Source of the DNA: a virus
Length of the DNA: 64,000 bases
Reading direction: 5' to 3' (one strand)
IMG/VR virus record: IMGVR_UViG_3300042563_000635
Span: 34,898 to 98,897 of that record
In this document: piece after piece, positions 1-64,000 of the stretch
Layout: the number at the start of each line of letters is the position of its first letter
Numbering within the stretch: position 1 is the first letter of the stretch
Notes under the pieces: model-generated
The model's database searches: none
Told to the model about the DNA's origin: nothing
What the model saw: only the letters and a program-made list of their open reading frames with translations
Made by a program: the position numbers and the translations under genes

Positions 1-737
1 ATAAAATCAAATTGATTCTGACCCATCCACTCTAATTCAGCAAATACTCTTTCTAATTCGAATATCTTTACTTTATTGTATGTCAAGCTACCCCAATCAC
101 AGAAGGTACATGCATAGGGGCATCCTCTGTTTGTTTCGATAGTTCCGTTCCAACGAATCTCAGGGTGCTTCTTCATTAGTTTATCGAATATACCCGTCAG
201 ATAAGGACTAGGAATCGTATCTAAGTCATCAATACGAACGGTATCACCTGTACTAACTGCTACCCCGTTGTCATTAACTAGCATACCTTTAATAGATTTA
301 TAGTCAGGGGTGTCTTTTAAATGTTCTTCTAATACTGCACGGAATGTTTTTTCACCCTCAAGCTTAACGCATATATCTAAGAAAGGGTATTGTTCAAAGA
401 TATCTTCTTTTTCGATAGGGAATTCGGGGCCGCCACCAATAATGAATAAATTAGGATTAGCTAATTTTAATGCTTTCCCCAATTCTTTAGTATAACTACG
501 ATTCCAAATATATGTACTGAAGCCAATTACATCACTGTCTTTTAATATCTCTACTGCATCTTCTATGTCTTCGCGGCGCCAAATAAATTCCCCCAATTCA
601 TAGTTTTCATTAATTGTAGGGAACTGATTTACGTAGCTCCACAGGATTCCCGGACTATACGGCAAGTAATATGCGTTTAATTCCTTAGGACCCTGTTGAA
701 AGTTAGGACTGACAAAGCTGATTATCTTTTTAGACAT
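1..737 (-). CDS. B12-binding-type radical SAM protein, N-terminal part (cut by window edge)
   Basis: About 245 residues are visible; the 3' end lies beyond the left edge. The start ATG (735-737) overlaps the stop of the upstream SGNH gene as ATGTCTAA. Residues 1-130 look like a cobalamin-binding (Rossmann-type) domain, with FIIGGGPEFP near residues 98-107 as in many B12-dependent radical SAM enzymes. The radical SAM cysteine motif CPYACTFC follows at C206, C210 and C213 and would bind the [4Fe-4S] cluster that cleaves S-adenosylmethionine. Family members typically methylate unactivated carbon or phosphorus, or rearrange substrates, but the substrate cannot be read from sequence. It is the last visible gene of a minus-strand operon with four other radical SAM genes. 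The family call is firm; the reaction is unknown. Confidence 0.85.
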   Translation of the reverse strand, partial: MSKKIISFVSPNFQQGPKELNAYYLPYSPGILWSYVNQFPTINENYELGEFIWRREDIEDAVEILKDSDVIGFSTYIWNRSYTKELGKALKLANPNLFIIGGGPEFPIEKEDIFEQYPFLDICVKLEGEKTFRAVLEEHLKDTPDYKSIKGMLVNDNGVAVSTGDTVRIDDLDTIPSPYLTGIFDKLMKKHPEIRWNGTIETNRGCPYACTFCDWGSLTYNKVKIFELERVFAELEWMGQNQFDF

Positions 738-1605
738 TTTTATTCTGTATGAAGGTGGCCAATTCTTTGGCTATAAACTTGTATCCTTCAACAGTTGGAT
801 GAATACAGTTAGTCAAATATTTAGCTGGCCAGGCCCTCTTACTGTAAAACTCATAATGTCCGCCCCAGTCCTTAGGGTTCATAAGTCCGTCTAATTCTAC
901 AAAACGCTGTACAAATGCACCGTATTTTGTTTGATTATGCAAATACGTAGACCAATCAAACTTGTTAAACACATTGCCGGCGTTTTCTAGTAGATATTTA
1001 GTGACTGATCCACCCGGTGATTGATTGAATGAGTTAGCAACAACTACTTTAAAGCCATGCGCCTTAGCAAATGATTGCAAGTTCAATAAAGCCATTAATG
1101 CATTATTTGCGGCAAATTGTTCACTCCATAGCATTTTACCGTATACCGCCCATAAAGGTTCTTCTGCGCCACCTTCACCTGCAATAGGCCATGCGCTACG
1201 CCACTTGTAATGTACAAATTCACCGTTACTATACCCATCGTCTTGATTTTCATTTCGTTTGGGGTACTGATGAAAGAAGTCTAATCGTTCAAATCCACTA
1301 AGCATAAGAATAATATATCCTTCACTATTGTCCCAATCAATGCGGTCGCAGAAATGTAATTGATTGACGGCGGCATTATTTCCTATACCACGGACTCCCA
1401 AGTTCATAGGGGTATACTCAGGGAAATGATTCACACACAGTTGATTGACCCAACTGTTTTCATGCTCATACTTACGTAAATGAAAGTCGGGAACACCCCT
1501 TAGTTGAACTTTTCCGTTGTATTGGTTCCATATTTCTTCAGGATAGCCGCCTTCGCCTTGCGTCCAACTGCATCCTAAACCTACAATGTATTTCTTTTTG
1601 CTCAT
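730..1605 (-). CDS. SGNH/GDSL-type hydrolase
   Basis: A 291-residue protein. The N-terminal GLGCSWTQGEGG (residues 9-20) fits block I of SGNH hydrolases, with S13 as candidate nucleophile. CIHPTVEGY near the C-terminus (about 267-275) fits block V, with H269 as candidate catalytic histidine. Family members hydrolyse esters, often acetyl groups on polysaccharides, and relatives act in acyl transfer to glycans. No signal peptide or membrane segment is seen, so a cytoplasmic or virion role is likely. It starts 1 base after the upstream gene's stop and overlaps the next gene. In this operon of sugar enzymes, trimming or decorating a glycan with acyl groups is a reasonable inference. The substrate is not known. 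Confidence 0.72.
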   Translation of the reverse strand: MSKKKYIVGLGCSWTQGEGGYPEEIWNQYNGKVQLRGVPDFHLRKYEHENSWVNQLCVNHFPEYTPMNLGVRGIGNNAAVNQLHFCDRIDWDNSEGYIILMLSGFERLDFFHQYPKRNENQDDGYSNGEFVHYKWRSAWPIAGEGGAEEPLWAVYGKMLWSEQFAANNALMALLNLQSFAKAHGFKVVVANSFNQSPGGSVTKYLLENAGNVFNKFDWSTYLHNQTKYGAFVQRFVELDGLMNPKDWGGHYEFYSKRAWPAKYLTNCIHPTVEGYKFIAKELATFIQNKNV

Positions 1606-1606
1606 G

Positions 1607-2686
1607 TTATATACCTAATCTTGGGCGTAAATGCCATTCTTTATTAGTGATGAAATGCAAATGACCCTTGTTATTATACACTTCTCCTAATAATTCATAA
1701 TCATTTTCTGTAGTTATGAATTTTAAACACTCTGGAATTAATTTATCTTTGTCTTGTAATGTTTTAAACATCTGCAAAGCCATGTTCCTATTGTGTTTTA
1801 ATTTTGATTTAATTTGTTCATACATCTTAAACTTTGCACTTGGATCACTATTAAATAGTGCTTTTAATCTTAGCAAGTTGTCTATTATGCCCTGTATGCG
1901 TTCCTCGACAGTGAGCATACTGTCAAAGTTGTAGTCAAACAATTCGTCATACATTTCGATACCGTATTCTGAATACAACCACTTATGATAATTCATACTA
2001 GATATCACTAAGTAAGGCTTTAATGCGCCCCAGGGTTTAGCCGTTTTTTCAGTGGGCACAAAGAAATCATTTCTATAGTCAGTTTCTGCTACTATATCAA
2101 TAAAGCCAGTGAAATAGCTTTTTGGTAGACGTCCAGCACTGAAAGTTTGATTAGAGTTTAATTGAAAATCAGGTTCGTCTGACAATACTGAACCATCATG
2201 ATACTTCCAATCGTACATAGGATTAGTGCGCAAGTCTGGATATCTGTATGTGACGATACCATCATTGATTAAGTCATTGTTTACTAGTAAATCTACAAAC
2301 AATTTACGTTCATACTTTGGATTGTTGTTATATGAAGTGAATAGCTTATTGCTTGTTTCAAACACGTTTACGTCACCGTAATCAATTATAGTGCCCTCAA
2401 CACATGCTAAATTACCATATGCACTGCCTAACGTATTGACCCCGTGTATATAGGGTCTTATCTCTTTGTCGGGGCCGGCCCACAATACGTACATGTATTT
2501 CTTATTTTCTATGAGCCAATTTTCGATTAGGTTGAACAAATTATCAAAAATTAGTTCTACATTAATTTCGCCCAATGATATTACGGTAATATAATCAGGA
2601 TTTTTTAATTTTATATCCTTAATGATATCAGTATACCATTCAACTCCCGTCTCAGGGAATACTTGTAACACATATACGCGGGTCAT
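1607..2686 (-). CDS. TEKTxKP-motif protein, possible glycosyltransferase
   Basis: A 359-residue protein of no family I can name with certainty. Its clearest feature is PTEKTAKPWGALKPYLVI at about 211-228, followed by a segment with spaced acidic and aromatic residues (YDELFDYNFD). The gene product at 3665-5005 has the same block (TEKTWKP...HPFIMVG), so the two share a domain. The block resembles in form the TEK-containing donor-binding motif of GT10 fucosyltransferases (VTEKLW...PVVxG), which suggests a GT-B-like transferase; this is inference only. The start ATG overlaps the stop of the epimerase gene as ATGA, implying coupled translation with it. Confidence 0.5.
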   Translation of the reverse strand: MTRVYVLQVFPETGVEWYTDIIKDIKLKNPDYITVISLGEINVELIFDNLFNLIENWLIENKKYMYVLWAGPDKEIRPYIHGVNTLGSAYGNLACVEGTIIDYGDVNVFETSNKLFTSYNNNPKYERKLFVDLLVNNDLINDGIVTYRYPDLRTNPMYDWKYHDGSVLSDEPDFQLNSNQTFSAGRLPKSYFTGFIDIVAETDYRNDFFVPTEKTAKPWGALKPYLVISSMNYHKWLYSEYGIEMYDELFDYNFDSMLTVEERIQGIIDNLLRLKALFNSDPSAKFKMYEQIKSKLKHNRNMALQMFKTLQDKDKLIPECLKFITTENDYELLGEVYNNKGHLHFITNKEWHLRPRLGI

Positions 2687-3663
2687 TTATCATCGGTTCC
2701 GCATTCTATCTGTTCAACAATCCATTTATATGTTTTATGTATACCTACTTCTAACGATTCTGTAGGAGCCCAATTTAATTTTTCACGTATCAATGTGTTA
2801 TCACTAGTACGACCCATAACTCCCATTGGCCCGGGTATATTTTTAATATGAACTTTTTTACCAACAAGATCGGCTATTAGATAGACTAGATTGTTAATTG
2901 ATATCATTCGAGAGCTACCTAAGTTGACTGGCTCTGAAAAATCACTTTCCATCAAACGCTGTATGCCATCTAAACATTCATCAATGAATAAAAAGCTACG
3001 AGTTTGAGTGCCCGGACCCCATATCTCTATTGTTCCGCCAGGCTCGACAGTTGCTACTTTTCTGCAAAGAGCCGCAGGTGCTTTCTCTTTGCCATTATTC
3101 CAAGATCCGTAGGGACCAAATACATTGTGAAAACGTGCAATACGTACTTCTATGCCATAGTTCTTAGCATACGTCAAATACAATCGCTCACTGAATAACT
3201 TTTCCCAACCGTACTCACTGTCAGGGTTTGCAGGGTATGCGCTTGATTCTGACAACACTGGGTTGTCAGGGTCTAGTTGATTGTGCTCTGGGTACATACA
3301 TGCGCTTGAACTATAGAATATTTTAGCGTTTTTATTCTTTCTACGAACATTATCTAATATGTTTAAATTAATCATTACACTGTTATGCATGATATCAGCA
3401 TCGTGTTCGCCGGTAAAGATGTAGCCGGCGCCGCCCATGTCGGCAGCTAATTGATATATTTCATCGTAACTAATTGTATGAAATAAGCTCTCTACATTCT
3501 GTTGATCTCTTAAATCTACCACATAGAATTCATCAGCCTGCGACTTACTGTATAAGGGTTCTTTTAAGTCCACACCTACTACGTAGTGACCAGCTTTCTT
3601 TAATCTCTCTACTAAGTGAGAGCCTATAAATCCACCCGCTCCACATACTAAAATCTTTTTCAT
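2683..3663 (-). CDS. GDP-mannose 3,5-epimerase
   Basis: A 326-residue short-chain dehydrogenase/epimerase-type enzyme. The NAD-binding glycine motif GAGGFIG sits at residues 8-14. Stretches typical of GDP-mannose 3,5-epimerase follow in order: AADMGGAGYIF (73-83), SSSACMYPE (118-126), YGWEK (151-155), RFHNVFGPYG, GKEKAPAALCRK, TRSFLFIDEC and the C-terminal RTSDN. Y151 and K155 form the SDR catalytic pair. C122 and the lysine of EKAP match the epimerisation residues known from the plant enzyme. The reaction converts GDP-D-mannose to GDP-L-galactose (with GDP-L-gulose as side product), so the phage could supply an unusual nucleotide sugar to the neighbouring transferase-like genes. Length is normal and all key residues are present. 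Confidence 0.92.
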   Translation of the reverse strand: MKKILVCGAGGFIGSHLVERLKKAGHYVVGVDLKEPLYSKSQADEFYVVDLRDQQNVESLFHTISYDEIYQLAADMGGAGYIFTGEHDADIMHNSVMINLNILDNVRRKNKNAKIFYSSSACMYPEHNQLDPDNPVLSESSAYPANPDSEYGWEKLFSERLYLTYAKNYGIEVRIARFHNVFGPYGSWNNGKEKAPAALCRKVATVEPGGTIEIWGPGTQTRSFLFIDECLDGIQRLMESDFSEPVNLGSSRMISINNLVYLIADLVGKKVHIKNIPGPMGVMGRTSDNTLIREKLNWAPTESLEVGIHKTYKWIVEQIECGTDDK

Positions 3664-3664
3664 A

Positions 3665-5005
3665 TTAATCCTTAGGTTCTTCTCTTAAGCGTTTAGAGGC
3701 TTCTACACGTATCTTATCTGCTACCGTTTTAGAAGTGTTAGTAGTCAATATCTTAAAGTTATGATCTACTATAGGCTTTACCTTACGCTTAAAGTCTAGT
3801 ATTTGCTCTGGTGTCCAGCTAGCAATTTCTTTACAAACTTTCACAATCTCAAACAGTCTACGCTTAGGATCTTCGATTTCGTCATATGATTCATCCCAGA
3901 AGTCATCAAACGTTTGAAATCCAAACTCACGTAATGTACGCAATGCACCTGCAGTTCCTACCATAATGAATGGATGTTTTTCTTTTGCAGGCTTCCATGT
4001 CTTTTCTGTAGCAGTTAGTTCAGTCCAATCAAAATTTGTTTCAGTTATGATACTAACTAAGCTGTTCTGATAAAAAGGTCTAGCGGCTGCATCAAAGTCA
4101 CCGCACATTCTTTGTATCTCTGTCTCTCCGTCAATTACTAACGGTAACTTAGCCATGAAGTTTTCAACATCTTTGTTACCTATTTGTAGCATAGGGTTTG
4201 AATATAAGTCAACTGTAGTCTTAAAATGAACACTGTTCATCTCAGGGTCAGTCAAGTTCATGCTATAATAGCTACGGTCAACGATGCCGGCTTTGTCTAA
4301 TGCTAGTGCAAGATGTGTACGGTGAGGTCTAAATCTACGATTCCAGCATAAGAATACTTTTTCAGGCACAGTGTCAGTGTCGTACACTGGTTCCGGAGTG
4401 TTCTGTAACTGTAATGATAATGCATGTTGTGATATAGGGAAAGGTATCATTATCATACGATGCATTGGATCATCGGGGATTCCATTTCGATCACACCAGT
4501 TGTTGTATAATTGTTCTGCGTTCATACAACCAGTAATGTATATGACCTTGCCCATTGGAATTCTATTGTAATGTCCGAAGTAGGCATGCATTGCACGTAA
4601 TTGTCCATCTTGTACCCATGCTTCGGGTGCATAGTCAATTAAGAAGAAGCCATTACGATCTCTGACTTGATGTGTTATGTGATTAGGAGTATGACTGAAC
4701 TCTAACAAACCACCACCATTCAAGAAATAGTTCTGAAACTGTATACGCCAAGCTAATGTATATGGGTATATAAACGGATCATGTTCTTCTAAGCCAAATG
4801 TAGAAGATAACGGGTGATTACCGTTGTGCATAAACACTCGCCAATATATATCATCTGCCCAAAAGAAATTACTACCATGTGCGTCGGTGCTTTCACCCAC
4901 ACTAGCGTAACTCATAATGTTAGGCAACTCTGTGTTCACCATTGGACCTCTTGGTCCAATCCAGCTGTAAACAATTTTTAACGGATCATTTTCATTTAAC
5001 TGCAT
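3665..5005 (-). CDS. TEKTWKP-motif protein, possible glycosyltransferase
   Basis: A 446-residue protein. KVFLCWNRRFRPHRTHLAL at about 216-234 and TEKTWKP...HPFIMVG at 333-350 are its most conserved-looking blocks, followed by GFQTFDDFWDESYD. The second block recurs in the protein at 1607-2686. I recall similar RPHR plus TEKTxKP arrangements in unassigned viral proteins thought to be glycosyltransferases, but cannot verify this. Its stop lies 1 base from the epimerase start and its own start overlaps the upstream radical SAM gene, so it sits in the middle of a coupled operon. A GT-B-like role using a nucleotide sugar is plausible; no reaction can be assigned. Confidence 0.5.
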   Translation of the reverse strand: MQLNENDPLKIVYSWIGPRGPMVNTELPNIMSYASVGESTDAHGSNFFWADDIYWRVFMHNGNHPLSSTFGLEEHDPFIYPYTLAWRIQFQNYFLNGGGLLEFSHTPNHITHQVRDRNGFFLIDYAPEAWVQDGQLRAMHAYFGHYNRIPMGKVIYITGCMNAEQLYNNWCDRNGIPDDPMHRMIMIPFPISQHALSLQLQNTPEPVYDTDTVPEKVFLCWNRRFRPHRTHLALALDKAGIVDRSYYSMNLTDPEMNSVHFKTTVDLYSNPMLQIGNKDVENFMAKLPLVIDGETEIQRMCGDFDAAARPFYQNSLVSIITETNFDWTELTATEKTWKPAKEKHPFIMVGTAGALRTLREFGFQTFDDFWDESYDEIEDPKRRLFEIVKVCKEIASWTPEQILDFKRKVKPIVDHNFKILTTNTSKTVADKIRVEASKRLREEPKD

Positions 5006-5984
5006 TTTTTTCTAACCATTCGCCATCAAATTTAGGAATAATAATATCTGTTCCGCAATGACAGTGTTCTTTCTCACATATGATTTGTTTTGGGCCTACA
5101 CGATTAATATCATCTAATATATGACCCACGTAACCACCCATGCCGCAACTTGCTAGGCTCATCTCGCCTACGGGATTGATAAAGATACAATCACCCACGT
5201 TGCAACTCCAACCGTTAAAGAAGTTGTTTCCTGCTACAATAACTTCGTTGCTGTTACACACTTCAGTAGAATTATCTTCATACTTGTTATAACTAACTGT
5301 CAACGTAGTGCGTTTCATCGGCTTACGTTTAGTTTGTTGAATCTCCGTTGTATGCTCACGTAACCATGCTTCTTTAGCAGGATCTTTGTAGTGCCAAGGG
5401 CCTGTGTTTACTGACATTTCATCAAACAACGGTGTCCACTCTAAGAAGTAATTAGGCATTACTGTCTTAAGATAGTTTCCATAGTCAACTACTTCCCAGA
5501 ATCTTTCTTCGTGCATTAACATCTTAGTAGAAAGGTAGTTGACCTTGTCACATAAGAACATAGAGTTTTCTTCATATCGCTGTTTGTCTGCGAATTCAAT
5601 GTGAAAGCTACCCACTACATCGTCAAATAGATGATAGTGTTTCTTCCACCACTCTAGTGGACGACTCAAGTTAGTGTTAACTGCAAGAGTAGCACGAGGT
5701 AACTTTTCGTAAATCCATTCACAGATAGGAATAAAGTTCTTCCAAGCTGTAGGTTCTCCACCGCTGAAGAAGAACTTAAAGTTCTTATACCCTGCTGACT
5801 TGTAGCGATTGATAATCGTTTCTAAGTTATTTAGGTATATGTCTAAGTTACCTTCGTTACGGTCAGTGCCTCCCCAGTTGCCAGGGTTACAATAACTGCA
5901 CTTATAGTTGCAGAAATTGTTTACTTGCCATGTTATTGCGAGATAGGGCTGGGGAGCCTCAATCGCTATTAGCTTCTTGCCCAA
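4992..5984 (-). CDS. Radical SAM protein with C-terminal SPASM-like cysteines
   Basis: A 330-residue protein. The [4Fe-4S]/SAM motif CNYKCSYC is at C25, C29 and C32, and FFFSGGEPTAW, the SAM-binding GGE segment, follows about 50 residues later. The C-terminal part holds several cysteines (CNVGDC, SCGMGG, CEKEHCHC) that could bind an auxiliary Fe-S cluster, as in SPASM or twitch proteins that modify peptides or mature enzymes. The start used is TTG at 5984, preceded by AGAGGT at normal Shine-Dalgarno distance; no in-frame ATG lies near. It overlaps the upstream radical SAM gene by 16 bases. Unlike its three neighbours, it has no N-terminal twitch-like region. The substrate is unknown. Confidence 0.85.
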   Translation of the reverse strand: MGKKLIAIEAPQPYLAITWQVNNFCNYKCSYCNPGNWGGTDRNEGNLDIYLNNLETIINRYKSAGYKNFKFFFSGGEPTAWKNFIPICEWIYEKLPRATLAVNTNLSRPLEWWKKHYHLFDDVVGSFHIEFADKQRYEENSMFLCDKVNYLSTKMLMHEERFWEVVDYGNYLKTVMPNYFLEWTPLFDEMSVNTGPWHYKDPAKEAWLREHTTEIQQTKRKPMKRTTLTVSYNKYEDNSTEVCNSNEVIVAGNNFFNGWSCNVGDCIFINPVGEMSLASCGMGGYVGHILDDINRVGPKQIICEKEHCHCGTDIIIPKFDGEWLEKNAVK

Positions 5985-7240
5985 TCGAATACCTCTTTTA
6001 GTTCTGGAATAACTTCTTCCAATTTTTCATCCCTAAAGTCATCTAGTTCTTCATTGAACTTGATAAACTCTTGAATGCCACCCTTGTTCTCATCGCCCAC
6101 AGTCAAGTTATAGATAATCATTTTAAATCCATTGTAGATATCAATGTTATCTTTGTAACGATTCTGATAGACACGGTACAATTCAGCGAGTCTTCGCTTT
6201 ACACTAGCGGGTAGGATCATAATGTTAGCATACCAGGGGTTGGTAGCTAAATTAAAGCGTGGGCTAGATTTAGTATCAATAAACCCTTCATTGATCATAT
6301 AATCAAAGAAGTCAGGGAAAGTAAACACATTCCAAATACTGATGGTTGGAGTAATCTGAAATTCAGCATGCGGTACTTGCTCTTTTACTAACTTGATATT
6401 ACTAACAATACGATCCCAATCTGTACCCTTTCTGATACATTCAGCTACATCACCATGTGCGTCAAGTGATGCCCAAATTTTCAGTTTAGGGAATTTCTTC
6501 CAATACGCAATCAAGTCAATGTCTTTTTTATACTTCAAGCTACTAAAGTTTGTAGTATATGTCAATTCAACTTGATCCGTTAATCCGTTTTCAATCCAAT
6601 AGTCTAAGCATTCATAGTGCTCAGGAGTAATGATAATCTCGCCACCTGCAAAATAGACTTCTGTTACATCTTTGAGATATGGCTTAAGTTTAGCCATGAA
6701 TCCCATTTCTTCTGCTGAGTTAATAACAATCTTAGTGGTCTTGAAGTATTTCTCATAGTTGTCCATACCAACACGGTCGACAAACTCTTGTGCCCATTGA
6801 CTTGAACATCCTGGACCACAGCTTCTGCACTTCATATTACAGATACTACTAAAACGCAAGTCCATGTACTTCATTTCAAAGTCAATGAGGCTTCCGTCTT
6901 CCATTGTATTTTCTGCAATGTAGTTTACGTACTCTAGGCCCTTGCGCTTATTATGAGACTGGCGCATTGTCCAAGTACCCATTAGTTCTAAGTCATAGCA
7001 ACGCTTACATGCTTCGACCGGTTCATCATTCATCATAGCAGTGCGCAATTTCTTATAATCACTACTATTCATCATGTTGATGATTGATTCACCATCTTTT
7101 AAGTCTGCAACAGGCATATTGCTATCTGCAATACAGCAAGGCATTACTCGACCGTCAGGCCAACTGTGAAAATGAACCCAGGGCAATACACAGAAATGTT
7201 TTCCGTGCTTAACCAGGTTCTCTACTGTTACGTTATCCAT
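5969..7240 (-). CDS. Radical SAM protein with N-terminal twitch domain (copy 1)
   Basis: A 423-residue protein. The N-terminal region carries FCVLPWVHFHSWPDGRVMPCC (C17, C35, C36) and CKRC (C78, C81). This matches the arrangement of radical SAM proteins with an N-terminal twitch domain, thought to hold an auxiliary Fe-S cluster. The radical SAM motif CNMKCRSC follows at C134, C138 and C141, then YFAGGE as the GGE-type SAM contact. The same architecture is repeated in the next two upstream genes, which points to duplication and specialisation. The start ATG lies 3 bases after the upstream stop. Function is unknown; peptide or sugar modification are both open. Confidence 0.85.
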   Translation of the reverse strand: MDNVTVENLVKHGKHFCVLPWVHFHSWPDGRVMPCCIADSNMPVADLKDGESIINMMNSSDYKKLRTAMMNDEPVEACKRCYDLELMGTWTMRQSHNKRKGLEYVNYIAENTMEDGSLIDFEMKYMDLRFSSICNMKCRSCGPGCSSQWAQEFVDRVGMDNYEKYFKTTKIVINSAEEMGFMAKLKPYLKDVTEVYFAGGEIIITPEHYECLDYWIENGLTDQVELTYTTNFSSLKYKKDIDLIAYWKKFPKLKIWASLDAHGDVAECIRKGTDWDRIVSNIKLVKEQVPHAEFQITPTISIWNVFTFPDFFDYMINEGFIDTKSSPRFNLATNPWYANIMILPASVKRRLAELYRVYQNRYKDNIDIYNGFKMIIYNLTVGDENKGGIQEFIKFNEELDDFRDEKLEEVIPELKEVFDWARS

Positions 7241-7243
7241 TGA

Positions 7244-8473
7244 TTACTCCAATAATTCAGATAATTTATTTAACTCGGGGAATGTTTTCCAGAAACTTTC
7301 CTCACGTATTCTGTCAAGCGATTTAGTATGTCCTAAGAACTGAGTCTTAACGTCACTCCAAGTATCACTCTCATTAGCAAAATTTACAGCATCACGAACT
7401 AATCTTGACAAGCTAGTGCCGTCGTTATCGTTAGCTTCTGCCCATTTCAATGCTTTTTCCTGTGCTAATGGCTTCAATGATTTTGGTAAACTTTTTGCAC
7501 TGTAATACATAGGATGAACTGCAAGATATAAACTATGATACCAATCTTCTCTACGGATAATATTCTTATCTTTCAAGTATTGATAGAACTCACCAATCGT
7601 CAAGTAATTAAAAATAGAAAATACAGTATTCATTTGAAAACTAACATAGTCCAAATCTCTAAAGGTTAATAGATTGCTTTCTACTTTACCCCAATCAGTA
7701 CCTGAACGTAGTAATTCAGCACGTTCGCCGTAATGGTCAATTGAACAACTCAACTCAACCTTCTTAAAGTGTTTCCAAAGATCAAGTACATCATGGTTCT
7801 TGTACTTGATATTACTAGCATTGGTGTTATATCTTAATACTACATCAGTGCGGCCTTTACGAATCATTTCTTCTAGTATAACATAATGTTCTTCGGTAAT
7901 CAAGGGCTCTCCACCCGCAAAGTATGCTAGGTCTATGTGTTCTACTTGATCCAATACTTCTTCTAGTACTTTACCCTTACCATCGTCTACGTGAATAACA
8001 ATCGGGTGATCCTTATCGTAATTCTTGTTCATCTCTAGGCCCCACTGACTAGAAAACTCTGAACCACATGTACGACATTTGAAGTTACAAATGTTACTGA
8101 ATCTGATATCAAAGTAACGCATCTTAAACTCGTCTACTGTTCCATCTTCTTGGGTAGTGGGCACAACTTCGTCATAATACTTACCAAAGTGTTCTTTGCT
8201 ATAGTTACGGAAACTGTGTGGTCCTGCTTCTTCATGCTGATAACAGAACTTGCAGATTTCATTCTTACGCTCATTCAACATATCCAATCTAAGTTCTTTC
8301 ATCTTAGGGCTGTTGAATGCTTTGTGTAAAGTAACTTCTTTAGTGTTACCAAAGGGCTTTGTATAGTCGTTTGAACAGCAAGGATATATGTCTCCTTTGG
8401 GAGTCACGTTTAAATGAATCCAAGGAAACATACAAAATGTTTTGCTGTCGTTTAGTAAATAGTCTTTGTTCAT
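7244..8473 (-). CDS. Radical SAM protein with N-terminal twitch domain (copy 2)
   Basis: A 409-residue paralogue of the flanking genes. N-terminal twitch-like cysteines are FCMFPWIHL...YPCC (C14, C32, C33) and CKFC (C74, C77). The catalytic motif is CNFKCRTC (C129, C133, C136), followed by YFAGGEPL. The segment MRYFDIRFSNICNFKC closely parallels MKYMDLRFSSICNMKC of copy 1, so the two diverged from one ancestor. The start ATG overlaps the upstream stop as ATGA, indicating translational coupling. No signal peptide or membrane segment is visible. Retention of all cluster cysteines argues that it is active rather than a relic. Confidence 0.85.
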   Translation of the reverse strand: MNKDYLLNDSKTFCMFPWIHLNVTPKGDIYPCCSNDYTKPFGNTKEVTLHKAFNSPKMKELRLDMLNERKNEICKFCYQHEEAGPHSFRNYSKEHFGKYYDEVVPTTQEDGTVDEFKMRYFDIRFSNICNFKCRTCGSEFSSQWGLEMNKNYDKDHPIVIHVDDGKGKVLEEVLDQVEHIDLAYFAGGEPLITEEHYVILEEMIRKGRTDVVLRYNTNASNIKYKNHDVLDLWKHFKKVELSCSIDHYGERAELLRSGTDWGKVESNLLTFRDLDYVSFQMNTVFSIFNYLTIGEFYQYLKDKNIIRREDWYHSLYLAVHPMYYSAKSLPKSLKPLAQEKALKWAEANDNDGTSLSRLVRDAVNFANESDTWSDVKTQFLGHTKSLDRIREESFWKTFPELNKLSELLE

Positions 8474-9879
8474 TTAAATGGATTCAGTTGATTTGTCTCT
8501 TGGCATAGTCTGTAAAAACTTAGCATTTCTGGAAATACAGATAACATATCTGCTTCTCTACGTTCATCTAATTCGTTGAACCAATTATAGAAATCTCTAC
8601 GTCCTTCAATTAGCTTTTCTTCAGGATAAACAGTCTCGGCCATGTAGTCAACTACACGCTTAAATTTTTCGTACTCAATGCTACTAAAAGCATCACTGCG
8701 TTTATCGTCAGTATTTTCTTCCATGTATTTCAGTGCTTCGTACATGTAAGGCATGAATTCTTCTTTAGGAAGAATGTTCATATCGTATTGAATAGGATCA
8801 CGTAGATAAGGTGTATCAAAACGCACACGATGTTGTGGGTTTATAGGATCGTCATACCATCCATATATCTTGCGCCATTCAATAAACTTCTCTAAGAAAC
8901 TTTTAAATGTAGTTACACTAAAGATATTGAATGTAATCATGAATGTGATCGGACTGTCTGTGCGAGTTAGATACGTGTGAAAATTCTTTTCCCACAACTC
9001 TAAATCTAATCCAGTACGAATGTATTCAGCACGTTCACCCCAAGTATCTAAACTAGTGAACAACTTAAAGTTTTTAATCTTACCTTCACCTGTAAGTTTT
9101 TTAACTTTGTCTGATAAACGCTCGATAAGAATAGGCTTAGTACCCAAGTTGCTGTTGATGTTCAACTCTAACCAGGGCATAGGATCTTCTTCAATCTTTT
9201 CAAGCAATGTCCATGTGCTCTTATGTAGTGTAGGTTCGCCACCAGTTACACGCATGATATTCAATGTCTTACGCATCTCTGGCCACCACTCCCAAAACGC
9301 ATCAACGTATGGATTGTCATCTTCACGTTGATACAATCGCATCCAGTCAATATCACAACGGTGATTCTTCACATTAGTGACAGGACCATTCTGCTCAATC
9401 TCTTTGTAGAAGCTTGTACTATACTTAGGATGACAGTAGCCACACTTGAAGTTACATTCGTTACCAAAGTTGATTTCGATGTACTCGGGGTTGATGTTTT
9501 GATTCCACGGACCCTTTGCGGTTTGTTCATATCGTTCTTCGGTAAAGATACTTGCGTTACGAATGTGACGGTCACTGATGTAATCAGGACCCATAGCTTC
9601 AATGTTCCAGCAATACTGGCATCCAGTGGGCTTACCACCATCAAGCATTAGTTTACGTTCTTCTTTCTTCTGCTGTGTGTTATGTAATGCAGAAGGGTTA
9701 TCATATAATTCTTCTAAAGGAATCTTATGAGGTTGAGGATGGTAACAACTATGAGTCTCTCCTGATTGCAAATACATTGTTACATGATGCCATTTAGCAA
9801 GGCAAAAAGTAGGACCAGTTTCGTTTTCGATCTTGATCCTAATGTCTTTGATTCTTTTTTGTTCATGACTTTCGCTCAT
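8470..9879 (-). CDS. Radical SAM protein with N-terminal twitch-like region (copy 3)
   Basis: A 469-residue protein using the ATG at 9879, which overlaps the upstream stop as TAATG and has AAGGA five bases ahead; an ATG two codons earlier is poorly placed for ribosome binding. It is the most divergent of the three paralogues. Twitch-like cysteines are C26, C45, C87 and C90 (FCLAKWHH, HSCYHP, CQYC); the CC pair of the other copies is reduced to one Cys. The catalytic motif CNFKCGYC lies at about C142, C146 and C149, with MRVTGGEPTLHK further on. Divergence from its neighbours suggests a different substrate or step in a shared pathway. Confidence 0.83.
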   Translation of the reverse strand: MSESHEQKRIKDIRIKIENETGPTFCLAKWHHVTMYLQSGETHSCYHPQPHKIPLEELYDNPSALHNTQQKKEERKLMLDGGKPTGCQYCWNIEAMGPDYISDRHIRNASIFTEERYEQTAKGPWNQNINPEYIEINFGNECNFKCGYCHPKYSTSFYKEIEQNGPVTNVKNHRCDIDWMRLYQREDDNPYVDAFWEWWPEMRKTLNIMRVTGGEPTLHKSTWTLLEKIEEDPMPWLELNINSNLGTKPILIERLSDKVKKLTGEGKIKNFKLFTSLDTWGERAEYIRTGLDLELWEKNFHTYLTRTDSPITFMITFNIFSVTTFKSFLEKFIEWRKIYGWYDDPINPQHRVRFDTPYLRDPIQYDMNILPKEEFMPYMYEALKYMEENTDDKRSDAFSSIEYEKFKRVVDYMAETVYPEEKLIEGRRDFYNWFNELDERREADMLSVFPEMLSFYRLCQETNQLNPFK

Positions 9880-10832
9880 TACCATCCTTCAATTTTTCGA
9901 ATAACTTCCATCTCAGTGACTAACGGGCCTTGATTATGATAGTCTGTTTGATAATGACGCTTAAAGAACTTACTTTGTTCTTTACCTAGCGTACACATTG
10001 GCAAACCTAACTTGTCATGTAATGCCGCGCCTAACAATGTTGCTTCACGTTCAGGATCTCGGTTAATATGTTCTTCCCATAACACCGTGTAATTGTCAAA
10101 CCATTGAACATTATGTGCGTCCCAATCAGTTAAGAGAGTCATGTATGTACCGAGTCTAGCACCGTAGATAGCCCACATGCCGTTCTCTACATCCGCACCT
10201 ACGTTCTGCCAAATAGTCAAGTTGTTCAAATTGCGACTAGCAACTGTTTCTTTAAACTCATCTACTGAAGGAACTTCACCTTTGTTAAGACACATCTTGA
10301 CTCCTTCTCTAAAGCCTGCTCTCCAAGCTTGAAACGGAGTATGATTGGGGTATGTTGTGCTGTAACAATCATACATTGCCCAATACAAGTTATCTTTGCT
10401 ATCTAAACAGAAGTCAGCAATACGAGCCGCATCTCCGTCTTTTTGATTTTCATGTGTCTTCATGTTAGCAACATAAGTCTTTGTCCAAGAACTCATGCCA
10501 CCATTACCATAACGCAATCCGTTGATAGCATTAACTGCCTTCCAACGAAATTGTGCTTTGGTGTATGATGGATCTCTGCCTGTAAAGTCTAGTTGCATAT
10601 TGAAGAATGATTCATCGGGCATATTGTCCCCGTCAATCAATATGAACCGCTCAGTGTCTGATGCGGCGCCGGCAGCTTTGTGTGCCGCATCTGAACCCTT
10701 GATTCCGTCTACCCGCTTTGCCCAAGGAACCATGTTTTTAATTTTTAGCCAAAATTCTTCTTTTTGTGGCTCGTCATAGCTTAGGTAGATGCAGTCCAAA
10801 TCGGCTACATCAACTATATTATTTAAGCTCAT
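9879..10832 (-). CDS. Putative GT-A-like glycosyltransferase
   Basis: A 317-residue protein. The N-terminal half reads like a GT-A nucleotide-sugar domain: CIYLSYDEPQKEEFW at 14-28, then RFILIDGDNMPDE with a DxD-type DGD at 67-69 that could bind metal and nucleotide sugar. The rest is rich in aromatic residues, with no further motif I recognise. Similar YLSYDE...DGDN proteins occur as hypotheticals in T4-like phages, from memory. It overlaps the upstream 118-residue gene by 14 bases and the downstream radical SAM gene by 1 base. Donor and acceptor are unknown. The transferase call rests mainly on the DxD context and neighbours. Confidence 0.55.
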   Translation of the reverse strand: MSLNNIVDVADLDCIYLSYDEPQKEEFWLKIKNMVPWAKRVDGIKGSDAAHKAAGAASDTERFILIDGDNMPDESFFNMQLDFTGRDPSYTKAQFRWKAVNAINGLRYGNGGMSSWTKTYVANMKTHENQKDGDAARIADFCLDSKDNLYWAMYDCYSTTYPNHTPFQAWRAGFREGVKMCLNKGEVPSVDEFKETVASRNLNNLTIWQNVGADVENGMWAIYGARLGTYMTLLTDWDAHNVQWFDNYTVLWEEHINRDPEREATLLGAALHDKLGLPMCTLGKEQSKFFKRHYQTDYHNQGPLVTEMEVIRKIEGW

Positions 10833-11175
10833 ATGTGTTTAGTTTCCATCTATTAATGTTGTCGCCTTCTGATGAAACTACTATACTGATGTCCTCTGCT
10901 TCACATAGTTGACCTTGGGTAAGATGTGGCATTAACTTAGATACAATTGCATGATTACTAGCAGTAGATATACGCCCGTCGATAATTCGAAGGTCCGGTC
11001 TTGCTTGTGCATACGTAATAGCATCGATTACTAGATACTTACCTTCAAGTTTTTCGCATGTGTAGCAAATAACTTTACCGGTAGCTTCGTCATAATACAA
11101 ACGAAACTCAGGAGCCTGTATTACAGGAGCCTCCCAAAGAATTAGAATATCATCATCTTGTGTAGTTTCAGTCAT
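10819..11175 (-). CDS. Conserved hypothetical protein, 118 residues
   Basis: A small acidic protein with no recognised catalytic motif. The middle (EFRLYYDEATGKVICYTCEK) and C-terminus (RWKLNTYELK) look structured and resemble hypotheticals I recall from aquatic T4-like phages. There is one CYTC cysteine pair. It is embedded between two glycosyltransferase-like genes, overlapping both (8 bases upstream, 14 downstream), so it is probably co-translated with them. It is the only small protein inside the enzyme operon. It is therefore the only candidate here for a partner or substrate of the radical SAM enzymes, though it has no leader/core appearance of a RiPP precursor. Confidence 0.7.
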   Translation of the reverse strand: MTETTQDDDILILWEAPVIQAPEFRLYYDEATGKVICYTCEKLEGKYLVIDAITYAQARPDLRIIDGRISTASNHAIVSKLMPHLTQGQLCEAEDISIVVSSEGDNINRWKLNTYELK

Positions 11176-11971
11176 AGGCTTTTAGTATTTTAGTAGAAAA
11201 CGTCTTCACATGATAGTGAAACGGGTAAAGCTGTGGACATGAATTGATGCGCAATGTATGTGGCAATATTTCATAAACTAGTGCGTCAGTCCAGTCTTCG
11301 GTAGGTAAGTTATTTATTAACCTTTTCATATGCACCATACTCATTTCTTTAAAATCAGGTAGTGTACAATTCTCGACCCCTACAATGTGCGCTGCCAAAG
11401 CATATACCCAATCAGTAGTAGCTTCTTCATACGGACTACATTTTAATGTAGCTCTGAACTCAGCCCAGTTTTCAAATAGGTGTCTAACTACTTCAAAAAA
11501 GTTCTTTGCCGTGTCAGACTTTTTAAAATAAGTGATTGCGTTGTAAGTATCAGGCAATTTGTTATCATCAATGAATCTGCGGTATACTCTGGACGGGGAT
11601 AATTCCTGTTTAAAGTCTCTAATGTTAGTAGATATCACTAAATCTCTATGCTTCAATGCATCCCACCAATAGTCTATTGAACTGGGAAGATATATATCTG
11701 CTTCTAGTTTTATAGTGTATTCATATGGACTAGCATCATACACCTGCCAATCATTGTTCAATTTCCAATAACTTTTGGGTGCTTGATCTCCGTAGGGCAA
11801 GGGTATAACTTTATCATACAAAGATTTGTTTTTTATTTTATTGTCAGTAATAATGGATACTTTAGCGTCGGGCATAGTACGCTTGATGCTTTTAGCTAAT
11901 GCATCGGCACATTTCTGATATGTCTCTAATGAGCCGCCATCCTGGGCAATGATTACAAAACCTTTATCCAT
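11168..11971 (-). CDS. Putative GT-A-like glycosyltransferase
   Basis: A 267-residue protein beginning MDKGFVIIAQDGG. KVSIITDN (37-44) and YTIKLEADIYLP (85-96) look like the nucleotide-binding and metal-binding strands of a GT-A fold, with EAD in place of a classic DxD. WQVYDASPYEYT aligns with YQAYDLSPYDET of the next gene (11964-12773), so the two are paralogues. No signal peptide or membrane helix is present. It overlaps both neighbours by 8 bases. Donor, acceptor and reaction are unknown. Loss of the first Asp of DxD may indicate altered metal use, or that the protein is only a GT-fold relative. Confidence 0.55.
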   Translation of the reverse strand: MDKGFVIIAQDGGSLETYQKCADALAKSIKRTMPDAKVSIITDNKIKNKSLYDKVIPLPYGDQAPKSYWKLNNDWQVYDASPYEYTIKLEADIYLPSSIDYWWDALKHRDLVISTNIRDFKQELSPSRVYRRFIDDNKLPDTYNAITYFKKSDTAKNFFEVVRHLFENWAEFRATLKCSPYEEATTDWVYALAAHIVGVENCTLPDFKEMSMVHMKRLINNLPTEDWTDALVYEILPHTLRINSCPQLYPFHYHVKTFSTKILKAYD

Positions 11972-12773
11972 TTTTAATTAACTCCAAAAAGTTTTCTTTA
12001 TTCATTACGTGAAAGTCTGTATCTTTGATATTGATATATTCTTTACGAATTTTACCTCGTTGCCAATTGTCAAACATTACGGTATACTCTGTATTGAATT
12101 CATCTGTGCTTTCTGCGTATACTGAAGTATTTTTACCAACGTGTAATAGATTCCAGGGAATAATGTCTGAATTAATGTTTAGATGCCCATTAGCAATACG
12201 CAAGGCCAATGTCAATGCGTAATCATTGCGGTATACTCCGGCAATGAAACTATGAATGTTTGCGTAATGCTCGTAATTTTTTTGAACCATTTCTAAGCAT
12301 TCAAAGATTTGTTTTGCTCTTTGAGTTTTTTTAAATGTTATGACTGTAGCCCACAGTGTTTTAAAGCTATACGCACTTAATATTTCTTGAGGTGCTTTTG
12401 GGTGCATTAGAAATGAAGTAGTATCATGACAACAAAAATCATCACAAATGTCAAATGTGCTTAGTAAGCGGTCACTATTTACTACGTAGTCGGTGTCCAA
12501 TAATAGTGTTTCATCATATGGACTTAGGTCATATGCTTGATATCGACCTTTGTTAATCCAAACTACATAGTCTCGGATGTTGTTCTTGTCCGGTTCTACA
12601 ACAATAGTGTTGTCAAACTTGTATTTGGAATTATTTGGTATGCTGGATTCATCAGTAACAATTGTTACCGGAAGTCCTAAAAAATGATTGATTCTCTTTG
12701 CAGTGTACTCCGCCATAGCGTAGTAATCGTATTTGGGAGAGTTAAACGCAAAGAGTAGTGCGCCTCTACTCAT
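11964..12773 (-). CDS. Putative GT-A-like glycosyltransferase
   Basis: A 269-residue protein using the ATG at 12773, which overlaps the upstream stop as ATGA. An ATG eight codons earlier is possible but would overlap the upstream gene more. The N-terminus MSRGALLFAFNSPKYD fits the start of the GT-A-like paralogue downstream better than the extended form. LPVTIVTDE (34-42) and LLLDTDYV (90-97) form the expected strands, with D93 and D95 as a complete DxD. The paralogue at 11168 shares the YDxSPYxxT segment just ahead of this motif. Glycosyl transfer is likely; donor and acceptor are unknown. Confidence 0.6.
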   Translation of the reverse strand: MSRGALLFAFNSPKYDYYAMAEYTAKRINHFLGLPVTIVTDESSIPNNSKYKFDNTIVVEPDKNNIRDYVVWINKGRYQAYDLSPYDETLLLDTDYVVNSDRLLSTFDICDDFCCHDTTSFLMHPKAPQEILSAYSFKTLWATVITFKKTQRAKQIFECLEMVQKNYEHYANIHSFIAGVYRNDYALTLALRIANGHLNINSDIIPWNLLHVGKNTSVYAESTDEFNTEYTVMFDNWQRGKIRKEYINIKDTDFHVMNKENFLELIKNG

Positions 12774-13075
12774 CGTTTTTTCTCTAGCTCTGCCCATTCA
12801 TTTAGCCACTCACGCATTATAGATTCGTAAGTTTCATTAAGTTTAGCTAAAAGTTCTGTACGATTTACCTCAACCGGATTTTCAAAACTGTCAACTAAGA
12901 TGACCGTATTAGATTGAGAATTATTTAAAAAATTGATTGTTTGAAGGTTTGCTCTCCAAAGGCCGCCTTGCTCTGCAACGATTAATCGTGTTTCGTACTT
13001 TTCTTTTAGATATGATTTGGCAGCGTTGTGGCTAAATCGGGCTTTAGCTTCGCTAATTAAAGTTTTTGTGTCCAT
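12770..13075 (-). CDS. Conserved T4-like hypothetical protein
   Basis: A 101-residue charged protein. ARFSHNAAKSYLKEKYE, AEQGGLWRAN and the Trp-rich C-terminus MREWLNEWAELEKKR resemble a hypothetical I recall as conserved beside structural genes in marine T4-like phages. The function is unknown and no catalytic motif is seen. It has its own upstream signals: a CTAAATA late-type box (13092-13098) and AGGAG before the ATG, so it may head the transcript into the downstream enzyme operon. That arrangement would place at least part of the operon under late control. Confidence 0.75.
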   Translation of the reverse strand: MDTKTLISEAKARFSHNAAKSYLKEKYETRLIVAEQGGLWRANLQTINFLNNSQSNTVILVDSFENPVEVNRTELLAKLNETYESIMREWLNEWAELEKKR

Positions 13076-13091
13076 AGATCACTCCTAAGAG

Positions 13092-13098
13092 TATTTAG
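13092..13098 (-). promoter_or_regulatory. Late-promoter-like box CTAAATA
   Basis: CTAAATA on the minus strand, 16 bases before the start codon of the 101-residue gene, with AGGAG between. It matches the box found before other late genes in this window. It could drive the left enzyme operon late in infection. Confidence 0.45.
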
Positions 13099-13123
13099 AT
13101 AGACACAAGCACCTGCTTAAAAA

Positions 13124-14074
13124 TTATGTACCAGAGACTGTACCAGAAAGGGTGACTGCACCCCAAGTATTTGATATGTTAGTAATCGCAGGGGGTCGAA
13201 CTGTCAACGTAGTAGCCGAGTTAGCAGCCGCTGTTAAGCCGTCCGGAACTTCATCCCAGACAGTATAAATTGTAATTATGGATCCTGCATCACCATTAGC
13301 ACCTTGTGTGCCGTTACTTTGAACGATTACACGGATAAATGTACTTAGGTAACCACTAGGTCCGGTTGATGCAGTTTGTGTGAAAGCAGTAACGTTTGAT
13401 GCTGTCAGTGCATAATATCCAGTGTTGGTACTAATTGTAGGGGCATTTCCACCACCACCAACTTTAGTTATACCATTATATGATGTGCCGGCAACTGTGA
13501 TAGCACCTGACGTTGGACTGCTTAATACTACGGTCCCTACGTTACTGGCTAAGTTATTTAATAACAAATTGATACCTGTTCCACTAGGATGCGCACACGT
13601 AATTGCTAATTGTCCACCTGCATTAAAAAAGTATCTAGCCGCATCGCCGTTAGCAAATGTAGCAGTATGGGTGAATGTAATTGCTGAACTCCATGTGGTC
13701 GCTCTAGTTGCAGTGTTTGAAGTAGTACTTCCTTGGGCTGCGGCATTTAAGCGACTGTTATAAATTGTAGTTAGGTTAGTTGGTATTGCAGACAAATATG
13801 TTACTGTTCCACCTGCTGAAGGTGCAGTAACGCTGGTAATGCTTGTCCCCTGATGTGACGCAGAGTTTGCTGTACTGTTTACTAGAGAGGCCCAGTTCGA
13901 TGCCGCAACCGCTGTACCTACTGCAACGTTAGCAACAGCAGTCTGTCCATATCCTGCGTTTGTGCCACCGGTTGCCCAAACAGTATTCAATTTACCGCTT
14001 GAGGTTACAGGGTTACCACCAACAAGATTGTTGAAGTCTGTGGCTTCAATTAAACCAAATTGTGCGTAACTCAT
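13124..14074 (-). CDS. Virion structural protein, tail-fibre-like
   Basis: A 316-residue protein rich in Ser, Thr, Ala, Gly and Asn and poor in charge, typical of beta-structured phage fibres or decoration proteins. The N-terminal region holds AGYGQ, also present near the N-terminus of the next gene (14084). The block DAARYFFNAGGQLAI near the middle is a motif I know from phage structural proteins of uncertain role. The C-terminus VTLSGTVSGT is beta-prone. AAGGATA precedes the start. It ends the structural operon, with 48 bases to the next gene downstream. A short fibre or surface decoration role is likely. Confidence 0.65.
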   Translation of the reverse strand: MSYAQFGLIEATDFNNLVGGNPVTSSGKLNTVWATGGTNAGYGQTAVANVAVGTAVAASNWASLVNSTANSASHQGTSITSVTAPSAGGTVTYLSAIPTNLTTIYNSRLNAAAQGSTTSNTATRATTWSSAITFTHTATFANGDAARYFFNAGGQLAITCAHPSGTGINLLLNNLASNVGTVVLSSPTSGAITVAGTSYNGITKVGGGGNAPTISTNTGYYALTASNVTAFTQTASTGPSGYLSTFIRVIVQSNGTQGANGDAGSIITIYTVWDEVPDGLTAAANSATTLTVRPPAITNISNTWGAVTLSGTVSGT

Positions 14075-14083
14075 CTTTTATCC

Positions 14084-15301
14084 TTATTTTATAATTACAA
14101 TAGCTTCAACTGTACCAACGCCAGATGTAGTCTTATTTTCTAACGATCTTCCAATCGTATTGAATGCGTTTGCTTCACCTTCTTCGGCAGCTCTTGCAAT
14201 ACCTTTTCCTGCACTTACTAATCGTTGATGCTTTTTAACTATACCAGTAACTTTTACTTTAACTCGGCCGCTCATTGCGACCGGTGGGTGCGTTTTATCA
14301 GTGCCGGCACCTGAATTCATCAAATAAGCCGCAGTGTCTGAAATAACACCAAATACATCTTCACTTAGTTCGTACTGAACAGCAGTAATTTCTTCTTCGC
14401 CGCCTAACTCAACAACAGTACCTGCATCATACACGGCATCAGCCGCAAAACGTTCAGCCAAGTCAGCATATGTTGCATTGAATCTTGATCCTGCACTTAA
14501 CGTCCAGTTACCAGTAATAGTACCTGCAGTCGTATTTGCACCGGTTGTTAATGTAGTTGCTTGAGTTGTTGTAGAAAGAATGGCACCGTTGTATACTGGT
14601 AAATAACTTGCTACATTACTGTTACTATATGTACCTGCAAAACTGATAGGATCACCGTTAGAATACATATACTTGTCTGTTCTAACACCATATAAGTTTG
14701 CGCCTGCACTATTACCTATAAACAAGTTACCATTAGTTATAATGATAGAGTTACCAGATAATCCACCGTTTGAAGTCCATGTACCAGTAATAGAACCTGC
14801 AGTTATGTTTGAACCTGTTGTAATAACAGTAGTTCTAAACGTTCCTATGTTAGCAGTAGTGATGTTTGCGTCTGCAATATTAGCATTTGCTGATACTGTA
14901 AGATAGTTAAATGACCCAGCATTACCGGTAACGTTATTAGTTGCAGCCAAATTATTAGCCTGAACGTTTCCAGTTACTGTAACTGCACCAAATGTTGTAG
15001 TACCACCTGAACTGGTTGAAGTCAATGCTAGCCAAGCTAATGCGTTTGCTTCACCGTCTGTGGGACAAACATATAGTGTGCTATTATTTGTATTGTACCA
15101 TAACTGACCACGTATAGGATTTGCCGGAGGGGTAGTGTCGGCAAAATTTTCTAGTTGATGGACAAAGTTGGTATCTAATGTTTGGCCGTAGCCGGCGTAG
15201 TTTCTGCCGGGAAGCCCGATAGATGTACTAGTAGTATTAATCGTACCATCCGGTACTGTCGTTAAAACTGTCCCATCACTTTTAACAATTGTATATGCCA
15301 T
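14084..15301 (-). CDS. Tail-fibre-like protein with C-terminal YADLAE domain
   Basis: A 405-residue protein. The N-terminus (LPGRNYAGYGQ, NPIRGQLWYNT) is a pattern seen in structural proteins of T4-like aquatic phages, probably a virion-attachment domain. Residues about 95-280 are low-complexity Thr/Asn/Gly repeats (TTGSNITAGSITGTW, TTGANTTAGTITGNW), consistent with a beta-helical shaft. From about 283, YADLAERFAADAVYDAGTVV and VFGVISDTAAYLMN start a C-terminal domain common at the ends of phage fibres, probably a trimerisation or maturation domain related to intramolecular chaperones. Whether it self-cleaves cannot be told. A late-type GATAAATA box lies upstream. Receptor binding is the likely role. 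Confidence 0.7.
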   Translation of the reverse strand: MAYTIVKSDGTVLTTVPDGTINTTSTSIGLPGRNYAGYGQTLDTNFVHQLENFADTTPPANPIRGQLWYNTNNSTLYVCPTDGEANALAWLALTSTSSGGTTTFGAVTVTGNVQANNLAATNNVTGNAGSFNYLTVSANANIADANITTANIGTFRTTVITTGSNITAGSITGTWTSNGGLSGNSIIITNGNLFIGNSAGANLYGVRTDKYMYSNGDPISFAGTYSNSNVASYLPVYNGAILSTTTQATTLTTGANTTAGTITGNWTLSAGSRFNATYADLAERFAADAVYDAGTVVELGGEEEITAVQYELSEDVFGVISDTAAYLMNSGAGTDKTHPPVAMSGRVKVKVTGIVKKHQRLVSAGKGIARAAEEGEANAFNTIGRSLENKTTSGVGTVEAIVIIK

Positions 15302-15325
15302 TTCAAATCACTCCGATATTCTTCT

Positions 15326-15333
15326 TATTTATC
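15326..15333 (-). promoter_or_regulatory. Late-promoter-like box GATAAATA
   Basis: GATAAATA on the minus strand directly after the stop of the 206-residue gene and 24 bases before the start of the fibre-like gene, with CGGAG in between. It fits the NATAAATA form of T4-type late promoters. Confidence 0.5.
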
Positions 15334-15954
15334 TTAAATAGTTACCAAGTTAGTTAGTGCTTGAATTCTAACCGTATAATCTATCTGAATTTGTCTATTC
15401 AAAGACTTTTGTACGGGGTGAAAAATAACATGAGTTAAAAGTCTAGTTATAACATTCCCGTCGTTATCTGTGCCATAATTGGCCAATAAGCCAAGTTCAT
15501 CAAAAACGTACTCCCCGTCAGTTTGAGTACTATTGTCAAATGCGTTTTGTCCTGCAGGTTCACCATAATCTAGCAAACACTGAACCAAAATATCAGTATA
15601 CACCTTACCAGTAGTATGTGATACTGTCATTTTATTACGTGTAGGATCCAAGTTAAACACACTAGTGTCGTCAACAATTTTAGTATAAGTTTGGTTATAT
15701 AATGCTGCATTTTGACCAGTAGTATTAGGAGGTAAATAGGTGATAACTCCGGTTTCATCAACGCTTGCCCCACCGTTACCAAAAGCCATTTCGTAGATTT
15801 CTCCGTACCCGCGGCTGCTTAATGTGTCAGCAATTGCTTCCGACATATTTTCGTAGTTGATGGCATTCTTCTTGTCCACAAAAACTTCCCCGTTATTGGG
15901 GTCGTAGACCTTTAGAAAACCTTCAATTTTATATGATAAAGTAATTACTGACAT
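15334..15954 (-). CDS. Putative virion structural protein
   Basis: A 206-residue protein without a recognised enzyme motif. The N-terminus YKIEGFLKVYDPNNGEVFVDKKNAINYENM looks like a conserved beta-strand segment of a phage structural protein; the tail includes RQIQIDYTVRIQ. The 50-residue gene just upstream ends in a closely similar stretch (HLKIFDPNTKQVLVQKR), so the pair may have arisen by duplication of an N-terminal domain. The two genes overlap by one base (TGATG), indicating coupled translation. Its place between the giant tail gene and fibre-like genes suggests a tail or fibre-connector role. Confidence 0.65.
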   Translation of the reverse strand: MSVITLSYKIEGFLKVYDPNNGEVFVDKKNAINYENMSEAIADTLSSRGYGEIYEMAFGNGGASVDETGVITYLPPNTTGQNAALYNQTYTKIVDDTSVFNLDPTRNKMTVSHTTGKVYTDILVQCLLDYGEPAGQNAFDNSTQTDGEYVFDELGLLANYGTDNDGNVITRLLTHVIFHPVQKSLNRQIQIDYTVRIQALTNLVTI

Positions 15955-16106
15955 CAGTTATCGCCTCTTTTTTGTACTAAAACTTGTTTTGTGTTTGGAT
16001 CGAAAATCTTTAAATGCGAGGAAAAGTAAAAGCCCCCATGCTCATTAGGCTTAGTTTCAGGCTTTTTTTGAGTAGATTCCTGGCTCTGTAAATGTTTTTC
16101 GTTCAT
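15954..16106 (-). CDS. Small protein, 50 residues, domain relative of the next gene
   Basis: A short reading frame from ATG 16104-16106 to TGA 15954-15956. The N-terminal half is Lys/Glu/Gln-rich and probably disordered (STQKKPETKPNEHGG). The C-terminal half, FSSHLKIFDPNTKQVLVQKR, parallels FLKVYDPNNGEVFVDKK of the following 206-residue protein. The one-base TGATG overlap with that gene and this resemblance argue that it is real. There is no Shine-Dalgarno sequence; a GATAAATA box ends only 4 bases before the ATG, so a transcript from it would be nearly leaderless. Role unknown. Confidence 0.6.
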   Translation of the reverse strand: MNEKHLQSQESTQKKPETKPNEHGGFYFSSHLKIFDPNTKQVLVQKRGDN

Positions 16107-16110
16107 GATT

Positions 16111-16118
16111 TATTTATC
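16111..16118 (-). promoter_or_regulatory. Late-promoter-like box GATAAATA abutting a start codon
   Basis: GATAAATA on the minus strand between the stop of the giant gene and the ATG of the 50-residue gene. If used as a T4-type late promoter, the message would begin at about the start codon. Confidence 0.4.
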
Positions 16119-16120
16119 TT

Positions 16121-19100
16121 TCAATTTATATCACCGCGTAAGAATATTGCGGATGGAGTTGTAGATATCTGTAACGGGTCGCCCTCAACTGTATTGTACA
16201 CGTTAGAGTTCCAAACTTCCTGATAATCCTGAATGGACATTTGATTATTAGACAACAATCCGTAAACTTCGGAGTACAACGGTATAAAGAACTGAGCACC
16301 GGTGCCATTTGTTCCTCGTTGTAGGCCAGAAATAGTATTATTTGCTAAATCAACTGAGCTAAACTTAATTTGCTCGCCGTTAACATATAACAAGTTTCCT
16401 TCTAAGATAGTTATAGTTACCTGATTTCCAACAGAAATATATGCGCCGGCTGCTATTTTTAATACAGGAGACAAGTTTACTATTACAATTTCATAGTTTT
16501 CACTAGCGATAGTTTGTCCTATGGTATTGTTTACAACACTGACATTAGATATAATTCTCTTGTCGGCTTCTAGACCTATGTAGAAATACCCATCAACTGC
16601 TGCAGGAACTATCTCATTTTGAGTAACTAAATCTGTTAATCTAGTTACATCATCAACATACATCACTGTGTCGGTATTGCTCAACGGTTCAACTAACCAA
16701 GTTCTAGTCTGTGTGTTTGCACGATACGCAACATTGGTTCCAATTTGATTGACGTTGATTAAGAATACTTCTTCGTTTGGAGTAGCACTTGGCATCATGC
16801 TTGTAATGGTCACGCTATCCAAAGTTGTAATTGATGCTAATATACTAACTTCATTATTTGCATTTAAACGCAATCTTGTTGAAGGTACACGGTATCCATT
16901 GACTGTTACCCATAATCTATCAACATTGTCTTGTTCCCATTGAGTTACATACATTGATCCGGATACAGTAGATAATATAACTTCACTACCGTCTCTAGTC
17001 GCAGTAATAGAAAACTCAGTAACACTGACTATTGATTTAACATAATACGTAGTGTTTGCCGACACCCCTCCAAATACAGCTCCGGTGAACACGATAGGAG
17101 TTCCAATGATTAACGTTTCCGTACTAGCTACGGTTAAGTAGTTACCCAATACTGGGTCATTAGTAGTATCCGTGACCTCAAGATTTTGTATAATATAAGC
17201 AGTTGATTCCCAAATATAACCACCACTTACATATGATGATATAGCAGTAACAGGGTTGTTAATCGCAGACAATCCTGGATTGTAAGGTGTGTCGATGTAT
17301 AAGTCTACTTGAGTAGAATTTATAACATGTACATAATAGGTATTGTTATTTAATTGAACAGATCCTAATGTACCGTCGATTCTTACTACATCACCGGACG
17401 TTAAGCCGTGAGCAATTCCAGTTGTAACTCGTACTGCTGATTGTCCTCCAACGTATGCAATTACTAATCCAGTACCAGTAGATAGGTTAATTATCGTTCC
17501 ACTTTCATTTTGAATAGTGAACGTAGTTGAAGAAAGAACAGCACGAACATAATATACAGTACCATCAATCGCAATGTCGCCAAAACTAGTTGCTCCTTTA
17601 AACTGAATAGTTTGTCCTGGAACAAATCCGGTAGTTGAAACGCAAGTTATTACCTCTGTTGTACCATTTGAAGCTGTACAATTAGTGATAGCGGCAACCG
17701 GTGTTATGGTATTGTTAACGTCAACGATGTTAGCAACTGTTACACCAGTTATGTTATACTGAGTATTTAAATACTGACGGTCAGTATTATTAAATGTCGT
17801 TACGGCAATAGTACTACCTAACGTAGGCGCAGATACAAATGTGATTTCGTTATTGTTACTATCTATAGTATACGCAGTAGTGTTTAATAGTCGTAATCCA
17901 TTTACTTCTACAATTGCATTATCAGGATTATTATCACCAACAAAATTATCTAATGAGAACGGACCTGTTGCTCCGGTAGCACTTATTACTTGAACTTCAG
18001 GTATAGTGTAACCATACTGAGTAGGAGTAGTTTCTCCAAATAAAGTATAGCTAATGTAATCAACATTGTCATCATAATCTCCTGTTGAGAAGATAATTGA
18101 CGCACTAATACCGTTATCTGCAATACCAAAAGCATAGTCGTTAGATATAAACTCTGCACCCCCGGTGGCGTTTGTTAATGCTATAACTGGGCCGCCGAGT
18201 GTCGCAGATACTGTAAATTCGTTAGGATCAACGATAGATTTGATGTAGTAAGTTGTTTGTGGCAACAATACTCCACCAAACATAGTGTCACTAAACACTA
18301 TTCTTTCCCCTATTACCATACCACTAGTAGTGTTTGTTGTTATTGCATTGTTACTAGCTTTTGTTCTAGTAATTGTACTAGTTGTTCCTATTAATAATTT
18401 ACTACCGTTGTGATAGATAATAGGGCTAGTCCACACTGCTCCGTATCCAACTCTAATAACAACATTCATAGAACCAGTACCATCAGTCAACGCTAATGTT
18501 GATCCTGCAGTACCAGTACTAACATTTATTGTAGTTGAGATTGTAATTCTATTGGTTACATAACTAATAGTTTTTACATAGTATGTAGTGTCTTCTGCAA
18601 TACCACCAAACACACTACCTTGAAAGGTTATTGGACTGTTTAATACAAAATCTTCTACGCTTGCACATAGTATTGAGTTATTTGTGCTATCAGTCATAGT
18701 AGCAATAACATCAACTGGTTGAGTATCTGGTCTTATGATACCTGAACCATCGTATATTTGTCCAGAATAATTACAATTTACGTAAATTTCATTCCATCCA
18801 GTTGAAGAATTAATTCTTATAGGATCAGATTTTGTACTAGACTTAACTAACTGATTTCCATTACCCACTTCATACACATCTACACGTAGGTTGTTTGCTA
18901 CGGGTGAGAAAGTAAGAGGAGTATTTAAGGTGATCGTATAATCAATCCAATTGATTGTATAATTTAATGTTTCATATATTGCAGTGCTTAGTCCTGTAGT
19001 TCCGTCAATAATGTAAACTGCAATTTGAGCAGGAGTCTGAACGTTGTACAAATTACCTATATCAAAACTATATAATGTCTGTGTTCCTGAAGTAGGAGTG

Positions 19101-22100
19101 TACTCTATGCTAACAACGTTATAACCAACGTGAGCATAAATTGTTTCATCCCAATTAGTGCCAGGGCGAGTCGCAACTGTCATCGTAATGTTATCAGTAA
19201 CGACACCAGGAACTAATTCTTCTGGTCCATAACCATATGTAAATTCTGCACCCTGTACATCATAGATCGTAGGTTGTATTGCAAATACTGATGAGCTAGT
19301 CCAAGTGACACCATTATCAGAACTAATTAAAATAGTGTTATTATCACCAACTGCTATCCATTCTCCGCTTGTAGAGTTATAGGTAATTCCATTTAAATTC
19401 TCTGAAGTTCCGGAACTATGCTGGGCCCAAGAATAACCGTCAATCGATACTTTAATGAGCCCCGCATCACCGACAGCAACATATCTATTGTTTGCATAAT
19501 ACACATCAACCAATGATGTTGTTCTTGGTGCAAACATATATGTTGTCTCACTAGGATCAAACACGTTCAATGTTACTGGTAATCCACCAGGAGTAGCACT
19601 TACTTGTAACTGAGTGAGCGATATTATATTAACTACATAATATGTTGTTCCTGCGACAAAGACGTTGAATGACTCTGAGAATTTAACTTGATCTCCAACT
19701 ATAAATCCAGCGGTGCTAGTTACGTTCAATTCGTTAGATGAGTCGTTTGCACTAATCACTGTAACTTCATTTACACCTAACCAATTTGCACCGTTATCAG
19801 ATATGTATATTACTCCATCTTCACCCACAGCTACAATTTTTGAACTGTTGTGTGTAACACCGTAGAAGCCCTTAGAACTTAATGCAGGAATTTGATTCCA
19901 GTTAATTCCGTCAGTGCTTGTTAAAACAATGTTTACATCAATCGTAATTCCTACGCCAGTTGAATAATCTAACTGTTGACCTTTACCAACAGCGATAAAT
20001 CCAATGTAGTTTGGAACGCTAACTCCATTAACACCGTATAGGATATTAGTCAATGTAGGGTTACTGAATGTAAATCGTTGTCTCCAAATATAGGTATCAT
20101 CGCTAGAAACAATTCCTTCTCCGACAGCGACCCATAAGTTATCTCTGTATCCAACTGAATTTAAATTCAATGAAGATATGCTCAGTGCAGTAAAATCATA
20201 GGTTGTAGTATCATACGGAACAGAACCATACGGGGTATAGTAGCCATTAGTAGTCCATGTTATACCATCTATACTTCTAAACACAGGGGTTGCTGGATTG
20301 TTGGTAGTCATTATATAATAACCACCTGCATAAATCATATCAGTAGTGTTTATCGGACTATTTGCTAACTTTTGAATTGACCATTCGTCTCCGGTTAGAC
20401 TTGATATTACACTAGAATAATCAGTCATGTCGGCTGCTGCCAAATAACGCACACCATCCCAAACAACAGCATGTATATCTACATCAGCAGGATAGAACGC
20501 TTGATCTTGTAATATGGTGTCGATTGGATACTGATCATCGGGCGCAAACGCATTACCCAAATAAGTACTGTTTGGATATATTACTCCTTCAAACAATTGA
20601 GACAAATCTTTGCCTGGCATGTTATCAGTTGGTTGATAGTAACCAAATACACGATCCATTGCATTTAATCTTCTGTCGCCACTAGTTAATAATTCCCACT
20701 TACCGAATACAAACTCAGTGTCGTTGTTAGATATCACACAAACATATACTCGGTTGTTATATTTGACAATACTTTGATTGAAGATGAATGGCTCTGGTAA
20801 CAATGCAAACGAACCTGATTTAGCCATTGTAAAGTTAACACCAATTGTGGTCACTATATTTACAATAGTAGTAACGTCTCCGGGTACTGTGCTAATTCTA
20901 AACTGTGTACTAGATGGAATATCATAGATATAATATGTTTCACCTTCAGTAATATTTGTTATGTTTGTCTGAACAGATCCAGTAAACACAACTGCATCAT
21001 TAACATCAAACACACTAGTGTCACCAATTGTCAATCTATCATTGGCTGAACTTACAGCAGTAACTGTAGCTTCAGTAATACCAACGTAGGGCAATGACAG
21101 ACCACTTACAGGAACTGTCATCAATTGATTCTGATATAATTCGAACTCAGTAGATGAAATTACTTTTAAGTAATATTGGTTTGAATCACCGGCTACCGTT
21201 CCGTTACAGATTACGCTTGTAATTTCACCATTAGTTCCAATAGAGTTAACAGTTACTGTTAAGTCGTTCAACGGTGATGTGCCACCTATTTCATTTCCCG
21301 GAATAACAATTGTGTTATCTACTGCATATCCTGTACCCAAATTGCTAATTAATACTCTATATCCACCTAAAATATAACTTACATCAAATTCAGCTACTGT
21401 TAGCGGCGTTTGATCTACTGTAGTTTCAGTAGTGATGACCATGGTAGAAGTTGATAGTGAACCAGAAGAAGTGTTTATTAACGCACCGCTAGCGGTTAAC
21501 GAAACATTGAACGTAGTGCTATTAGCATTACGGACATAATATCTCGTTCCCAAAGACATGCCTGAAGGTACAGTACCGTTTCTAAAGATTACTGTAGTTC
21601 CATTTTCAGGAGCATTAGCGACTGTAATAACCGCAGGGTTTGCGGCTGTGATTGATGCACTTTGTTGGGAGTCACCTGGATACTCAGCAGGGTCGCCGAG
21701 GTTGCCTGCGACTTTGATATACGGTAATCCAGTACCGGTCATCAATCCGCTAGCAGTAGATAATGTTAGTTCTAAACCACCGGGCGTGTTAGTGATTGTG
21801 AATCTAGTGTCACTTACTATTTCTTTAATCCAATATTCAACATCAATTTCTGCACCACCAATGCCTGATCCAGAGAATGTGATTGGCATATCAGCAAATA
21901 ACATCTCAGTAGTATCACAAGTCAATTCATTAGTTGAAGATGATGTGTTTGTCACTTCAATTTCAATAGTGCCTTTGTCTACTACATAATAAGTTGTTCC
22001 AGGAACAAGCACATTTGTAAAGAATAGGTCTTCTGAGATTTCTATAGGCATATTAACATATATGTTAGTCAACCCTCTTGCAACAGTGTCACCTGCGTTA

Positions 22101-25100
22101 TAGTTAGTCATTACAATTGAGTTAACATCAACCGGTAATCCGTCAATTCCTGAAGTGCGCTCACCTATCAATGCCGCAACACCTCTAGTAATTAGATTTC
22201 CATTTGTTCCATCTAACCCAGGATATTGACCAGAAGTTTCGTATAGTGTGAACAACTGACCATTAACTTGTCCTGGACTTACCGGTAAGCTAACGTTAAC
22301 TACCATACTGTTTCCTGTAGCGGTAGTCAATGTAACAGTATTTTTCTGACTAGTTACCAACGCTGAAGTGTTGCTTGCCGGCGAAACATCAGACAACGGT
22401 AACACAGCACCGTTAACAGTAGCTGATATTTGGAATGCACTAGGGCTAACAATAGAAGAAACATAGTAAGTTGTTCCTGAAACTAGGCCACCAAATGTAG
22501 CACTTTCAACTCCTGCAAGTATCATGGTGTTAAAAATTATAGGCTCATTGACAATAAGTTTATTAGTATCACCGTCAATCAGTACAGTGTCATTAGACGC
22601 AACAGTTGCAGTTACATTAAACGTCTGCGGATTCTGTGTTTCAGACATAGTAAATGTTTGATTGTCTACTACGGTAGTTACATAATAAACTTCATTTTCT
22701 ATGATTCCACCAAACACTCCGTTTTGTATCTTAGTTGGGTCAGTACCTGTAAAGAAGATAGGCAAATCAATGTAGAAGCCAGCGGTGCCACCAGTACCTG
22801 TAACATTTAACGGTACTGTTATGTTGTTAGTAACTGCTAAGGTTGATGTAACATCAAGTATTCCAGGATAATTTACAGTAATAACTGCAATATCGGTAAC
22901 TTCTCCTACAAAACATTCTAGTCCAGCCGGGCCTACTGTCCAATTAGTCAATGGTAATAAAGGGCTACCTGTACTGTTTATTGACAAAGTAAAATCAGTT
23001 TGATTTACAATACTATTGACATAGTAAACTTGTTCATTAACAATACCACTAGATCCAATGTCACCGATAAATGTTACAGGCATTCCTATATAGAATCCAT
23101 TAGTACCACCAGATGCGTTTGGATTACCAGAACCATCGTCTTGTAGAGTTAATCTAACAACATCATTTGACGCATATGTGCTATGCACATTACGAATAAA
23201 AGAACTATACGTTACTGTTCTCTCGTTTCTCAAATCAGTTATTTCAAATGCTACACCTTGAGCACTAGCCAATATATCAGCTATTGGTGGCTGAGTACTT
23301 TGTAAAGTAATTGATGAGCTTGCTATTGATTCGCTATTAGAATATGTGCCGGCGAAGAAAGCACCATAGTATCTACCGGTTACCCATTCAATGACTTTTG
23401 ATGTATACGCAGTTCTATCAAACCTTAATACAATATCATTTTGCCTTATAGGTAATGAACTAGAAATTGCACTTGCCTTTGCACCTAGATTAACTGTGTG
23501 ATTTGCACCTGTTCCTGTACTGAATAACGGGAGTCTATCGTGATCATTAATACAATCAGCATAGTTATCATAAAATCCCAAAACAACTGAAGGTACAGTT
23601 TCTAATACATTGATATAATACCATTGATCGTTTTCTAATCCACCAATTGGTGTACTGTTAGTTCCTACTTTGTATTGAATTAGGTCTCCTGTTTGCAATA
23701 ACGGAGCATAAATTTGAATAGTGCTAGAGAATGTGTTTACATCCGTACTTGAGAATGGAACAACAATAGATGAGTCAATGATTATTTTTGGTAGTACTGT
23801 ATATCCTTGGCCAGGATCAACAACGTCCACACGCAATACACTATCTAAATTCATTACTGCATTCAACACCGCAGGTTTTGTTGGTGCCGGATACAACACT
23901 GGATCAATATATGCAGTAACCTTAGGAGGTTCGATATATCCTCTGCCGCCATCAAGTAATAGCACAGCAGGAAGATCCATAAATATGTTTTCACCAGGAA
24001 TATGTTCTGTAATTGGGGTTCCGTTAACTCCGCGAGTTAACCCAGCCAATACATTTAACGCACGATCCACTGATGAGTATCCAATTTGTTCGGTTCCCAT
24101 TTTTAAAATACCATTGATAGGTAAACCTTGAGCATTATCAACTGCAAAAGATTTAGTATTCAATGAAATATATGACGCTAATGTTGTTATGTGTGCATCA
24201 AGTTCACCTGTTATAGACAACCCATGGTTTTCAAACCACTGTGAGTATTCTTGTTCTTCCCATATAGGATTGTCAGGAGTAAATTGATTTACTCCGTTAC
24301 CGCTATTATAAACTAATTGAGGTGTTATAAACTGTGCTTGAGATTTGTCATATTTTGCAGGCAAATCAAAATCAGTAATATTTCCACTATACACTTCGCT
24401 ACCAGTATACTTAAATAAGAATTCTTTGATAACCACATGATATGGTTTTATTTCATTCATGTACCCTGACAAGAAATCTTGATTATCCGTTTGGAATACT
24501 TCGATTGGTCGTAGTTCACGTATAGTATGTGCAACATCAATGAATGATGTTTTGTTTAGCCATGGTAAGTAATTTTGACTTTCTGTGGTTTCACTTTGAA
24601 TGTATTCAAACAACAAAATCAAACTACGGTTTCTGTATACCAATAGGTCATCCGTATATATTTGTTCGTTCAATGCACGAACAATTTTGCGTGTTTCTTC
24701 ACTAGGATAAACATCATAAGTATCAGTGTCAAAGAAGTTATCACCGTAACCTAAACGAACTGATTCATAATCCCATAATGATGATTTAAAGCGTATTGTG
24801 CCGTTTTCTAAACCAATACGTCTCCAATTACCGGTTAACTCGAATATGTAAGTTTCTGCTTTACCACTCATGTTAGTAGATACAGTTACTATAGTGCCAG
24901 GGATGACTGACAGTGTAGATAAATCTGCATAGATAGGAACCTGTAATGCAGATTTTATGTTGTCATCATAACCTGTTGCCCACCAATTAATAAATTCCCA
25001 ATAGTCTCTAGTATCATAGAACTCACCTGATGATGTCAAGAATGAAGATTGTCTGATTTCAGTTATGGGGAACTGAGTTAATATAGAATTTGCATACTGT

Positions 25101-28100
25101 AGATAATTTTTTAATGCAGTAAAACGATCTAGGAAAAAACTCTGTCGAGGTCTTGCTAGTATACCCGTTTGAACTGCTTTTGGCAAATATGGATTAGGAA
25201 CAATTGCACCTGTTTCATCAACACCGCATAAGCTGTCTAATAAACGATCATACAAGCTATCAGGTATTTCATTAGTTGTATTTGGAACTCCAGGTAAGAA
25301 ATCACTAGGGAATCCTGAACGAATTAAATTAAATTGTTCATGCGATACGTCATCGTTGTTACCTGTAGCAAATCCAATGTGTAATACACTATCATTGGCA
25401 TTGATATAATCACCAGAGTTATACAATCCGTAAACACTAGGAAGAATAGGACTAAAATAACTTATACCAGATGCTTTTGGATTTTCAATATAAGATGCAA
25501 TGATAGAATCTGCTAATGTCTTACCATTGTTTGAGAATATAGTATTTGTATTTCTAGCCCAGAAATAATAGACAGGAGCAAGTGCGCCGGCTGCGTCTAT
25601 TACATATTGAATAGAGAATGAAGTTACATCAACAGGTATTCCTGGCCCTCTGTATTCGCCAGGTAGTACATTACTTGCTACCCAACTACAAACTGATACG
25701 TCACTACCAGGAAACAATGTACCCCAATATTGACTGTTATAAGAAACGTCATTGTTTTGATGATAGTTTACAAAACGAAGATTCTTAGTGTTTAACCAAA
25801 CTTTACCAACATGATCTGCTCCCCATACTAGGCCGCCTGTAACGGTATCGCCGTTGTTGTAATTTGCAGGATCAACGTTAGAAATAATGTCAATATTTTC
25901 TCTTGCTGCTCCTAATATTTTTCCTTGCAATGGATCAATGTAATCCATATTAATCAATGTCTCATTCGATTCTGCGCTGAACAACTGAATATTAAAAATC
26001 TTGTTAATGTCTACGATTGGAGCAGAGTATCTATACAGAGCCCAATCTTTTACACCAGTACTGTTGTTATAAACTGTTGCAGAGCCGGCGTACTCGGATC
26101 CGGTTGTAGAACCTACATCACCGGGAGTACCTACAATTACTCCGTAATTATTAAAGTCTAACGCAGTGCCATACAGTGGTTGATTACTTGTAGTTACATC
26201 AGTTGCTTGGTCGTAAGTATTAAACGGTGTATATGCTAAGTTTGGTGAGTTAACACTTTGCGCATATACGAATTTACCTAGATTTAATAAACTTTCATTG
26301 TACTGTGAGATGTAGTCGAACATGTACACTGCACCAAAATTTGGTGATTCGTCTATCCAAGATGTAGTATTGTTATCAAACAACGTATCATTGTCTTGAT
26401 TTTCGTCATCAACAAAGTCAAAGGTAGTAGCAGAGTATCTAGTACCAACTGGGGCACTAGCAACAAAACTACCATACTCATTAAACTTAACTACTGTACC
26501 AAATTGTGTTGGGCCGATATTATGTGGACATACAATTTCTTGAGTCATGTCAAATACAGTAATTCCCAATTCAGATAATGTAGTAGTATCAGTTATGCTT
26601 AAACATAATTTTTCGTTGATAGGAGCTAGACTATTATCCACTAATAATATAACTAATTTTCCGTTAATTGCTGTTGCGGCAACATTAGTTATGTTAGATG
26701 AATTTATAGCATTCGCTACTACGGTTGCGTTACCTACAGGTATGTAGGTTAAGAATCCATTTAATAATATTTTTCTAGTTGTAGTGACATTACAGTCAGT
26801 TGTACCCACATACATACCATAAGCGGCGCCTGGATCTGTGTAACGATATACTACACCCTCTGAAGTTTGTGTACTTAATTGGAACGGTGCTCCAATTAAT
26901 ATCTCGCTTGCAGTATTATTGGTTGTTACACTTGTACCAAACTGGGCGCCGGTTTGAGGAGCTTCTGCAGGCGCAATGTTTTGTAACAACGTTATCTCAT
27001 GACCATTTACGTCAATTATATCACCTGCATTCAATGAAGCAGTATACACTAACGTATCACTGATTACTGCATAATTACTGTCTTGTATCAATGTTCCGTT
27101 GTTAGATACAAACAATGTATCGTCTTGTAAGTATGCTTTAGCATTTGTCATGCCGGCAACTGTTGCAAGAGGAACAACAGTTGCACTTTCTCTTGATTCC
27201 TTGATAGTTATATCATACCCCGAAACCGTAGCGATGTAGTATACCTTTGATGTAGTTATTTCAGTTCCAGTAAAACCAGAACCAATAAACATGATAGGCT
27301 TATCAACGTCAGTAGCCGGATTAGGCAATGTTGATAATGTTATCCTATCTGTTGTAGCATTAGTATCAGTGACTGTGAATTCAGTAGAAGAAGGTGTCCA
27401 AGCTAGTTGCAATGTTTGCGTGTTTGGAGATACAGTGTTGTATTGAATTTCTAGGTTTTGAGACAGACGCTGAAAGACATAGGTGCGACCCCATTTGTCA
27501 ACAGACCCTTCATCTTTGTAGGGAGTTCCTATAATTATTTTATTGCTATCATATTCTGTAGCGATTGAATATCCAAATTTATCACCGGAGTTAGTCAATC
27601 CCAATGCATCACCATCTATTGTAGTAACTGCATTGAATGTAATCTTTGTGGCTACTCCGGTGCCTGTGCCTACCCCTGTTGCAATAAATACCGTGCCTAC
27701 ATCGTTAGATGTTGCTCCAATACTAGTAAAGTCAGTAGTACCGATTGAATTGATTATATATGTTTCTGTCGATTCAAAGTTCCCCGCTGTAGTAACAATA
27801 TTTGAACGTTGATACACATGTACCGTGTTGTTATCAATATCAGATATATAAATCCAATTTTGATTTTTTGATATTGATATTGCTGTTCCCCAAAGATCAT
27901 CGAGCGCGGCAGCATAAGGTATAGTTTGTACTAATACCAAATCATCTGATGTTGTTGTACTTTGCAACTGATACAATTTAACACTACTAGCCGCACCTGT
28001 TGTTTCCGCAATTGCATATAGATCACCCGCGTAACTAATAGTACTACCAAATGTAGGGTTACCAACTAAAGTTTGTACAAGTTCATATGCATTATTCAAA

Positions 28101-31100
28101 TCGTTGAAGGTGTAACGATACACTTGACCCAAATCTGCATCGCTGATCACATAACCTAATTGGCTACTTATCGCAACTGCACTTCCCAATGATTGAGAAG
28201 ATGCTTTAGTTACTTGATTTTCTAATGTATAGTTTATATTTTTTCTGTATACGCCCCATGATCCAGAAGCATCAGTATCTACCCATACTGTATTCTTTCT
28301 AAATTCTGCTTCTGTTAATGGTAAGTTTGCAATTTCTGCAGGAGTTGCAACACGTTGAGAAGTAAACTTCATAGCAACACCTTGACCATTAATGGTCTTG
28401 ATGCTAGTGTCTAAAACTTTGTTTACCAACACTCTGTTTTGATCAATCACAATCGTTGCTAGATAATAGCCATCAATCGCAGGATCAAAATTCACAATAG
28501 CAAATGGTTGATATTGTGTTAGATTATGAGGTTTGTTAAATGTTACAGTAATTGTTTCATTTAAGTTATTTTTTACAGTAGTTACTTGACCCATTGACAC
28601 AGGTGTGTAAACTTGCCATTGCTCTAAGTAGTTGGCTAACCATACGTAATCACGTACAAAAAAGTCTTGAATAGGTACGATAGAACCATTTTTATCTACT
28701 GCTACTCCCAATTGAGAATAGAAGAAAGCAGACATTTTAATGTCATTGTAATTTACATATCCTGCATCAGGATACAATGTACTGATAGTTTCTGTAGTTG
28801 TAGGCAAAACATTAACGTTTGTAATGGTTCTACCGTAGTTGAACAATGAGTATAACGGGACTTCTTGTTGTACACCTTGATTGTAAATTCCCTGAGTCAA
28901 CCCTACTATTGCAGGATTTCCTGTCATTGATTTTTCGTTAACTCTAAATTCTACAAAATTGTTGTTTAGTACACCGCCAAACTCTCCGGCCTTTATAGCC
29001 CAATTTTCAAAAATTTCATAATCAATGCCGCCTTGAGGCAAAGTGGCGCCTTTGAATGCACTAGCTGCGTTCAATGTACCTTTGTTCTTAATCATGTTCT
29101 TGTATACGTTGACTTGCGTAATGTCTGTCAAGTCTGCAAGAGCCATATAATCACGCGGACGGTATCCAATCAGACTGAAGCTTAGTAAGTCAGCATCTTT
29201 TTCCAAGTTAGCTTGATCGATATCGTAGTACAACGAACTTTCATAACTACGTGTGCTTGAGTTAGGTAACAATCCTTTTTGTACTTCATCATAATCAGTG
29301 CGTTTCCAATCAGCTTCTTTAAAGAGTTCACTGGCTTGGATAACCTTAGTAGCTACCCAATATTTGTTCTTATACTTAACGATTTCACCCTTAGTATATT
29401 TTGCAGTTCGATTCCATTCTTTGATATTATCTTGATTGTAAATGAATCCACTAGCATTGACTGTACCATTCCAATCAGCACTCTTTGTACCTCGTAATGC
29501 AATACGGTTTTGACGTAATCCTGTAGTTAAATTATAGATAATGTCACCGAACAATGTTACGTTATCAAACACAATACCATGTTCAAAATTACTTAGATTG
29601 AATTGACCATATGATAACACATCACCTGCATTTAACGCCGCTACACTGAATGCAGTACCTTGACGAACGACTGACATGTCATTCAATTGAATAGGATATA
29701 AATTCTGATTCAATATAAAGTTTGACTGTTGCAATGTTAATGGTTGTACGATATTACTATCTTTGTCAATCATTAATTTTTTAGCAGAAGGGTTTAATGT
29801 AACGATGCTGCCGGCTGACCACCCAGTCTGAGCCCAGTATAAGAACTCAGCAATCATTTGAGCCCAATTTATTTCGATTTCATTTTCCATGTCATCGAAC
29901 TTCATACCTAAACTAGTTAAGTATGCACCGTAGTCTGCTAAGAACTGCGCAACTTCCTGTGCTGTATAGAATGCAGTGTTATATGGTACTATTTGTTCTT
30001 TGTCAAAATGATCCGGAGTCACTCTTATTGACAAGTCTTCTACATCTATGGTTTCATACTTGCCGCCAAATTTTGGCTTTAATGTTTTAAAGTACGCATA
30101 TGTTTGTGAATTGCCATATACTGTGAATCCACCTGAAGATGCCGTTTGTATAATTACACCTGAATAAATGATTCTGTTAAACGGTTGGTTATCATACAAT
30201 AACACGCTGTAACTCTCATCAGGAATTAACAAACTAGCATTTGCACTATTGGGTGTACTCTTTTCAACAAAAAACTTTAATAAAGTTTTGTCGCTAAATC
30301 CCGCTAATCTGTATACCAAACGAACATCCATGTTGTTTAACATTTCAGTTATATTAGTAGTTGCATCAATTCCTATTTGTTTTTCATAATCAACAACCCA
30401 GTTAACATAGCTAGTTACAGGGGTGCCGGTGCCGTACACATCAATGTCACTCATTCTCAAGTGGCTACGATTGTTTACTAAGTATTGGTTAAATTCTGCA
30501 TTGTATTTGTAGTGGTCTATATCGACCCCTAAGTTAAAGAATTCTGCTGGCTTAGTTAGAGCCAATGTTCTCATTAAATCGAATGGGTAAGTGCTACTGC
30601 GTCTATAGCTAAACTCAACTGGTGCACCGTCTCCTACTTTCCAATCACGTTGGAATAATTTTTGATTGTAACTACCAACTACAGTGTCGATAGGAGGAAG
30701 CAAATTACCAGCACTGTCAACCGGAATTATTTCTAACAATCCGTCACGTACGGCTTCAGGAATTACAACTGGGTTACCGTTGTTCCAATCTATGCCTTCT
30801 GCTAAATCACTCCATAAAACTAAGTTATCACTTGTGTATGGAGCAGGACCATATCTATTTGTCCACCATGTAGGCATTTCAGTGAAGCCCAACATTTCCC
30901 ACGGCGTAGTGTTTGGTGTCGTAGTATCATAGAAATACTGATATATACCTCTCCAATAGCCTTGAGTAATTACAGCCTTGTTAATTGCATTACCGCTTTG
31001 GAAATAGTTGTATGTATAATTGTTACCAGCATTGTAGAACTGAGTTTTATAATTTAAACGATTTTGACCAACCCAATTTAAGAATCCATTACTGTATATC

Positions 31101-34100
31101 TCTAACCACTCAGGATACGAATAATCGATATCTCTAAAGAATCCGGGCAAAATTTCATATTCCTTAATAGGAATTACTGAGCTAATTTTTAAGTTGTTAT
31201 AAACACGTAATTCAAATTCTAATGAAACTTGGTCTCTAAAATCAGATAACAGTTCGGTAGTAGTATCGTATTCTCCATACAATTTAGTATATGATCCATC
31301 ATGCCCCCTGATGAAATATGTAGGATTAGTGTAATTGCTATCTAAAATTACTTCAGGAAGATATGCTGGATACAATCCCAATTTAGTAGGAGTATTAGGA
31401 ACATAAGAACCGTATGTTTGATTGTATTCTTTAATTGTTATTACATCACCAGGTTGTAAGTCTAAACTTACAGTTAATGACGGAGCAGTTGCACTTATAG
31501 TATAGTCTTGACCTTTAATCAACTGTTGAGTTGTTGTAATACCTGATTGAGTGCGAATCAAATATACCAATACACCATAGTAATTTGCAGTAGTGTAATC
31601 GTAAACTCTAGACAATGGGTATATACTTACATCTAAGCTATTTGCAAATGAGTATGTATTGGACACATATGCTGCCTTACTAGGTAACATATCAGACCAA
31701 AAGAATGATTGATTATCAGTTTTTGACGAGGTTATTTGATCTAACGCATCATCTAACATTGTGGCAGGATCATATCGTTGAACATAATCACTATTATTCA
31801 CAGTATATGCTAATAAATTTTTAAACTTAACATATTCTTTACTATTGAACATCAGTGCATTGAATAAATTATGTTCCTGCTTACGCAAGAATGCACCAGG
31901 CAATACTAAGCTTGCACTGTTTTGTATAATCTTATCTCCCCACGGAACCATGTTACCCAAATCTCTATAGTTATTTGGGCCAAAAACTTTACCTGTTGAA
32001 TTAGGGTTATTGTAGAAACTGCTTTGATATTGCCCACGAATATCACCTATGTTGGCAACTACAATATCAGCATTCAATGGATTGTTATTTAAATTATTCG
32101 GTATAGAATAGTAGGCAGTATTGCTTACTTGGTCACTCAACAACAATATTTGAATTACTGTTTCAAGTATAGGATTTTCATTGAGCACTACTGTTGTAGT
32201 ATCAGGTCCTACAGTCACAGTGTATTCCCCATGAGATACAATGGTATTGTTAATGTATACTTCAATTGTAGGCCAGTTAGTACTATCAGCACTAGACTTT
32301 GCAATATCGCATACATATGAAGTTGTAGGATTTAATGGATCATAGTTAAATTCAAAAATTTGATATTGAACACTAGGTGATACAGCAGTCTGCCATCCTA
32401 GTTGACGCTCATATTCTATTCTGTTATTATACTGATACACATAACCAGTATTTATTTTTTGCGTAATAGGATTAGTTCCACTTACATAATCGAAGGTGTC
32501 TGCGTTTAAAGAAACATCAAAACTGATATCGCCAACGTTATCTATCGCACTATACTTAATAGGAAATCCCAATACAGTGTCATCTATTCCGGCACCTATA
32601 CCATATGCAAATAACTTGCAACCGATAAATGATGTACCTAAGTAAATAGTCGGGTCACCAAAACTTATACCATTACTATCATAAATGTCAAATAACGGAG
32701 GCTGATTTAGTGTAGTTTTTTGTTGACCATCTATCCATTCTAAACCATCATACCAAAATTCTTTACCTTGATTAAAATATCCACGCAATGCAACTGTTTG
32801 TTGATCGGGATGAACATTACCGTTATCTACTTCAGTTAATGTTATAACTGGAATAGATGACTCGGCTATAATAGAAAATCTAGCTACATAAATTTTATTT
32901 TTTACGCTAGTGTCAGTATCCTGAGTGAAAATAACTCTTGCACCTTCAAACAATGAATAATTGTCATTAGTTGTATCAGTACTAACAAAAGATGATTCGG
33001 TTGTTGTTGGAATATAACCCGAAGACCCTTCATCCCAACCTACTTCAATGGTTAATGTAGTACTACCAGTGATAGAAAGTATTTGAGTATTTCTAGGCAA
33101 TTGGTTAGTAGAATCAGTGATATATTGACCAACAGTCATTGTACCAGTTACATCATCTGCGTCAATGGTTAAAGTAGTACTCTGCGGTGTCCAAGCAAAT
33201 GTTCCGCCTGAAGATATATTACTGAAATCTACAACATCGCCGCCTTTAATACTAGATATTTTAAACTCAGTACCAGACACAATCTCTGCTACAAAATATG
33301 TAGAACCATTCACTATGCCCAAGCTTGGAGTAACACCGTCAAAAATAATTAGGTCATCAACTCTGAATCCAGTCGTACCAGTTACAGTGGTGATGATGTT
33401 TGTGGCATCGGCTGCACCGCTAAAGGCACGGATTGGTGTATAATCAGTGCTTGTGATAATACCAGTGTATGCAGTATACACTTCAACATCAGGATAATAA
33501 TTCTCTTGACCTGCAACAAGCGAAAAGGCGTCAGTTGTTCTAGTATCTATAAAATCTACAGGATCTTTACCTTCTGAACCAGAATTAAACAATTTTATGT
33601 TAGGATAAAACTCTATAATTGGTCTTTTTGCTTTATATGCTGAGGTTGCATATAACGTAACTAGATTAGGATTATTATTATATGTCGCAGTTGCATTGAT
33701 AACATCAATATGGAACCAACGGTTACTACGTGACCAGGCATTTTTGTCAATACTATTGCGTGAGATAGTAATATAGTCCGGTGTGACTGGAACGTATGAA
33801 TTACCTTCCCATGCCGCAGTATCCCAACCTAATGTATCCCAGGCTACATATGTACTTGCAGTAAAATTTTCCGGTGCTATGAAATTTTCTACAGGTAGTA
33901 ATTCAATTGCAGCACCCACACCTTCTACATAATATTCACCAAACAAGTAACTTTTAGGAATAACATCCCCTTGAAAACTAACTTTAAGACCATTGGTAAA
34001 AGCTACTCCATTAGTAGAAGTAAATTGAGCGTTGCCTAATATATCATCTTCTACATTTAACGTGTTAGAAATATTACTTTCAATTAAACGAATGATACCT

Positions 34101-35602
34101 ACTTTATTTGGGGAAGTACCGTCCTGGTAGTACAGTGTATCTAGAGGAGCGCTTATGTAGGGAATTAATAAAATTATACCTGACGTATTTCTATAGAAAT
34201 TTCTAGTACCCCACTCAGTACCAAAAGTAGCAGTAATTTTTTCATCAACTGGTATTTCTGATGATTGAACTAAACGTATTACTGGATCAGAAGGATCACC
34301 TAATAATTGAATAGAGTAAAAATATTCATTTACGTTTGTATAGTAACCTTGCTCGTATTGACCTTGATTAATGACCCCGGTCATTGATCCAGATGCAGTA
34401 GACAATGGTAATACTGAACCAGCCGGTGTAGATGATATAGTAAATTCTGTAGAATTTAATATAGACTGCACGTAATAAATTGTATTTGGTAATGTGGTTG
34501 AATATGATGCTATGCCACCAAAAGGATTGCCATTAAAAATTATAGCATTTCCTACAGTTAGATTGGCTGTACTATTACAAGTAATAGCATCTGTTACACT
34601 ATTAGTATTAGTAATGCTGATAGTTTTTAATTCAGTTAGATCATTATTTTCATCATATGGTGTATAGTCAAAAAAGTTTGATACGTATCCAACTTCGTTT
34701 GGAATTCCAGTGTTGTAAAACATAACTCTCAACCCATCGAGTGAGGTTATACCATCAATACCATTTACTAAGTCACTTAGTCTAGCACCATTAATTGAGG
34801 CAAACGGTAAAGTAGAAACTAAGCTTACTGTGTTGTTTCCAGGGAAGTTATATTCATCCTGTGCATCATTGGGAGGTACAGTAAACGTAACTAAGCCTTG
34901 AGTAGCACCGTTGTTGTCAACTCCTAAAATTTCACGTGTTTGTACATTAGGTTGAGTAGGACTGTATCCTGTAACTCCTGGTTCACCTTGAATCCAAAAT
35001 TGAGTTGATTGATTTACTGCAAAGGTGTAAGTTCCGCCTCGTAATAATGTCAGTGTGGGATTAGTGCTACCTAGGCCATCCGCAGACGTTAATGGAACAA
35101 TATTGTACCCGTTGGGTAAATCATAAACTACGTAGTCGTTAGCATAAAAAACAGTTTCACTAGAAACGATAACTCGTTCAGGGCCTTCTGGTATCCAGTA
35201 GTACTGATTAAAGTTAATAATTTTATCTAGGTTAGTAAAAGAATCCCAAGAATAGAATTGGCTATTAAACAATCTGTCATTATTGTTTGTTATACCACCT
35301 TCTAGTTTTAATGCATCAATTATACCTGGATAACTAATAAAGTCTTTAGCGACAGATTCGTTTGTTTTTGTAAACACAACACCCGGGTCTAATTGATAAT
35401 CTGTGCGGGTCTTAGTAGGTTCAGTTACATAGTAATCTTTGGCATTTATGCCATAACCAAACTTTGTACCAATGTACCCTTGTATCTTTTTTGTTTCAGG
35501 TTGAGCTACGATTTGATCTAAAGTCGCGGCTAAAAACTGTGAATTGGTTGTTGTCTGAAAAATTTCAGGTAGAAAATTTAGTGTTCTTATTCTTGATGCC
35601 AT
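16121..35602 (-). CDS. Giant virion structural protein, 6,493 residues
   Basis: One unbroken frame of 19.5 kb, giving a protein of roughly 700 kDa from average residue mass. The N-terminus (LNFLPEIFQTTTNSQFLAAT, then LFNSQFYSWDSFTNLD) resembles large tail/baseplate proteins encoded after gene 6 in T4-like aquatic phages. Residues about 2470-3180 hold FG-GAP-type propeller repeats (GYSIATEYDSNKIIIGTPY, SEILIGAPF). Residues about 5045-5440 hold a BNR/sialidase-like propeller (WVAVGEG, KIVAVGEDGVIYISDNG, YVAVGDAGLIKVS). About fifteen copies of a 75-90-residue module ending YYVxxI...FxIsxTxgG...LstasGsM are scattered through it. It lies 10 bases after gene 6, so a baseplate-attached fibre or wedge role, possibly in place of T4 gp7 or gp10, is inferred. 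Confidence 0.85.
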   Translation of the reverse strand: MASRIRTLNFLPEIFQTTTNSQFLAATLDQIVAQPETKKIQGYIGTKFGYGINAKDYYVTEPTKTRTDYQLDPGVVFTKTNESVAKDFISYPGIIDALKLEGGITNNNDRLFNSQFYSWDSFTNLDKIINFNQYYWIPEGPERVIVSSETVFYANDYVVYDLPNGYNIVPLTSADGLGSTNPTLTLLRGGTYTFAVNQSTQFWIQGEPGVTGYSPTQPNVQTREILGVDNNGATQGLVTFTVPPNDAQDEYNFPGNNTVSLVSTLPFASINGARLSDLVNGIDGITSLDGLRVMFYNTGIPNEVGYVSNFFDYTPYDENNDLTELKTISITNTNSVTDAITCNSTANLTVGNAIIFNGNPFGGIASYSTTLPNTIYYVQSILNSTEFTISSTPAGSVLPLSTASGSMTGVINQGQYEQGYYTNVNEYFYSIQLLGDPSDPVIRLVQSSEIPVDEKITATFGTEWGTRNFYRNTSGIILLIPYISAPLDTLYYQDGTSPNKVGIIRLIESNISNTLNVEDDILGNAQFTSTNGVAFTNGLKVSFQGDVIPKSYLFGEYYVEGVGAAIELLPVENFIAPENFTASTYVAWDTLGWDTAAWEGNSYVPVTPDYITISRNSIDKNAWSRSNRWFHIDVINATATYNNNPNLVTLYATSAYKAKRPIIEFYPNIKLFNSGSEGKDPVDFIDTRTTDAFSLVAGQENYYPDVEVYTAYTGIITSTDYTPIRAFSGAADATNIITTVTGTTGFRVDDLIIFDGVTPSLGIVNGSTYFVAEIVSGTEFKISSIKGGDVVDFSNISSGGTFAWTPQSTTLTIDADDVTGTMTVGQYITDSTNQLPRNTQILSITGSTTLTIEVGWDEGSSGYIPTTTESSFVSTDTTNDNYSLFEGARVIFTQDTDTSVKNKIYVARFSIIAESSIPVITLTEVDNGNVHPDQQTVALRGYFNQGKEFWYDGLEWIDGQQKTTLNQPPLFDIYDSNGISFGDPTIYLGTSFIGCKLFAYGIGAGIDDTVLGFPIKYSAIDNVGDISFDVSLNADTFDYVSGTNPITQKINTGYVYQYNNRIEYERQLGWQTAVSPSVQYQIFEFNYDPLNPTTSYVCDIAKSSADSTNWPTIEVYINNTIVSHGEYTVTVGPDTTTVVLNENPILETVIQILLLSDQVSNTAYYSIPNNLNNNPLNADIVVANIGDIRGQYQSSFYNNPNSTGKVFGPNNYRDLGNMVPWGDKIIQNSASLVLPGAFLRKQEHNLFNALMFNSKEYVKFKNLLAYTVNNSDYVQRYDPATMLDDALDQITSSKTDNQSFFWSDMLPSKAAYVSNTYSFANSLDVSIYPLSRVYDYTTANYYGVLVYLIRTQSGITTTQQLIKGQDYTISATAPSLTVSLDLQPGDVITIKEYNQTYGSYVPNTPTKLGLYPAYLPEVILDSNYTNPTYFIRGHDGSYTKLYGEYDTTTELLSDFRDQVSLEFELRVYNNLKISSVIPIKEYEILPGFFRDIDYSYPEWLEIYSNGFLNWVGQNRLNYKTQFYNAGNNYTYNYFQSGNAINKAVITQGYWRGIYQYFYDTTTPNTTPWEMLGFTEMPTWWTNRYGPAPYTSDNLVLWSDLAEGIDWNNGNPVVIPEAVRDGLLEIIPVDSAGNLLPPIDTVVGSYNQKLFQRDWKVGDGAPVEFSYRRSSTYPFDLMRTLALTKPAEFFNLGVDIDHYKYNAEFNQYLVNNRSHLRMSDIDVYGTGTPVTSYVNWVVDYEKQIGIDATTNITEMLNNMDVRLVYRLAGFSDKTLLKFFVEKSTPNSANASLLIPDESYSVLLYDNQPFNRIIYSGVIIQTASSGGFTVYGNSQTYAYFKTLKPKFGGKYETIDVEDLSIRVTPDHFDKEQIVPYNTAFYTAQEVAQFLADYGAYLTSLGMKFDDMENEIEINWAQMIAEFLYWAQTGWSAGSIVTLNPSAKKLMIDKDSNIVQPLTLQQSNFILNQNLYPIQLNDMSVVRQGTAFSVAALNAGDVLSYGQFNLSNFEHGIVFDNVTLFGDIIYNLTTGLRQNRIALRGTKSADWNGTVNASGFIYNQDNIKEWNRTAKYTKGEIVKYKNKYWVATKVIQASELFKEADWKRTDYDEVQKGLLPNSSTRSYESSLYYDIDQANLEKDADLLSFSLIGYRPRDYMALADLTDITQVNVYKNMIKNKGTLNAASAFKGATLPQGGIDYEIFENWAIKAGEFGGVLNNNFVEFRVNEKSMTGNPAIVGLTQGIYNQGVQQEVPLYSLFNYGRTITNVNVLPTTTETISTLYPDAGYVNYNDIKMSAFFYSQLGVAVDKNGSIVPIQDFFVRDYVWLANYLEQWQVYTPVSMGQVTTVKNNLNETITVTFNKPHNLTQYQPFAIVNFDPAIDGYYLATIVIDQNRVLVNKVLDTSIKTINGQGVAMKFTSQRVATPAEIANLPLTEAEFRKNTVWVDTDASGSWGVYRKNINYTLENQVTKASSQSLGSAVAISSQLGYVISDADLGQVYRYTFNDLNNAYELVQTLVGNPTFGSTISYAGDLYAIAETTGAASSVKLYQLQSTTTSDDLVLVQTIPYAAALDDLWGTAISISKNQNWIYISDIDNNTVHVYQRSNIVTTAGNFESTETYIINSIGTTDFTSIGATSNDVGTVFIATGVGTGTGVATKITFNAVTTIDGDALGLTNSGDKFGYSIATEYDSNKIIIGTPYKDEGSVDKWGRTYVFQRLSQNLEIQYNTVSPNTQTLQLAWTPSSTEFTVTDTNATTDRITLSTLPNPATDVDKPIMFIGSGFTGTEITTSKVYYIATVSGYDITIKESRESATVVPLATVAGMTNAKAYLQDDTLFVSNNGTLIQDSNYAVISDTLVYTASLNAGDIIDVNGHEITLLQNIAPAEAPQTGAQFGTSVTTNNTASEILIGAPFQLSTQTSEGVVYRYTDPGAAYGMYVGTTDCNVTTTRKILLNGFLTYIPVGNATVVANAINSSNITNVAATAINGKLVILLVDNSLAPINEKLCLSITDTTTLSELGITVFDMTQEIVCPHNIGPTQFGTVVKFNEYGSFVASAPVGTRYSATTFDFVDDENQDNDTLFDNNTTSWIDESPNFGAVYMFDYISQYNESLLNLGKFVYAQSVNSPNLAYTPFNTYDQATDVTTSNQPLYGTALDFNNYGVIVGTPGDVGSTTGSEYAGSATVYNNSTGVKDWALYRYSAPIVDINKIFNIQLFSAESNETLINMDYIDPLQGKILGAARENIDIISNVDPANYNNGDTVTGGLVWGADHVGKVWLNTKNLRFVNYHQNNDVSYNSQYWGTLFPGSDVSVCSWVASNVLPGEYRGPGIPVDVTSFSIQYVIDAAGALAPVYYFWARNTNTIFSNNGKTLADSIIASYIENPKASGISYFSPILPSVYGLYNSGDYINANDSVLHIGFATGNNDDVSHEQFNLIRSGFPSDFLPGVPNTTNEIPDSLYDRLLDSLCGVDETGAIVPNPYLPKAVQTGILARPRQSFFLDRFTALKNYLQYANSILTQFPITEIRQSSFLTSSGEFYDTRDYWEFINWWATGYDDNIKSALQVPIYADLSTLSVIPGTIVTVSTNMSGKAETYIFELTGNWRRIGLENGTIRFKSSLWDYESVRLGYGDNFFDTDTYDVYPSEETRKIVRALNEQIYTDDLLVYRNRSLILLFEYIQSETTESQNYLPWLNKTSFIDVAHTIRELRPIEVFQTDNQDFLSGYMNEIKPYHVVIKEFLFKYTGSEVYSGNITDFDLPAKYDKSQAQFITPQLVYNSGNGVNQFTPDNPIWEEQEYSQWFENHGLSITGELDAHITTLASYISLNTKSFAVDNAQGLPINGILKMGTEQIGYSSVDRALNVLAGLTRGVNGTPITEHIPGENIFMDLPAVLLLDGGRGYIEPPKVTAYIDPVLYPAPTKPAVLNAVMNLDSVLRVDVVDPGQGYTVLPKIIIDSSIVVPFSSTDVNTFSSTIQIYAPLLQTGDLIQYKVGTNSTPIGGLENDQWYYINVLETVPSVVLGFYDNYADCINDHDRLPLFSTGTGANHTVNLGAKASAISSSLPIRQNDIVLRFDRTAYTSKVIEWVTGRYYGAFFAGTYSNSESIASSSITLQSTQPPIADILASAQGVAFEITDLRNERTVTYSSFIRNVHSTYASNDVVRLTLQDDGSGNPNASGGTNGFYIGMPVTFIGDIGSSGIVNEQVYYVNSIVNQTDFTLSINSTGSPLLPLTNWTVGPAGLECFVGEVTDIAVITVNYPGILDVTSTLAVTNNITVPLNVTGTGGTAGFYIDLPIFFTGTDPTKIQNGVFGGIIENEVYYVTTVVDNQTFTMSETQNPQTFNVTATVASNDTVLIDGDTNKLIVNEPIIFNTMILAGVESATFGGLVSGTTYYVSSIVSPSAFQISATVNGAVLPLSDVSPASNTSALVTSQKNTVTLTTATGNSMVVNVSLPVSPGQVNGQLFTLYETSGQYPGLDGTNGNLITRGVAALIGERTSGIDGLPVDVNSIVMTNYNAGDTVARGLTNIYVNMPIEISEDLFFTNVLVPGTTYYVVDKGTIEIEVTNTSSSTNELTCDTTEMLFADMPITFSGSGIGGAEIDVEYWIKEIVSDTRFTITNTPGGLELTLSTASGLMTGTGLPYIKVAGNLGDPAEYPGDSQQSASITAANPAVITVANAPENGTTVIFRNGTVPSGMSLGTRYYVRNANSTTFNVSLTASGALINTSSGSLSTSTMVITTETTVDQTPLTVAEFDVSYILGGYRVLISNLGTGYAVDNTIVIPGNEIGGTSPLNDLTVTVNSIGTNGEITSVICNGTVAGDSNQYYLKVISSTEFELYQNQLMTVPVSGLSLPYVGITEATVTAVSSANDRLTIGDTSVFDVNDAVVFTGSVQTNITNITEGETYYIYDIPSSTQFRISTVPGDVTTIVNIVTTIGVNFTMAKSGSFALLPEPFIFNQSIVKYNNRVYVCVISNNDTEFVFGKWELLTSGDRRLNAMDRVFGYYQPTDNMPGKDLSQLFEGVIYPNSTYLGNAFAPDDQYPIDTILQDQAFYPADVDIHAVVWDGVRYLAAADMTDYSSVISSLTGDEWSIQKLANSPINTTDMIYAGGYYIMTTNNPATPVFRSIDGITWTTNGYYTPYGSVPYDTTTYDFTALSISSLNLNSVGYRDNLWVAVGEGIVSSDDTYIWRQRFTFSNPTLTNILYGVNGVSVPNYIGFIAVGKGQQLDYSTGVGITIDVNIVLTSTDGINWNQIPALSSKGFYGVTHNSSKIVAVGEDGVIYISDNGANWLGVNEVTVISANDSSNELNVTSTAGFIVGDQVKFSESFNVFVAGTTYYVVNIISLTQLQVSATPGGLPVTLNVFDPSETTYMFAPRTTSLVDVYYANNRYVAVGDAGLIKVSIDGYSWAQHSSGTSENLNGITYNSTSGEWIAVGDNNTILISSDNGVTWTSSSVFAIQPTIYDVQGAEFTYGYGPEELVPGVVTDNITMTVATRPGTNWDETIYAHVGYNVVSIEYTPTSGTQTLYSFDIGNLYNVQTPAQIAVYIIDGTTGLSTAIYETLNYTINWIDYTITLNTPLTFSPVANNLRVDVYEVGNGNQLVKSSTKSDPIRINSSTGWNEIYVNCNYSGQIYDGSGIIRPDTQPVDVIATMTDSTNNSILCASVEDFVLNSPITFQGSVFGGIAEDTTYYVKTISYVTNRITISTTINVSTGTAGSTLALTDGTGSMNVVIRVGYGAVWTSPIIYHNGSKLLIGTTSTITRTKASNNAITTNTTSGMVIGERIVFSDTMFGGVLLPQTTYYIKSIVDPNEFTVSATLGGPVIALTNATGGAEFISNDYAFGIADNGISASIIFSTGDYDDNVDYISYTLFGETTPTQYGYTIPEVQVISATGATGPFSLDNFVGDNNPDNAIVEVNGLRLLNTTAYTIDSNNNEITFVSAPTLGSTIAVTTFNNTDRQYLNTQYNITGVTVANIVDVNNTITPVAAITNCTASNGTTEVITCVSTTGFVPGQTIQFKGATSFGDIAIDGTVYYVRAVLSSTTFTIQNESGTIINLSTGTGLVIAYVGGQSAVRVTTGIAHGLTSGDVVRIDGTLGSVQLNNNTYYVHVINSTQVDLYIDTPYNPGLSAINNPVTAISSYVSGGYIWESTAYIIQNLEVTDTTNDPVLGNYLTVASTETLIIGTPIVFTGAVFGGVSANTTYYVKSIVSVTEFSITATRDGSEVILSTVSGSMYVTQWEQDNVDRLWVTVNGYRVPSTRLRLNANNEVSILASITTLDSVTITSMMPSATPNEEVFLINVNQIGTNVAYRANTQTRTWLVEPLSNTDTVMYVDDVTRLTDLVTQNEIVPAAVDGYFYIGLEADKRIISNVSVVNNTIGQTIASENYEIVIVNLSPVLKIAAGAYISVGNQVTITILEGNLLYVNGEQIKFSSVDLANNTISGLQRGTNGTGAQFFIPLYSEVYGLLSNNQMSIQDYQEVWNSNVYNTVEGDPLQISTTPSAIFLRGDIN

Positions 35603-35612
35603 AATATATTAC

Positions 35613-38600
35613 TTATGCAATTTGTAATTCAGCTGGTGTTAAAGCAGCGATAACCAATACGTCATTTGCAGTAGCCGCGTTGACGAATATTTCATACGGT
35701 GCGCATTTTATTTCATACAAGTCTCCAAATTTCATTGTAGGATCATTTGGAACTAGTACTGCGGAACTAATGTATTCTCCTACTTGATCATGCAAGTATG
35801 CACTCAGTTCGCTGAAATAAAACGTATCACCAAAGTTCCAATTGTTGATTTCAAAATAGGCGTTCATAGCTGTTAATACTGCACTTCGAATTTCGCTATC
35901 ACTGGCATTTGTATTTGATGCTTTAATAACCTTAATGGTAGCCTGTAAGTTTGGACTTGCTTTTGCTCCAAACAATGGTTTAAACACAACACTGTTTAAT
36001 ACCATACTATCACTAAGCATTTTGTAATTATTCAATTCGCCATATTCTTCACTCAACTCATTGATAGTTGGCTTAGGTGGCATGGGCACAGTATTGGATG
36101 TGTCTTGTATATAGTTTTGATATTGAGTGTAATAACTCTGAGTCACTACATATAAATCAATAATGTTCGTTGTTGCAGGGTCAATTCTAGTTGTATTGTT
36201 ACTATTGTGACGATACTGAAATTGTAATCCTTGACGACCAAACTTAATAGAATACTGAGGTTGTTCTTCTAATATATAAAAGGGTGTATTCACTGTATTA
36301 TCCTGCACTGTTTTCCAAAAAGTTGTTTCGCCAAACGCATAAAACAATTGTCCTAGTGGATACTCATATTTAGCTACTTCAATTTGAGTCTTAGTTTGGT
36401 ATTGCACCACATCTGTTGTAGGCACAATCTGATATCTAGATAAGTTAATAGCATCTTCGACTAATTCAAAAAACACGTATATACCTGTGTTTGCGCCACC
36501 AGTGACATACCCGGTTACTGTTTGAAAGAAATCAGGATTGATTATTAATCCACGATTGTTAATATCATTACTAGCTACTTCAACTTCAAAGTCATTGATG
36601 TAGCCATCACTTTCTACTGTTTGTCCCACGATGTTCACACTGATTGCTTTAGACAATGGATTGTTACTATTAGGTTGAGTATTTGTTGCTAGTACGCTAA
36701 TGAAATCTTGTAGAATTTTTCCACTTAGCGGATCATATACTAACTTATCACGTTCAAAACTAAAGCGTGTGTCTTCTACACTACCAAAATAATAGCGCAA
36801 AGAACGATAAGTTACAATGTATCTTCCGTTTATATATTGAAAGTTTACAAACCAATTTGCATCATCGTATTGTTTAATACTCCAACGATCTTGTGCAATA
36901 GTCAATGAATTGTTAAACACTAAACTAAAGTTTTGTTGTAGTTCCATACGAATGATACATTCCTGAACAATTTCGTTAGACAATGAGTTATCAAATGCAG
37001 GAAGTACGGTTGTTAATATAGCACCGGCTGGTACATATCCATTCAATGTTACCGGGCCCGTACCGTTAGCAAAATTGCCTTGACCATTATTGTAGCCATC
37101 ACCTATGACGGCTAATGTAGTTGTCCAAATATATGTTTGGTTACTAGCACCTGGTATACCTGAGACTAGTCTATTATTTGCATCAAAGTAAAAACCACTA
37201 GGCGCTATAAATTTTACAAGTGAACCTGATGTGATATATTTTACGTTGTTAGTAGAATATGTACCAATTGGAATAGGTAATTCGCTGCCATCAGTGATGT
37301 TGTAGAAATAACCCGTTAACGAGTTACCATCAACTGTGCTAGCGTTCCAATATACTGTACCGTCACCAGATGCGGCATCAATAGTATACTGTGTGAAGTT
37401 TTGAGTGTAGTATTGAACAACACGGTTACTGGACAACACACTATTCAATGTGTCAGTTAAGAATGTAATAATATTACCAACAGTGTTAATAGTCAACGAC
37501 TCAAAGCCATTAGTAGTGTCTTGCCATAAAGCACCATCTGTTGCAAAACTATTTAAACTTGAATATTTTCCTGTAGGATCTAACAAGTCTAAGTTTTTAC
37601 TAACACCAATACTGCTACGATTAATTGCCTTACTCTTAATGATAGAGCTATACAATGTATATGGGAAGTTATTGTAATCTTCACCATTAACCATACGGTT
37701 TTGAGTATAATATCGAGTTGGAGCACGTTGTTTAATTTGTGCTAATGGCTCACGTGACTGTGCATTAGATACTGGAAGTTGTAGTTCAAGACCCAATGTT
37801 AGTATTTCTGTTTTACCTGTACGGTTTACATAACTGAATGACACTGTTATGCCCTGCATTTCTGTAGGGTCGATAGTGTAAGTCAGTGCGTTGCCTGCAC
37901 GAACGTATGCACGATATGTACCTACTGGAATTTGACTGAACACTCCATCACCAAACACATAACTAACTTGGTCGTTGAATCTAGAGTTCACTGAAAATAT
38001 TGTTCTGTTACTAGTTTCAGTTTGCAAATACGCATCAGCATAGATGTTTTCAACTTTATTCCAAAGAACTCTAGTACCGTTATTGGTGTTCAACTGATAC
38101 AACCAAGTATCTTCATTGTTGATTCCTTCAATATCAATATTTACCACTTGGTTAGCAATTTGCTGTTCTAAGGTAAAATCGTAATTTTGTAAAATACCTT
38201 GTTTGAAGTAGAAAAAGTATCCAGTGTTTGGACTACCGTAACCCAATTTGTCGTTACGATATAGCATGTTAAATCTGCCGCTAGGTGCAGGAGGAATCTC
38301 ATACATGTAATTTTCGTCAACGCTGGTTACACTGCATAGTTCGAAATTCATTGCAATACCATCTACAACTGAAGTAAACGGTACTATTGGTAATGACGTA
38401 TTAGGAATTTTCATAGTGTATTCGCTAGTAGTTACTCCTAACAAATCTGCTGTGTTTCCGGGTCGGCCAATTCGTTGTGTGTCAACTAATGCCGTATTAA
38501 TAATAGTGTTGAATTGTTCTAACCAACTAGGGTTCGCAGGATCGTTCCAAAGAATTGGAAGATTGCTTAAATTTGTACCATTCAAATCTGTGATGTTTTG

Positions 38601-38978
38601 AGTGGTTTGTATGTTTACGATTTTTAGATAACCTTGAGCAGCCAAGTTGCGCTTGGGGGTATAGCTTACTAGGTTAGCAAGTTTAATAACACTATCTCTA
38701 CGTTCCGCAGTATCAATAAAATTTTCACGTGTGTTCAAGTCATTGCGGAAAGCAAGACCTTGACCCATAAATGCAATAACGTCCAATAGTGCAATGAATT
38801 CACTGGACTCTATGTAATCATTAAAGGTTTCCGGGTAGTACACACGTAGATAATCGATGAAACTTTTGCGTAAAGTTTCATAATCATAACTTCTAAAATC
38901 GGCTTCGCGGAACGTTTGATAGATCGCTTGCCAATCGTTGACCCCAAATAATGCTGATTGTCGTGAGCTTGTAGCCAT
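35613..38978 (-). CDS. 6: Baseplate wedge subunit gp6
   Basis: A 1,121-residue protein. The N-terminus ALFGVNDWQAIYQTFREADF, followed by the FRSYDYETLRKSFIDYLR and FIALLDVIAFMGQGLAFRND segments, is typical of T4-like gp6, the subunit that forms the inner iris ring of the baseplate. It is much longer than T4 gp6 (about 660 residues), with added beta-rich sequence in the middle, as also seen in related aquatic phages. It follows gene 25, which matches the 25-6 association in contractile tails, and is directly followed by the giant gene. A GATAAATA box and AAGAGA precede the start. Confidence 0.9.
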   Translation of the reverse strand: MATSSRQSALFGVNDWQAIYQTFREADFRSYDYETLRKSFIDYLRVYYPETFNDYIESSEFIALLDVIAFMGQGLAFRNDLNTRENFIDTAERRDSVIKLANLVSYTPKRNLAAQGYLKIVNIQTTQNITDLNGTNLSNLPILWNDPANPSWLEQFNTIINTALVDTQRIGRPGNTADLLGVTTSEYTMKIPNTSLPIVPFTSVVDGIAMNFELCSVTSVDENYMYEIPPAPSGRFNMLYRNDKLGYGSPNTGYFFYFKQGILQNYDFTLEQQIANQVVNIDIEGINNEDTWLYQLNTNNGTRVLWNKVENIYADAYLQTETSNRTIFSVNSRFNDQVSYVFGDGVFSQIPVGTYRAYVRAGNALTYTIDPTEMQGITVSFSYVNRTGKTEILTLGLELQLPVSNAQSREPLAQIKQRAPTRYYTQNRMVNGEDYNNFPYTLYSSIIKSKAINRSSIGVSKNLDLLDPTGKYSSLNSFATDGALWQDTTNGFESLTINTVGNIITFLTDTLNSVLSSNRVVQYYTQNFTQYTIDAASGDGTVYWNASTVDGNSLTGYFYNITDGSELPIPIGTYSTNNVKYITSGSLVKFIAPSGFYFDANNRLVSGIPGASNQTYIWTTTLAVIGDGYNNGQGNFANGTGPVTLNGYVPAGAILTTVLPAFDNSLSNEIVQECIIRMELQQNFSLVFNNSLTIAQDRWSIKQYDDANWFVNFQYINGRYIVTYRSLRYYFGSVEDTRFSFERDKLVYDPLSGKILQDFISVLATNTQPNSNNPLSKAISVNIVGQTVESDGYINDFEVEVASNDINNRGLIINPDFFQTVTGYVTGGANTGIYVFFELVEDAINLSRYQIVPTTDVVQYQTKTQIEVAKYEYPLGQLFYAFGETTFWKTVQDNTVNTPFYILEEQPQYSIKFGRQGLQFQYRHNSNNTTRIDPATTNIIDLYVVTQSYYTQYQNYIQDTSNTVPMPPKPTINELSEEYGELNNYKMLSDSMVLNSVVFKPLFGAKASPNLQATIKVIKASNTNASDSEIRSAVLTAMNAYFEINNWNFGDTFYFSELSAYLHDQVGEYISSAVLVPNDPTMKFGDLYEIKCAPYEIFVNAATANDVLVIAALTPAELQIA

Positions 38979-38996
38979 AGGTTTATCTCTTTTAAG

Positions 38997-39004
38997 TATT
39001 TATC
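38997..39004 (-). promoter_or_regulatory. Late-promoter-like box GATAAATA upstream of gene 6
   Basis: GATAAATACTT on the minus strand, 18 bases before the gene 6 start codon, close to the T4 late form TATAAATACTATT. A purine-rich ribosome site (AAAAGAGA) lies between box and ATG. It could drive gene 6 and the giant gene together. Confidence 0.55.
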
Positions 39005-39032
39005 ATACCTAAAAACCGTCTTTTATTAGGGT

Positions 39033-39482
39033 TTATTGAATTGCGGCTGAGCCGGTTGAAGAACTTAAAAAGACGTTCAACAAATTTGCTTGATTAAAAG
39101 GAGCAACGGCTACTTCTAGTTCTAACAAAATTCCGTTCTCTTGCGGATATGCTTTGACAGTGTTTACTAATAATCTAGGATCTAAGCTAGCAACACGTTT
39201 CAATTCGTTTTCTACTTTAAATTGAACATCTGCTGTATTAGGTTCAAACACAAAGCTCCATAATGTAGTTCCGTATCCTGGATTTCCAACCTTCTGTCCT
39301 TGACGGATGTTTAAAGCATTCACAAAATCTTGAATTACTAATGGTTGATCAACTAATCTAAATTTTCTACCAGTATTAATTGATTTCTGTACGGTACCGG
39401 CACCACCATCATTTCCGACAGGAGCATTAGTTGTTCTGGGTAAGTTTGCACCAACTGTGCTAAATCCAATATATTGAGGCAT
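39033..39482 (-). CDS. 25: Baseplate wedge subunit gp25 (lysozyme-like fold family)
   Basis: A 149-residue protein of the gp25 family, whose members bind gp6 and the first sheath ring to trigger contraction. LVIQDFVNALNIRQGQKVGNPGYGTTLW is family-typical: an NALN-type segment followed by a GYG(T/S)xLW-like element. The later ENELKRVASLDPRLLV also fits the conserved helix. The family name refers to fold only; no lysozyme activity is expected. Length is close to T4 gp25 (132). It lies between the gp5-like hub gene and gene 6. A CATAAATA box overlaps the end of the upstream gene. Confidence 0.88.
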   Translation of the reverse strand: MPQYIGFSTVGANLPRTTNAPVGNDGGAGTVQKSINTGRKFRLVDQPLVIQDFVNALNIRQGQKVGNPGYGTTLWSFVFEPNTADVQFKVENELKRVASLDPRLLVNTVKAYPQENGILLELEVAVAPFNQANLLNVFLSSSTGSAAIQ

Positions 39483-39487
39483 GATAT

Positions 39488-39495
39488 TATTTATG
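39488..39495 (-). promoter_or_regulatory. Late-promoter-like box CATAAATA abutting the gene 25 start
   Basis: CATAAATA on the minus strand, overlapping the stop of the gp5-like gene and ending 5 bases before the gene 25 ATG. It fits the NATAAATA pattern, but its closeness to the ATG means either a leaderless message or a chance match. Confidence 0.35.
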
Positions 39496-42400
39496 CGAGA
39501 TCGTTATCATCAATAGCTATGAGTACTGATTGATTTATTACGCTATCAATCGCTTCTAGTCTACTTTGCAAGTCTTGACTTAATGAAATCCAATTTTCTC
39601 TAGCTGAGGCTAATTGCGGATCGCCGGCGGGTAATGCATTTTCTAATGCAAAGTATTCTTCTCTCGCAGATTCAGCTTCTTCAGTTAATCCTTCAATTTC
39701 GTCAAATGCACTGTCAATTTGATCATTCTGTGCTAACATTGCATCTAACAACGCTGCCGCAGATTCATCTATATCGCCAAATTCAGGTTTAGGAATTCTA
39801 GAATCTTCTAACAATGAACTGATTTGAGCGTTAACTTCTGCAATATTATTAGTATTTAAACCTATACTTGGCATCTTAATTGCGCCTGCGCCACCAAATC
39901 CAATTGCAGACATTGCGGCGCCTAATGGGCCAGCTTCGCCTAGAGATAAGTCTCCCATCGCAAGACCTGCTAAGTTTTGACCACTTGCTTGTAAACTACT
40001 TAGTGCGTTAGTAATTTGACTTGTAGGTAAATTCAAACTAGAAGGTAATCCTGCTGCCAATCCTGCTGCACCTTGAATAGCTTTAGGAAACGCTATTTTG
40101 TTAAGAGAAGAAGTCACTGCACTAGTTATGATAGCGTTTAGCGCCGGATTTTTAGGAATACCCAATGACCCTAAAGATTTATTAACGATAGAACCTACGC
40201 TTAACTGTCCTCCTGGAAGTCCAAACAAGCCAGTACTCTTACTGTTTTTACCAAACACGCCTGCAATGCGGCCGGCGGCGTTTATTATAGAACCGTATGC
40301 TCCCAATGTTTGGTTGACGTTTTTACTTGTTGATAAAACTTGAGATGCTCTCAATATTTGACCAGTGTTGGTTATTATCTTATTAATATCTCTAGTAGTT
40401 TTGATTAGTTTCTTATTGCCAAATATAGATGCTCCGGTGCCAACTCCACCAAACACCCCTAGTAAACCGCCCAAAGCTTGTGAGGCAGTTTTTGCATTAG
40501 CTATAGTTGCAAGACCCCTGTTAACTCTAGATGATACACCTATTATAGCATTAACATCTCTTGAAGCCTTTGCTACTGATTTGTTTCCTAATGATGTTCC
40601 TATTGTACCAATACTTCCAATAACTCCAGTTAATCCTCTTAATGCTTGCGCGGGATTTTGTGCTGAATTTAATCTGCCTATAGCAGTGATACCGCCGGCT
40701 ACAGCATTTGTTACCCTTGCATTACTACCACCTAATATTTGTCCTGTAGTTCTTAGTACTCTGGCTGCTGATGTTAACGGATCGTTTAAACCTGATGAAC
40801 GTGCTACTGCAAGATCGTAATTAGAATTTGAGTTAGATTTTAAATTTACGGGGCCACGCGGTAAAGCAGTTAACGATGATGCTATTAGGCCAAATGCGGC
40901 TGCACTAGATCCTCGACTATTCAACTTAGATCCGGCTATTAATCCAACAACAGGAAGAACTGTGCTCATAATTGAGCCTAAGCCGCCAGTGCTAGATTCA
41001 GCCAATCTGGCTGCGTAGTTACCTGAGCCAATAGCATTAGTAATAGGATTCGTGACACCAGGAAGTCCTAAACTTGGTAATGATATATTCGATGCTAATG
41101 TACCTAAGTTTTTTACTGCGTTTATAGTATTAGAAACACCTGCAGTTGCGCCTGACATAATCAATCCTGCGATTGAAGTAGACGATTCTTTTCCTGTCAT
41201 TAAACCAGCGCCAGTTAATGCTGTTTGTGATTTTTGGAAGTTAGAAATCATTCCTGAAATCTGTGCACCAGGATTACCTACAAACGATGTTAGACTAGTA
41301 ATGCCACCTTCGCCAGTAAACAGATTATTAGGTAATGCTTGTGATAACGGTGATCCTGATTTAACCAATGAATCTACTAATGCAGATGATCCTGGCTTTA
41401 ATATGCCGGCTGATTCTAGTTGGGCAGGTGTTTGTGCCAATGCACCAAGTGATGCTACTGAACCTGTTGCAGTTGAAACAATGCCTGCGCCTGTAGCTAC
41501 TGCCGCTGCCGCTGCACCTGTTGCCGCATTAGTCGCAACTGCACTGACCATTGATCCGGTTGCTTGTGAATCTACTGCATCACTTATTGATGCAGTAGGT
41601 GGAACTGTTGACAACGCTGCCGGCTGAACTGGATTACCAGTAGGTGCAACGGCTGCCGCCTCATTTGCTTTTTCAACTGCCGCGCTTGGTGCAGATGGTA
41701 ATTTATCACTAGCATTTGAGCTAGTACTTACATTAACACCTTGATTAGCATTGACCCACGGTGCATGTGCAGGTGTTCTAGAAGTGATGCTCTTTAATGT
41801 ACCGGGTGACGCAATATAACCTTTTACTGATTCAAACATTGTATCAGTGTGACCAATATCTTGTAGTGGAGCTACTGACTCTGGTGCAGATCCGGAGCCT
41901 GTATTTAAGTTAACTCTACTACCGTTGATGAATAAAGTTCCAGTAGAGTTGAAACTACCTTCTCCACCAGACTGTAAGCTCATAGAGCCGCCAACCTTGT
42001 GAGTATATTTTCCTGAAGTTTCTACTTTGAAATCTGTTCCTACTTTTTGTGTAGTGCTTTTTTCAGACTGAATGTTAATGTCTTCAGCCTTAATGTTTAA
42101 TTTTTTCTTAGCATGAATGTTTATGTTAGTGTCAGCGTGAAAGTTTATATCACCTTGTGTTCTTACGTTAAAGCTATTCGTACAAAACATATCAATGGTG
42201 CCTTCTTTGCCCATTTCTACCCATGATTGTCCGTTGCTGTGTATAATGAATAATGTTTGTCCATCATCACTCATCAAAATCTGATGCCCACCTGCTGAAC
42301 GTAGTCTTACTAATTGGTCTCTTCCTATCAGATCACCGTCATCCATAACGATTGAATGTCCACCTCTACGTGAAATCACTGTCATGCCAGCAGAGTCTTT

Positions 42401-43144
42401 ACCAGACTGTGCGGCTTGTACAATGCTAGAATCAGTGTATCCACCTGAATAGATTGGTCGACCCGGTGAACTTACGCCCCATCCAACACGAGAAGGACTT
42501 TCTCGTTGAGCGCCGGTAGTAATTGTACCTCTTAATGGATCACGAACCAAACCTTGCTTGAATAAGATAGACGCTAGATAGCTATGTACTGGTTTTGGTT
42601 CATCTAAAAAGTTGCCACCGTCGGAAATAGCTTTGTTATTAATGTTGATGTTAGTTACCGGAAGTTGTGAAGCACCACCGTAGCTTTGTGCTTCACCATT
42701 ATTATTAGTGATAATATTTTCACTAGATCCGATAGCAGGAACCATGTGCAATGCTTCTGCCTTAGGAGCACAGCCTATGTAGAATCCATAGTTAGGGTCA
42801 CCGTTAATGAATATACAAATTACGCTTGTGCCTAAATCAGGTGGGCTGTTCCATACACCGTAGCTTGCAGGATTGGCTGCAAAGTCGCCGTCGCCGGTAG
42901 TTCCTGCAGTTGGTTCAACGAATCCATAAAAGGGACTCATGTACGATACTGTTACCCAGCCTGACGGATTATCAGGATCATCACTTCCTAAATCAGTTAT
43001 GTAAACTTGAATACGTCCAGTTCTAGTTGGATCAACGTTATTTTTTACGATGCCAAATACCGGTACATTTTTAACAACACCACCACCAGAATCAGGTTTA
43101 CTAGCCTTTGACGCACCAGCCGGTTTGAAAATATCTTCTGCCAT
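39491..43144 (-). CDS. 5: Baseplate hub/spike protein, gp5/gpV-like
   Basis: A 1,217-residue protein from the ATG at 43144, which overlaps the upstream stop as TAATG and has GAGGAG ahead of it. An OB-fold-type segment (FGIVKNNVDPTRTGRIQVYI, then GWVTVSYMSPFYG and PDLGTSVICIFINGDPNYGFYIG) matches gp5/VgrG/gpV spike proteins. Next come RRGGHSIVMDDGD, LRSAGGHQILMSDD and HAKKKLNIKAEDINI, typical of the beta-helical spike. The last ~700 residues are an Ala/Gly/Ser-rich tail with three or more tandem repeats of about 56 residues (SRDVNAIIGV / TRDINKIITN). T4 gp5 has a GH24 lysozyme domain; none is visible here, while a GH19-like domain occurs in the tape-measure protein. Confidence 0.82.
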   Translation of the reverse strand: MAEDIFKPAGASKASKPDSGGGVVKNVPVFGIVKNNVDPTRTGRIQVYITDLGSDDPDNPSGWVTVSYMSPFYGFVEPTAGTTGDGDFAANPASYGVWNSPPDLGTSVICIFINGDPNYGFYIGCAPKAEALHMVPAIGSSENIITNNNGEAQSYGGASQLPVTNININNKAISDGGNFLDEPKPVHSYLASILFKQGLVRDPLRGTITTGAQRESPSRVGWGVSSPGRPIYSGGYTDSSIVQAAQSGKDSAGMTVISRRGGHSIVMDDGDLIGRDQLVRLRSAGGHQILMSDDGQTLFIIHSNGQSWVEMGKEGTIDMFCTNSFNVRTQGDINFHADTNINIHAKKKLNIKAEDINIQSEKSTTQKVGTDFKVETSGKYTHKVGGSMSLQSGGEGSFNSTGTLFINGSRVNLNTGSGSAPESVAPLQDIGHTDTMFESVKGYIASPGTLKSITSRTPAHAPWVNANQGVNVSTSSNASDKLPSAPSAAVEKANEAAAVAPTGNPVQPAALSTVPPTASISDAVDSQATGSMVSAVATNAATGAAAAAVATGAGIVSTATGSVASLGALAQTPAQLESAGILKPGSSALVDSLVKSGSPLSQALPNNLFTGEGGITSLTSFVGNPGAQISGMISNFQKSQTALTGAGLMTGKESSTSIAGLIMSGATAGVSNTINAVKNLGTLASNISLPSLGLPGVTNPITNAIGSGNYAARLAESSTGGLGSIMSTVLPVVGLIAGSKLNSRGSSAAAFGLIASSLTALPRGPVNLKSNSNSNYDLAVARSSGLNDPLTSAARVLRTTGQILGGSNARVTNAVAGGITAIGRLNSAQNPAQALRGLTGVIGSIGTIGTSLGNKSVAKASRDVNAIIGVSSRVNRGLATIANAKTASQALGGLLGVFGGVGTGASIFGNKKLIKTTRDINKIITNTGQILRASQVLSTSKNVNQTLGAYGSIINAAGRIAGVFGKNSKSTGLFGLPGGQLSVGSIVNKSLGSLGIPKNPALNAIITSAVTSSLNKIAFPKAIQGAAGLAAGLPSSLNLPTSQITNALSSLQASGQNLAGLAMGDLSLGEAGPLGAAMSAIGFGGAGAIKMPSIGLNTNNIAEVNAQISSLLEDSRIPKPEFGDIDESAAALLDAMLAQNDQIDSAFDEIEGLTEEAESAREEYFALENALPAGDPQLASARENWISLSQDLQSRLEAIDSVINQSVLIAIDDNDLA

Positions 43145-45405
43145 TATGCTCCTCTGCCTCCACCTAAGTAGTCTTGTTGCCATGCAGCCTCAATGGCTGC
43201 ATCATCATTTGCTACGCCTTTAGCGGTAGTATCTTGTGTAGTTGCAGGTGTTGATGATCCCACTGATTGATTTCCACCTGTAGTACCAGTAGATGGAGGA
43301 GGATCAGCTTTGAATCCTGCAGGAGGTGGATATCTAGATGCTATATTTTCTGTTTCTCTAGAGTTATTCGCGGCCGCTTCTGCGGATGCTCTGTTTTGTT
43401 CTCGTTCTTGTAATATAGTCGTGCCTTTTACATCGGCAAAAGTGTTTATTTTACATTCTAGTTCCTGTGTAAACTTACCACTTCTGAAATGATGTGTTAT
43501 TCTAGTAACTAGATAGCTTATTGCCCCGTCTAATTTTTTAGCAATAGAAACAGGATAGTCAAAAAACAATATATCTGTGTTTATTTTCATCAATCCGGTA
43601 TCATGTTCATAATCAACTGCTTCTAGAAACTTAATTTCAATAAAAACTTGTCCGGCTTTAAAATCAATAGTGAATCCATCAGGTCCGTAAAATGATTTTG
43701 CATCATCATTTATGTTAGCTGTTTCATTAGAAAGATAATCAGGATCGCCTAAAATTTCAATTTTTGCGTTAGCCCAATCACCTGGTGTCATTAGGTCAGT
43801 GGTTACACTATTTTGTGCTTCTTTACCTACACCCAATTTACCTAATTTGTCGGCTGGTTGAACTTTACTCGTTACTAAAGGAACCTGTGCATTCCCACCG
43901 GTAGCGGTACTTGACGCATCACCGCCGCCCAATGACACATTAAAGTATGCGTTATTCATTGTTTGTTCGTATTTAATAACTTCAGAGTTTTGACCAGTCC
44001 ACCAGTATTCATATCTCTTTACCGCCCCGTAATAAGGAGTAGTCTTATCAGCATACGCAGACATTAACACTGGGATCTCATAAGTTCTAACCTGATATTC
44101 AATATCAAACACCCAATCTTTAATTATGGTATCAAATTTAGTTCCTGAAATTACTGGTGCTATGTTGAACCACTTTAATCTTTTATTACTGTCAATTTTT
44201 TCTGCTGACTGACTATTTGTTTCTGCATTGGGTTGTTCGGCAGTGGTGTATACTGATTTTAAACCATTGACCAAATACTCACTTTGTGTTATCACACTAG
44301 TGATAGCCTGTAAAATTGGGGTGTCTCGGTTAAATGCAACTGTTCTTTCATTGCTATTGGGTTGTGCTTTTATTGACAAACTATCATTAACAGTTTTCTT
44401 GTCAGTTGGGTTAGCCATTGGCCATTTTATTTTACTTGTATCAGCTAAACTAACGATAGAAGATTGTGCAATACTATCTGCATCATCTATGAATCGTATA
44501 CTGTAAGTGTTACCAAATTCTCGTTTTTTAGCTTTTACATCGTCTTCTTGATCCTTTGTCATCTTTCCCATCAACTGGTTAAGAATCTGCTGTACATTAT
44601 TTCCCACTAATTGAGTAGCACCTTTATCAATAACACCTCTTTTTTGACCTAATGCACTAGCTATTGGAAGAGATGCTGCCTTGATATTGTATGTTGTTGT
44701 TTTACCATCAATCTTGAATCCAATTTCAGTAATGTTAATGTCGTAAAATCGTTGAAAAGTAGGATCTGTCTCATTGACTAGATTTGATTTAGTTATTAGT
44801 TGGCCAGCAGCATCATATCCTAGAAACTTTAATCCTAATATGAAAAATTGTCGGCTCGCATTAGTGCTATTTTTATAATTGATAGTTGTCGAATATCTTT
44901 CCAACGCTTCTTTAGCTCTTTTTAAGTTAGTGATAAACGACAGACCATATGCTTCTGTGATAGTAAAGTCAAAACCTACATTAGTTGTAGGTGATGCTGT
45001 ACTATTACCAGTAACGGCTGACACGATTTTTAAGTTATCAATATAATAGTCATACTCAAACCCCGGTGCTCTAGTTGCAGGATTATTGATACCCCCACTC
45101 TGGGCTATCAAATATGCACCGGATTCATTTCCATCGGATTCTCTAGCGCCATTAACCATGAATATGTCTTTTCTGCCCGAACGATTAAACTCGTCTAGTG
45201 CGTCAGGTGTAATCATATACAATGATAGCTGGTAAGTATAACTTGAGTACGTGCTCAATGGATTAAATCTGCGAGAACCTACGCCTGAATTTTCAGATAC
45301 GCCAGGAGATCCGGCTTGAGTTGTGCCTGATCCTGGGGTTTCATCCGGAGGAGGATCATTGTAATCGCCAATTACATTACCTAGTTCATCATAAACTACT
45401 GCCAT
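43144..45405 (-). CDS. Putative baseplate hub protein (gp27-like position)
   Basis: A 753-residue protein without a short diagnostic motif. The N-terminal 45 residues and C-terminal 90 residues are Pro/Gly/Ser/Thr-rich and probably flexible. The core is mixed alpha/beta, with YTYQLSLYMITPDAL near the start and a late segment on membrane-free beta structure (ITHHFRSGKFTQELECKI) resembling hub proteins of contractile tails. Its place directly before the gp5-like spike gene, with coupled start (TAATG), is that of the hub protein gp27 that holds the spike. The homology is not proven, and another baseplate protein remains possible. Confidence 0.6.
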   Translation of the reverse strand: MAVVYDELGNVIGDYNDPPPDETPGSGTTQAGSPGVSENSGVGSRRFNPLSTYSSYTYQLSLYMITPDALDEFNRSGRKDIFMVNGARESDGNESGAYLIAQSGGINNPATRAPGFEYDYYIDNLKIVSAVTGNSTASPTTNVGFDFTITEAYGLSFITNLKRAKEALERYSTTINYKNSTNASRQFFILGLKFLGYDAAGQLITKSNLVNETDPTFQRFYDINITEIGFKIDGKTTTYNIKAASLPIASALGQKRGVIDKGATQLVGNNVQQILNQLMGKMTKDQEDDVKAKKREFGNTYSIRFIDDADSIAQSSIVSLADTSKIKWPMANPTDKKTVNDSLSIKAQPNSNERTVAFNRDTPILQAITSVITQSEYLVNGLKSVYTTAEQPNAETNSQSAEKIDSNKRLKWFNIAPVISGTKFDTIIKDWVFDIEYQVRTYEIPVLMSAYADKTTPYYGAVKRYEYWWTGQNSEVIKYEQTMNNAYFNVSLGGGDASSTATGGNAQVPLVTSKVQPADKLGKLGVGKEAQNSVTTDLMTPGDWANAKIEILGDPDYLSNETANINDDAKSFYGPDGFTIDFKAGQVFIEIKFLEAVDYEHDTGLMKINTDILFFDYPVSIAKKLDGAISYLVTRITHHFRSGKFTQELECKINTFADVKGTTILQEREQNRASAEAAANNSRETENIASRYPPPAGFKADPPPSTGTTGGNQSVGSSTPATTQDTTAKGVANDDAAIEAAWQQDYLGGGRGA

Positions 45406-45407
45406 TA

Positions 45408-45722
45408 TTATATACCCAATGCTCTTTTAAGTGTGTCCATTTTAGGAAGATAAATCTCAGTACCAGTTATGAAATCAAAGTAAGGATCCTTCAATCTATT
45501 TGGGTTTCGCTGTGCAAAGACCCACCATAGTCTAGAATCGCTGTAAAGATCGTATGCTAAGATATCAGGTCTAAACTCGTACACCGGTGTTATAGCCCAA
45601 TATACATCGGAACCCAATGCAGGAATAGGCTTGTTAATCATAACATCTAAGAATTTCTTATTTACTACATCCGTATTTGAATACGGACTTGTTGCTGGAT
45701 ACACATTGTTAATTGATGCCAT
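45408..45722 (-). CDS. 53: Baseplate wedge protein gp53-like
   Basis: A 104-residue protein. YEFRPDILAYDLYSDSRLWW followed by VFAQRNPN parallels the T4 gp53 stretch RPEELANAIYGNPQLYWVLL, the most conserved part of that family. The C-terminus FDFITGTEIYLPKMDTLK reads like a LysM-type repeat, which is common in short baseplate proteins of this kind. T4 gp53 (196 residues) ties adjacent wedges together; this version is shorter. The start overlaps the upstream stop as TAATG, and the gene is followed 2 bases later by the hub-like gene. Confidence 0.8.
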   Translation of the reverse strand: MASINNVYPATSPYSNTDVVNKKFLDVMINKPIPALGSDVYWAITPVYEFRPDILAYDLYSDSRLWWVFAQRNPNRLKDPYFDFITGTEIYLPKMDTLKRALGI

Positions 45723-46582
45723 TACCAGATACCTCCACCTTGCTCTTTTCGTTGCGACCCCTTCAATAACTCACCTGAAGCATAATCACGCAAGCTGAAG
45801 TTTTGACTTATATCTCGTCTACTTACTATTGGTATAGCATTGATCTGAATTTGTAATCTTGTAGGAACATATGTGGGTTCGACTGTACCAGGAGCATATC
45901 CGTTACCCTTCAATAAAGACCATTGAGGTGGCATGGGCAATCCGCCTTGACTAATACCTGAACTTGCAGTTCTTAAATTTGTAGCATTGTCCGAAAATCT
46001 AGCATTTGCCGCAGAATCGTTGAAATTGGAAGTTACGCTTGCTCTAATATAATCTACATCATTTGGTAAACTATAGTTAAAACCAGTAATAGCAATAGGG
46101 TGTCTATTGAATTGAAATTCCCCCAAACCGTAAATATAACACAACGGGGGCGGTGTTCCATTGACTGGATCTTGGTCATTTCCGTAAAACATTTTTGTCA
46201 TCGACTTGAAAAAGTGTATGACTGCCAACATATAATTAGCTTCATAAGTGTCTTGTGCAGTAAAGTCGCCGGTTATTGATATCGAATCTACACTACTGTT
46301 TTTATATTGAAATATTTTGTAATTACTATGTGCCACTTCACTTGTGTCATATGTTGCCGCATACTGTACTGAAATTTGAGGGGTGTAGGGAAATATTACC
46401 CCGTCGGTCTGTGCCAACGGTGCCATAATACCCGGATTTTCCGATTTGTACATATACCCGGAACTGCCCGGGGCAAGACTCAAGCACACTCTCCAATCGC
46501 TCAATGCCGCGTAATTGTACTGGTCCTGTGCCGTTGCTTGCTGTCTTGTTTGACTTATTGCTCCTTGAAGTCCTCGTGCCAT
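45722..46582 (-). CDS. Baseplate/tail-tube-associated structural protein
   Basis: A 286-residue protein from the ATG at 46582, preceded by AAGGACA; an upstream ATG would add 15 residues that overlap the promoter region. Conserved-looking blocks are FPYTPQISVQYAATYD, HSNYKIFQYKNSSVDSISI, TYEANYMLAVIHFFKS and YGLGEFQFNRHPIAITGF. I recall this type as a virion structural protein in T4-like aquatic phages, sometimes compared with the tail-tube cap gp48. It is the first gene of the minus-strand baseplate operon, and a near-perfect late-promoter box lies upstream. Confidence 0.62.
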   Translation of the reverse strand: MARGLQGAISQTRQQATAQDQYNYAALSDWRVCLSLAPGSSGYMYKSENPGIMAPLAQTDGVIFPYTPQISVQYAATYDTSEVAHSNYKIFQYKNSSVDSISITGDFTAQDTYEANYMLAVIHFFKSMTKMFYGNDQDPVNGTPPPLCYIYGLGEFQFNRHPIAITGFNYSLPNDVDYIRASVTSNFNDSAANARFSDNATNLRTASSGISQGGLPMPPQWSLLKGNGYAPGTVEPTYVPTRLQIQINAIPIVSRRDISQNFSLRDYASGELLKGSQRKEQGGGIW

Positions 46583-46601
46583 AATAGTTGTGTCCTTATA
46601 G

Positions 46602-46620
46602 ATATTTATCTGATAAATAT
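46602..46620. promoter_or_regulatory. Divergent pair of GATAAATA late-promoter boxes in a palindrome
   Basis: ATATTTATCTGATAAATAT is a 19-base palindrome with a single central T. Each arm contains GATAAATA: minus strand 46610-46603, 20 bases before the tube/baseplate-like gene, and plus strand 46612-46619, 88 bases before gene 55. It would allow late transcription in both directions from one site. Confidence 0.55.
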
Positions 46621-46653
46621 AATGCATTTTTTACCTTTTCCTTTATCTTTCTA

Positions 46654-46682
46654 TTGCTTTTTTGCAAAGAAAGTGTTACACT
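46654..46682 (+). promoter_or_regulatory. Possible sigma70-type promoter of gene 55
   Basis: TTGCTT (46654-46659), a 17-base spacer, then TACACT (46677-46682), 25 bases before the gene 55 ATG. Spacing is ideal and both boxes are acceptable matches. A host-type promoter is expected for a late sigma factor that must be made before late transcription. The match is by eye only. Confidence 0.4.
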
Positions 46683-46707
46683 TATCTCAACAAAACTACG
46701 GAGCCAT

Positions 46708-47619
46708 ATGAGCCTATTACCAACACCAAGAAAACCTGTCAATTACTTAAACAACAAAGACATTCTCAAAGAGATCCATGAGAGCAAAACAACGTATTGC
46801 TACTTTGCTAAACCCGAATATCATCAATATGACTATATTGTAGATATGCCACAAGAATCTTTAGAAAAATCACTAGAACATGCATTTTCAACCGAAGCGG
46901 TTCAGCAAGCACGTGAGACTAGAGCAATTAGAATGGATATAGAACAGGGCCTAGCAAAAGGAACTATTGATCCTTTATCTATACCCGTCACTGATTTAGT
47001 CTTTAGAGTAATGACTTGGGAGCACGTTCCGGTAGCTCAAAAACAACCTAGAAAAACAGTAAAAAAGAAAACAGCAAAAGATATTTTTGAGTTTGATAAC
47101 GAACAAGATGAAATTTTTGCAGATTTAGAAGACATTACCACTAAAGCTGAAGTGGATGACATGGTTCATCTTAAGGTAAATTTCCCACCGTTCCAACATT
47201 ATAAGATAGACGAAAACAATAGTTTTTATTGTATTGGAAAAAGCCATTGGACAGGTGATTTGGTTAGTGGAAGTTTTAGCAAAGACCATGGTCAAATAAC
47301 TAATAAGCTAGCTCGAATGTACATTATGATGTGCGAAAAATACGCAATGAAGTATAATTGGCGAGGATACACATACAATGATGAAATGCGTAATAGTGCT
47401 ATTCTTCAACTGACCTACGTTGGATTACGCTTTAACGAAGCCAAATCGGCAAACCCATTTGCTTACTACACGGCTGCTATCACCAATAGCTTCTGTCGTG
47501 TACTGAATACTGAAAAACGAAATCAAAATATTCGAGATGACATTTTAGAAATAAACGGTTTGAATCCAAGTTGGTCTCGTCAAGGTTCAGGTGCAGGTGC
47601 ACCGTCTTTTGAAGAATGA
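46708..47619 (+). CDS. 55: Late-transcription sigma factor gp55
   Basis: A 303-residue protein from the ATG at 46708, with CGGAG ahead of it; the longer frame to 46588 has no support. PVNYLNNKDILKEI (10-23) parallels YNYVNNKELLQAI at the start of T4 gp55. Residues about 197-271 (ITNKLARMYIMMCEKYAMKY, WRGYTYNDEMRNSAIL, NPFAYYTAAITNSFCRVLN) match the T4 sigma-region-2-like core. T4 gp55 is 185 residues; here about 160 residues, including a charged linker (KQPRKTVKKKTAK), lie between the two conserved parts. gp55 directs host RNA polymerase to TATAAATA-type late promoters, which the window contains. A clear C-terminal clamp-binding motif like that of T4 is not seen. Confidence 0.85.
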   Translation: MSLLPTPRKPVNYLNNKDILKEIHESKTTYCYFAKPEYHQYDYIVDMPQESLEKSLEHAFSTEAVQQARETRAIRMDIEQGLAKGTIDPLSIPVTDLVFRVMTWEHVPVAQKQPRKTVKKKTAKDIFEFDNEQDEIFADLEDITTKAEVDDMVHLKVNFPPFQHYKIDENNSFYCIGKSHWTGDLVSGSFSKDHGQITNKLARMYIMMCEKYAMKYNWRGYTYNDEMRNSAILQLTYVGLRFNEAKSANPFAYYTAAITNSFCRVLNTEKRNQNIRDDILEINGLNPSWSRQGSGAGAPSFEE

Positions 47620-47625
47620 TTGTCC

Positions 47626-47651
47626 AATAGAGTTGCATATGCAACTCTATT
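47626..47651 (+). terminator. Perfect inverted repeat between genes 55 and 47
   Basis: Two 13-base arms form a perfect palindrome. As RNA this gives a 10-bp stem (AATAGAGTTG/CAACTCTATT) with a six-base CATATG loop, followed by TTTTATATAA. It starts 7 bases after the gene 55 stop. It looks like an intrinsic terminator or processing site that separates 55 from 47. The stem is AT-rich, so termination may be partial. Confidence 0.6.
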
Positions 47652-47667
47652 TTTATATAATATACAA

Positions 47668-48684
47668 ATGAGTAACCTTTTCAAAAAAGCCGCTGTGTTT
47701 ACTGATATCCACTTTGGATTGAAGTCAAACAGCTTACAACATAATCAAGACTGTGCTAATTTTGTAGATTGGTTTATTGCCACTGCAAAGAAAGAAGGAT
47801 GCGAAACATGCTTCTTCTTGGGCGATTACAATCACCATAGAGCTAGTATTAATATTCAAACATTACAGTTTGGGTTACAAGCATTAGAAAAATTAAATGC
47901 TAACTTTGACGCTGTGTATTTCATCCCAGGTAACCACGATCTTTTTTATCGTGACCGCAGAGACATCCATAGTGTTGAGTGGGCTAAACATTTACCAAAT
48001 GTCAAAATCATCAACGACTTCTTTCAAGAAGGTAACGTAGTTATCGCACCGTGGCTAGTTGGTGAAGATTTCAAAAAGCTACAAAAAATGAAGGGTAAGT
48101 ATTTGTTTGGTCATCTTGAATTGCCTCGTTTCTATATGAATGCAATGGTAGAAATGCCCGATCACGGAGAAATCAATGAAGACCATATGACTGGCTTTGA
48201 GAAAGTATTTTCAGGTCATTTTCATAAACGACAATCTCGTAAGAACATTTGGTATATCGGTAATGCATTCCCGCACAATTATGCTGATGCAGGTGATGAT
48301 GCTCGTGGCATGATGATACTTGAATGGGATCAAGAGCCGGCTTTTCGTAGCTGGCCAAGACAACCAGTATTTCGAGTTCATAAGTTAAGTGATGTGTTAG
48401 AGAATCCAGAGGGTATGTTGTTAATCGACAGCCATATTAGAGTTCATTTAGACATTGATATCAGCTATGAAGAAGCCAACTTCTTACGTGAAACATTCAT
48501 ACCCGAATATAAACTACGGGAAATGGTATTGATTCCGATTAAAGGTGAGCAGCCTGTTGAAGGGCAAAGTGCTGACGGATTAAAATTTGAATCAGTTGAT
48601 CAAATTGTGATTGACCAAATCAACGCAATCGAAAGCAAGAATTTCGACAAGAAAATTCTACTAGACATTTATAACAATCTATAA
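47668..48684 (+). CDS. 47: Recombination nuclease subunit gp47 (Mre11/SbcD-like)
   Basis: A 338-residue calcineurin-type phosphoesterase. Motifs in order: FTDIHFG (I), FLGDYNHHR (II), PGNHDLF (III), then GHLE and GHFHKR, giving the Asp/His/Asn ligands of the two-metal site. With gp46 it forms the T4 Mre11-Rad50-type complex that resects DNA ends and degrades host DNA. The start at 47668 gives the family-typical N-terminus MSNLFKKAAVFTD; a TTG 16 codons upstream would run through the terminator hairpin. No Shine-Dalgarno sequence is visible before this ATG. The stop overlaps the gene 46 start as TAATG. Confidence 0.93.
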   Translation: MSNLFKKAAVFTDIHFGLKSNSLQHNQDCANFVDWFIATAKKEGCETCFFLGDYNHHRASINIQTLQFGLQALEKLNANFDAVYFIPGNHDLFYRDRRDIHSVEWAKHLPNVKIINDFFQEGNVVIAPWLVGEDFKKLQKMKGKYLFGHLELPRFYMNAMVEMPDHGEINEDHMTGFEKVFSGHFHKRQSRKNIWYIGNAFPHNYADAGDDARGMMILEWDQEPAFRSWPRQPVFRVHKLSDVLENPEGMLLIDSHIRVHLDIDISYEEANFLRETFIPEYKLREMVLIPIKGEQPVEGQSADGLKFESVDQIVIDQINAIESKNFDKKILLDIYNNL

Positions 48685-50756
48685 TGGTAACACTTAAAAA
48701 TATCACACTACGTAACTTTCTAAGTATCGGTAATGTAACTCAGGCAGTTGACTTTGACAAAAAAGAAATCACATTAATCTTAGGTGAAAACTTAGATTTA
48801 GGTGGTGACGGTGCTCGCAACGGCACTGGTAAGACTACGTTGATTCAAGGTCTGTGTTATGCACTGTTTGGTCAACCTATCAATAATATTCGTAAAGACA
48901 ACCTAGTTAATCGTACCAATACAAAGGGTATGATGGTTACACTTGAGTTCAATGTAAACGGCACAGATTATAAAATTGAACGAGGTCGCAAGCCTAATGT
49001 ATTAAAATTTTACGTCAACAACGTGCATCAAAAGGCATCAGAAGATCAACAGGGCGAGAACAAAGAAACTCAGGCATTTATTGAACGAGTCCTTAACATG
49101 TCTCTTGACATGTTTCGTCACATTGTTGTATTAAATACCTATTCAGAGCCATTTCTTGCACTGAAAAACAATGAGCAAAAAGATATCATTGAACAATTGT
49201 TAGGTATTACGTTGCTATCTGAAAAAGCAGATATAGTAAAAGAAATGATTCGCAAGAGTAAAGATGATATACAACAAGAAGAATTTAGAATCAAGGCAAC
49301 AGAAGAAGCCAACAAGCGAGTCAAAGAGCAAATTGATGCACTGAAACGTAGACAAATGCTTTGGATTAAAAAGCATGATGAGGATTTGGCTAGTCTTGCA
49401 GTTGAGTATGATGACCTAATAAAAATTGATATCGAATCTGAGTTGCAAGCACACAAAGATTTAGCTATTTGGAACAGCCAAAAGTTACAGCATGATACAT
49501 ACACCGCTTTAATTGCTAGACAAACTGCGTGGATGCAGAAACAAGACAAAGACATTGATGCATTAAAACTAAAAATGGATGTGTTGAGTCATATCGATTT
49601 TACGATTGAGTTACAGAGCCACAAAGATTTAGCACTACACAATCAGCAAGTACAGTTGAAGACTGCACAAGACCATAAAGTAGATAGCTTACGTAAGGAC
49701 ATTACTAAAGAAGGTAAAAATTACGACAAGTTAACACAAGAAATCGAAACTCTTAAAGAACACAAATGCTATGCGTGTGGCCAAGATTTTCATGACGACC
49801 AACATACAAGCGTGTTGAATAGCAAGATTGAATTATGGAACACAAGTAAAAGTCATTTAGATGATTTGAAGTTTCAATTAGATGAACTTGTTGCTAATCC
49901 TATAGTTGTAGGAAATAAACCTACACCGCACTATAAAACTGAAGCTGAGGCAGTTCGGCAATCTACTGAAATTGATAACATCAAAAAACAGATAGAAGAA
50001 AAAGAGCATGAAAATAACCCCTTTAGTGAACAACTTCTTGATACGCCTAGCGTCAATCTTGGCAAAAGGCCATCTACTTATTACGATACCGAAACCCAAG
50101 CAGTTGAGCACAGAGCAAAGGTATCATCGTTACTATCACAAATTGAGATCAAAGCGCAGGAAGCTGATCCGTATCAAGAACAAGTGGTTGATATGGAAAG
50201 CAAGGCTTTACAAGAAATAAAGTTTGACGGTATAAATGATTTGACAAAAGCAATGGAACATCAAAAGTTCTTGCTTGACTTGTTGACTAGCAAAGATTCA
50301 TTTGTTCGCAAGAAAATCATTGACCAAAACTTGAGTTATCTAAACACAAGACTAACGCATTATCTTGACAAGATTGGATTGCCACATCAAGTTGTATTTA
50401 AAAACGATTTGCAAGTTGAAATAACTGAACTGGGTCGTGATCTTGATTTTGATAACTTAAGTCGAGGTGAACGTAACCGTTTAATCTTAGGCTTGAGTTT
50501 TGCATTCCGTGATGTGTATGAAAGTTTGTACGGACCTATAAACACATTGTTCATTGACGAATTGATTGATAGTGGACTTGACACAATGGGTGTTGAAAAC
50601 AGTTTAGCAATTTTGAAAGATATGAGTCGCAGACGACAGAAATCTATTTGGTTAATTAGTCACCGCGAAGAACTAGCAGGTCGTGTGCCAAACGTTCTCA
50701 AGGTAATTAAAGAAAACGGCTTTACTAGCTATAGTACAGCAGTAGACATAGAATAA
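48684..50756 (+). CDS. 46: Recombination nuclease subunit gp46 (Rad50/SbcC-like ATPase)
   Basis: A 690-residue SMC-like ATPase. The Walker A segment GARNGTGKTT is at 43-52. Two long coiled-coil arms flank a zinc-hook CYACGQ at about 362-367. The ABC signature LSRGERNRL is near 592, and Walker B TLFIDELIDSGLD near 621. Together with gp47 it processes double-strand breaks for recombination-dependent replication. It is coupled to gene 47 by a one-base overlap (TAATG). Length and motif order are normal for the family; T4 gp46 is 560 residues, so the arms here are longer. Confidence 0.94.
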   Translation: MVTLKNITLRNFLSIGNVTQAVDFDKKEITLILGENLDLGGDGARNGTGKTTLIQGLCYALFGQPINNIRKDNLVNRTNTKGMMVTLEFNVNGTDYKIERGRKPNVLKFYVNNVHQKASEDQQGENKETQAFIERVLNMSLDMFRHIVVLNTYSEPFLALKNNEQKDIIEQLLGITLLSEKADIVKEMIRKSKDDIQQEEFRIKATEEANKRVKEQIDALKRRQMLWIKKHDEDLASLAVEYDDLIKIDIESELQAHKDLAIWNSQKLQHDTYTALIARQTAWMQKQDKDIDALKLKMDVLSHIDFTIELQSHKDLALHNQQVQLKTAQDHKVDSLRKDITKEGKNYDKLTQEIETLKEHKCYACGQDFHDDQHTSVLNSKIELWNTSKSHLDDLKFQLDELVANPIVVGNKPTPHYKTEAEAVRQSTEIDNIKKQIEEKEHENNPFSEQLLDTPSVNLGKRPSTYYDTETQAVEHRAKVSSLLSQIEIKAQEADPYQEQVVDMESKALQEIKFDGINDLTKAMEHQKFLLDLLTSKDSFVRKKIIDQNLSYLNTRLTHYLDKIGLPHQVVFKNDLQVEITELGRDLDFDNLSRGERNRLILGLSFAFRDVYESLYGPINTLFIDELIDSGLDTMGVENSLAILKDMSRRRQKSIWLISHREELAGRVPNVLKVIKENGFTSYSTAVDIE

Positions 50757-50791
50757 TTTTTCACTGTCTTGTAAAGTACATAAGTAATAAT

Positions 50792-51370
50792 ATGCCAAGT
50801 CCACAAAAACAAAAAGGTTCCAGTTTCGAGCGTGAGGTTGCTCAGTATCTAAGCAAACTATACGGAGAGTCGTTTATTCGTGCTCCGGGCTCAGGAGCCT
50901 ATGTGGGCGGTAAGAATCAGTCACGAACAGAGTTCTTGCATGAGGGACAAATTCGTTCTTTTAAGGGTGACATTGTACCTGGACAAAGCTTCGTTAAGTT
51001 TAATGCAGAATGCAAATCTTACGCTGATTTCCCCTTTCACTTAGTACTTACAGGAGAGTGTAAGCAACTAAATAGTTGGCTAGATCAACTCATGGCAGTT
51101 GCTGAGCCGGGCGATGTAAACATATTGTTTATGAAATTTAACCGCAAGGGTAAATTTGTATGCGTTCCGTCAGCATTAACATGGATTACAGATCAATTTA
51201 TATACTATACTTCAGACAAGTATAATGATTGGATCATGATTGAATTCGATCATTTTTGGAAGTACAACAAAGATTTATTTAAAACATACGCATCAGGCGC
51301 AGGCACAACAGACACCAAGTCAACAATCGAAAATCTTAAAACCAAAGATATACTCTCTACCTTAAAATAA
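50792..51370 (+). CDS. PD-(D/E)XK nuclease, Holliday-junction-resolvase-like
   Basis: A 192-residue protein. KQKGSSFEREVAQYLSKLYG at the N-terminus, RAPGSGAYVGG, then KGDIV and FNAECKSY give the E...GD...ExK pattern of archaeal Hjc-type Holliday junction resolvases and related PD-(D/E)XK nucleases. Residue order is right: E14 region, the Asp of GDIV, and Glu/Lys of ECK. It sits 35 bases after gene 46, so a recombination role (resolving or cutting branched intermediates) is likely, possibly replacing T4 endonuclease VII (gp49), which is not seen here. The 35-base gap has no clear Shine-Dalgarno sequence. Confidence 0.68.
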   Translation: MPSPQKQKGSSFEREVAQYLSKLYGESFIRAPGSGAYVGGKNQSRTEFLHEGQIRSFKGDIVPGQSFVKFNAECKSYADFPFHLVLTGECKQLNSWLDQLMAVAEPGDVNILFMKFNRKGKFVCVPSALTWITDQFIYYTSDKYNDWIMIEFDHFWKYNKDLFKTYASGAGTTDTKSTIENLKTKDILSTLK

Positions 51371-51923
51371 AAACACTTTAGTCTTTAAACTAGTTTGGTC
51401 GGGGTTCCTCGACTCTCCTTGAGATTGTACAGATTGTGCTGTGCCGTCAGATTCTGGAGTAGCAGAAATTAATTTTTCTGGATATACCGAGAAGGCAATC
51501 GACAAAGCGAACCTTCAACAAGTCTATAACAACTTTATCTTTGCGTTATAGAATGTGCGTTGCGAAGGCGTCAATTGAAAGATCATTGATAGACCTAACT
51601 ACAGTCCCATAAACTTTACAGAGCAACCGGTAGCGTAGATGTAGCAGAAATAGCTGACACTACGGGGAATAGATAACAATGGATGACGGGCAAGTAAACT
51701 CTTTACCAATGGTGGTGCTTTTTAGCACTACCATGGCTTCAAGTGCAAGTACTAATGTTATGTTATCCATGATAGAAAGAACACTAATTAATGTGAAACA
51801 GTATAAGGACGAGCGTAGCGAAGTTCTTAGATGTCCGAAGGACATCTCTATAAGAGAAAAAAGATAAAAAGAATAAGCCGATAATTGACTAAATGAATAG
51901 TTACGGCTTTTAGAGAGATACCA
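51371..51923. other. Unassigned 550-base stretch rich in hairpins
   Basis: No coding region is convincing here, and no tRNA cloverleaf or T-loop was found. Stem-loops are frequent: 51398-51413 (GTCGGG/CTCGAC), 51709-51734 (11-bp stem, TTTT loop), 51804-51829 (TAAGGAC/GTTCTTA with one G-U pair) and 51829-51847 (AGATGTCC/GGACATCT with a GAA loop). A 62-codon frame at 51679-51867 runs straight through three of them and resembles nothing I know. The region lies between convergent genes. A structured non-coding RNA, or debris of a lost gene, are both possible. Confidence 0.45.
51875..51909. terminator. Probable bidirectional terminator between converging operons
   Basis: AAGCCG (51875-51880) pairs with CGGCTT (51904-51909), with further TAA/TTA pairing inside. 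Read on the minus strand, it lies about 15 bases after the end of the frameshift extension and is followed by a long T-rich run. Read on the plus strand, only TTTT follows. Confidence 0.5.
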
Positions 51924-52154
51924 TCAGAAGAACGGGAGTCCAGACTTCTTAGTTACTTCTAGGTTACCGTCTATTAGTTCTTTTAATTGCTCACGTTCGG
52001 AAGTGGACATATTCAGAACATCTTCATATGTCGCACCTCCCCTCATATACCATGCCATGGACATGGCACTTTTCTTTATCTCTGAGACGGCTTTTTCATA
52101 ACCATCCAGTAGCTTCTGTATGCCTTCGGAGTCAAGGCGGAGAAGCGTTAGGCG
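51924..52154 (-). CDS. 51: gp51-like -1 frameshift extension of the gp26-like protein
   Basis: A 76-codon frame with no start codon of its own near its beginning. It lies in the -1 frame relative to the gp26-like gene and overlaps its last codons. At the join, the heptamer T-TTT-TTC (52160-52154) is in the correct phase for a -1 slip, two codons before the zero-frame TAA. The product would be 274 residues of the gp26-like protein plus 76. The extension contains EGIQKLLDGYEKAVSEIKKS, MSMAWYMRGGATYEDVLNMS and the terminal TKKSGLPFF, which I recall as a conserved ending in T4-like phages. The layout recalls the G/GT tail chaperones of other phages. Confidence 0.72.
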   Translation of the reverse strand, partial: RLTLLRLDSEGIQKLLDGYEKAVSEIKKSAMSMAWYMRGGATYEDVLNMSTSEREQLKELIDGNLEVTKKSGLPFF

Positions 52155-52978
52155 AAAAAATCTGATGTATTCAATGTAAATGGTTGTTCGTACTCATTAG
52201 TACAGTGTACACATTTAATTCGTAATGGTTTGATTTCCGTTTGTGATTTTAAATTTGCATTGTAATCACGCAATGTAACATACATATTTTTATCACAGTT
52301 ATTCAAGAAATCTAAGATGAATTCTTTGTTATCTACTCGGGCAGAAGGAGTATTAATGTATTCGATAGCACCAGTTAACAACTTGATTGTTAATTGAGTT
52401 ATTCTCTTTAGTGCTTCTTGGCCACGTGTTTTACGAACTTCTTCATCAGGTTCGTTTTCTAGCATGATAAACACACGTTGAATTTCAATTTGACCAATAC
52501 TGGCCTCGTTCATTTCTTTATATGACAATGGTCTAAATTTGATCTTTAGATCATTGGTTTCTAGTTCAGTGTCATAATTTCCAGGTCTCATCTGACTCAA
52601 CAGGTTGATGAGGTTTATACCATATTTTCCAATGTCCTTACATGCAGGGCATTCGGATTCGATCTCCATATCATTTCCGCCACCAGCAGCACGAATGCCA
52701 ATTAGGATAGCATCTAAGTCCATACTATTGATTGCCCATGGGTCTTTGATGTTTGGTACACAGCTTTTCATTAATTCTGCCATAGCTGTACCGTTGTACA
52801 GTGCGTCAGGTGTTTTTGTAGTAATCTCATCTATAGCTGTCATAGGGAAGATTGGGATCTCGCCGTTTTCGGGCATGTCTATTACTCCCTGCGGATAATA
52901 TTTACCACCGCTAGGTAATTTTACATATACTGATGGACGACGGAAATACTGTTTCAGCGGGTTGTTATCTAATGCCAT
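52148..52978 (-). CDS. 26: Baseplate hub assembly protein gp26-like (T4_baseplate family)
   Basis: A 276-residue protein. ALYNGTAMAELMKSCVPNIK and DLDAILIGIRAAGGG are the family signature of T4 gp26-type proteins. Two CxxC pairs (C110/C113 and C256/C259) form a probable zinc site. T4 gp26 is needed for hub assembly but is not abundant in the virion, consistent with a chaperone. The 3' end holds a slip site leading to a gp51-like extension. It lies next to the tape-measure gene, divergently transcribed, as expected for a tape-measure chaperone. AAGGAAC precedes the start, and a long leader includes a hairpin at 53000-53017. Confidence 0.82.
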   Translation of the reverse strand: MALDNNPLKQYFRRPSVYVKLPSGGKYYPQGVIDMPENGEIPIFPMTAIDEITTKTPDALYNGTAMAELMKSCVPNIKDPWAINSMDLDAILIGIRAAGGGNDMEIESECPACKDIGKYGINLINLLSQMRPGNYDTELETNDLKIKFRPLSYKEMNEASIGQIEIQRVFIMLENEPDEEVRKTRGQEALKRITQLTIKLLTGAIEYINTPSARVDNKEFILDFLNNCDKNMYVTLRDYNANLKSQTEIKPLRIKCVHCTNEYEQPFTLNTSDFFA

Positions 52979-52999
52979 TTTTGTTCCTTTTAAGTTAAA

Positions 53000-53017
53000 A
53001 TTGGGTCGTTACCCAAT
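53000..53017. other. Hairpin in the 26/tape-measure intergenic region
   Basis: ATTGGGT and ACCCAAT form a 7-bp stem with a CGTT loop. It lies in the leader of the gp26-like message and just before the plus-strand late box. It may shape the leader RNA; no function is known. Confidence 0.5.
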
Positions 53018-53018
53018 A

Positions 53019-53039
53019 CTAAATACAAGTATATTTATT
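53019..53039. promoter_or_regulatory. Two facing late-promoter-like boxes
   Basis: Plus strand: CTAAATA at 53019-53025, 25 bases before the tape-measure ATG. Minus strand: AATAAATA at 53039-53032, reading towards gene 26. The boxes face each other 6 bases apart, so the two initiation regions overlap. Both fit the late box form used elsewhere in the window. Confidence 0.5.
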
Positions 53040-53050
53040 TGGTAAAATAC

Positions 53051-56000
53051 ATGGATGAAAATAATCAAACCAGTCAAGAAATCTTAGAACAGCTACGCAT
53101 ACAAACGGATGCTGTTAACTCCTTAGCCGGTGTTTTTGTAAAAACAATGACTACAGAACAGCGTGAGCAATGGATGCTTGACCAAAACGTAAAGCGTACT
53201 GGAAATGCGTTTGATAAATTAAATGATAATCTAAACAACCTATCCGAAGCTGAAAAAGCTAGAATTGCTGGGGAACGAGAGGCAGCGGCCGCAACTAAAG
53301 CACTCAAAGAAGCAGGCGCCTCAGCCACTAAAGGACTATTCAATCTATCTAGTACACTATCAAATACATCAGCAGACCTGACTAAGTGGGGTAGTACAAT
53401 CGGCGGCGTAGGTGATGTTGCAATGTCTGTTGGAAAACACTTTGGTGTTTTAGGTAATACAATTGGAGGTGTAATTAAGGGTTTTAGTGTTATGGCCCCT
53501 ATGTTACTCGACCAAACTCAGAAGATGCTCAAAGCTTTTGATAGCTTGAGTGAAATGGGCGGTACTACTAACATGACGACTGAGCAAGTCAGACAACTTG
53601 GTCGCGCCTCAGGATACACAGTAGATAACTTAGATAAATTTGTCAATTCTGTAAAAATTGTCGGCAAAGATATTAACGCATTAGGTGTTAATTCTGCTGA
53701 AGGTACTAAGCTGTTTGGCAAGATGACCGCAGTTGGTGAAAAGAACATACAATCTTACAATCGTTTAGGAATTAGTCAAGAGCAATTAACTGAAGCTCAG
53801 GCGATGTATGTTAAACAAAGCTCTAATGCTGGTATGGCTTTGTCAAAAAGTCCCAAAGAATTACAAAAAGCATCATTGGAATATGTAGATCAGTTAGTCA
53901 AGCTCAAAGAATTAACTGGTATGTCGATAAAAGAGAGTCAATCGGCACTTGATGCTGCAATGGCTCAAGAAAACTTTAACGCATACATACACACTAAATC
54001 TATGGAACGTTCTGAGTTGGAATCACGGGCGGCAAAAGAAACTGATCCAATACGACAAAAAGAATTAAAAGAGAGAGCGGCACAAATAGATCAAGTCATC
54101 AAATCTAAACAAGAAATGGCTATGTGGTCTCAGTCTAACGAAAGTGCAAGAGATTCTACTGCGTTGCTACAGAGTATTTCTAGAGACAGTGCACCAGTTT
54201 ACACCCAAGCAAATGCTCATTTCTTGACGGCAGGTAGAAATATTGAAGGTGTTGCAGAAAAACTAAACAAAGGACAGAGCGCATTACGTGATTATCAAGG
54301 AGAAATTGCTAAATCTACTACCAATGTTAACAAAAAGATGGGCGAAAGTATGTATGCATACGGCGACGCCTCGAAGCAGATTCAAGAATCTATGGGTGTT
54401 GATAACCAGGCAAGAAAAAATGCCGCTAGATTCATGGAGTCTCAGACAGAAGAAGGTAAAAAACGTATAGCGGCAGAAGATAAAGCCACAGAAGAACAGA
54501 TAAGAAGACGAAAAGAACAAGGCGAGATTTTAGATGCTGCTGGCAAACCAATGCGTGATGGTGCAAAAGATACAGAGAACACTGTACTATCATTGGAACG
54601 TGCATTACGTGGTCTAAAAGACGATTTATTGGGAGCACTGAATCCATTTACTAAGTCAACATTTGCAGCCAGCGCCGCTAGTACAGCCTTAGCAGCCGCG
54701 GCAGGAATAGCCGCGTATAAGTTAGGTAAGATGGGAGTAGGCTCCGCAGTAGGTGGCATTGGTGACTTAATGAACAAAGGTTTGCCTGGTCGTGCCGGCC
54801 CAGCTGCCGGATCACTATCAGGTTGGAAAGCAGGCGCAACAGCAGCACAGGGTGCAGTAGGTGCAACTAGTGCAGTAGGAGGTGCAGGATCTGCCGCAAC
54901 AGCCGCAACAACAGCCGCATCAGCGCTATCTAAATTAGCAGGACCATTAGCAGGATTGTCAAAGGCAGCACCATTGATCGGTACTGCAATGTCAGTTGGT
55001 TCAGGTGTAATAGATGCATATCAAGGTATAAAGAAAGCTGATAAAGACCTTAAAGAAGGTACGATAACAAAAGAAGAAGCTAGAGTTGAAAAGGGCGAAG
55101 CAGTTGGCGGTGGTGCAGGAACAGCAATTGGTGGTACAGCCGGCGCACTAAAAGGTGCAGCCGCAGGTGCCGCAATTGGTTCTGTTGTTCCTGTATTAGG
55201 TACAGCAGTAGGTGGTATCATTGGAGCCGCATTAGGCGGTTGGCTGGGTAGTAAAGCAGGTAAAGCTATTGGTGAAGTTGCTGGTGGCGGCATCGCTAAG
55301 ATGACTAGTGATGCTGACAAGAAAGTTGACGAAGCTTCTAAGAAAGCAGAAGCTAAGAAAGACGATAATCTTGCTAAAGATACCAAAGCAGGAAGTGATG
55401 TAGTTAAAGTATCCATTGTCAAAGTAGAAGATTCAAATCTAATGAAAGCATTAGGTGCAATGACACCAATGACAAAACTAGGAACACCGGAATCTACAGG
55501 AAATGTAGCTACTAAATCAGTAACCAAATCCGAAACTAAATCATTTACATTTAGTGAGATGGAACTTGCAAAGAAAGATGAAAAATTATACAAAGAATAT
55601 CTTGAAAGAAAGAAAGAATTATTTGATAAAGAATTGGAATCACGCAAAAAGAATCTTCCTAAAGACGCATCAGCACAAAGAGTACAGGGAGCTGAAAATG
55701 TAGCACGAATGATTGCTGACATGAAAGCAAAAGAAGAATTTGCAGAACGTGCAGAAAAAGTTGGCGCAGCTAAGATAGATAGACCTGTACAGGAAGTAAA
55801 AGCGGTGCCCCAGACAGCAGTAGCAAAAGCACCGGATCAACCGACTGTAGTAGCAAAAGCACCAGAAGCACCAAAAGATACAAGTAATGATGCTATACAA
55901 AGAAAAGTAAAAGAACTAGAAGAAACACGAGAAATATTTGAGAAAAAGGGCCCAGTTTCAAAAAGCGCACAAAGCGAACTTGCGTACAAAAATATCCTAC

Positions 56001-58054
56001 AACAAATGGATAGAGCAATTGCAAATGAGAAAGCAAAGGCAAATGCACCCAAAGCCTCAATTGGTGGTATATTCGACGGACCTAAGTCAGGATATCCGGT
56101 AGAGCTACATGGTAAAGAAATGATTACCCCGTTGGGCACTGGTATGAAAACTGCCGGATTGAGTGATAACTCCGCGGAGCGTGATGAAGAATTAGAAGAA
56201 GAAATTGAAGCACTAGCAGAGTTAAAGAAAACCATGCGTGATACAGATGCTAGTTTTGACAAGTTATCTACTTCTATCCTCAAGCTAAACAAATTAGAAG
56301 AAGAAAAGCTTGAAGCATCAGAGGATCAAGTTGACGGACTTAAAGGTGCGAATGATAAACTCAAAGATGTATTCAGGTCAGTTGGATTTGACTTGTCTAA
56401 ATTTGCAAGCAACATCAAAGTAGTAACACAGGAAACAGGTAGTGGTACAGGAATAAAACCACCTGAAGGCTTAGGCGGAATTTTTGGCAGTAGTGGTGGA
56501 GGTGGAAAACCGGCAGAAAAACCCGCAGATAGTGGCTTGGGTATGAAGCCTCCATCAGCACCTCCTCTAGCAGGTATGGGTGGTGGTACTGGAGTAAAGC
56601 CAGCTAAAGACCAAGATGTTAAACAGAATCTAGGTGACGTTAAAGCCGCATTGATGAAGCGTGGCATGGGAGATGAAAAATATCTTAATGCTGTGTTGGG
56701 CAACGTCATGAAAGAATCCGGTGGCAAGGTCGTCAATGAAAATCTTAATTACAGCAAGACAAGTAATGAACGTATTCGTAGCATATTTGGATCAAGAGCA
56801 GCCGGAAAGACTGATGAGGAATTAAACAAAATCAAGTCTAGTGAAGAAGGCATGGGCGAGTTCATGTACGGCAAGGATACTAAGATTGGTCGTAGCATGG
56901 GTAATCTTGACCCCGGTGATGGATGGAAATATAGAGGTCGTGGATACATTCAACTTACCGGTAAGAGCAACTATGCACAAGCATCACAGGCAGTGTTTGG
57001 TGATGATAGACTAGTTAAAGATCCTGACTTAGTTAATGATCCTAAGGTTGCGGCTGAAGTTGTAGCCTGGTATATGGAAAAAGGCAAGGCTAGAATGGCT
57101 AAGGCTATGGGCATAGATGAAAAGAATATGTCCCAACAAGATGCAAATGTATTAGCTACTAGTCAGATTGCAGGTGGAGATGTTCGCAAGAAGGGCAGTT
57201 ATTTAGCCGGTGAAGTCATGAATAAGGTTACTGCATATGCAGGCTCTAAAGATATTCAAGGAATTCAACCATCATCAGGTGGTACAATGGTCGCATCTGC
57301 CGATACTAAAAAGTCGGACATACCAAAAGCACAAAAAGGCGGAGTATTTGAGGGTCCAGAAACAGGATACATTGTTGAATTGCATGGCAATGAGACAGTA
57401 ATACCTACTGATAAGATTGAAAGTTTAGCTAAGAAAGAACTTGCATCTTTTAGTAAGATGGCGGGGAATGTAACTACTGGTGGAGATACTAATGAAATTC
57501 CTGCAATAGATACTACTGCGATAGCTAAGAAATCAGTAAAGTTGTTCTCAGAAGAAATGGGTCCGACGTTCGCTGGCATGAATGAATATACTGGATACAA
57601 TGCAGGTCCTATGTCTACTGACTTGAAAGCTGTTCAAGGAATGGCAAGTAAGATTGGGGCATATGACGAAAAAACTCAGACAATCACTGACACTGAAGCT
57701 TGGAAGAAGATATTACATTCGGGAATGGCAACCAATTACGACATGGGCCCGGCTAAAGTGGGAACAGAACAATTTGGCCCAGATGCTGGCAATATATTAG
57801 GTGATAGATTGAAAGAGATTATGGATATGGATAAAACATCTCTTACTGATGCTATCAAGCAATTGCAAGAAGAATTCAAGACTGTTGTTCAACAACTTGG
57901 AAAAGACTTAGCTCAAAATGCGGCTGCACCGATAGTAGAAGGAGCAGATGACAGTGTTATGGCTGAAGTCGCTAAATCAATGACTGAATTGGTAAACAAA
58001 ATGAGTGAAAGTAATGATATACAAGGTAAGATATTACAGTATTCACAAGTTTGA
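53051..58054 (+). CDS. Tail tape-measure protein with GH19-like lysozyme domain
   Basis: A 1,667-residue protein from the ATG at 53051; the frame extends to a TTG 4 codons earlier without support. The long helical, Ala/Lys/Gln-rich body and an Ala/Gly hydrophobic segment at about 686-750 are typical of tape measures. Two copies of a tape-measure motif, GGIFDGPKSGYPVELHG (about 1005) and GGVFEGPETGYIVELHG (about 1430), flank a GH19-type domain at about 1185-1400: VMKESGG with the candidate catalytic Glu, ENLNY, GDGWKYRGRGYIQLTG and a C-terminal VAWYM. The enzyme would open peptidoglycan during DNA entry. T4 uses gp29 without such a domain. It is followed by portal gene 20. Confidence 0.86.
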   Translation: MDENNQTSQEILEQLRIQTDAVNSLAGVFVKTMTTEQREQWMLDQNVKRTGNAFDKLNDNLNNLSEAEKARIAGEREAAAATKALKEAGASATKGLFNLSSTLSNTSADLTKWGSTIGGVGDVAMSVGKHFGVLGNTIGGVIKGFSVMAPMLLDQTQKMLKAFDSLSEMGGTTNMTTEQVRQLGRASGYTVDNLDKFVNSVKIVGKDINALGVNSAEGTKLFGKMTAVGEKNIQSYNRLGISQEQLTEAQAMYVKQSSNAGMALSKSPKELQKASLEYVDQLVKLKELTGMSIKESQSALDAAMAQENFNAYIHTKSMERSELESRAAKETDPIRQKELKERAAQIDQVIKSKQEMAMWSQSNESARDSTALLQSISRDSAPVYTQANAHFLTAGRNIEGVAEKLNKGQSALRDYQGEIAKSTTNVNKKMGESMYAYGDASKQIQESMGVDNQARKNAARFMESQTEEGKKRIAAEDKATEEQIRRRKEQGEILDAAGKPMRDGAKDTENTVLSLERALRGLKDDLLGALNPFTKSTFAASAASTALAAAAGIAAYKLGKMGVGSAVGGIGDLMNKGLPGRAGPAAGSLSGWKAGATAAQGAVGATSAVGGAGSAATAATTAASALSKLAGPLAGLSKAAPLIGTAMSVGSGVIDAYQGIKKADKDLKEGTITKEEARVEKGEAVGGGAGTAIGGTAGALKGAAAGAAIGSVVPVLGTAVGGIIGAALGGWLGSKAGKAIGEVAGGGIAKMTSDADKKVDEASKKAEAKKDDNLAKDTKAGSDVVKVSIVKVEDSNLMKALGAMTPMTKLGTPESTGNVATKSVTKSETKSFTFSEMELAKKDEKLYKEYLERKKELFDKELESRKKNLPKDASAQRVQGAENVARMIADMKAKEEFAERAEKVGAAKIDRPVQEVKAVPQTAVAKAPDQPTVVAKAPEAPKDTSNDAIQRKVKELEETREIFEKKGPVSKSAQSELAYKNILQQMDRAIANEKAKANAPKASIGGIFDGPKSGYPVELHGKEMITPLGTGMKTAGLSDNSAERDEELEEEIEALAELKKTMRDTDASFDKLSTSILKLNKLEEEKLEASEDQVDGLKGANDKLKDVFRSVGFDLSKFASNIKVVTQETGSGTGIKPPEGLGGIFGSSGGGGKPAEKPADSGLGMKPPSAPPLAGMGGGTGVKPAKDQDVKQNLGDVKAALMKRGMGDEKYLNAVLGNVMKESGGKVVNENLNYSKTSNERIRSIFGSRAAGKTDEELNKIKSSEEGMGEFMYGKDTKIGRSMGNLDPGDGWKYRGRGYIQLTGKSNYAQASQAVFGDDRLVKDPDLVNDPKVAAEVVAWYMEKGKARMAKAMGIDEKNMSQQDANVLATSQIAGGDVRKKGSYLAGEVMNKVTAYAGSKDIQGIQPSSGGTMVASADTKKSDIPKAQKGGVFEGPETGYIVELHGNETVIPTDKIESLAKKELASFSKMAGNVTTGGDTNEIPAIDTTAIAKKSVKLFSEEMGPTFAGMNEYTGYNAGPMSTDLKAVQGMASKIGAYDEKTQTITDTEAWKKILHSGMATNYDMGPAKVGTEQFGPDAGNILGDRLKEIMDMDKTSLTDAIKQLQEEFKTVVQQLGKDLAQNAAAPIVEGADDSVMAEVAKSMTELVNKMSESNDIQGKILQYSQV

Positions 58055-58056
58055 TA

Positions 58057-58063
58057 CTAAATA
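58057..58063 (+). promoter_or_regulatory. Late-promoter-like box CTAAATA upstream of gene 20
   Basis: CTAAATA directly after the tape-measure stop and 20 bases before the gene 20 ATG, inside the palindrome ATACTAAATAGTAT. No Shine-Dalgarno sequence is seen between box and ATG. Confidence 0.5.
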
Positions 58064-58083
58064 GTATATACCCACATAAAGTT

Positions 58084-59865
58084 ATGACATACAAAAAGAA
58101 ATTTTTAAACAAAAGCGGCGTTTCTAGCCCAATCTCCGGCGGTAATAGTAATCAAGGGGCATGGAATGGGAGCCCTGGACAAAACGGCAGTTCTACCGGC
58201 GGAGCAAATAACGTTGACTGGGGTTATCGTAATTACATGAGTAGACTTCCTGAAGTTTATTCAGGACACCCAAACAGGATTGAACGATACAATCAATACG
58301 AAATGATGGATGTTGACGCTGAAATTAATGCATGTTTAGATATTATATCTGAATTCAGTACAATGAAAAATGAGCAAAATAAAACTCCTTTTGCTTTTGA
58401 ATTTAAAGATGATCCTACTCCACATGAAGTAGAATTATTAAAAACACAACTACAACAGTGGTGCAAACTAAACGAGTTTGATGTTAGATTGTTTAAGATA
58501 TTTCGCAACACAATCAAATTTGGAGATCAAGTTTTTGTTCGTGACCCAGAGAACTTTAAATTATATTGGGTTGACATGCTTAAAGTTATTAAAGTCATTG
58601 TCAATGAAAGTGAAGGTAAAAAGCCTGAACAATATGTTATTAAAGACATAAACATTAATTTACAAAACTTAACAGTAGCACAAAAAACAAACACTGACTT
58701 TGCGGCAAACCCTGCAACAGGTATGGGTGGTACAGGTGGAGGAGGCTCAGGCGGTGGATACACTGTTCCTGCAATGCCATATAATACTACCGGAAGTCGA
58801 TTCACTTTGGGCCAGAGCGAGTCAGCCATAGATGCTAAACATGTAGTCCATCTAAGTTTGACGGAGGGTCTGGATCGTTTCTGGCCCTTCGGTCAGTCAA
58901 TATTAGAAAACATTTTTAAAGTTTATAAGCAAAAAGAATTACTAGAAGACGCTGTTCTTATCTATCGTGTTCAACGTGCTCCTGAACGCAGAATGTTTAA
59001 AATTGACGTTGGTAATATGCCAAGTCATATGGCTATGGCATTTGTCGAGCGTATTAAAAACGAGATTCACCAGCGTAGAATCCCATCACCATATGGTGGT
59101 TCTAGTGTAGTGGATGCTACTTACAATCCATTATCAATGAATGAAGATTACTTCTTCCCTGTCACTGCTGACGGAAGAGGATCAAGTGTTGAAGTATTAC
59201 CTGGTGGACAAAACTTGGGTGAGATTGATGACTTGCGTTACTTCAACAATAGGTTAGCTCGTGGCTTGCGAGTGCCAAGTAGTTATCTTCCTACAGGACC
59301 AGACGATAATACAACACCATTGAGTGATGGTCGTGTTGGTACTGCTATGATTCAAGAGTTTCGTTTCAATCAATATTGCGAACGTTTGCAAAATTACATT
59401 GCGTTGAAGCTTGATGAAGAATTCAAATTATTCTTACGTTGGAGAGGACTAAACATTGATAGTGGATTGTTTCAACTAAAGTTTAATCCTCCACAAAACT
59501 TTGCGGCATATCGTCAAAGTGAATTAGATAATGCACGTGTTGGAACATTTGCTAGTATGGAAGCGTTTCCCTACATATCTAAACGATTTGCATTAGAGCG
59601 ATTCTTAGGATTGACTGAAGAAGAAATAACTAAGAACCAAGAATTATGGCGTGAAGAAAATAACAAGACAGAAGACGAAGAACCTGCAGGACAAGATTTG
59701 AGAAATATAGGTGTTAGTGTAGGTGATGTTGAAACTGATGAACAAACTGGAGAAGAAATGGCTGAACCTGAATCACCTGAAGGGGAAGAAGGAATGTCCC
59801 CTGATATAGCAGGACCAGTACAGTCATCACCAGGTGCAATGCCACCAGCCGGCCCACCAGCTTAA
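58084..59865 (+). CDS. 20: Portal vertex protein gp20
   Basis: A 593-residue protein from the ATG at 58084; a TTG at 58051 would overlap the tape-measure stop. YEMMDVDAEINACLDIISEF, VQRAPERRMFKIDVGNMP and FFPVTADGRGSSVEVLPGG are strong T4-type portal signatures, as is PPQNFAAYRQSELDN further on. The portal forms the ring through which DNA is packaged and to which the tail attaches, and nucleates head assembly. Length is slightly above T4 gp20 (524). The first ~45 residues and last ~60 are Gly/Ser/Pro/Glu-rich and probably flexible. It heads the head operon, followed by 67-like, 21, 22 and 23. Confidence 0.93.
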   Translation: MTYKKKFLNKSGVSSPISGGNSNQGAWNGSPGQNGSSTGGANNVDWGYRNYMSRLPEVYSGHPNRIERYNQYEMMDVDAEINACLDIISEFSTMKNEQNKTPFAFEFKDDPTPHEVELLKTQLQQWCKLNEFDVRLFKIFRNTIKFGDQVFVRDPENFKLYWVDMLKVIKVIVNESEGKKPEQYVIKDININLQNLTVAQKTNTDFAANPATGMGGTGGGGSGGGYTVPAMPYNTTGSRFTLGQSESAIDAKHVVHLSLTEGLDRFWPFGQSILENIFKVYKQKELLEDAVLIYRVQRAPERRMFKIDVGNMPSHMAMAFVERIKNEIHQRRIPSPYGGSSVVDATYNPLSMNEDYFFPVTADGRGSSVEVLPGGQNLGEIDDLRYFNNRLARGLRVPSSYLPTGPDDNTTPLSDGRVGTAMIQEFRFNQYCERLQNYIALKLDEEFKLFLRWRGLNIDSGLFQLKFNPPQNFAAYRQSELDNARVGTFASMEAFPYISKRFALERFLGLTEEEITKNQELWREENNKTEDEEPAGQDLRNIGVSVGDVETDEQTGEEMAEPESPEGEEGMSPDIAGPVQSSPGAMPPAGPPA

Positions 59866-59868
59866 TTA

Positions 59869-59876
59869 GATAAATA
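59869..59876 (+). promoter_or_regulatory. Late-promoter-like box GATAAATA before the small basic gene
   Basis: GATAAATACTATT is very close to the T4 late form TATAAATACTATT. It ends 5 bases before the ATG at 59882, so transcripts from it would start about at that codon. Confidence 0.5.
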
Positions 59877-59881
59877 CTATT

Positions 59882-60112
59882 ATGAAATTAATGGAAATGT
59901 TCGACCCACCTGTAGCAGGTTATCAAGATGTAAATCAAGATAACAGTAAGCCTATATGGAAGCAGTCAAGAAAAACTAAACTAACATTGAAACAAATTCG
60001 CAAATTGAGGAAAATGTTAGATGTTCGTAACTACGAAAAGAAGCAACACTTGAAAAAAGTTTTTGATCAATACGGTCCTAAGCCTGATGCTGAAGGTGGA
60101 CCATCTGTCTAA
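59882..60112 (+). CDS. Small basic conserved protein between genes 20 and 67
   Basis: A 76-residue protein, MKLMEMFDPPVAG at the start, then SRKTKLTLKQIRKLRKMLDV and a basic helical region ending in Pro/Gly. I recall similar small proteins in this position in T4-like aquatic phages, without function. The RKTKLTLxxIxKLRKMxDVR pattern could bind nucleic acid or an acidic core protein, such as the one encoded next; this is inference. There is no Shine-Dalgarno sequence, and the first ATG is near the predicted late transcript start. Internal ATGs at codons 4 and 6 are alternatives. A strong terminator follows. Confidence 0.7.
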   Translation: MKLMEMFDPPVAGYQDVNQDNSKPIWKQSRKTKLTLKQIRKLRKMLDVRNYEKKQHLKKVFDQYGPKPDAEGGPSV

Positions 60113-60145
60113 ATTTAGTATATCTGAGATAAAAACGCAAAAAAT

Positions 60146-60168
60146 GAGCACTTATTGTGCTCTTTTTT
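60146..60168 (+). terminator. Intrinsic terminator after the small basic gene
   Basis: GAGCAC/GTGCTC form a 6-bp stem with a TTATT loop, followed directly by six T residues. It begins 33 bases after the stop codon. It would end transcripts from gene 20, while the next gene has its own late box just downstream. Confidence 0.75.
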
Positions 60169-60178
60169 ATGATACCCA

Positions 60179-60185
60179 CTAAATA
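60179..60185 (+). promoter_or_regulatory. Late-promoter-like box CTAAATA upstream of the core-protein gene
   Basis: CTAAATA 36 bases before the ATG of the gp67-like gene, with CAGGAGA as ribosome site between them. Following the terminator at 60146-60168, it would restart late transcription for 67-21-22-23. Confidence 0.5.
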
Positions 60186-60221
60186 ATTATTACAAAGCCA
60201 TTCTATTTCAGGAGACAAACA

Positions 60222-61112
60222 ATGGACAACAAAAAATTTGAACAACTTATTGATATGATTATCAATGAGAACGAAGAACAAGCACGTGAATTATTTCACG
60301 AAATCGTGGTAGAAAAATCACGTGAGATTTATGAGTCTATCATGGATGAAGAGATGATGGGCGAAGGCGGCATGGTCGGTCAAGTTGGTGACTTGATGGA
60401 TGAAATCAATGCTGAAGAAGCCGGCGGCATGACTGAAGACGATGAAGAAATGGAATTCGATGCTGATGACGGCGAAGGCGATGATGAAATAGTTGACATC
60501 GATGCTGACGACATGGGTGACGAAGGTGGTGAAGAAGTTGAAGATGCTGTAATTCGTATCGAAGACAAGCTAGACCAATTAATGGCAGAGTTTGAACAAA
60601 TCATGGGCGGCGGCGATGATGACATGGGCGGTGACGACATGGACGACATGGGTGCTGACGACATGGGTGCTGACGACATGGGCGATGATGACATGATGGA
60701 AGCCGAAGAAATCGATGAAGAAGATGATTTAGAAGAATCAGTTATGGAAGCTGTTCAACTAAAGCAAGTTGGTGGATCAACATATAACAAGTACGGTCAA
60801 ATGGGCGACAATGGTGCTCAAACAAAGAGCCCAAGTCTACAAAACAGTGGACAAGCTGGTATGGATAGCAGACCAGTTAAGTTCTCTGGTCAATCAGAAG
60901 CTGTACCATCAAGCCCAAAGGCTCCTAGCAATGCATATGCTAAAGGTGAAACATCTGTTAAAGGTGCAGGATCATTTAAAAATTCTCCAGGCGCAGGTAA
61001 TTTCAACGAAAAAGGTGAGTCAACACCTAAGCCAGTCACTAAAGACGCAGCCGGCGCTATCAAGAGCCCAGTAGCTGAGTCTCGCAAGACTACAAGAAGA
61101 ATCGTTAAGTAA
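60222..61112 (+). CDS. 67: Prohead core protein, gp67-like
   Basis: A 296-residue protein. The N-terminal helix (LIDMIINENEEQARELFHEI, VVEKSREIYESIMDEE) resembles T4 gp67 (NDLVAARKLFAEAM...). Residues about 45-175 are extremely acidic, with tandem DDMGADDMGxDDM repeats, and the C-terminal third is Ser/Gly/Lys-rich and basic at its end (RKTTRRIVK). T4 gp67 has only 80 residues, so this is an enlarged form with a basic tail. Core proteins of this kind fill the prohead and are cut by gp21 during maturation. CAGGAGA precedes the ATG. Confidence 0.75.
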   Translation: MDNKKFEQLIDMIINENEEQARELFHEIVVEKSREIYESIMDEEMMGEGGMVGQVGDLMDEINAEEAGGMTEDDEEMEFDADDGEGDDEIVDIDADDMGDEGGEEVEDAVIRIEDKLDQLMAEFEQIMGGGDDDMGGDDMDDMGADDMGADDMGDDDMMEAEEIDEEDDLEESVMEAVQLKQVGGSTYNKYGQMGDNGAQTKSPSLQNSGQAGMDSRPVKFSGQSEAVPSSPKAPSNAYAKGETSVKGAGSFKNSPGAGNFNEKGESTPKPVTKDAAGAIKSPVAESRKTTRRIVK

Positions 61113-61124
61113 GGTCTGAGAGCA

Positions 61125-61760
61125 ATGGCTTTGTATCTCAAGGAGCATCTAACATTCGACAGAGCCGGTATGGTGGTCGAAAGTGAAGGTGACGGCGACA
61201 AGAAGAATCTCTACATGAAAGGGATCTTCATTCAGGGTGGGGTTAAAAACGCTAATGAGCGTGTTTACCCCGTTTCTGAAATTGAATCTGCCGTTAATAC
61301 TCTAAATGAACAAATCAAAACAGGTTATTCAGTTCTAGGTGAAGTGGATCATCCTGACGACTTAAAGATCAACTTAGACCGTGTATCACACATGATTACA
61401 AGCATGTGGATGGATGGTGCAAACGGTTTTGGAAAACTAAAGATATTACCAACTCCAATGGGTCAGTTAGTAACTACCATGTTGCAGAGTGGTGTCAAAC
61501 TTGGCGTGTCTAGTAGAGGTAGCGGAAACGTTAACGATATGGACGGCCGTGTCAGTGACTTTGAAATAGTCACTGTCGATATTGTCGCTCAACCAAGCGC
61601 TCCTAATGCTTATCCTAAAGCAATATATGAAGGTATGATGAATATGCGTCATGGTCATAAATTGTTGGATATCGCAAAAGATGCACAGGGTGACAAAAAA
61701 GTAGAAAAGTTTTTGAAAGAGGAAGTAATGCGCCTTATCAAAGACTTGAAAATCAAATAA
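61125..61760 (+). CDS. 21: Prohead protease gp21
   Basis: A 211-residue serine protease of the T4 prohead type. GYSVLGEVDHPDDL carries candidate catalytic H76, and KLGVSSRGSGNV carries the nucleophile at S129 or S130. An acidic third member would lie in the following strand (GRVSDFEIVTVDIV, including D152). NANERVYP near the start is also family-typical. The enzyme cuts scaffold and capsid proteins before DNA packaging, usually after (L/I)xE. Length is close to T4 gp21 (212). The gene lies 12 bases after the 67-like gene and directly before scaffold gene 22. Confidence 0.93.
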   Translation: MALYLKEHLTFDRAGMVVESEGDGDKKNLYMKGIFIQGGVKNANERVYPVSEIESAVNTLNEQIKTGYSVLGEVDHPDDLKINLDRVSHMITSMWMDGANGFGKLKILPTPMGQLVTTMLQSGVKLGVSSRGSGNVNDMDGRVSDFEIVTVDIVAQPSAPNAYPKAIYEGMMNMRHGHKLLDIAKDAQGDKKVEKFLKEEVMRLIKDLKIK

Positions 61761-61772
61761 AGGGGAATAAGC

Positions 61773-62876
61773 ATGTTTGATGCTATCAAACCATTACTTG
61801 AAAGCGGTCTAATTAATGATGAAGTTGGTGCTCAGTTAAATGAAGCATGGGAATCAAAGTTAGTTGAGGCTCGTGAGCAAGTTCGTGCTGAATTACGTGA
61901 GGAGTTCGCACGCCGTTACGAACACGACAGAAGCGTGATGGTTGAAGCCCTAGATAAGATGATGACTGACAGCCTACAATCTGAAATTTCAGAATTTCAA
62001 ATTGAGAGACAGGCTATGAATGAAGACCGTGTACGAGCACAACAAAAACTACGTGAAAACGCAGTTAAATTCAATGATTTTATGGTTACTAAATTAGCCG
62101 AAGAAATTAAAGAATTACGTAGTGATCGCAAATCAATGAAAGAAAGTCAAACCAAGTTAGAACAATTCGTTGTTCATGCTCTTGCCCGTGAAATTAAAGA
62201 ATTCACTCAAGACAAACAAGCAGTGGTTGAAGCTAAAGTTAAATTGGTTTCAGAGGGTCGTCAACAACTCGAAGCATTGAAGAAACGTTTTGTTTCTGAA
62301 AGTGCAAAGAGACTTAGTACAGCAGTTACCACTCATCTTCAGGGCGAACTATCTCAGCTTAAGGAAGACATTCAGATTGCACGTGAAAACACTTTTGGTC
62401 GCAAACTGTTTGAAGCTTTCGCCGGCGAATTCTCTGTTACTCATTTAAATGAGAAAGCAGAAACTCGCAAGCTAGTAGCTAAACTACAAGAAAAAGAACA
62501 ACAACTTGCAGAATCGGCACAGATTTTATCTAGTGCCAAGCAATTAGTTGAATCAAAAGAACGTGAAGTTCGAATCATCAAAGAAAGTAATCTACGTGAA
62601 AAGACTATGGCTGAATTGCTAAGTTCACTTAACGAAGAAAAAGCTTCTACGATGAAAACTTTACTAGAAAGTGTGCAAACAACTAAGTTGAAAGCTACTT
62701 TCGATAAGTATTTACCGGCAGTTCTTAATACTGGCACTGAAAAGAAAGCGAAAGCTACTCTATCAGAATCAGTTATTGTAGAAGCAACCGGTGATAAAAC
62801 TGCCAAACAAATCAAAGAAGTTGATATGGAACAACGTGATAACGTTATCGATATCAAGCGTCTGGCAGGGCTATAA
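61773..62876 (+). CDS. 22: Prohead core scaffold gp22
   Basis: A 367-residue, strongly charged, almost fully coiled-coil protein rich in Glu, Lys, Arg and Gln. MFDAIKPLLESGLINDEVG and EEFARRYEHDRSVMVEALDK at the N-terminus are typical of T4-like gp22 scaffolds, as are the heptad-like stretches that follow. It forms the inner core on which gp23 assembles and is digested by gp21 before DNA entry. AGGGGA lies 6 bases before the ATG. Position directly between 21 and 23 is the T4 order. Confidence 0.9.
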   Translation: MFDAIKPLLESGLINDEVGAQLNEAWESKLVEAREQVRAELREEFARRYEHDRSVMVEALDKMMTDSLQSEISEFQIERQAMNEDRVRAQQKLRENAVKFNDFMVTKLAEEIKELRSDRKSMKESQTKLEQFVVHALAREIKEFTQDKQAVVEAKVKLVSEGRQQLEALKKRFVSESAKRLSTAVTTHLQGELSQLKEDIQIARENTFGRKLFEAFAGEFSVTHLNEKAETRKLVAKLQEKEQQLAESAQILSSAKQLVESKEREVRIIKESNLREKTMAELLSSLNEEKASTMKTLLESVQTTKLKATFDKYLPAVLNTGTEKKAKATLSESVIVEATGDKTAKQIKEVDMEQRDNVIDIKRLAGL

Positions 62877-62904
62877 AAAACGACATCTATAGGAGAATAT
62901 TAAA

Positions 62905-64000
62905 ATGTCAAAAGTTCTATTAGAAAGCCGTTGGGGCGAAACCAAAGAGGCCCTGTTAGAAGGCTTAAAGGGCACACGCCGCTCAACAATGGGTGTTATC
63001 TTAGAAAACACCAAAAAACAGTTACTAGCTGAATCTTCTGCCGGTACTACAACTGCAGGTAACATTGCAACTCTTAACCGTGTTATTTTACCGGTTATCC
63101 GTCGTGTTATGCCTACAGTTATCGCTAACGAGCTAGTAGGTGTTCAGCCTATGACTGGCCCAGTTGGTCAAATTCACACTCTACGTGTACGTTATGCTAA
63201 CAGCTTGACAGACAACAGTGCGGCACAAACTAGCGTATCAGCTGGTGAAGAAGCATTGAGTCCATTCAAGATTGCACAGGCTTATTCACGTCAGCCAAGT
63301 GGTTCTGCTGGTGATACAACTAGCTACTACACAGCTAACGACACTGCGGCTCTAGAAGGTAACGGCGGTCGTCAGATCAGCGTTCAAATCTTGAGACAAG
63401 CTGTTGAAGCTAAGTCACGTAAGTTGCAAGCACGTTGGACATTTGAAGCTGCGCAAGATGCACAGTCTCAACATGGTATTGACGTTGAAGCAGAAATCAT
63501 GGCTGCTCTAGCACAAGAAATTACTGCTGAAATTGACCAAGAAATCTTGTTATCTCTACGTACTCTAGCAAGTACAGAGTATACATACAACCAAGCTACT
63601 GTATCTGGTACAGCTACTTACGTTGGTGACGAACACGCTGCCTTAGCTGTTCTTATCAACCGTGTTGCTAACTTGATCGCCCAACGTACACGTCGTGGCG
63701 CAGGTAACTGGGCTGTTGTTTCTTCTGCCGCATTGACAGTATTGCAATCTGCAACTACTTCTGCGTTTGCACGTACAACAGAAGGTACATTCGAAGCACC
63801 TACAAACACTAAGTTTGTTGGTACATTGAACGGCGCTATGAGAGTTTTTGTTGACTCTTATGCTCCTGATACTACACCTGTTCTAGTTGGATACAAGGGT
63901 TCATCTGAGACTGATGCGGCAGCATTCTATTGCCCATACATTCCATTGATGAGTTCTGGTGTTGTTCTAGATCCGTCAACATTCGAACCAGTCGTATCAT
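62905..64000 (+). CDS. 23: Major capsid protein gp23, N-terminal part (cut by window edge)
   Basis: 365 codons are visible from the ATG at 62905, which has AGGAG 9 bases ahead; the gene continues past the right edge. RVILPVIRRVMPTVIANELV and GVQPMTGPVGQIHTLRVRY are core signatures of T4-type gp23, and LQARWTFEAAQDAQSQHGID fits the following conserved helix. The N-terminal arm contains LLAESSAG with E43, which fits the (L/I)xE preference of gp21 and lies just ahead of the conserved shell domain, so cleavage after E43 is a plausible maturation step. The gene is the most strongly conserved marker here and could place the phage on a gp23 tree. Confidence 0.94.
   Translation, partial: MSKVLLESRWGETKEALLEGLKGTRRSTMGVILENTKKQLLAESSAGTTTAGNIATLNRVILPVIRRVMPTVIANELVGVQPMTGPVGQIHTLRVRYANSLTDNSAAQTSVSAGEEALSPFKIAQAYSRQPSGSAGDTTSYYTANDTAALEGNGGRQISVQILRQAVEAKSRKLQARWTFEAAQDAQSQHGIDVEAEIMAALAQEITAEIDQEILLSLRTLASTEYTYNQATVSGTATYVGDEHAALAVLINRVANLIAQRTRRGAGNWAVVSSAALTVLQSATTSAFARTTEGTFEAPTNTKFVGTLNGAMRVFVDSYAPDTTPVLVGYKGSSETDAAAFYCPYIPLMSSGVVLDPSTFEPVVS

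Follow-up and report, generated by a model that had tools for sequence, protein, structure and literature searches.

An order-conserved array of N-terminal-twitch radical SAM genes in an uncultured T4-like water phage and its possible role in unusual-sugar synthesis

In an uncultured T4-like water phage, three adjacent genes, T3, T2 and T1, encode radical SAM proteins with an N-terminal twitch domain that is real and belongs to an already catalogued family, and together with a fourth radical SAM gene, rS4, they form an array of conserved gene order. We give about even chances to T3, T2 and T1 (with rS4) acting as separate enzymes in a single pathway, encoded by the phage, for the synthesis or modification of an unusual sugar. 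The window analysed here comprises 64,000 nucleotides (positions 34,898 to 98,897 of IMG/VR record IMGVR_UViG_3300042563_000635), and all coordinates refer to it.

Results

Layout and family of the array genes

The three genes are located on the minus strand at 5969-9885 and share one layout, i.e. a Cys-rich N-terminus ahead of the CxxxCxxC motif. T3 (8470..9885, minus; 471 aa) heads the array, followed by T2 (7244..8473, minus; 409 aa) and, third in transcription order, T1 (5969..7240, minus; 423 aa). T1 and T2 abut (7240/7244), while T2 and T3 overlap (8473/8470). A first-pass annotation had recognised these genes and their layout, with a span (5969-9879) ending 6 bases short of the end of T3 and with a motif FCxxPW in every copy, which copy 3 has as FCxxKW.

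All three proteins are matched over their full length, T3 end to end, by the NCBIfam model NF033640 (twitch domain-containing radical SAM protein, N_Twi_rSAM), with 357 (T1), 373 (T2) and 317 bits (T3) at a whole-protein cut-off of 170 bits and with identical domain order. The order had been called uncommon, which is correct, but it is the layout of this curated family. Literature searches by accession and by "N-terminal twitch" found no paper on NF033640. The Pfam SPASM model PF13186 matches T1 (residues 17-82) and T2; it was not detected in T3 by the Pfam search, and the T3 twitch cysteines were placed by alignment. From first to last putative cluster Cys, the twitch extends over 6998..7192 in T1 (C17, C35/36, C78, C81), 8243..8434 in T2 (C14 to C77) and 9610..9804 in T3 (C28, C47, C89, C92), all on the minus strand and N-terminal to CxxxCxxC.

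The invariant twitch positions in the alignment are C14, C32/33, C74 and C77 (T2 numbering). Four twitch cysteines and the core, seven Cys in all, are kept in 468 of 473 complete relatives; of the 486 proteins aligned, 13 were gapped in one of the Cys columns and had been dropped. Of the seven-Cys SPASM motif for two auxiliary clusters, as given in the accessible part of PMC6231123, T1-T3 carry only half. T3 has one Cys at the CC position, as had been noted before, and this does not mean the loss of a cluster ligand, because all four invariant positions are kept.

The auxiliary synthesis of haem was considered here, since viral radical SAM/SPASM genes are often labelled ahbD in surveys. According to the parts of the sources available, ahbD is among 14 globally conserved viral auxiliary metabolic genes (PMC7288430) and frequent in Baltic viruses (PMC9301287). 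However, no AhbD-named model was among the matches of T1-T3 at E 0.1 (which presumes that the library includes one), rS4 reached only 3e-4 with an AhbC model, far below that model's cut-off, and no haem genes were among the named families in neighbouring loci. We hold a role in haem synthesis or similar auxiliary metabolism to be very improbable.

Likeness to BtrN and predicted structures

The C-terminal twitch of BtrN from butirosin biosynthesis (PDB 4m7s/4m7t) was matched by the full profile (E 4.7e-6) and by the N-terminal domain alone (E 0.004), in agreement with the twitch reported by the first-pass annotation. BtrN and the array proteins have in common the radical SAM core and the C...C...CxxC pattern, four predicted ligands for one auxiliary cluster; in BtrN the twitch is C-terminal, whereas in T1, T2 and T3 it precedes the core. 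Judged by these alignments, the N-terminal domain of T1-T3 appears to be a relocated BtrN-type twitch. The accessible part of PMC6231123 describes BtrN as the butirosin dehydrogenase and its auxiliary cluster as fully ligated.

Structure models cover T2 (pLDDT 94.6) and T3 (pLDDT 91.9). According to DSSP, the last residue in the second strand of the hairpin is 30 in T2, with the cysteines at 32/33, and 45 in T3, with the Cys at 47. By this register, Cys47 would equal the first Cys of the pair, with a hairpin one residue longer; the sequence alignment, in contrast, sets it under the second Cys, and because the two disagree the assignment is tentative. Fold scores tie between peptide enzymes (anSME 12.8, CteB 12.3) and sugar or nucleoside enzymes (BlsE 12.8, DesII 12.5), so that a choice of substrate from the fold was rejected.

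Ancestry and selection

With about 221 bits between T1 and T2, which had rightly been described as close, and 38-49 bits (E 2e-10 to 7e-14) between these and the distant T3, similarity is far above chance, and the copies are true paralogues. In the tree, T3 falls into a clade with bacterial sequences (support 100/100), T1 groups with bacterial T1-rS4 pairs (90/96) and T2 belongs to a virus-only clade (99/89); bacterial counterparts from Bdellovibrionia exist for T3 and T1 separately. The AU test rejected one viral clade (p-AU 8.6e-5), and thereby a single duplication in phages, as well as a viral T1+T2 clade (p 0.006); the tested groups were chosen with the tree in view, except for the single phage origin raised by the first-pass annotation. 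The dN/dS values of T1, T2 and T3 are 0.015-0.042 against the two nearest contigs, equal to those of neighbouring genes or lower, while in several distant pairs dS was saturated and dN/dS without value. The three genes are thus under strong purifying selection.

The first-pass annotation had proposed duplication, drift of the third copy and specialisation. If the genes had been duplicated in tandem recently, within the phage, and copy 3 were degenerating, this would fit the adjacency of the genes and the extra T2-like copies expanding in tandem in phages, the only ones for which phage-side tandem duplication was visible. Against the trees, the AU tests, the kept ligands and the low dN/dS, this origin is hardly credible, and a degenerate third copy is ruled out by ligand conservation and dN/dS. 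Specialisation is supported, as the copies fall into separate orthologue groups that occur in a fixed order.

Conserved gene order and neighbouring genes

The rS4 gene (4992..5984, minus; PF04055, aligned with bacterial counterparts) overlaps T1 and was absent from the first-pass annotation. Its order is conventional, with the core first and C-terminal twitch-like cysteines (C261, C280, C303, C308, C310). The order T3-T2-T1-rS4 was found in 56 of 64 T3-anchored loci, 16 of 80 that end before rS4 having been left out, and T1 is directly upstream of rS4 in 76 of 80 rS4-anchored loci. These sets are the best 80 of 579 relatives and the best 80 of at least 209, respectively; counts are per locus without dereplication by genome, and the T3-, T2- and rS4-anchored sets share contigs.

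Directly after rS4 lies its conserved partner GTb (3665..5005, minus), which is found behind it in 48 of 56 loci and is at most three genes away in 70 of 80 rS4-anchored loci. Directly before T3 lies the conserved u317 (9879..10832, minus; DGDN motif), found upstream of T3 in 72 of 80 T3-anchored loci. Since GTb, u317 and GTa (1607..2686, minus; a distant relative of GTb, phmmer 22 bits) had no match in Pfam or the PDB, the latter compared by profile for GTb and u317, the closest partners of the array are glycosyltransferase-like by motif only. Further downstream are EPI, an NAD-dependent nucleotide-sugar epimerase/dehydratase (2683..3663, minus; PF01370 E 5.7e-44, phrog_540), an SGNH-like protein (730..1605, minus; by sequence motif, no Pfam match) and, at the edge of the window, the first part of a radical SAM protein with B12-binding domain (1..737, minus; 642 aa, running past the window, L304:13707-15635, PF02310 and PF04055). 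Upstream are a glycogenin-like (GT8) glycosyltransferase, GTc (11168..11971, minus; profile to glycogenin-1, E 8.8e-6), the weakly GTc-like GTd (11964..12797, minus; phmmer 21 bits) and the putative virion/fibre proteins fib1 and fib2 (13124..15301, minus; fib2 with virion structural phrog_14394 and Peptidase_G2).

The operon runs on past the window in the same record and, besides the epimerase, has genes for a DegT aminotransferase, a UDP-sugar dehydrogenase, a carbamoyltransferase, a total of two B12-radical-SAM proteins and a StrB1-like amidinotransferase (best PDB match inosamine-phosphate amidinotransferase, E 2.2e-64). The StrB1-like and DegT-like genes are possible members of a streptomycin/butirosin-type aminocyclitol pathway. 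In the DNA covered, the amidinotransferase is not a constant partner, as it was found within 8 kb in 19 of 80 rS4-anchored loci and within 10 kb of T3 in 0 of 80 T3-anchored loci. Downstream of the array in relatives, 61 protein clusters included nucleotide-sugar dehydratases/epimerases (6), UDPG/GDP-Man dehydrogenases (3), DegT (2), FkbM methyltransferases (2), a dTDP-sugar isomerase (1) and a carbamoyltransferase (1).

In a more distant phage group (nine loci, L045-L052 and L062), T3 is still followed by T2, T1, rS4 and GTb as a block, and no homologue of the window's fibre genes, GTc or GTd was called in the DNA covered; long upstream DNA is covered there only in L046 and L051. A u317 homologue upstream on the L062 contig, seen in the rS4-anchored set (L291), means that the group is not wholly without the window's upstream genes. 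Among 71 neighbours of bacterial arrays, matches were to Radical_SAM (10), Asp/Arg hydroxylase (2) and glycosyltransferase family 2 (1); no clear location in sugar islands is apparent, and bacterial neighbourhoods gave no support as proof of a sugar substrate.

These neighbourhoods bear on two other functions. Modification of amino acids in a phage or host protein, e.g. the upstream fibre proteins, by RiPP-like or anSME-like chemistry would agree with top fold matches including anSMEcpe, CteB, SuiB and SkfB, with fib1/fib2 upstream in most relatives and with 2OG/Asp-Arg hydroxylases near bacterial arrays. However, there is no space for a precursor gene between T1, T2 and T3, because the genes abut or overlap, and no RRE-like domain was found with Pfam at E 0.1, so that neither intergenic room in the array nor the RRE search gave a positive sign of a RiPP operon. 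Moreover, in L046, with several kb upstream covered, the array comes with rS4 and GTb, but no fibre gene could be recognised. We hold protein modification to be unlikely, though worth keeping in mind. Still less probable is that the array supplies phage DNA with a hypermodified nucleobase or nucleotide or has another role in nucleotide metabolism: in L046 the array adjoins PurA-like and IMP-dehydrogenase-like genes (assigned by eye), and sugar transferases and amidinotransferases could conceivably decorate bases, but in the window lineage the array sits in the tail/host-recognition region, with genes for baseplate and fibres beside it, and its accessory genes are of the nucleotide-sugar kind.

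Discussion

The best reading of the array is an aminosugar- or aminocyclitol-like modified glycan made in successive steps; its cluster binding, reaction, substrate, step order and purpose are what we infer in the following scheme. In T3, T2, T1 and rS4, CxxxCxxC would hold one [4Fe-4S] cluster, and SAM would be cleaved to a 5'-deoxyadenosyl radical by which the substrate would lose a hydrogen. A second cluster, located in the N-terminal twitch, may accept or relay an electron, as happens when a substrate is dehydrogenated or epimerised; the substrate of BtrN is an aminocyclitol. The product might then be amidinated, aminated or carbamoylated by the neighbouring StrB-like, DegT-like and NodU-like enzymes and transferred by phage glycosyltransferases to a glycan, most likely of the host surface, whereby rival phages would be blocked, or of the virion.

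Sugar synthesis is favoured because of the family, the domain order and the kept cysteines, the BtrN match, the fixed gene order, the sugar-gene neighbours, the StrB1-like amidinotransferase and the glycogenin-like GTc, and also because nine distant loci keep the array with GTb, precedents exist in two cultured phages, and selection is purifying. It is weakened by GTb, GTa and u317 being without matches, the inconstant amidinotransferase, the bacterial neighbourhoods and the tied fold scores. A further point against it is that, as far as the accessible part of PMC7029224 describes them, phages of this kind have many sugar genes in their host-recognition region in any case.

The cultured precedents, CP220 and S-SCSM2R, pair conventional radical SAM genes with similar accessory enzymes. 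For the Campylobacter phages CP220 and CPt10, the available part of PMC2853527 describes a module of five radical SAM genes, an amidinotransferase and genes of nucleotide-diphospho-sugar-transferase fold; several radical SAM genes plus an amidinotransferase are likewise present in our record. The CP220/CPt10 radical SAM proteins have the core first, and their similarity to T1-T3 is restricted to the core (23.6 and 45 bits). Synechococcus phage S-SCSM2R (PQ898602.1) encodes homologues of the amidinotransferase (421 bits) and of DegT (252 bits) together with radical SAM and glycosyltransferase genes, but its one radical SAM gene is of conventional order, and the stretch examined holds no N-twitch array. 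In the T4-like pelagimyophages, the host recognition cluster is a single variable region that combines radical SAM cassettes with tail fibres and with glycosyltransferases, GT8 among them (PMC7029224); the accessible part of that source neither names NF033640 nor describes an order-locked array.

A more far-reaching and rather doubtful proposal is that an assembly line of radical enzymes, complete in itself (three N-twitch, one C-twitch and two B12-dependent proteins in this record), is encoded by large aquatic phages of the T4-like kind for a guanidinylated, carbamoylated aminocyclitol-like sugar that would re-coat the host or virion, with enzyme relatives in predatory Bdellovibrionia.

In many aquatic phages, members of an uncharacterised radical SAM family whose twitch is relocated thus make up a conserved module of fixed gene order; the family also occurs in arrays in Bdellovibrionia, and in this record it is linked with accessory enzymes of the streptomycin type. 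For NF033640, for which we found no biochemistry, inosamine or aminosugar derivatives are candidate substrates, and some viral genes called "ahbD" may belong to the T1-T3 family instead of to haem synthesis.

Results

The source virus record (98,897 bases) contains T4-like portal and baseplate genes. On the minus strand of the window, three radical SAM genes with a twitch domain ahead of the core (N-twitch), T3 (8470-9885), T2 (7244-8473) and T1 (5969-7240), scored 317, 373 and 357 bits against NF033640 (cut-off 170 bits), while rS4 (4992-5984), a fourth radical SAM gene with the core first, scored 29.9 bits. The reading order is T3, T2, T1, rS4, the glycosyltransferase-like GTb, an epimerase gene, the putative glycosyltransferase gene GTa and an SGNH-like gene. 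In T1 and T2, Pfam detects SPASM/twitch ahead of the radical SAM domain; in T3 it detects the latter alone. No paper on NF033640 or using the phrase 'N-terminal twitch' was found in the open-licence PMC literature.

Conservation was analyzed in two sets of viral relatives with partly common contigs. Among the best 80 of 579 loci anchored on T3, 16 end before rS4; T3, at least two further N-twitch genes and rS4 occur together in 56 of the 64 loci reaching rS4 (one other ORF interposed in 9 of these), and the conserved gene u317 precedes T3 in 72 of the 80. Among the best 80 of at least 209 relatives anchored on rS4, all have at least two N-twitch genes upstream of it, T1 lies directly upstream in 76 and is separated by a small ORF in the other 4, and a GTb-like gene follows on either strand within three genes in 70. 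Many relatives have one or two extra T2-like copies. Against the two nearest contigs, dN/dS of T1-T3 was 0.015-0.042. The array is a real, conserved module of an already catalogued family. Among named phages, the record of Vibrio phage K566 has six N-twitch matches, two of them over the NF033640 cut-off. The complete phage block, including a T2 of 74% identity, is also present on NZVE01000006.1, a contig from a Rhodobacteraceae MAG; this contig is probably phage DNA that was binned with the bacterium.

In 25 divergent proteins, the invariant cysteines are C14, C32 or C33, C74, C77, C129, C133 and C136 (T2 numbering). Of 486 viral and bacterial proteins, 473 were ungapped at these positions; 468 have all seven and 5 lack one twitch cysteine. 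Only one cysteine of the CC pair, as the first-pass annotation noted for copy 3, is present in 120 of these 468 full-set proteins; T3 is therefore complete. In PDB profile searches, the N-terminal domain alone matched residues 164-238 of BtrN (4m7s, E 0.004) and the whole profile residues 184-258 (4m7t, E 4.7e-6); both matched stretches belong to the C-terminal twitch of BtrN. AlphaFold gave confident models of T2 (pLDDT 94.6) and T3 (91.9). The best fold matches of the T2 core (about 117-370) were anSMEcpe and BlsE (Z 12.8), DesII (12.5) and CteB (12.3); the substrate cannot be read from these predicted folds.

A 125-row tree placed T3 inside a 15-row clade of which 8 rows are bacterial, T1 close to proteins of Bdellovibrionia, and T2 within a virus-only set; the respective supports in a 44-row tree were 100/100 (T3 with bacterial rows), 90/96 (T1 with bacterial T1) and 99/89 (T2). 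One clade of all viral copies was rejected (p-AU 8.6e-5), as was a viral T1+T2 clade (p 0.006). The proposal of a tandem duplication is for the most part wrong; that the copies specialised is likely. In Bdellovibrionia, the rS4 counterpart directly follows T1, and T3-like genes lie near T1 in two of three loci examined (L149 and L152; absent in L154). By whole-genome counts, bacteria have arrays as well: a single genome of Bdellovibrionia contains 33 N-twitch matches, 19 over the cut-off and 13 of these within 30 kb, and none of 14 control genomes has a match over the cut-off. Islands of many N-twitch genes occur in Bdellovibrionia (L207) and Bacteriovoracaceae (L217); next to the L207 island lie an Asp/Arg hydroxylase gene and one resembling 2OG oxygenases.

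Discussion

Related modules are known from other phages. Campylobacter phages carry five radical SAM genes and an amidinotransferase as an interchangeable module, according to PMC2853527, and in the CP220 record nucleotide-sugar-transferase folds adjoin it. Cyanophage S-SCSM2R has an amidinotransferase and a DegT protein homologous to ours; its module also contains glycosyltransferases and a single radical SAM gene. The radical SAM proteins of both have the conventional domain order and resemble ours in the core only. PMC7029224 describes a pelagimyophage host recognition cluster with radical SAM cassettes, fibres and glycosyltransferases. The giant ORF at 16121-35602 (6493 aa) appears to lie where this source puts VrlC; another giant ORF is L305:982-9336 (2784 aa). 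The putative fibre gene fib2 (14084-15301) matched Peptidase_G2 (autoproteolytic cleavage; E 9e-6), as would be expected of a self-cleaving fibre protein.

Modification of such fibres and a sugar pathway were weighed as roles of the array. In nine distant-group loci (L045-L052, L062), of which only L046 and L051 have long upstream DNA, no homologue of the fibre genes or of the putative glycosyltransferases GTc (glycogenin-like, E 8.8e-6) and GTd was called; the upstream genes read in L045, L046 and L050 likewise included none. The array keeps GTb in these same nine loci, and together these observations favour a sugar pathway over fibre modification. L046 also encodes a 106-aa protein (L046:893-1213) resembling an IscA-type Fe-S carrier by eye. 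Beyond the window, our record has two B12-binding radical SAM proteins, a UDP-sugar-dehydrogenase fusion and, neighbouring DegT aminotransferase-like and carbamoyltransferase genes, a StrB1-like amidinotransferase gene (L304:2731-3714; 328 aa), whose best PDB matches were inosamine-phosphate amidinotransferase 1bwd (221 bits, E 2.2e-64) and HsvA (129 bits). Nucleotide-sugar enzymes recur among 61 protein clusters downstream in relatives; among the 80 rS4-anchored loci, 59 have a B12-radical-SAM gene, 26 a UDP-sugar dehydrogenase and 19 an amidinotransferase. Bacterial neighbourhoods of the arrays gave no added support for a sugar pathway. Work in such a pathway, with a putative reaction and substrate, is our best reading of the array, and we give it about an even chance.

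Follow-up and report, generated by a model that had tools for sequence, protein, structure and literature searches.

The giant gene of this virus encodes a 6,493-residue protein that is probably a gp7-type baseplate wedge protein, inflated with outer-baseplate modules and placed in a 25-6-X gene slot. The gene covers positions 16121..35602 on the minus strand of the 64,000-nucleotide stretch analysed here (the window), as a single frame of 6,493 codons with an ATG start and one terminal stop, in DNA that contains no N. Its product has a mass of 709.6 kDa, a pI of 4.3 and 17 cysteines, which bears out the single gene of ~700 kDa described in the first-pass annotation. At the base composition of the window, a run of 6,493 codons without a stop has a probability of ~1e-190, and GC content is even along the gene at 35-38%. 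No tandem repeats were found within it at the DNA level. Comparison of the protein with itself (BLAST, E 1e-3) also detected no repeats because these are too diverged, and an iterated profile was required to find them. The source record is an IMG/VR fragment of 98,897 bp, on which a capsid gene of the gp23 type is found as well.

An IMG/VR scan with residues 1-2161 as the query identified at least 596 related stretches, of which the best 80 were kept. The family is common, yet its members bear no labels other than 'virion structural protein' and 'hypothetical'. Of 35 records chosen from these 80 and searched with the last 498 residues, 30 have a stop-free frame of 5,943-6,749 codons that contains a strong match to this C-terminus, while the remaining five (G008, G020, G023, G034 and G035) matched via repeat domains only. 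Recurrence of the long frame in 30 of 35 separate records answers the earlier worry about frame breaks. All 20 copies fetched from the 30 full-length records are intact, with 5,940-6,605 aa counted from the first Met, and share 53-86% identity with the window protein from end to end. The dN/dS values against the two closest fetched copies are 0.062 (L118) and 0.072 (L119) and remain below 0.11 in all eight segments, the C-terminal one included; they are approximate because synonymous sites are near saturation. The giant gene is therefore genuine and intact, and it is under purifying selection. The most variable regions include the repeats and probable propellers described below, where mean identity is 31-47% in many blocks of 100 residues. 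Contigs bearing the gene reach 348,701, 360,683 and 524,565 bp; the virus is therefore presumably a jumbo phage, and genomes larger than 500 kb probably occur in the clade. On the 524,565-bp contig (IMGVR_UViG_3300027749_002876), the relative of the giant gene is located at 313601-335592 (L213).

The giant gene is part of a minus-strand tail module. A small baseplate wedge subunit (45408..45722, phrog_7145) occupies the place annotated as Phage_gp53 in phage CBB (CBB_242). Next come a gp5-like hub/lysozyme protein of 1,230 aa (39491..43183, phrog_13211 and phrog_430), a gp25-like wedge protein of 149 aa (39033..39482, phrog_43 and phrog_975, with a GPW_gp25 match of 26.0 bits just below the cut-off of 27.2) and a gp6-like baseplate wedge protein of 1,121 aa (35613..38978, phrog_10646 at E 2e-259 and phrog_219 at E 2e-23), which also aligns with residues 25-109 of T4 gp6 in hhalign (prob 68, E 4.7e-5). 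The gp6-like gene lies upstream of the giant gene with a gap of 10 bases, the spacing noted in the first-pass annotation. On the other side, the next gene of the operon (15334..15954, 206 aa, phrog_11259) resembles PA5oct gp357 (201 aa) in size and place. It is followed by a gene for a 405-aa protein (14084-15301, minus strand) with a C-terminal Peptidase_G2 intramolecular-chaperone (autoproteolytic) domain (25.7 bits, cut-off 25). This product is probably a self-cleaving fibre or spike and points to a separate fibre as the main receptor binder; PA5oct has a separate fibre-like gene downstream as well, gp358, annotated as gp10-like. Downstream of the tail genes, positions 2683-9885 (minus strand) hold four genes that match radical-SAM PHROGs (phrog_14086/13987) and a nucleotide-sugar epimerase gene, possibly serving virion or glycan modification. 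Radical-SAM genes also occur after the giant gene in Phosso and Atu_ph07.

The giant protein belongs to PHROG 10938 'virion structural protein', which it matches over residues 1-2161 (E 1.1e-183) and 2162-4495 (E 1.2e-76); this family is listed under the category 'head and packaging', and the C-terminal third (residues 4495-6493) has no PHROG match. In tblastn searches of 50,697 phage records, the first third finds relatives in 58 records and the middle third in 56, all below 60% identity; the last third gives one short match only, in Caulobacter phage KSC. In viral_contigs, queries from SCTP-2 and PA5oct found no relatives and a RaK2 query returned RaK2 only. We compared nine neighbourhoods (RaK2, PA5oct, Atu_ph07, Phosso, SCTP-2, Vibrio 2.275.O, GAP32, XbC2 and CBB), in seven of which the giant gene directly follows an annotated baseplate-wedge gene. 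The preceding gene in Vibrio 2.275.O (1,287 aa) is in the gp6 place and is not named as a wedge gene. In Salicola phage SCTP-2 (L005:5609-14899), the gene before the giant is itself huge (3,096 aa), again in the gp6 place and without names. Relatives in isolates measure 3,326-4,555 aa. RaK2 ORF070, GAP32_230, CBB_236, PA5oct gp355, Atu_ph07 gp180 and Phosso XYS97451 share with the window protein both the post-gp6 slot and a collinear four-block core, but the PHROG 10938 isolate proteins show no match to the window insertions at 170-600 and 2340-3110 and to most of 3760-6493.

Proteins of this kind are thus already deposited and have partly been seen in virions. CBB_236 (3,340 aa), which is related to the window protein at E 2.9e-128, was detected in CBB virions by ESI-MS/MS with 21 unique peptides and 7.72% coverage according to the available part of the report (PMC5259590), and the PA5oct record carries an 'ESI-MS/MS' note on gp355. 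Neither mass-spectrometry report assigns the protein to the baseplate. For Atu_ph07, the accessible text states that three clusters, CDS 170-215 included, supply most virion proteins, without naming gp180 itself (PMC6102473). For MIJ3, a close PA5oct relative, excised bands gave four proteins only, and the giant is not among them in the portion of the report at hand (PMC6892783). The first-pass proposal of a tail protein is supported in that the giant is of virion type and is encoded in the tail module right after gp6, with same-slot relatives reported in virions by ESI-MS/MS. No description of a family member of ~6,500 residues was found in the limited literature searched. The present analysis adds three points: a whole clade has proteins of this size class, core and insertions can be told apart, and a cyanophage protein in the same slot matches gp7.

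The T4 gene after 6 is 7 and the slot 25-6-X thus corresponds to T4 gp7. The first-pass annotation had suggested that the giant may take the place of several T4 genes, gene 7 among them, which fits the position of the gene. T4 gp7 (1,032 aa) is one sixth of the size of the giant, and no match to it was detected by sequence or fold. The profile search against gp7 and gp10 proposed there gave nothing significant for the giant's family, with gp10 represented by a single T4 sequence. Nine segments and the core, compared by hhalign with T4 gp6-gp12, wac and gp18, yielded nothing above 15% probability, with the pairing of window gp6 and T4 gp6 as the positive control; the comparisons with gp10, gp11, gp12, wac and gp18 are weak because each used a single T4 sequence only. 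N-terminal profiles with RaK2, PA5oct, SCTP-2 or Vibrio phage sequences as masters found no significant match to cyanophage and T4 gp7. The profiles used for the gp7 comparison are shallow (Neff 2-3), and the best N-terminal pairing, with an S-PM2 protein, is in register at E 0.3. Searches of six T4-like genomes (P-SSM2, S-PM2, HTVC008M, Vi01, S-TIM5 and T4) with two core-block profiles gave no match, and a PA5oct control was positive. No gp7 or Afp12 chains are among the VIA matches listed for the models of residues 1-1200 and 3060-4100, in which the candidate segments have low pLDDT.

Outside the window family, a protein in this slot does match gp7. S-PM2p084, a 3,048-aa protein encoded after gp6 (L262:4073-13219; S-PM2 29072-38218), matches T4 gp7 702-790 with its N-terminus (hhalign prob 92.9, E 3.6e-7, alignment of 85 sequences). 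In addition, a ~70-residue module at giant residues 3803-3875 is also found in S-PM2p084 (prob 91, E 1e-6); it recurs elsewhere in both proteins and is distinct from the gp7 core. The gp7 match combined with the common module indicates that the long proteins of the post-gp6 slot include a gp7 relative. Other proteins in this slot have 896 (Melnitz-3), 1,165 (V09, annotated gp7), 1,915 (S-B68), 2,995 (Sf-FS3), 4,120 (S-SCSM1) and 4,225 aa (ACG-2014f, 'baseplate wedge initiator'). The long cyanophage proteins (S-PM2p084, ACG-2014f and S-SCSM1) resemble the window family in slot and inflation, but differ in the gp7 homology of the cyanophage N-terminus, which went undetected in the window family, and S-PM2 still has gp8. 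Pelagimyophages and cyanophages are said to lack gp7 and to have VrlC in its stead, as far as the available text goes (PMC7029224). In phage XM1, the excerpted report describes a T4 gp7 ortholog of only 242 aa that links two gp16 chains within the core bundle by a helix-turn-helix at its N-terminus and binds tail spikes with its flexible parts (PMC10457771). For the gp7-like part of AlgoCIS, which binds fibres, the accessible section speaks of an evolutionary hotspot (PMC8894135). The giant thus lies in the gp7 slot and probably works like gp7, to which it may or may not be related by descent.

Other T4 baseplate families were searched for in eight records of the group (the 98.9-kb fragment itself, four large relatives, PA5oct, RaK2 and Atu_ph07). 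The gp8 family is found in none of the eight and in the T4 control (1/1), which lends negative support to the earlier suggestion that the giant takes the place of gp8. The gp9/10 N-domain is likewise above cut-off in none of the eight, one of which is the 98.9-kb fragment, with sub-threshold matches in three. In view of these matches and of the fibre-like genes downstream, the replacement of gp9 and gp10 that was also suggested is no more than a possibility.

Aligning a profile of 21 near sequences to eight far relatives separates a conserved core from clade-specific insertions. Four collinear blocks are common to the far relatives (~1-170, 600-720, 880-2340 and 3110-3760, together ~2,400 residues), accompanied by a few weak, out-of-order matches to repeat-type modules (E 0.01 to 1e-4). 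The conserved N-terminal domain (residues 1-170, 35093..35602, minus strand) contains helices at 13-32 and is a putative contact to the wedge core bundle. Twelve of its positions (P12, Y43, G45, R66, Y69, Q70, Y91, G102, S118, N130, Y134 and W136) are invariant in all 14 near and far rows. The main core (residues 880-2340, 28583..32965, minus strand) is common to RaK2-, PA5oct- and Atu_ph07-type proteins, and the core ends with residues 3111-3760 (24323..26272, minus strand), which include a helix segment with the motif NE.KPYH. The model of residues 1-1200 has a mean pLDDT of 80.4 and a pTM of 0.54, falling to a pLDDT of 39-60 over most of 1-120; that of residues 3060-4100 has a mean pLDDT of 69.0 and a pTM of 0.37. 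Residues 3672-3745 (24368..24589, minus strand) have a pLDDT below 50 and are unfolded in this isolated model, but are conserved, including K3719-P3720, and represent a second putative partner interface. The N-terminus and residues 3672-3745 are kept in every aligned relative yet poorly modelled and may therefore fold only with partners. Foldseek searches of the PDB with both models gave no match at E <= 0.001, and a PDB sequence search gave nothing relevant. The best matches in BFVD belong to the same family: the structural protein of Atu_ph07 and three proteins from uncultured Caudovirales, of which two carry the label YHYH domain. A0A6J5L0K2 ('YHYH domain-containing protein', uncultured Caudovirales phage), which is present in BFVD as at least four pieces of ~1,165 residues and was compared by fold, matches residues 1-1200 over 1,203 columns at E 1.2e-63.

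The insertions contain FCCH-like barrels, probable propellers and a cupredoxin-like fold. Residues 151-530 (34013..35152, minus strand), an aligned block of the 21 near sequences, are predicted to adopt a cupredoxin-like fold (VIA Z 9.4, rmsd 2.4, 98 aligned, to rusticyanin) into which an FCCH-like barrel is inserted at 326-413; the cupredoxin-like domain is absent from the eight far relatives in the profile alignment. Type-1 copper sites use His, Cys, His and Met as ligands. Across all 21 near sequences, residues 179-262 lack both His and Cys and thereby the expected copper His/Cys, so that in the model the likeness to cupredoxins is one of fold only, without copper. An ~85-residue FCCH-like beta-barrel is repeated 18 times in the window protein and 12-18 times among the 21 near sequences, as detected with our own iterated profile, which matched none of the eight far relatives. 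Fold comparison covers the copies inside the two models: residues 721-806 match S. pombe Uba1 (ubiquitin E1) with a VIA Z of 8.9 (rmsd 2.3, 76 aligned) and a second copy gives a Z of 7.3 (rmsd 2.2, 74 aligned). Pfam PF16190 (E1_FCCH) scores 19.6 bits, below the cut-off of 29.5. Two regions are probable beta-propellers based on their similarity to the FG-GAP and YCF48/BNR families. The first is the clade-specific insertion at residues 2341-3110 (26273..28582, minus strand), in which FG-GAP_2 is found in 19 of 21 members (window copy 32.9 bits, cut-off 23). The second, at residues ~5040-5470 (19193..20485, minus strand), is interrupted by an FCCH-like repeat at 5276-5355 and matches PSII_BNR in 7 of 20 members (best 5.9e-7), the window copy scoring 18.4 bits, below the cut-off of 27; its alignment used 20 of the 21 near sequences, the omitted segment being too short. 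This probable propeller lies in the C-terminal expansion (residues 3761-6493, 16124..24322, minus strand), which otherwise consists mostly of FCCH-like repeats (14 of the 18 copies).

We propose that one copy of the giant per wedge would join two gp6 molecules via its N-terminal domain (1-170) and perhaps also via residues 3672-3745, modelled on (gp6)2-gp7 in T4 and (gp16)2-gp17 in XM1. The rest of the core would form the wedge body. The ~4,000 inserted residues could form an outer platform in charge of gp8-like and other peripheral functions; given their folds and greater variability, this platform could carry fibres and/or weak glycan-binding modules. The wedge would then relay fibre binding to gp25 and the sheath, as happens in other contractile tails, and six copies per virion would add ~4.3 MDa. 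Wedge location, copy number and signal transfer to gp25 and sheath are inferred by analogy with T4, XM1 and AlgoCIS. The wedge assignment is supported by PHROG 10938, the gp6-X synteny, the T4 6-7 slot, the virion peptides of relatives, the absence of gp8, the gp7 match of S-PM2p084 and the two conserved segments that fail to fold alone. It is weakened by the absence of a significant gp7 profile match and of gp7 or Afp12 chains among the fold matches listed, the 'head and packaging' category, the MIJ3 bands and mass spectrometry that does not place the protein in the baseplate.

Alternatively, the giant might be a peripheral adhesin or giant tail fibre merely encoded beside gp6, with the repeats as a stalk and the propellers binding the receptor. 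FCCH-like matches do include tailspike parts, those of phi92 endosialidase (Z 6.4) and endoNF (Z 5.6), the BNR and FG-GAP families are present, and the repeats and probable propellers are among the most variable regions. However, phages whose hosts range from Agrobacterium to Vibrio keep the core in collinear order, every segment including the C-terminal one is under purifying selection, and the separate downstream gene has the autoproteolytic chaperone domain typical of fibres. We consider such an adhesin unlikely.

A polyprotein that is processed into separate 7-, 8- and 10-like baseplate proteins once translated would explain the module mosaic and the missing gp8 gene, and head proteins are heavily processed in some other jumbo phages, as stated in the available part of one report (PMC13282480). 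Insertions located between core blocks (170-600 and 2340-3110) are nevertheless easier to reconcile with a single folded chain than with proteins in series, making cleavage of this kind quite improbable.

A tail-whisker, collar or head-associated structural protein seems very improbable. The PHROG category points towards the head and CBB has tail hairs of ~119 nm, but nearly every relative compared has the gene in a post-gp6-type position, and whiskers set CBB apart from an otherwise typical RaK2-like morphology in the accessible text (PMC5259590), yet RaK2, GAP32 and XbC2 carry the gene. Finally, an assembly artefact or fused reading frames, for which we found nothing in favour, can be rejected with near certainty, contradicted by the intact relatives and the purifying selection (dN/dS ~0.06).

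A more far-reaching form of the inflated-wedge assignment is that each wedge has one chain of ~6,500 residues in which the role of gp7 is combined with those of most of the outer baseplate (gp8-like and part of gp10-like), the six molecules (~4.3 MDa) building both the platform and a glycan-contact surface. We put this forward tentatively, as a possibility we regard as doubtful. If true, the gp7 slot would be the place where contractile tails grow larger. Proteins of this slot range from 242 aa in XM1 (available part of PMC10457771) through 896-4,225 in T4-like phages and cyanophages and 3,326-4,555 in the RaK2/PA5oct/Atu_ph07 group to 5,943-6,749 in the window clade. With a graded series from ~900 to 6,749 residues in one baseplate slot, and a conserved core separable from later insertions, one can test whether contractile tails become larger through inflation of a single wedge chain or through added genes. 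CBB, RaK2 and PA5oct are isolates in which this question can be answered.

Two further features of the window lie outside the tail module. An imperfect 15/24-bp tandem repeat is located at 60612-60695, within a gene without a Pfam match (60222-61112). On the plus strand, a TTG-started frame of 1,671 aa (53039-58054) has PHROG matches that are both tape-measure-like and endolysin-like.

Follow-up and report, generated by a model that had tools for sequence, protein, structure and literature searches.

A probable programmed -1 ribosomal frameshift in a gp26-like, putative tail assembly chaperone gene of an uncultured phage

Does the gp26-like gene of this virus encode one protein or two? The window analysed here, a 64,000-nucleotide stretch of IMG/VR record IMGVR_UViG_3300042563_000635 (positions 34,898 to 98,897), carries a gene that stops one codon behind a T-rich heptamer, with a second reading frame open beyond it. 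The first-pass annotation, made from the letters alone, proposed a programmed -1 frameshift joining gp26-like and gp51-like parts, and named loss of the heptamer in homologues, or synthesis of the extension from a start of its own, as what would speak against it. The proposal is supported by the phase of the heptamer, its conservation, purifying selection on the extension and a downstream hairpin. With a probability of about 0.93, the locus is a tail assembly chaperone (TAC) gene whose decoding involves a programmed -1 shift of the ribosome, in the style of lambda G/GT. The anatomy and its conservation are observed; from them, we infer slippage of the ribosome.

Locus and reading frames

The following features were delineated:
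52978..52148, minus strand: short form (TAC-N, gp26-like), 276 aa, PF12322 T4_baseplate / phrog_150 (ORF and profile matches)
52193..51924, minus strand: -1 frame, open from stop to stop, 89 codons (frame reading)
52160..52154, minus strand: slip site T_TTT_TTC, the last in-phase heptamer (sequence; X_XXY_YYZ phase)
52154..51924, minus strand: -1 extension (TAC-C, gp51-tail-like), 76 aa plus TGA (translation)
52146-52141 / 52117-52112, minus strand: outer arms of a predicted hairpin, GCTTCT/AGAAGC (folding)
52138-52134 / 52126-52122, minus strand: inner arms of the same hairpin, GCCTT/AAGGC (folding)
53039..58054, plus strand: tape-measure-like tail protein, 1671 aa, with a glycosyl hydrolase 19 domain (phrog_167, phrog_1047, phrog_181, PF00182)

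The 276-aa ORF matches PF12322 (E=4e-13, 49.9 bits against a curated Pfam cut-off of 24.5) and, among the PHROGs, phrog_150, "baseplate hub" (E=6e-15). It is the only PF12322 gene of the 98.9-kb record, which may be incomplete. A search for solved structures similar to the short form returned none resembling it. The 3' end of the ORF reads GAT TTT TTC GCC TAA; the heptamer is followed by GCC (52153-52151) and, one codon on, by the zero-frame stop TAA (52150-52148). The slip heptamer is thus present and in phase, as first described: it fits X_XXY_YYZ in the zero frame and lies just before the stop, the layout of programmed -1 ribosomal frameshift sites. To judge from the codons, the two Phe-tRNAs on T_TTT_TTC can both re-pair following a -1 shift.

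From the slip onwards, the -1 frame is open for the 76 codons claimed (52154..51927, with TGA at 51926-51924) and encodes RLTLLRLDSEGIQKLLDGYEKAVSEIKKSAMSMAWYMRGGATYEDVLNMSTSEREQLKELIDGNLEVTKKSGLPFF. The predicted fusion counts 351 aa (275 + 76), and the 350 residues given at first have to be corrected. Judged by its substitutions, this extension is evolving as a protein, under purifying selection in its own frame: over 238 pairs of at least 70% amino acid identity, pN/pS was 0.21 in the -1 frame versus 1.09 in the other phase tested. What had been called conserved-looking is indeed conserved (WYMRGG...TTKKSGLPFF). Direct family scans of the 76-aa extension against Pfam and PHROGs gave no significant match. 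In the window, the earliest in-frame ATG, GTG or TTG of the extension comes at codon 31, within the conserved domain, and on this point, too, the first-pass annotation is borne out; a conserved -1 coding frame without a start of its own is what a frameshift leads one to expect. The absence of a start holds for this window and part of its group (the first 20 extension codons are free of one in 21 of the 66 jumbo-type loci), while many relatives have an ATG.

Slip site and predicted stimulators among relatives

TTTTTTC is found in phase in 147 of 148 distinct fused homologues, those of jumbo phages, cyanophages and KVP40-like phages among them, a count that leaves out loci without an in-phase T6 run (Ackermannvirus type) and that, the loci being interrelated, does not represent 148 independent events; their synonymous sites are far diverged (pS ~0.58 for extension pairs). 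Adjacent Phe codons elsewhere in the same genes read TTTTTC in only three of 89 cases. Among IMG/VR contigs, 78 readable loci, at identities down to 33%, have TTTTTTCG in phase and followed by the same -1 frame. The arrangement recurs in the named phages Atu_ph07, 121Q, Munch, Serratia BF, Phosso and Paride (TTTTTTCA), as well as in cyanophages S-SSM7 and S-RIM8, the KVP40-like PC-Liy1 and the Ceceduovirus Asswx_1. Slip site and phase are therefore conserved into very distant relatives, which settles in its favour the first of the two points on which the proposal had been made to depend. The single departure in the set is Xanthomonas phage XacN1, with TTTTTTT at the same place (L101:2795-2801).

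The cyanophage-type loci keep the heptamer, and in the follow-up set only the Ackermannvirus-type locus L188 is without it. The homologue in L096:2500-2700 and L188 (Vibrio phage SD25, Ackermannviridae) has CAC GTT TTT CGC TAA TG at its 3' end; the standard in-phase heptamer is absent, and the ATG of the downstream frame overlaps the stop. In this group, either another kind of slip (compare GTTTTT in PMC12846349) or coupled re-initiation may operate.

A small stem, GCCTT/AAGGC, had been noted 15 bases downstream of the heptamer and called farther away than usual. The stem stands, the remark on its distance does not: it is the inner part of a larger predicted hairpin (52112..52146, MFE -13.6 kcal/mol), whose outer arms begin at a distance of 7 nt from the heptamer, as is normal for stimulators of -1 shifts. 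These values were computed on the copy L009, which has the same sequence here and encodes the same protein; against synonymous resampling, that copy reaches z -2.70, with none of 100 resamples as stable. Among relatives, the hairpin lies 4-7 nt downstream. Folding z at 0..60 nt past the heptamer is -1.67 in the jumbo set and -2.1 in the cyanophage set, over an upstream background of mostly -0.1 to -0.6. Compared with synonymous resampling, the mean z is -2.87 for the jumbo type and -2.96 for the cyanophage type, versus -0.63 and -0.79 in a control stretch. By these folding scores, the hairpin is conserved beyond coding demand.

The named structure pairs in register in 77.8% and 77.0% of cells (two sets) and in at most 55.5% and 47.7% when slid along the alignment, although a structure derived from the same sequences tends to beat its slid versions. 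Its covariation score exceeds all 500 shuffles, a result that related sequences may give without structure. A stimulatory RNA element is expected 5-9 nt downstream, and the 7-nt spacer agrees with this, but RNAalifold gave no consensus pairs in either alignment (jumbo or cyanophage), because some members lack pairs; the case for the hairpin is accordingly built on the localised folding scores, the synonymous resampling and the pair counts of the named structure. In several distant members, e.g., L081, L084, L092 and L100, the predicted hairpins are weak.

Most cyanophages have a further element. An SD-like GGAGG is located ~10 nt upstream of the heptamer in 69 of 80 distinct cyanophage-type loci, when 20.4 are expected from codon usage. 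The same element was sought in the jumbo-type group of the window and found in none of 66 loci. In most of these loci (L103-L182), the GGAGG(G) sits in Glu-Gly codons.

It may be asked whether the extension is instead a separate small protein, produced by re-initiation or translational coupling near the stop. Cyanophage records do list a gp51 of their own of 45-63 aa, and jumbo phage records a "hypothetical protein"; such a gene is called by annotators because many relatives have an early ATG, at extension codon 2 and overlapping the stop in 13 of 66 jumbo-type loci, and within the first 10 codons in 72 of 80 cyanophage-type loci. However, the late start in the window and the jumbo-type loci without any early start speak against it, coupling leaves the invariant TTTTTTC, its phase and the hairpin unexplained, and T4 gp51 has the same tail fused in frame. 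A free protein is thus very unlikely. Slippage of the transcribing polymerase on the T6 run, with an inserted base and a fusion read from an altered mRNA, would account for the homopolymer, but six residues are few for a slipping polymerase, and ribosomal slippage fits the invariance of the last C, the strict phase of the codons, the hairpin behind the heptamer and the SD-like element of cyanophages; we regard this explanation as most improbable. A homopolymer is also a classic site of sequencing or assembly error, and a frameshift mutation could have broken a decayed gene; yet 148 distinct fused proteins, from IMG/VR contigs and named isolates, have the same arrangement, and the extension is under purifying selection. 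The homologue comparison already refutes error or decay, whose probability is negligible. All three alternatives were thus rejected.

Relation to T4 genes 26 and 51

T4 gp26 (208 aa) and gp51 (249 aa) both belong to PF12322, and their profiles match each other in hhalign at 99.5%: gp51 is a gp26 paralogue carrying an additional C-terminal tail. This tail matches the cyanophage extension (hhalign 98%, E=2e-13) and that of the jumbo set, the group of the window (88%, E=3e-6, over 32 columns only); none of 100 column-shuffled profiles scored as high. The link between extension and gp51 is made through profile comparison only, the direct scans having remained blank. The long product of the locus would hence be the short one extended by a C-terminal domain akin to the gp51 tail, which is the TAC-N/TAC-NC layout. 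The description as gp26-like plus gp51-like parts was right, because the -1 part matches the gp51 tail and the 5' part falls in the gp26/gp51 family; the paralogy of gp51 itself is a refinement.

Unlike the present locus, T4 has two separate genes, and its gene 26 ends GAG TTC TTT GAG TTA CTA TAA, without a slip heptamer. A tree built from the short domain places gp26 and gp51 of T4, 44RR, PF-CE2, phiP4-3, SFHK24 and PhT2 in one group (100/98), separate from every frameshift phage; this tree is unrooted, some of its rows are long, and gp26 does not form one clade inside the gp26/gp51 group. The simplest reading of these sequences would be one duplication in the T4 branch, accompanied by loss of the slip site. 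We lean towards a TTTTTTC cassette that was ancestral across T4-related phages and was replaced once, in the T4 branch, by duplication into 26 (short) and 51 (long). Its stimulators appear to be lineage-specific: the hairpin alone in jumbo phages, the hairpin and the SD-like element in most cyanophages. A recoding signal would then have been replaced by gene duplication inside one virus lineage.

Frameshifting is said to have been found conserved by Vladimirov and colleagues in several T4-like groups, T4 using genes 26 and 51. Their article (Vladimirov, Gautam and Davidson, Virology 2022, 566:9-15), represented here by two papers that cite it (PMC10885494 and PMC12846349), is the cited source for T4-like TAC genes. 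According to the PRFect paper (PMC10885494), which cites it, some T4-like phages hold a short TAC gene and a long fused gene instead of frameshifting. PMC12846349, citing it as well, names polyT runs as known signals for a -1 shift in the TAC-N genes of such phages. As far as these citing papers go, the resemblance to our locus is close: short and long forms come from one PF12322 gene with a polyT -1 slip at its 3' end, and T4 itself has the long form as a separate fused gene. What differs is the source of the present locus, a group of uncultured phages. For T4-like phages, the principle has been published before, and this locus adds one more case; the first-pass annotation read the locus correctly in extending the lambda rule to the 26/51 pair, but, in view of the 2022 article as cited, the extension is not new. 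With that article known through citing papers, no earlier report of the downstream hairpin or of the cyanophage SD-like element was found. The gain lies in the breadth of TTTTTTC and in these two elements, which may exceed the published account.

Other recoded genes offer partial parallels. In the TAC locus of Vandenendeviridae and Andersonviridae, a -1 extension also ends TAC-N and is usually annotated as hypothetical, but the motif is GTTTTT, not TTTTTTC (PMC12846349). As in E. coli dnaX, the heptamer is followed by a hairpin and, in most cyanophage members, preceded at ~10 nt by an SD-like element. In dnaX, the shift shortens the product. Here, in contrast, an unrelated gene is concerned, the shift lengthens the product, and the jumbo members are without the SD-like element.

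The entries for "gp51 baseplate hub assembly catalyst" in two cyanophages (L093:2693-2884 and L094:2732-2869) are probably -1 tails of gp26 and not free proteins, and the same probably applies to the genes called "hypothetical" that follow gp26 in 121Q, Munch, Serratia BF and Atu_ph07. Annotations could thereby be corrected in many genomes, where the -1 part is listed as hypothetical or as a free gp51.

Tape-measure-like neighbour and putative chaperone role

Homology, the tape-measure-like neighbour and the literature point to a chaperone role. In a 2010 review, gp26 and gp51 are hub assembly chaperones, gp51 being essential and of unknown function (PMC3004832). Seen as the long form of a frameshifted chaperone, now fixed, gp51 acquires a testable role.

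That the gene lies next to the tape measure, as first noted, agrees with the divergent ORF 53039-58054, which matches phrog_167 (tape measure, a weak match at E=3.5e-8), phrog_1047 (tail lysin, E=1.5e-13), phrog_181 (endolysin) and PF00182, and is syntenic in 51 relatives. TAC genes typically adjoin the tape measure gene, and the product of this ORF is the presumed client of the chaperone.

In lambda, the slip heptamer is G_GGA_AAG. The present locus resembles lambda G/GT in its short and -1 long forms, its association with a tape measure and an extension without its own start. Unlike in the lambda G-GT-H operon, the tape-measure-like gene is on the opposite strand, and the two systems are likened by manner of working alone. 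Most ribosomes would end at the TAA and yield the 276-aa short form. A minority, pausing at the hairpin 7 nt downstream with two Phe-tRNAs on TTT TTC, would slip one base back to TTT TTT and read 76 further codons, giving the 351-aa long form. If lambda gpG/gpGT are taken as the model, the tape measure protein may be coated by the short form, and tail-tube subunits may be recruited by the C-terminal tail of the long one; T4 would make the equivalent two proteins from a pair of paralogues, gene 26 for the short and gene 51 for the long form. In view of the literature and the syntenic tape-measure-like neighbour, the best-supported mechanism is that a major short and a minor long form act on the product of this neighbour, as gpG and gpGT act in lambda, from which the binding steps are transferred.

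A glycosyl hydrolase 19 / endolysin-like segment occupies approximately residues 1190-1360 of the 1671-aa protein (PF00182, phrog_181). With a lysin segment in a tape-measure-like chain, tail length and cell-wall digestion may share one chain.
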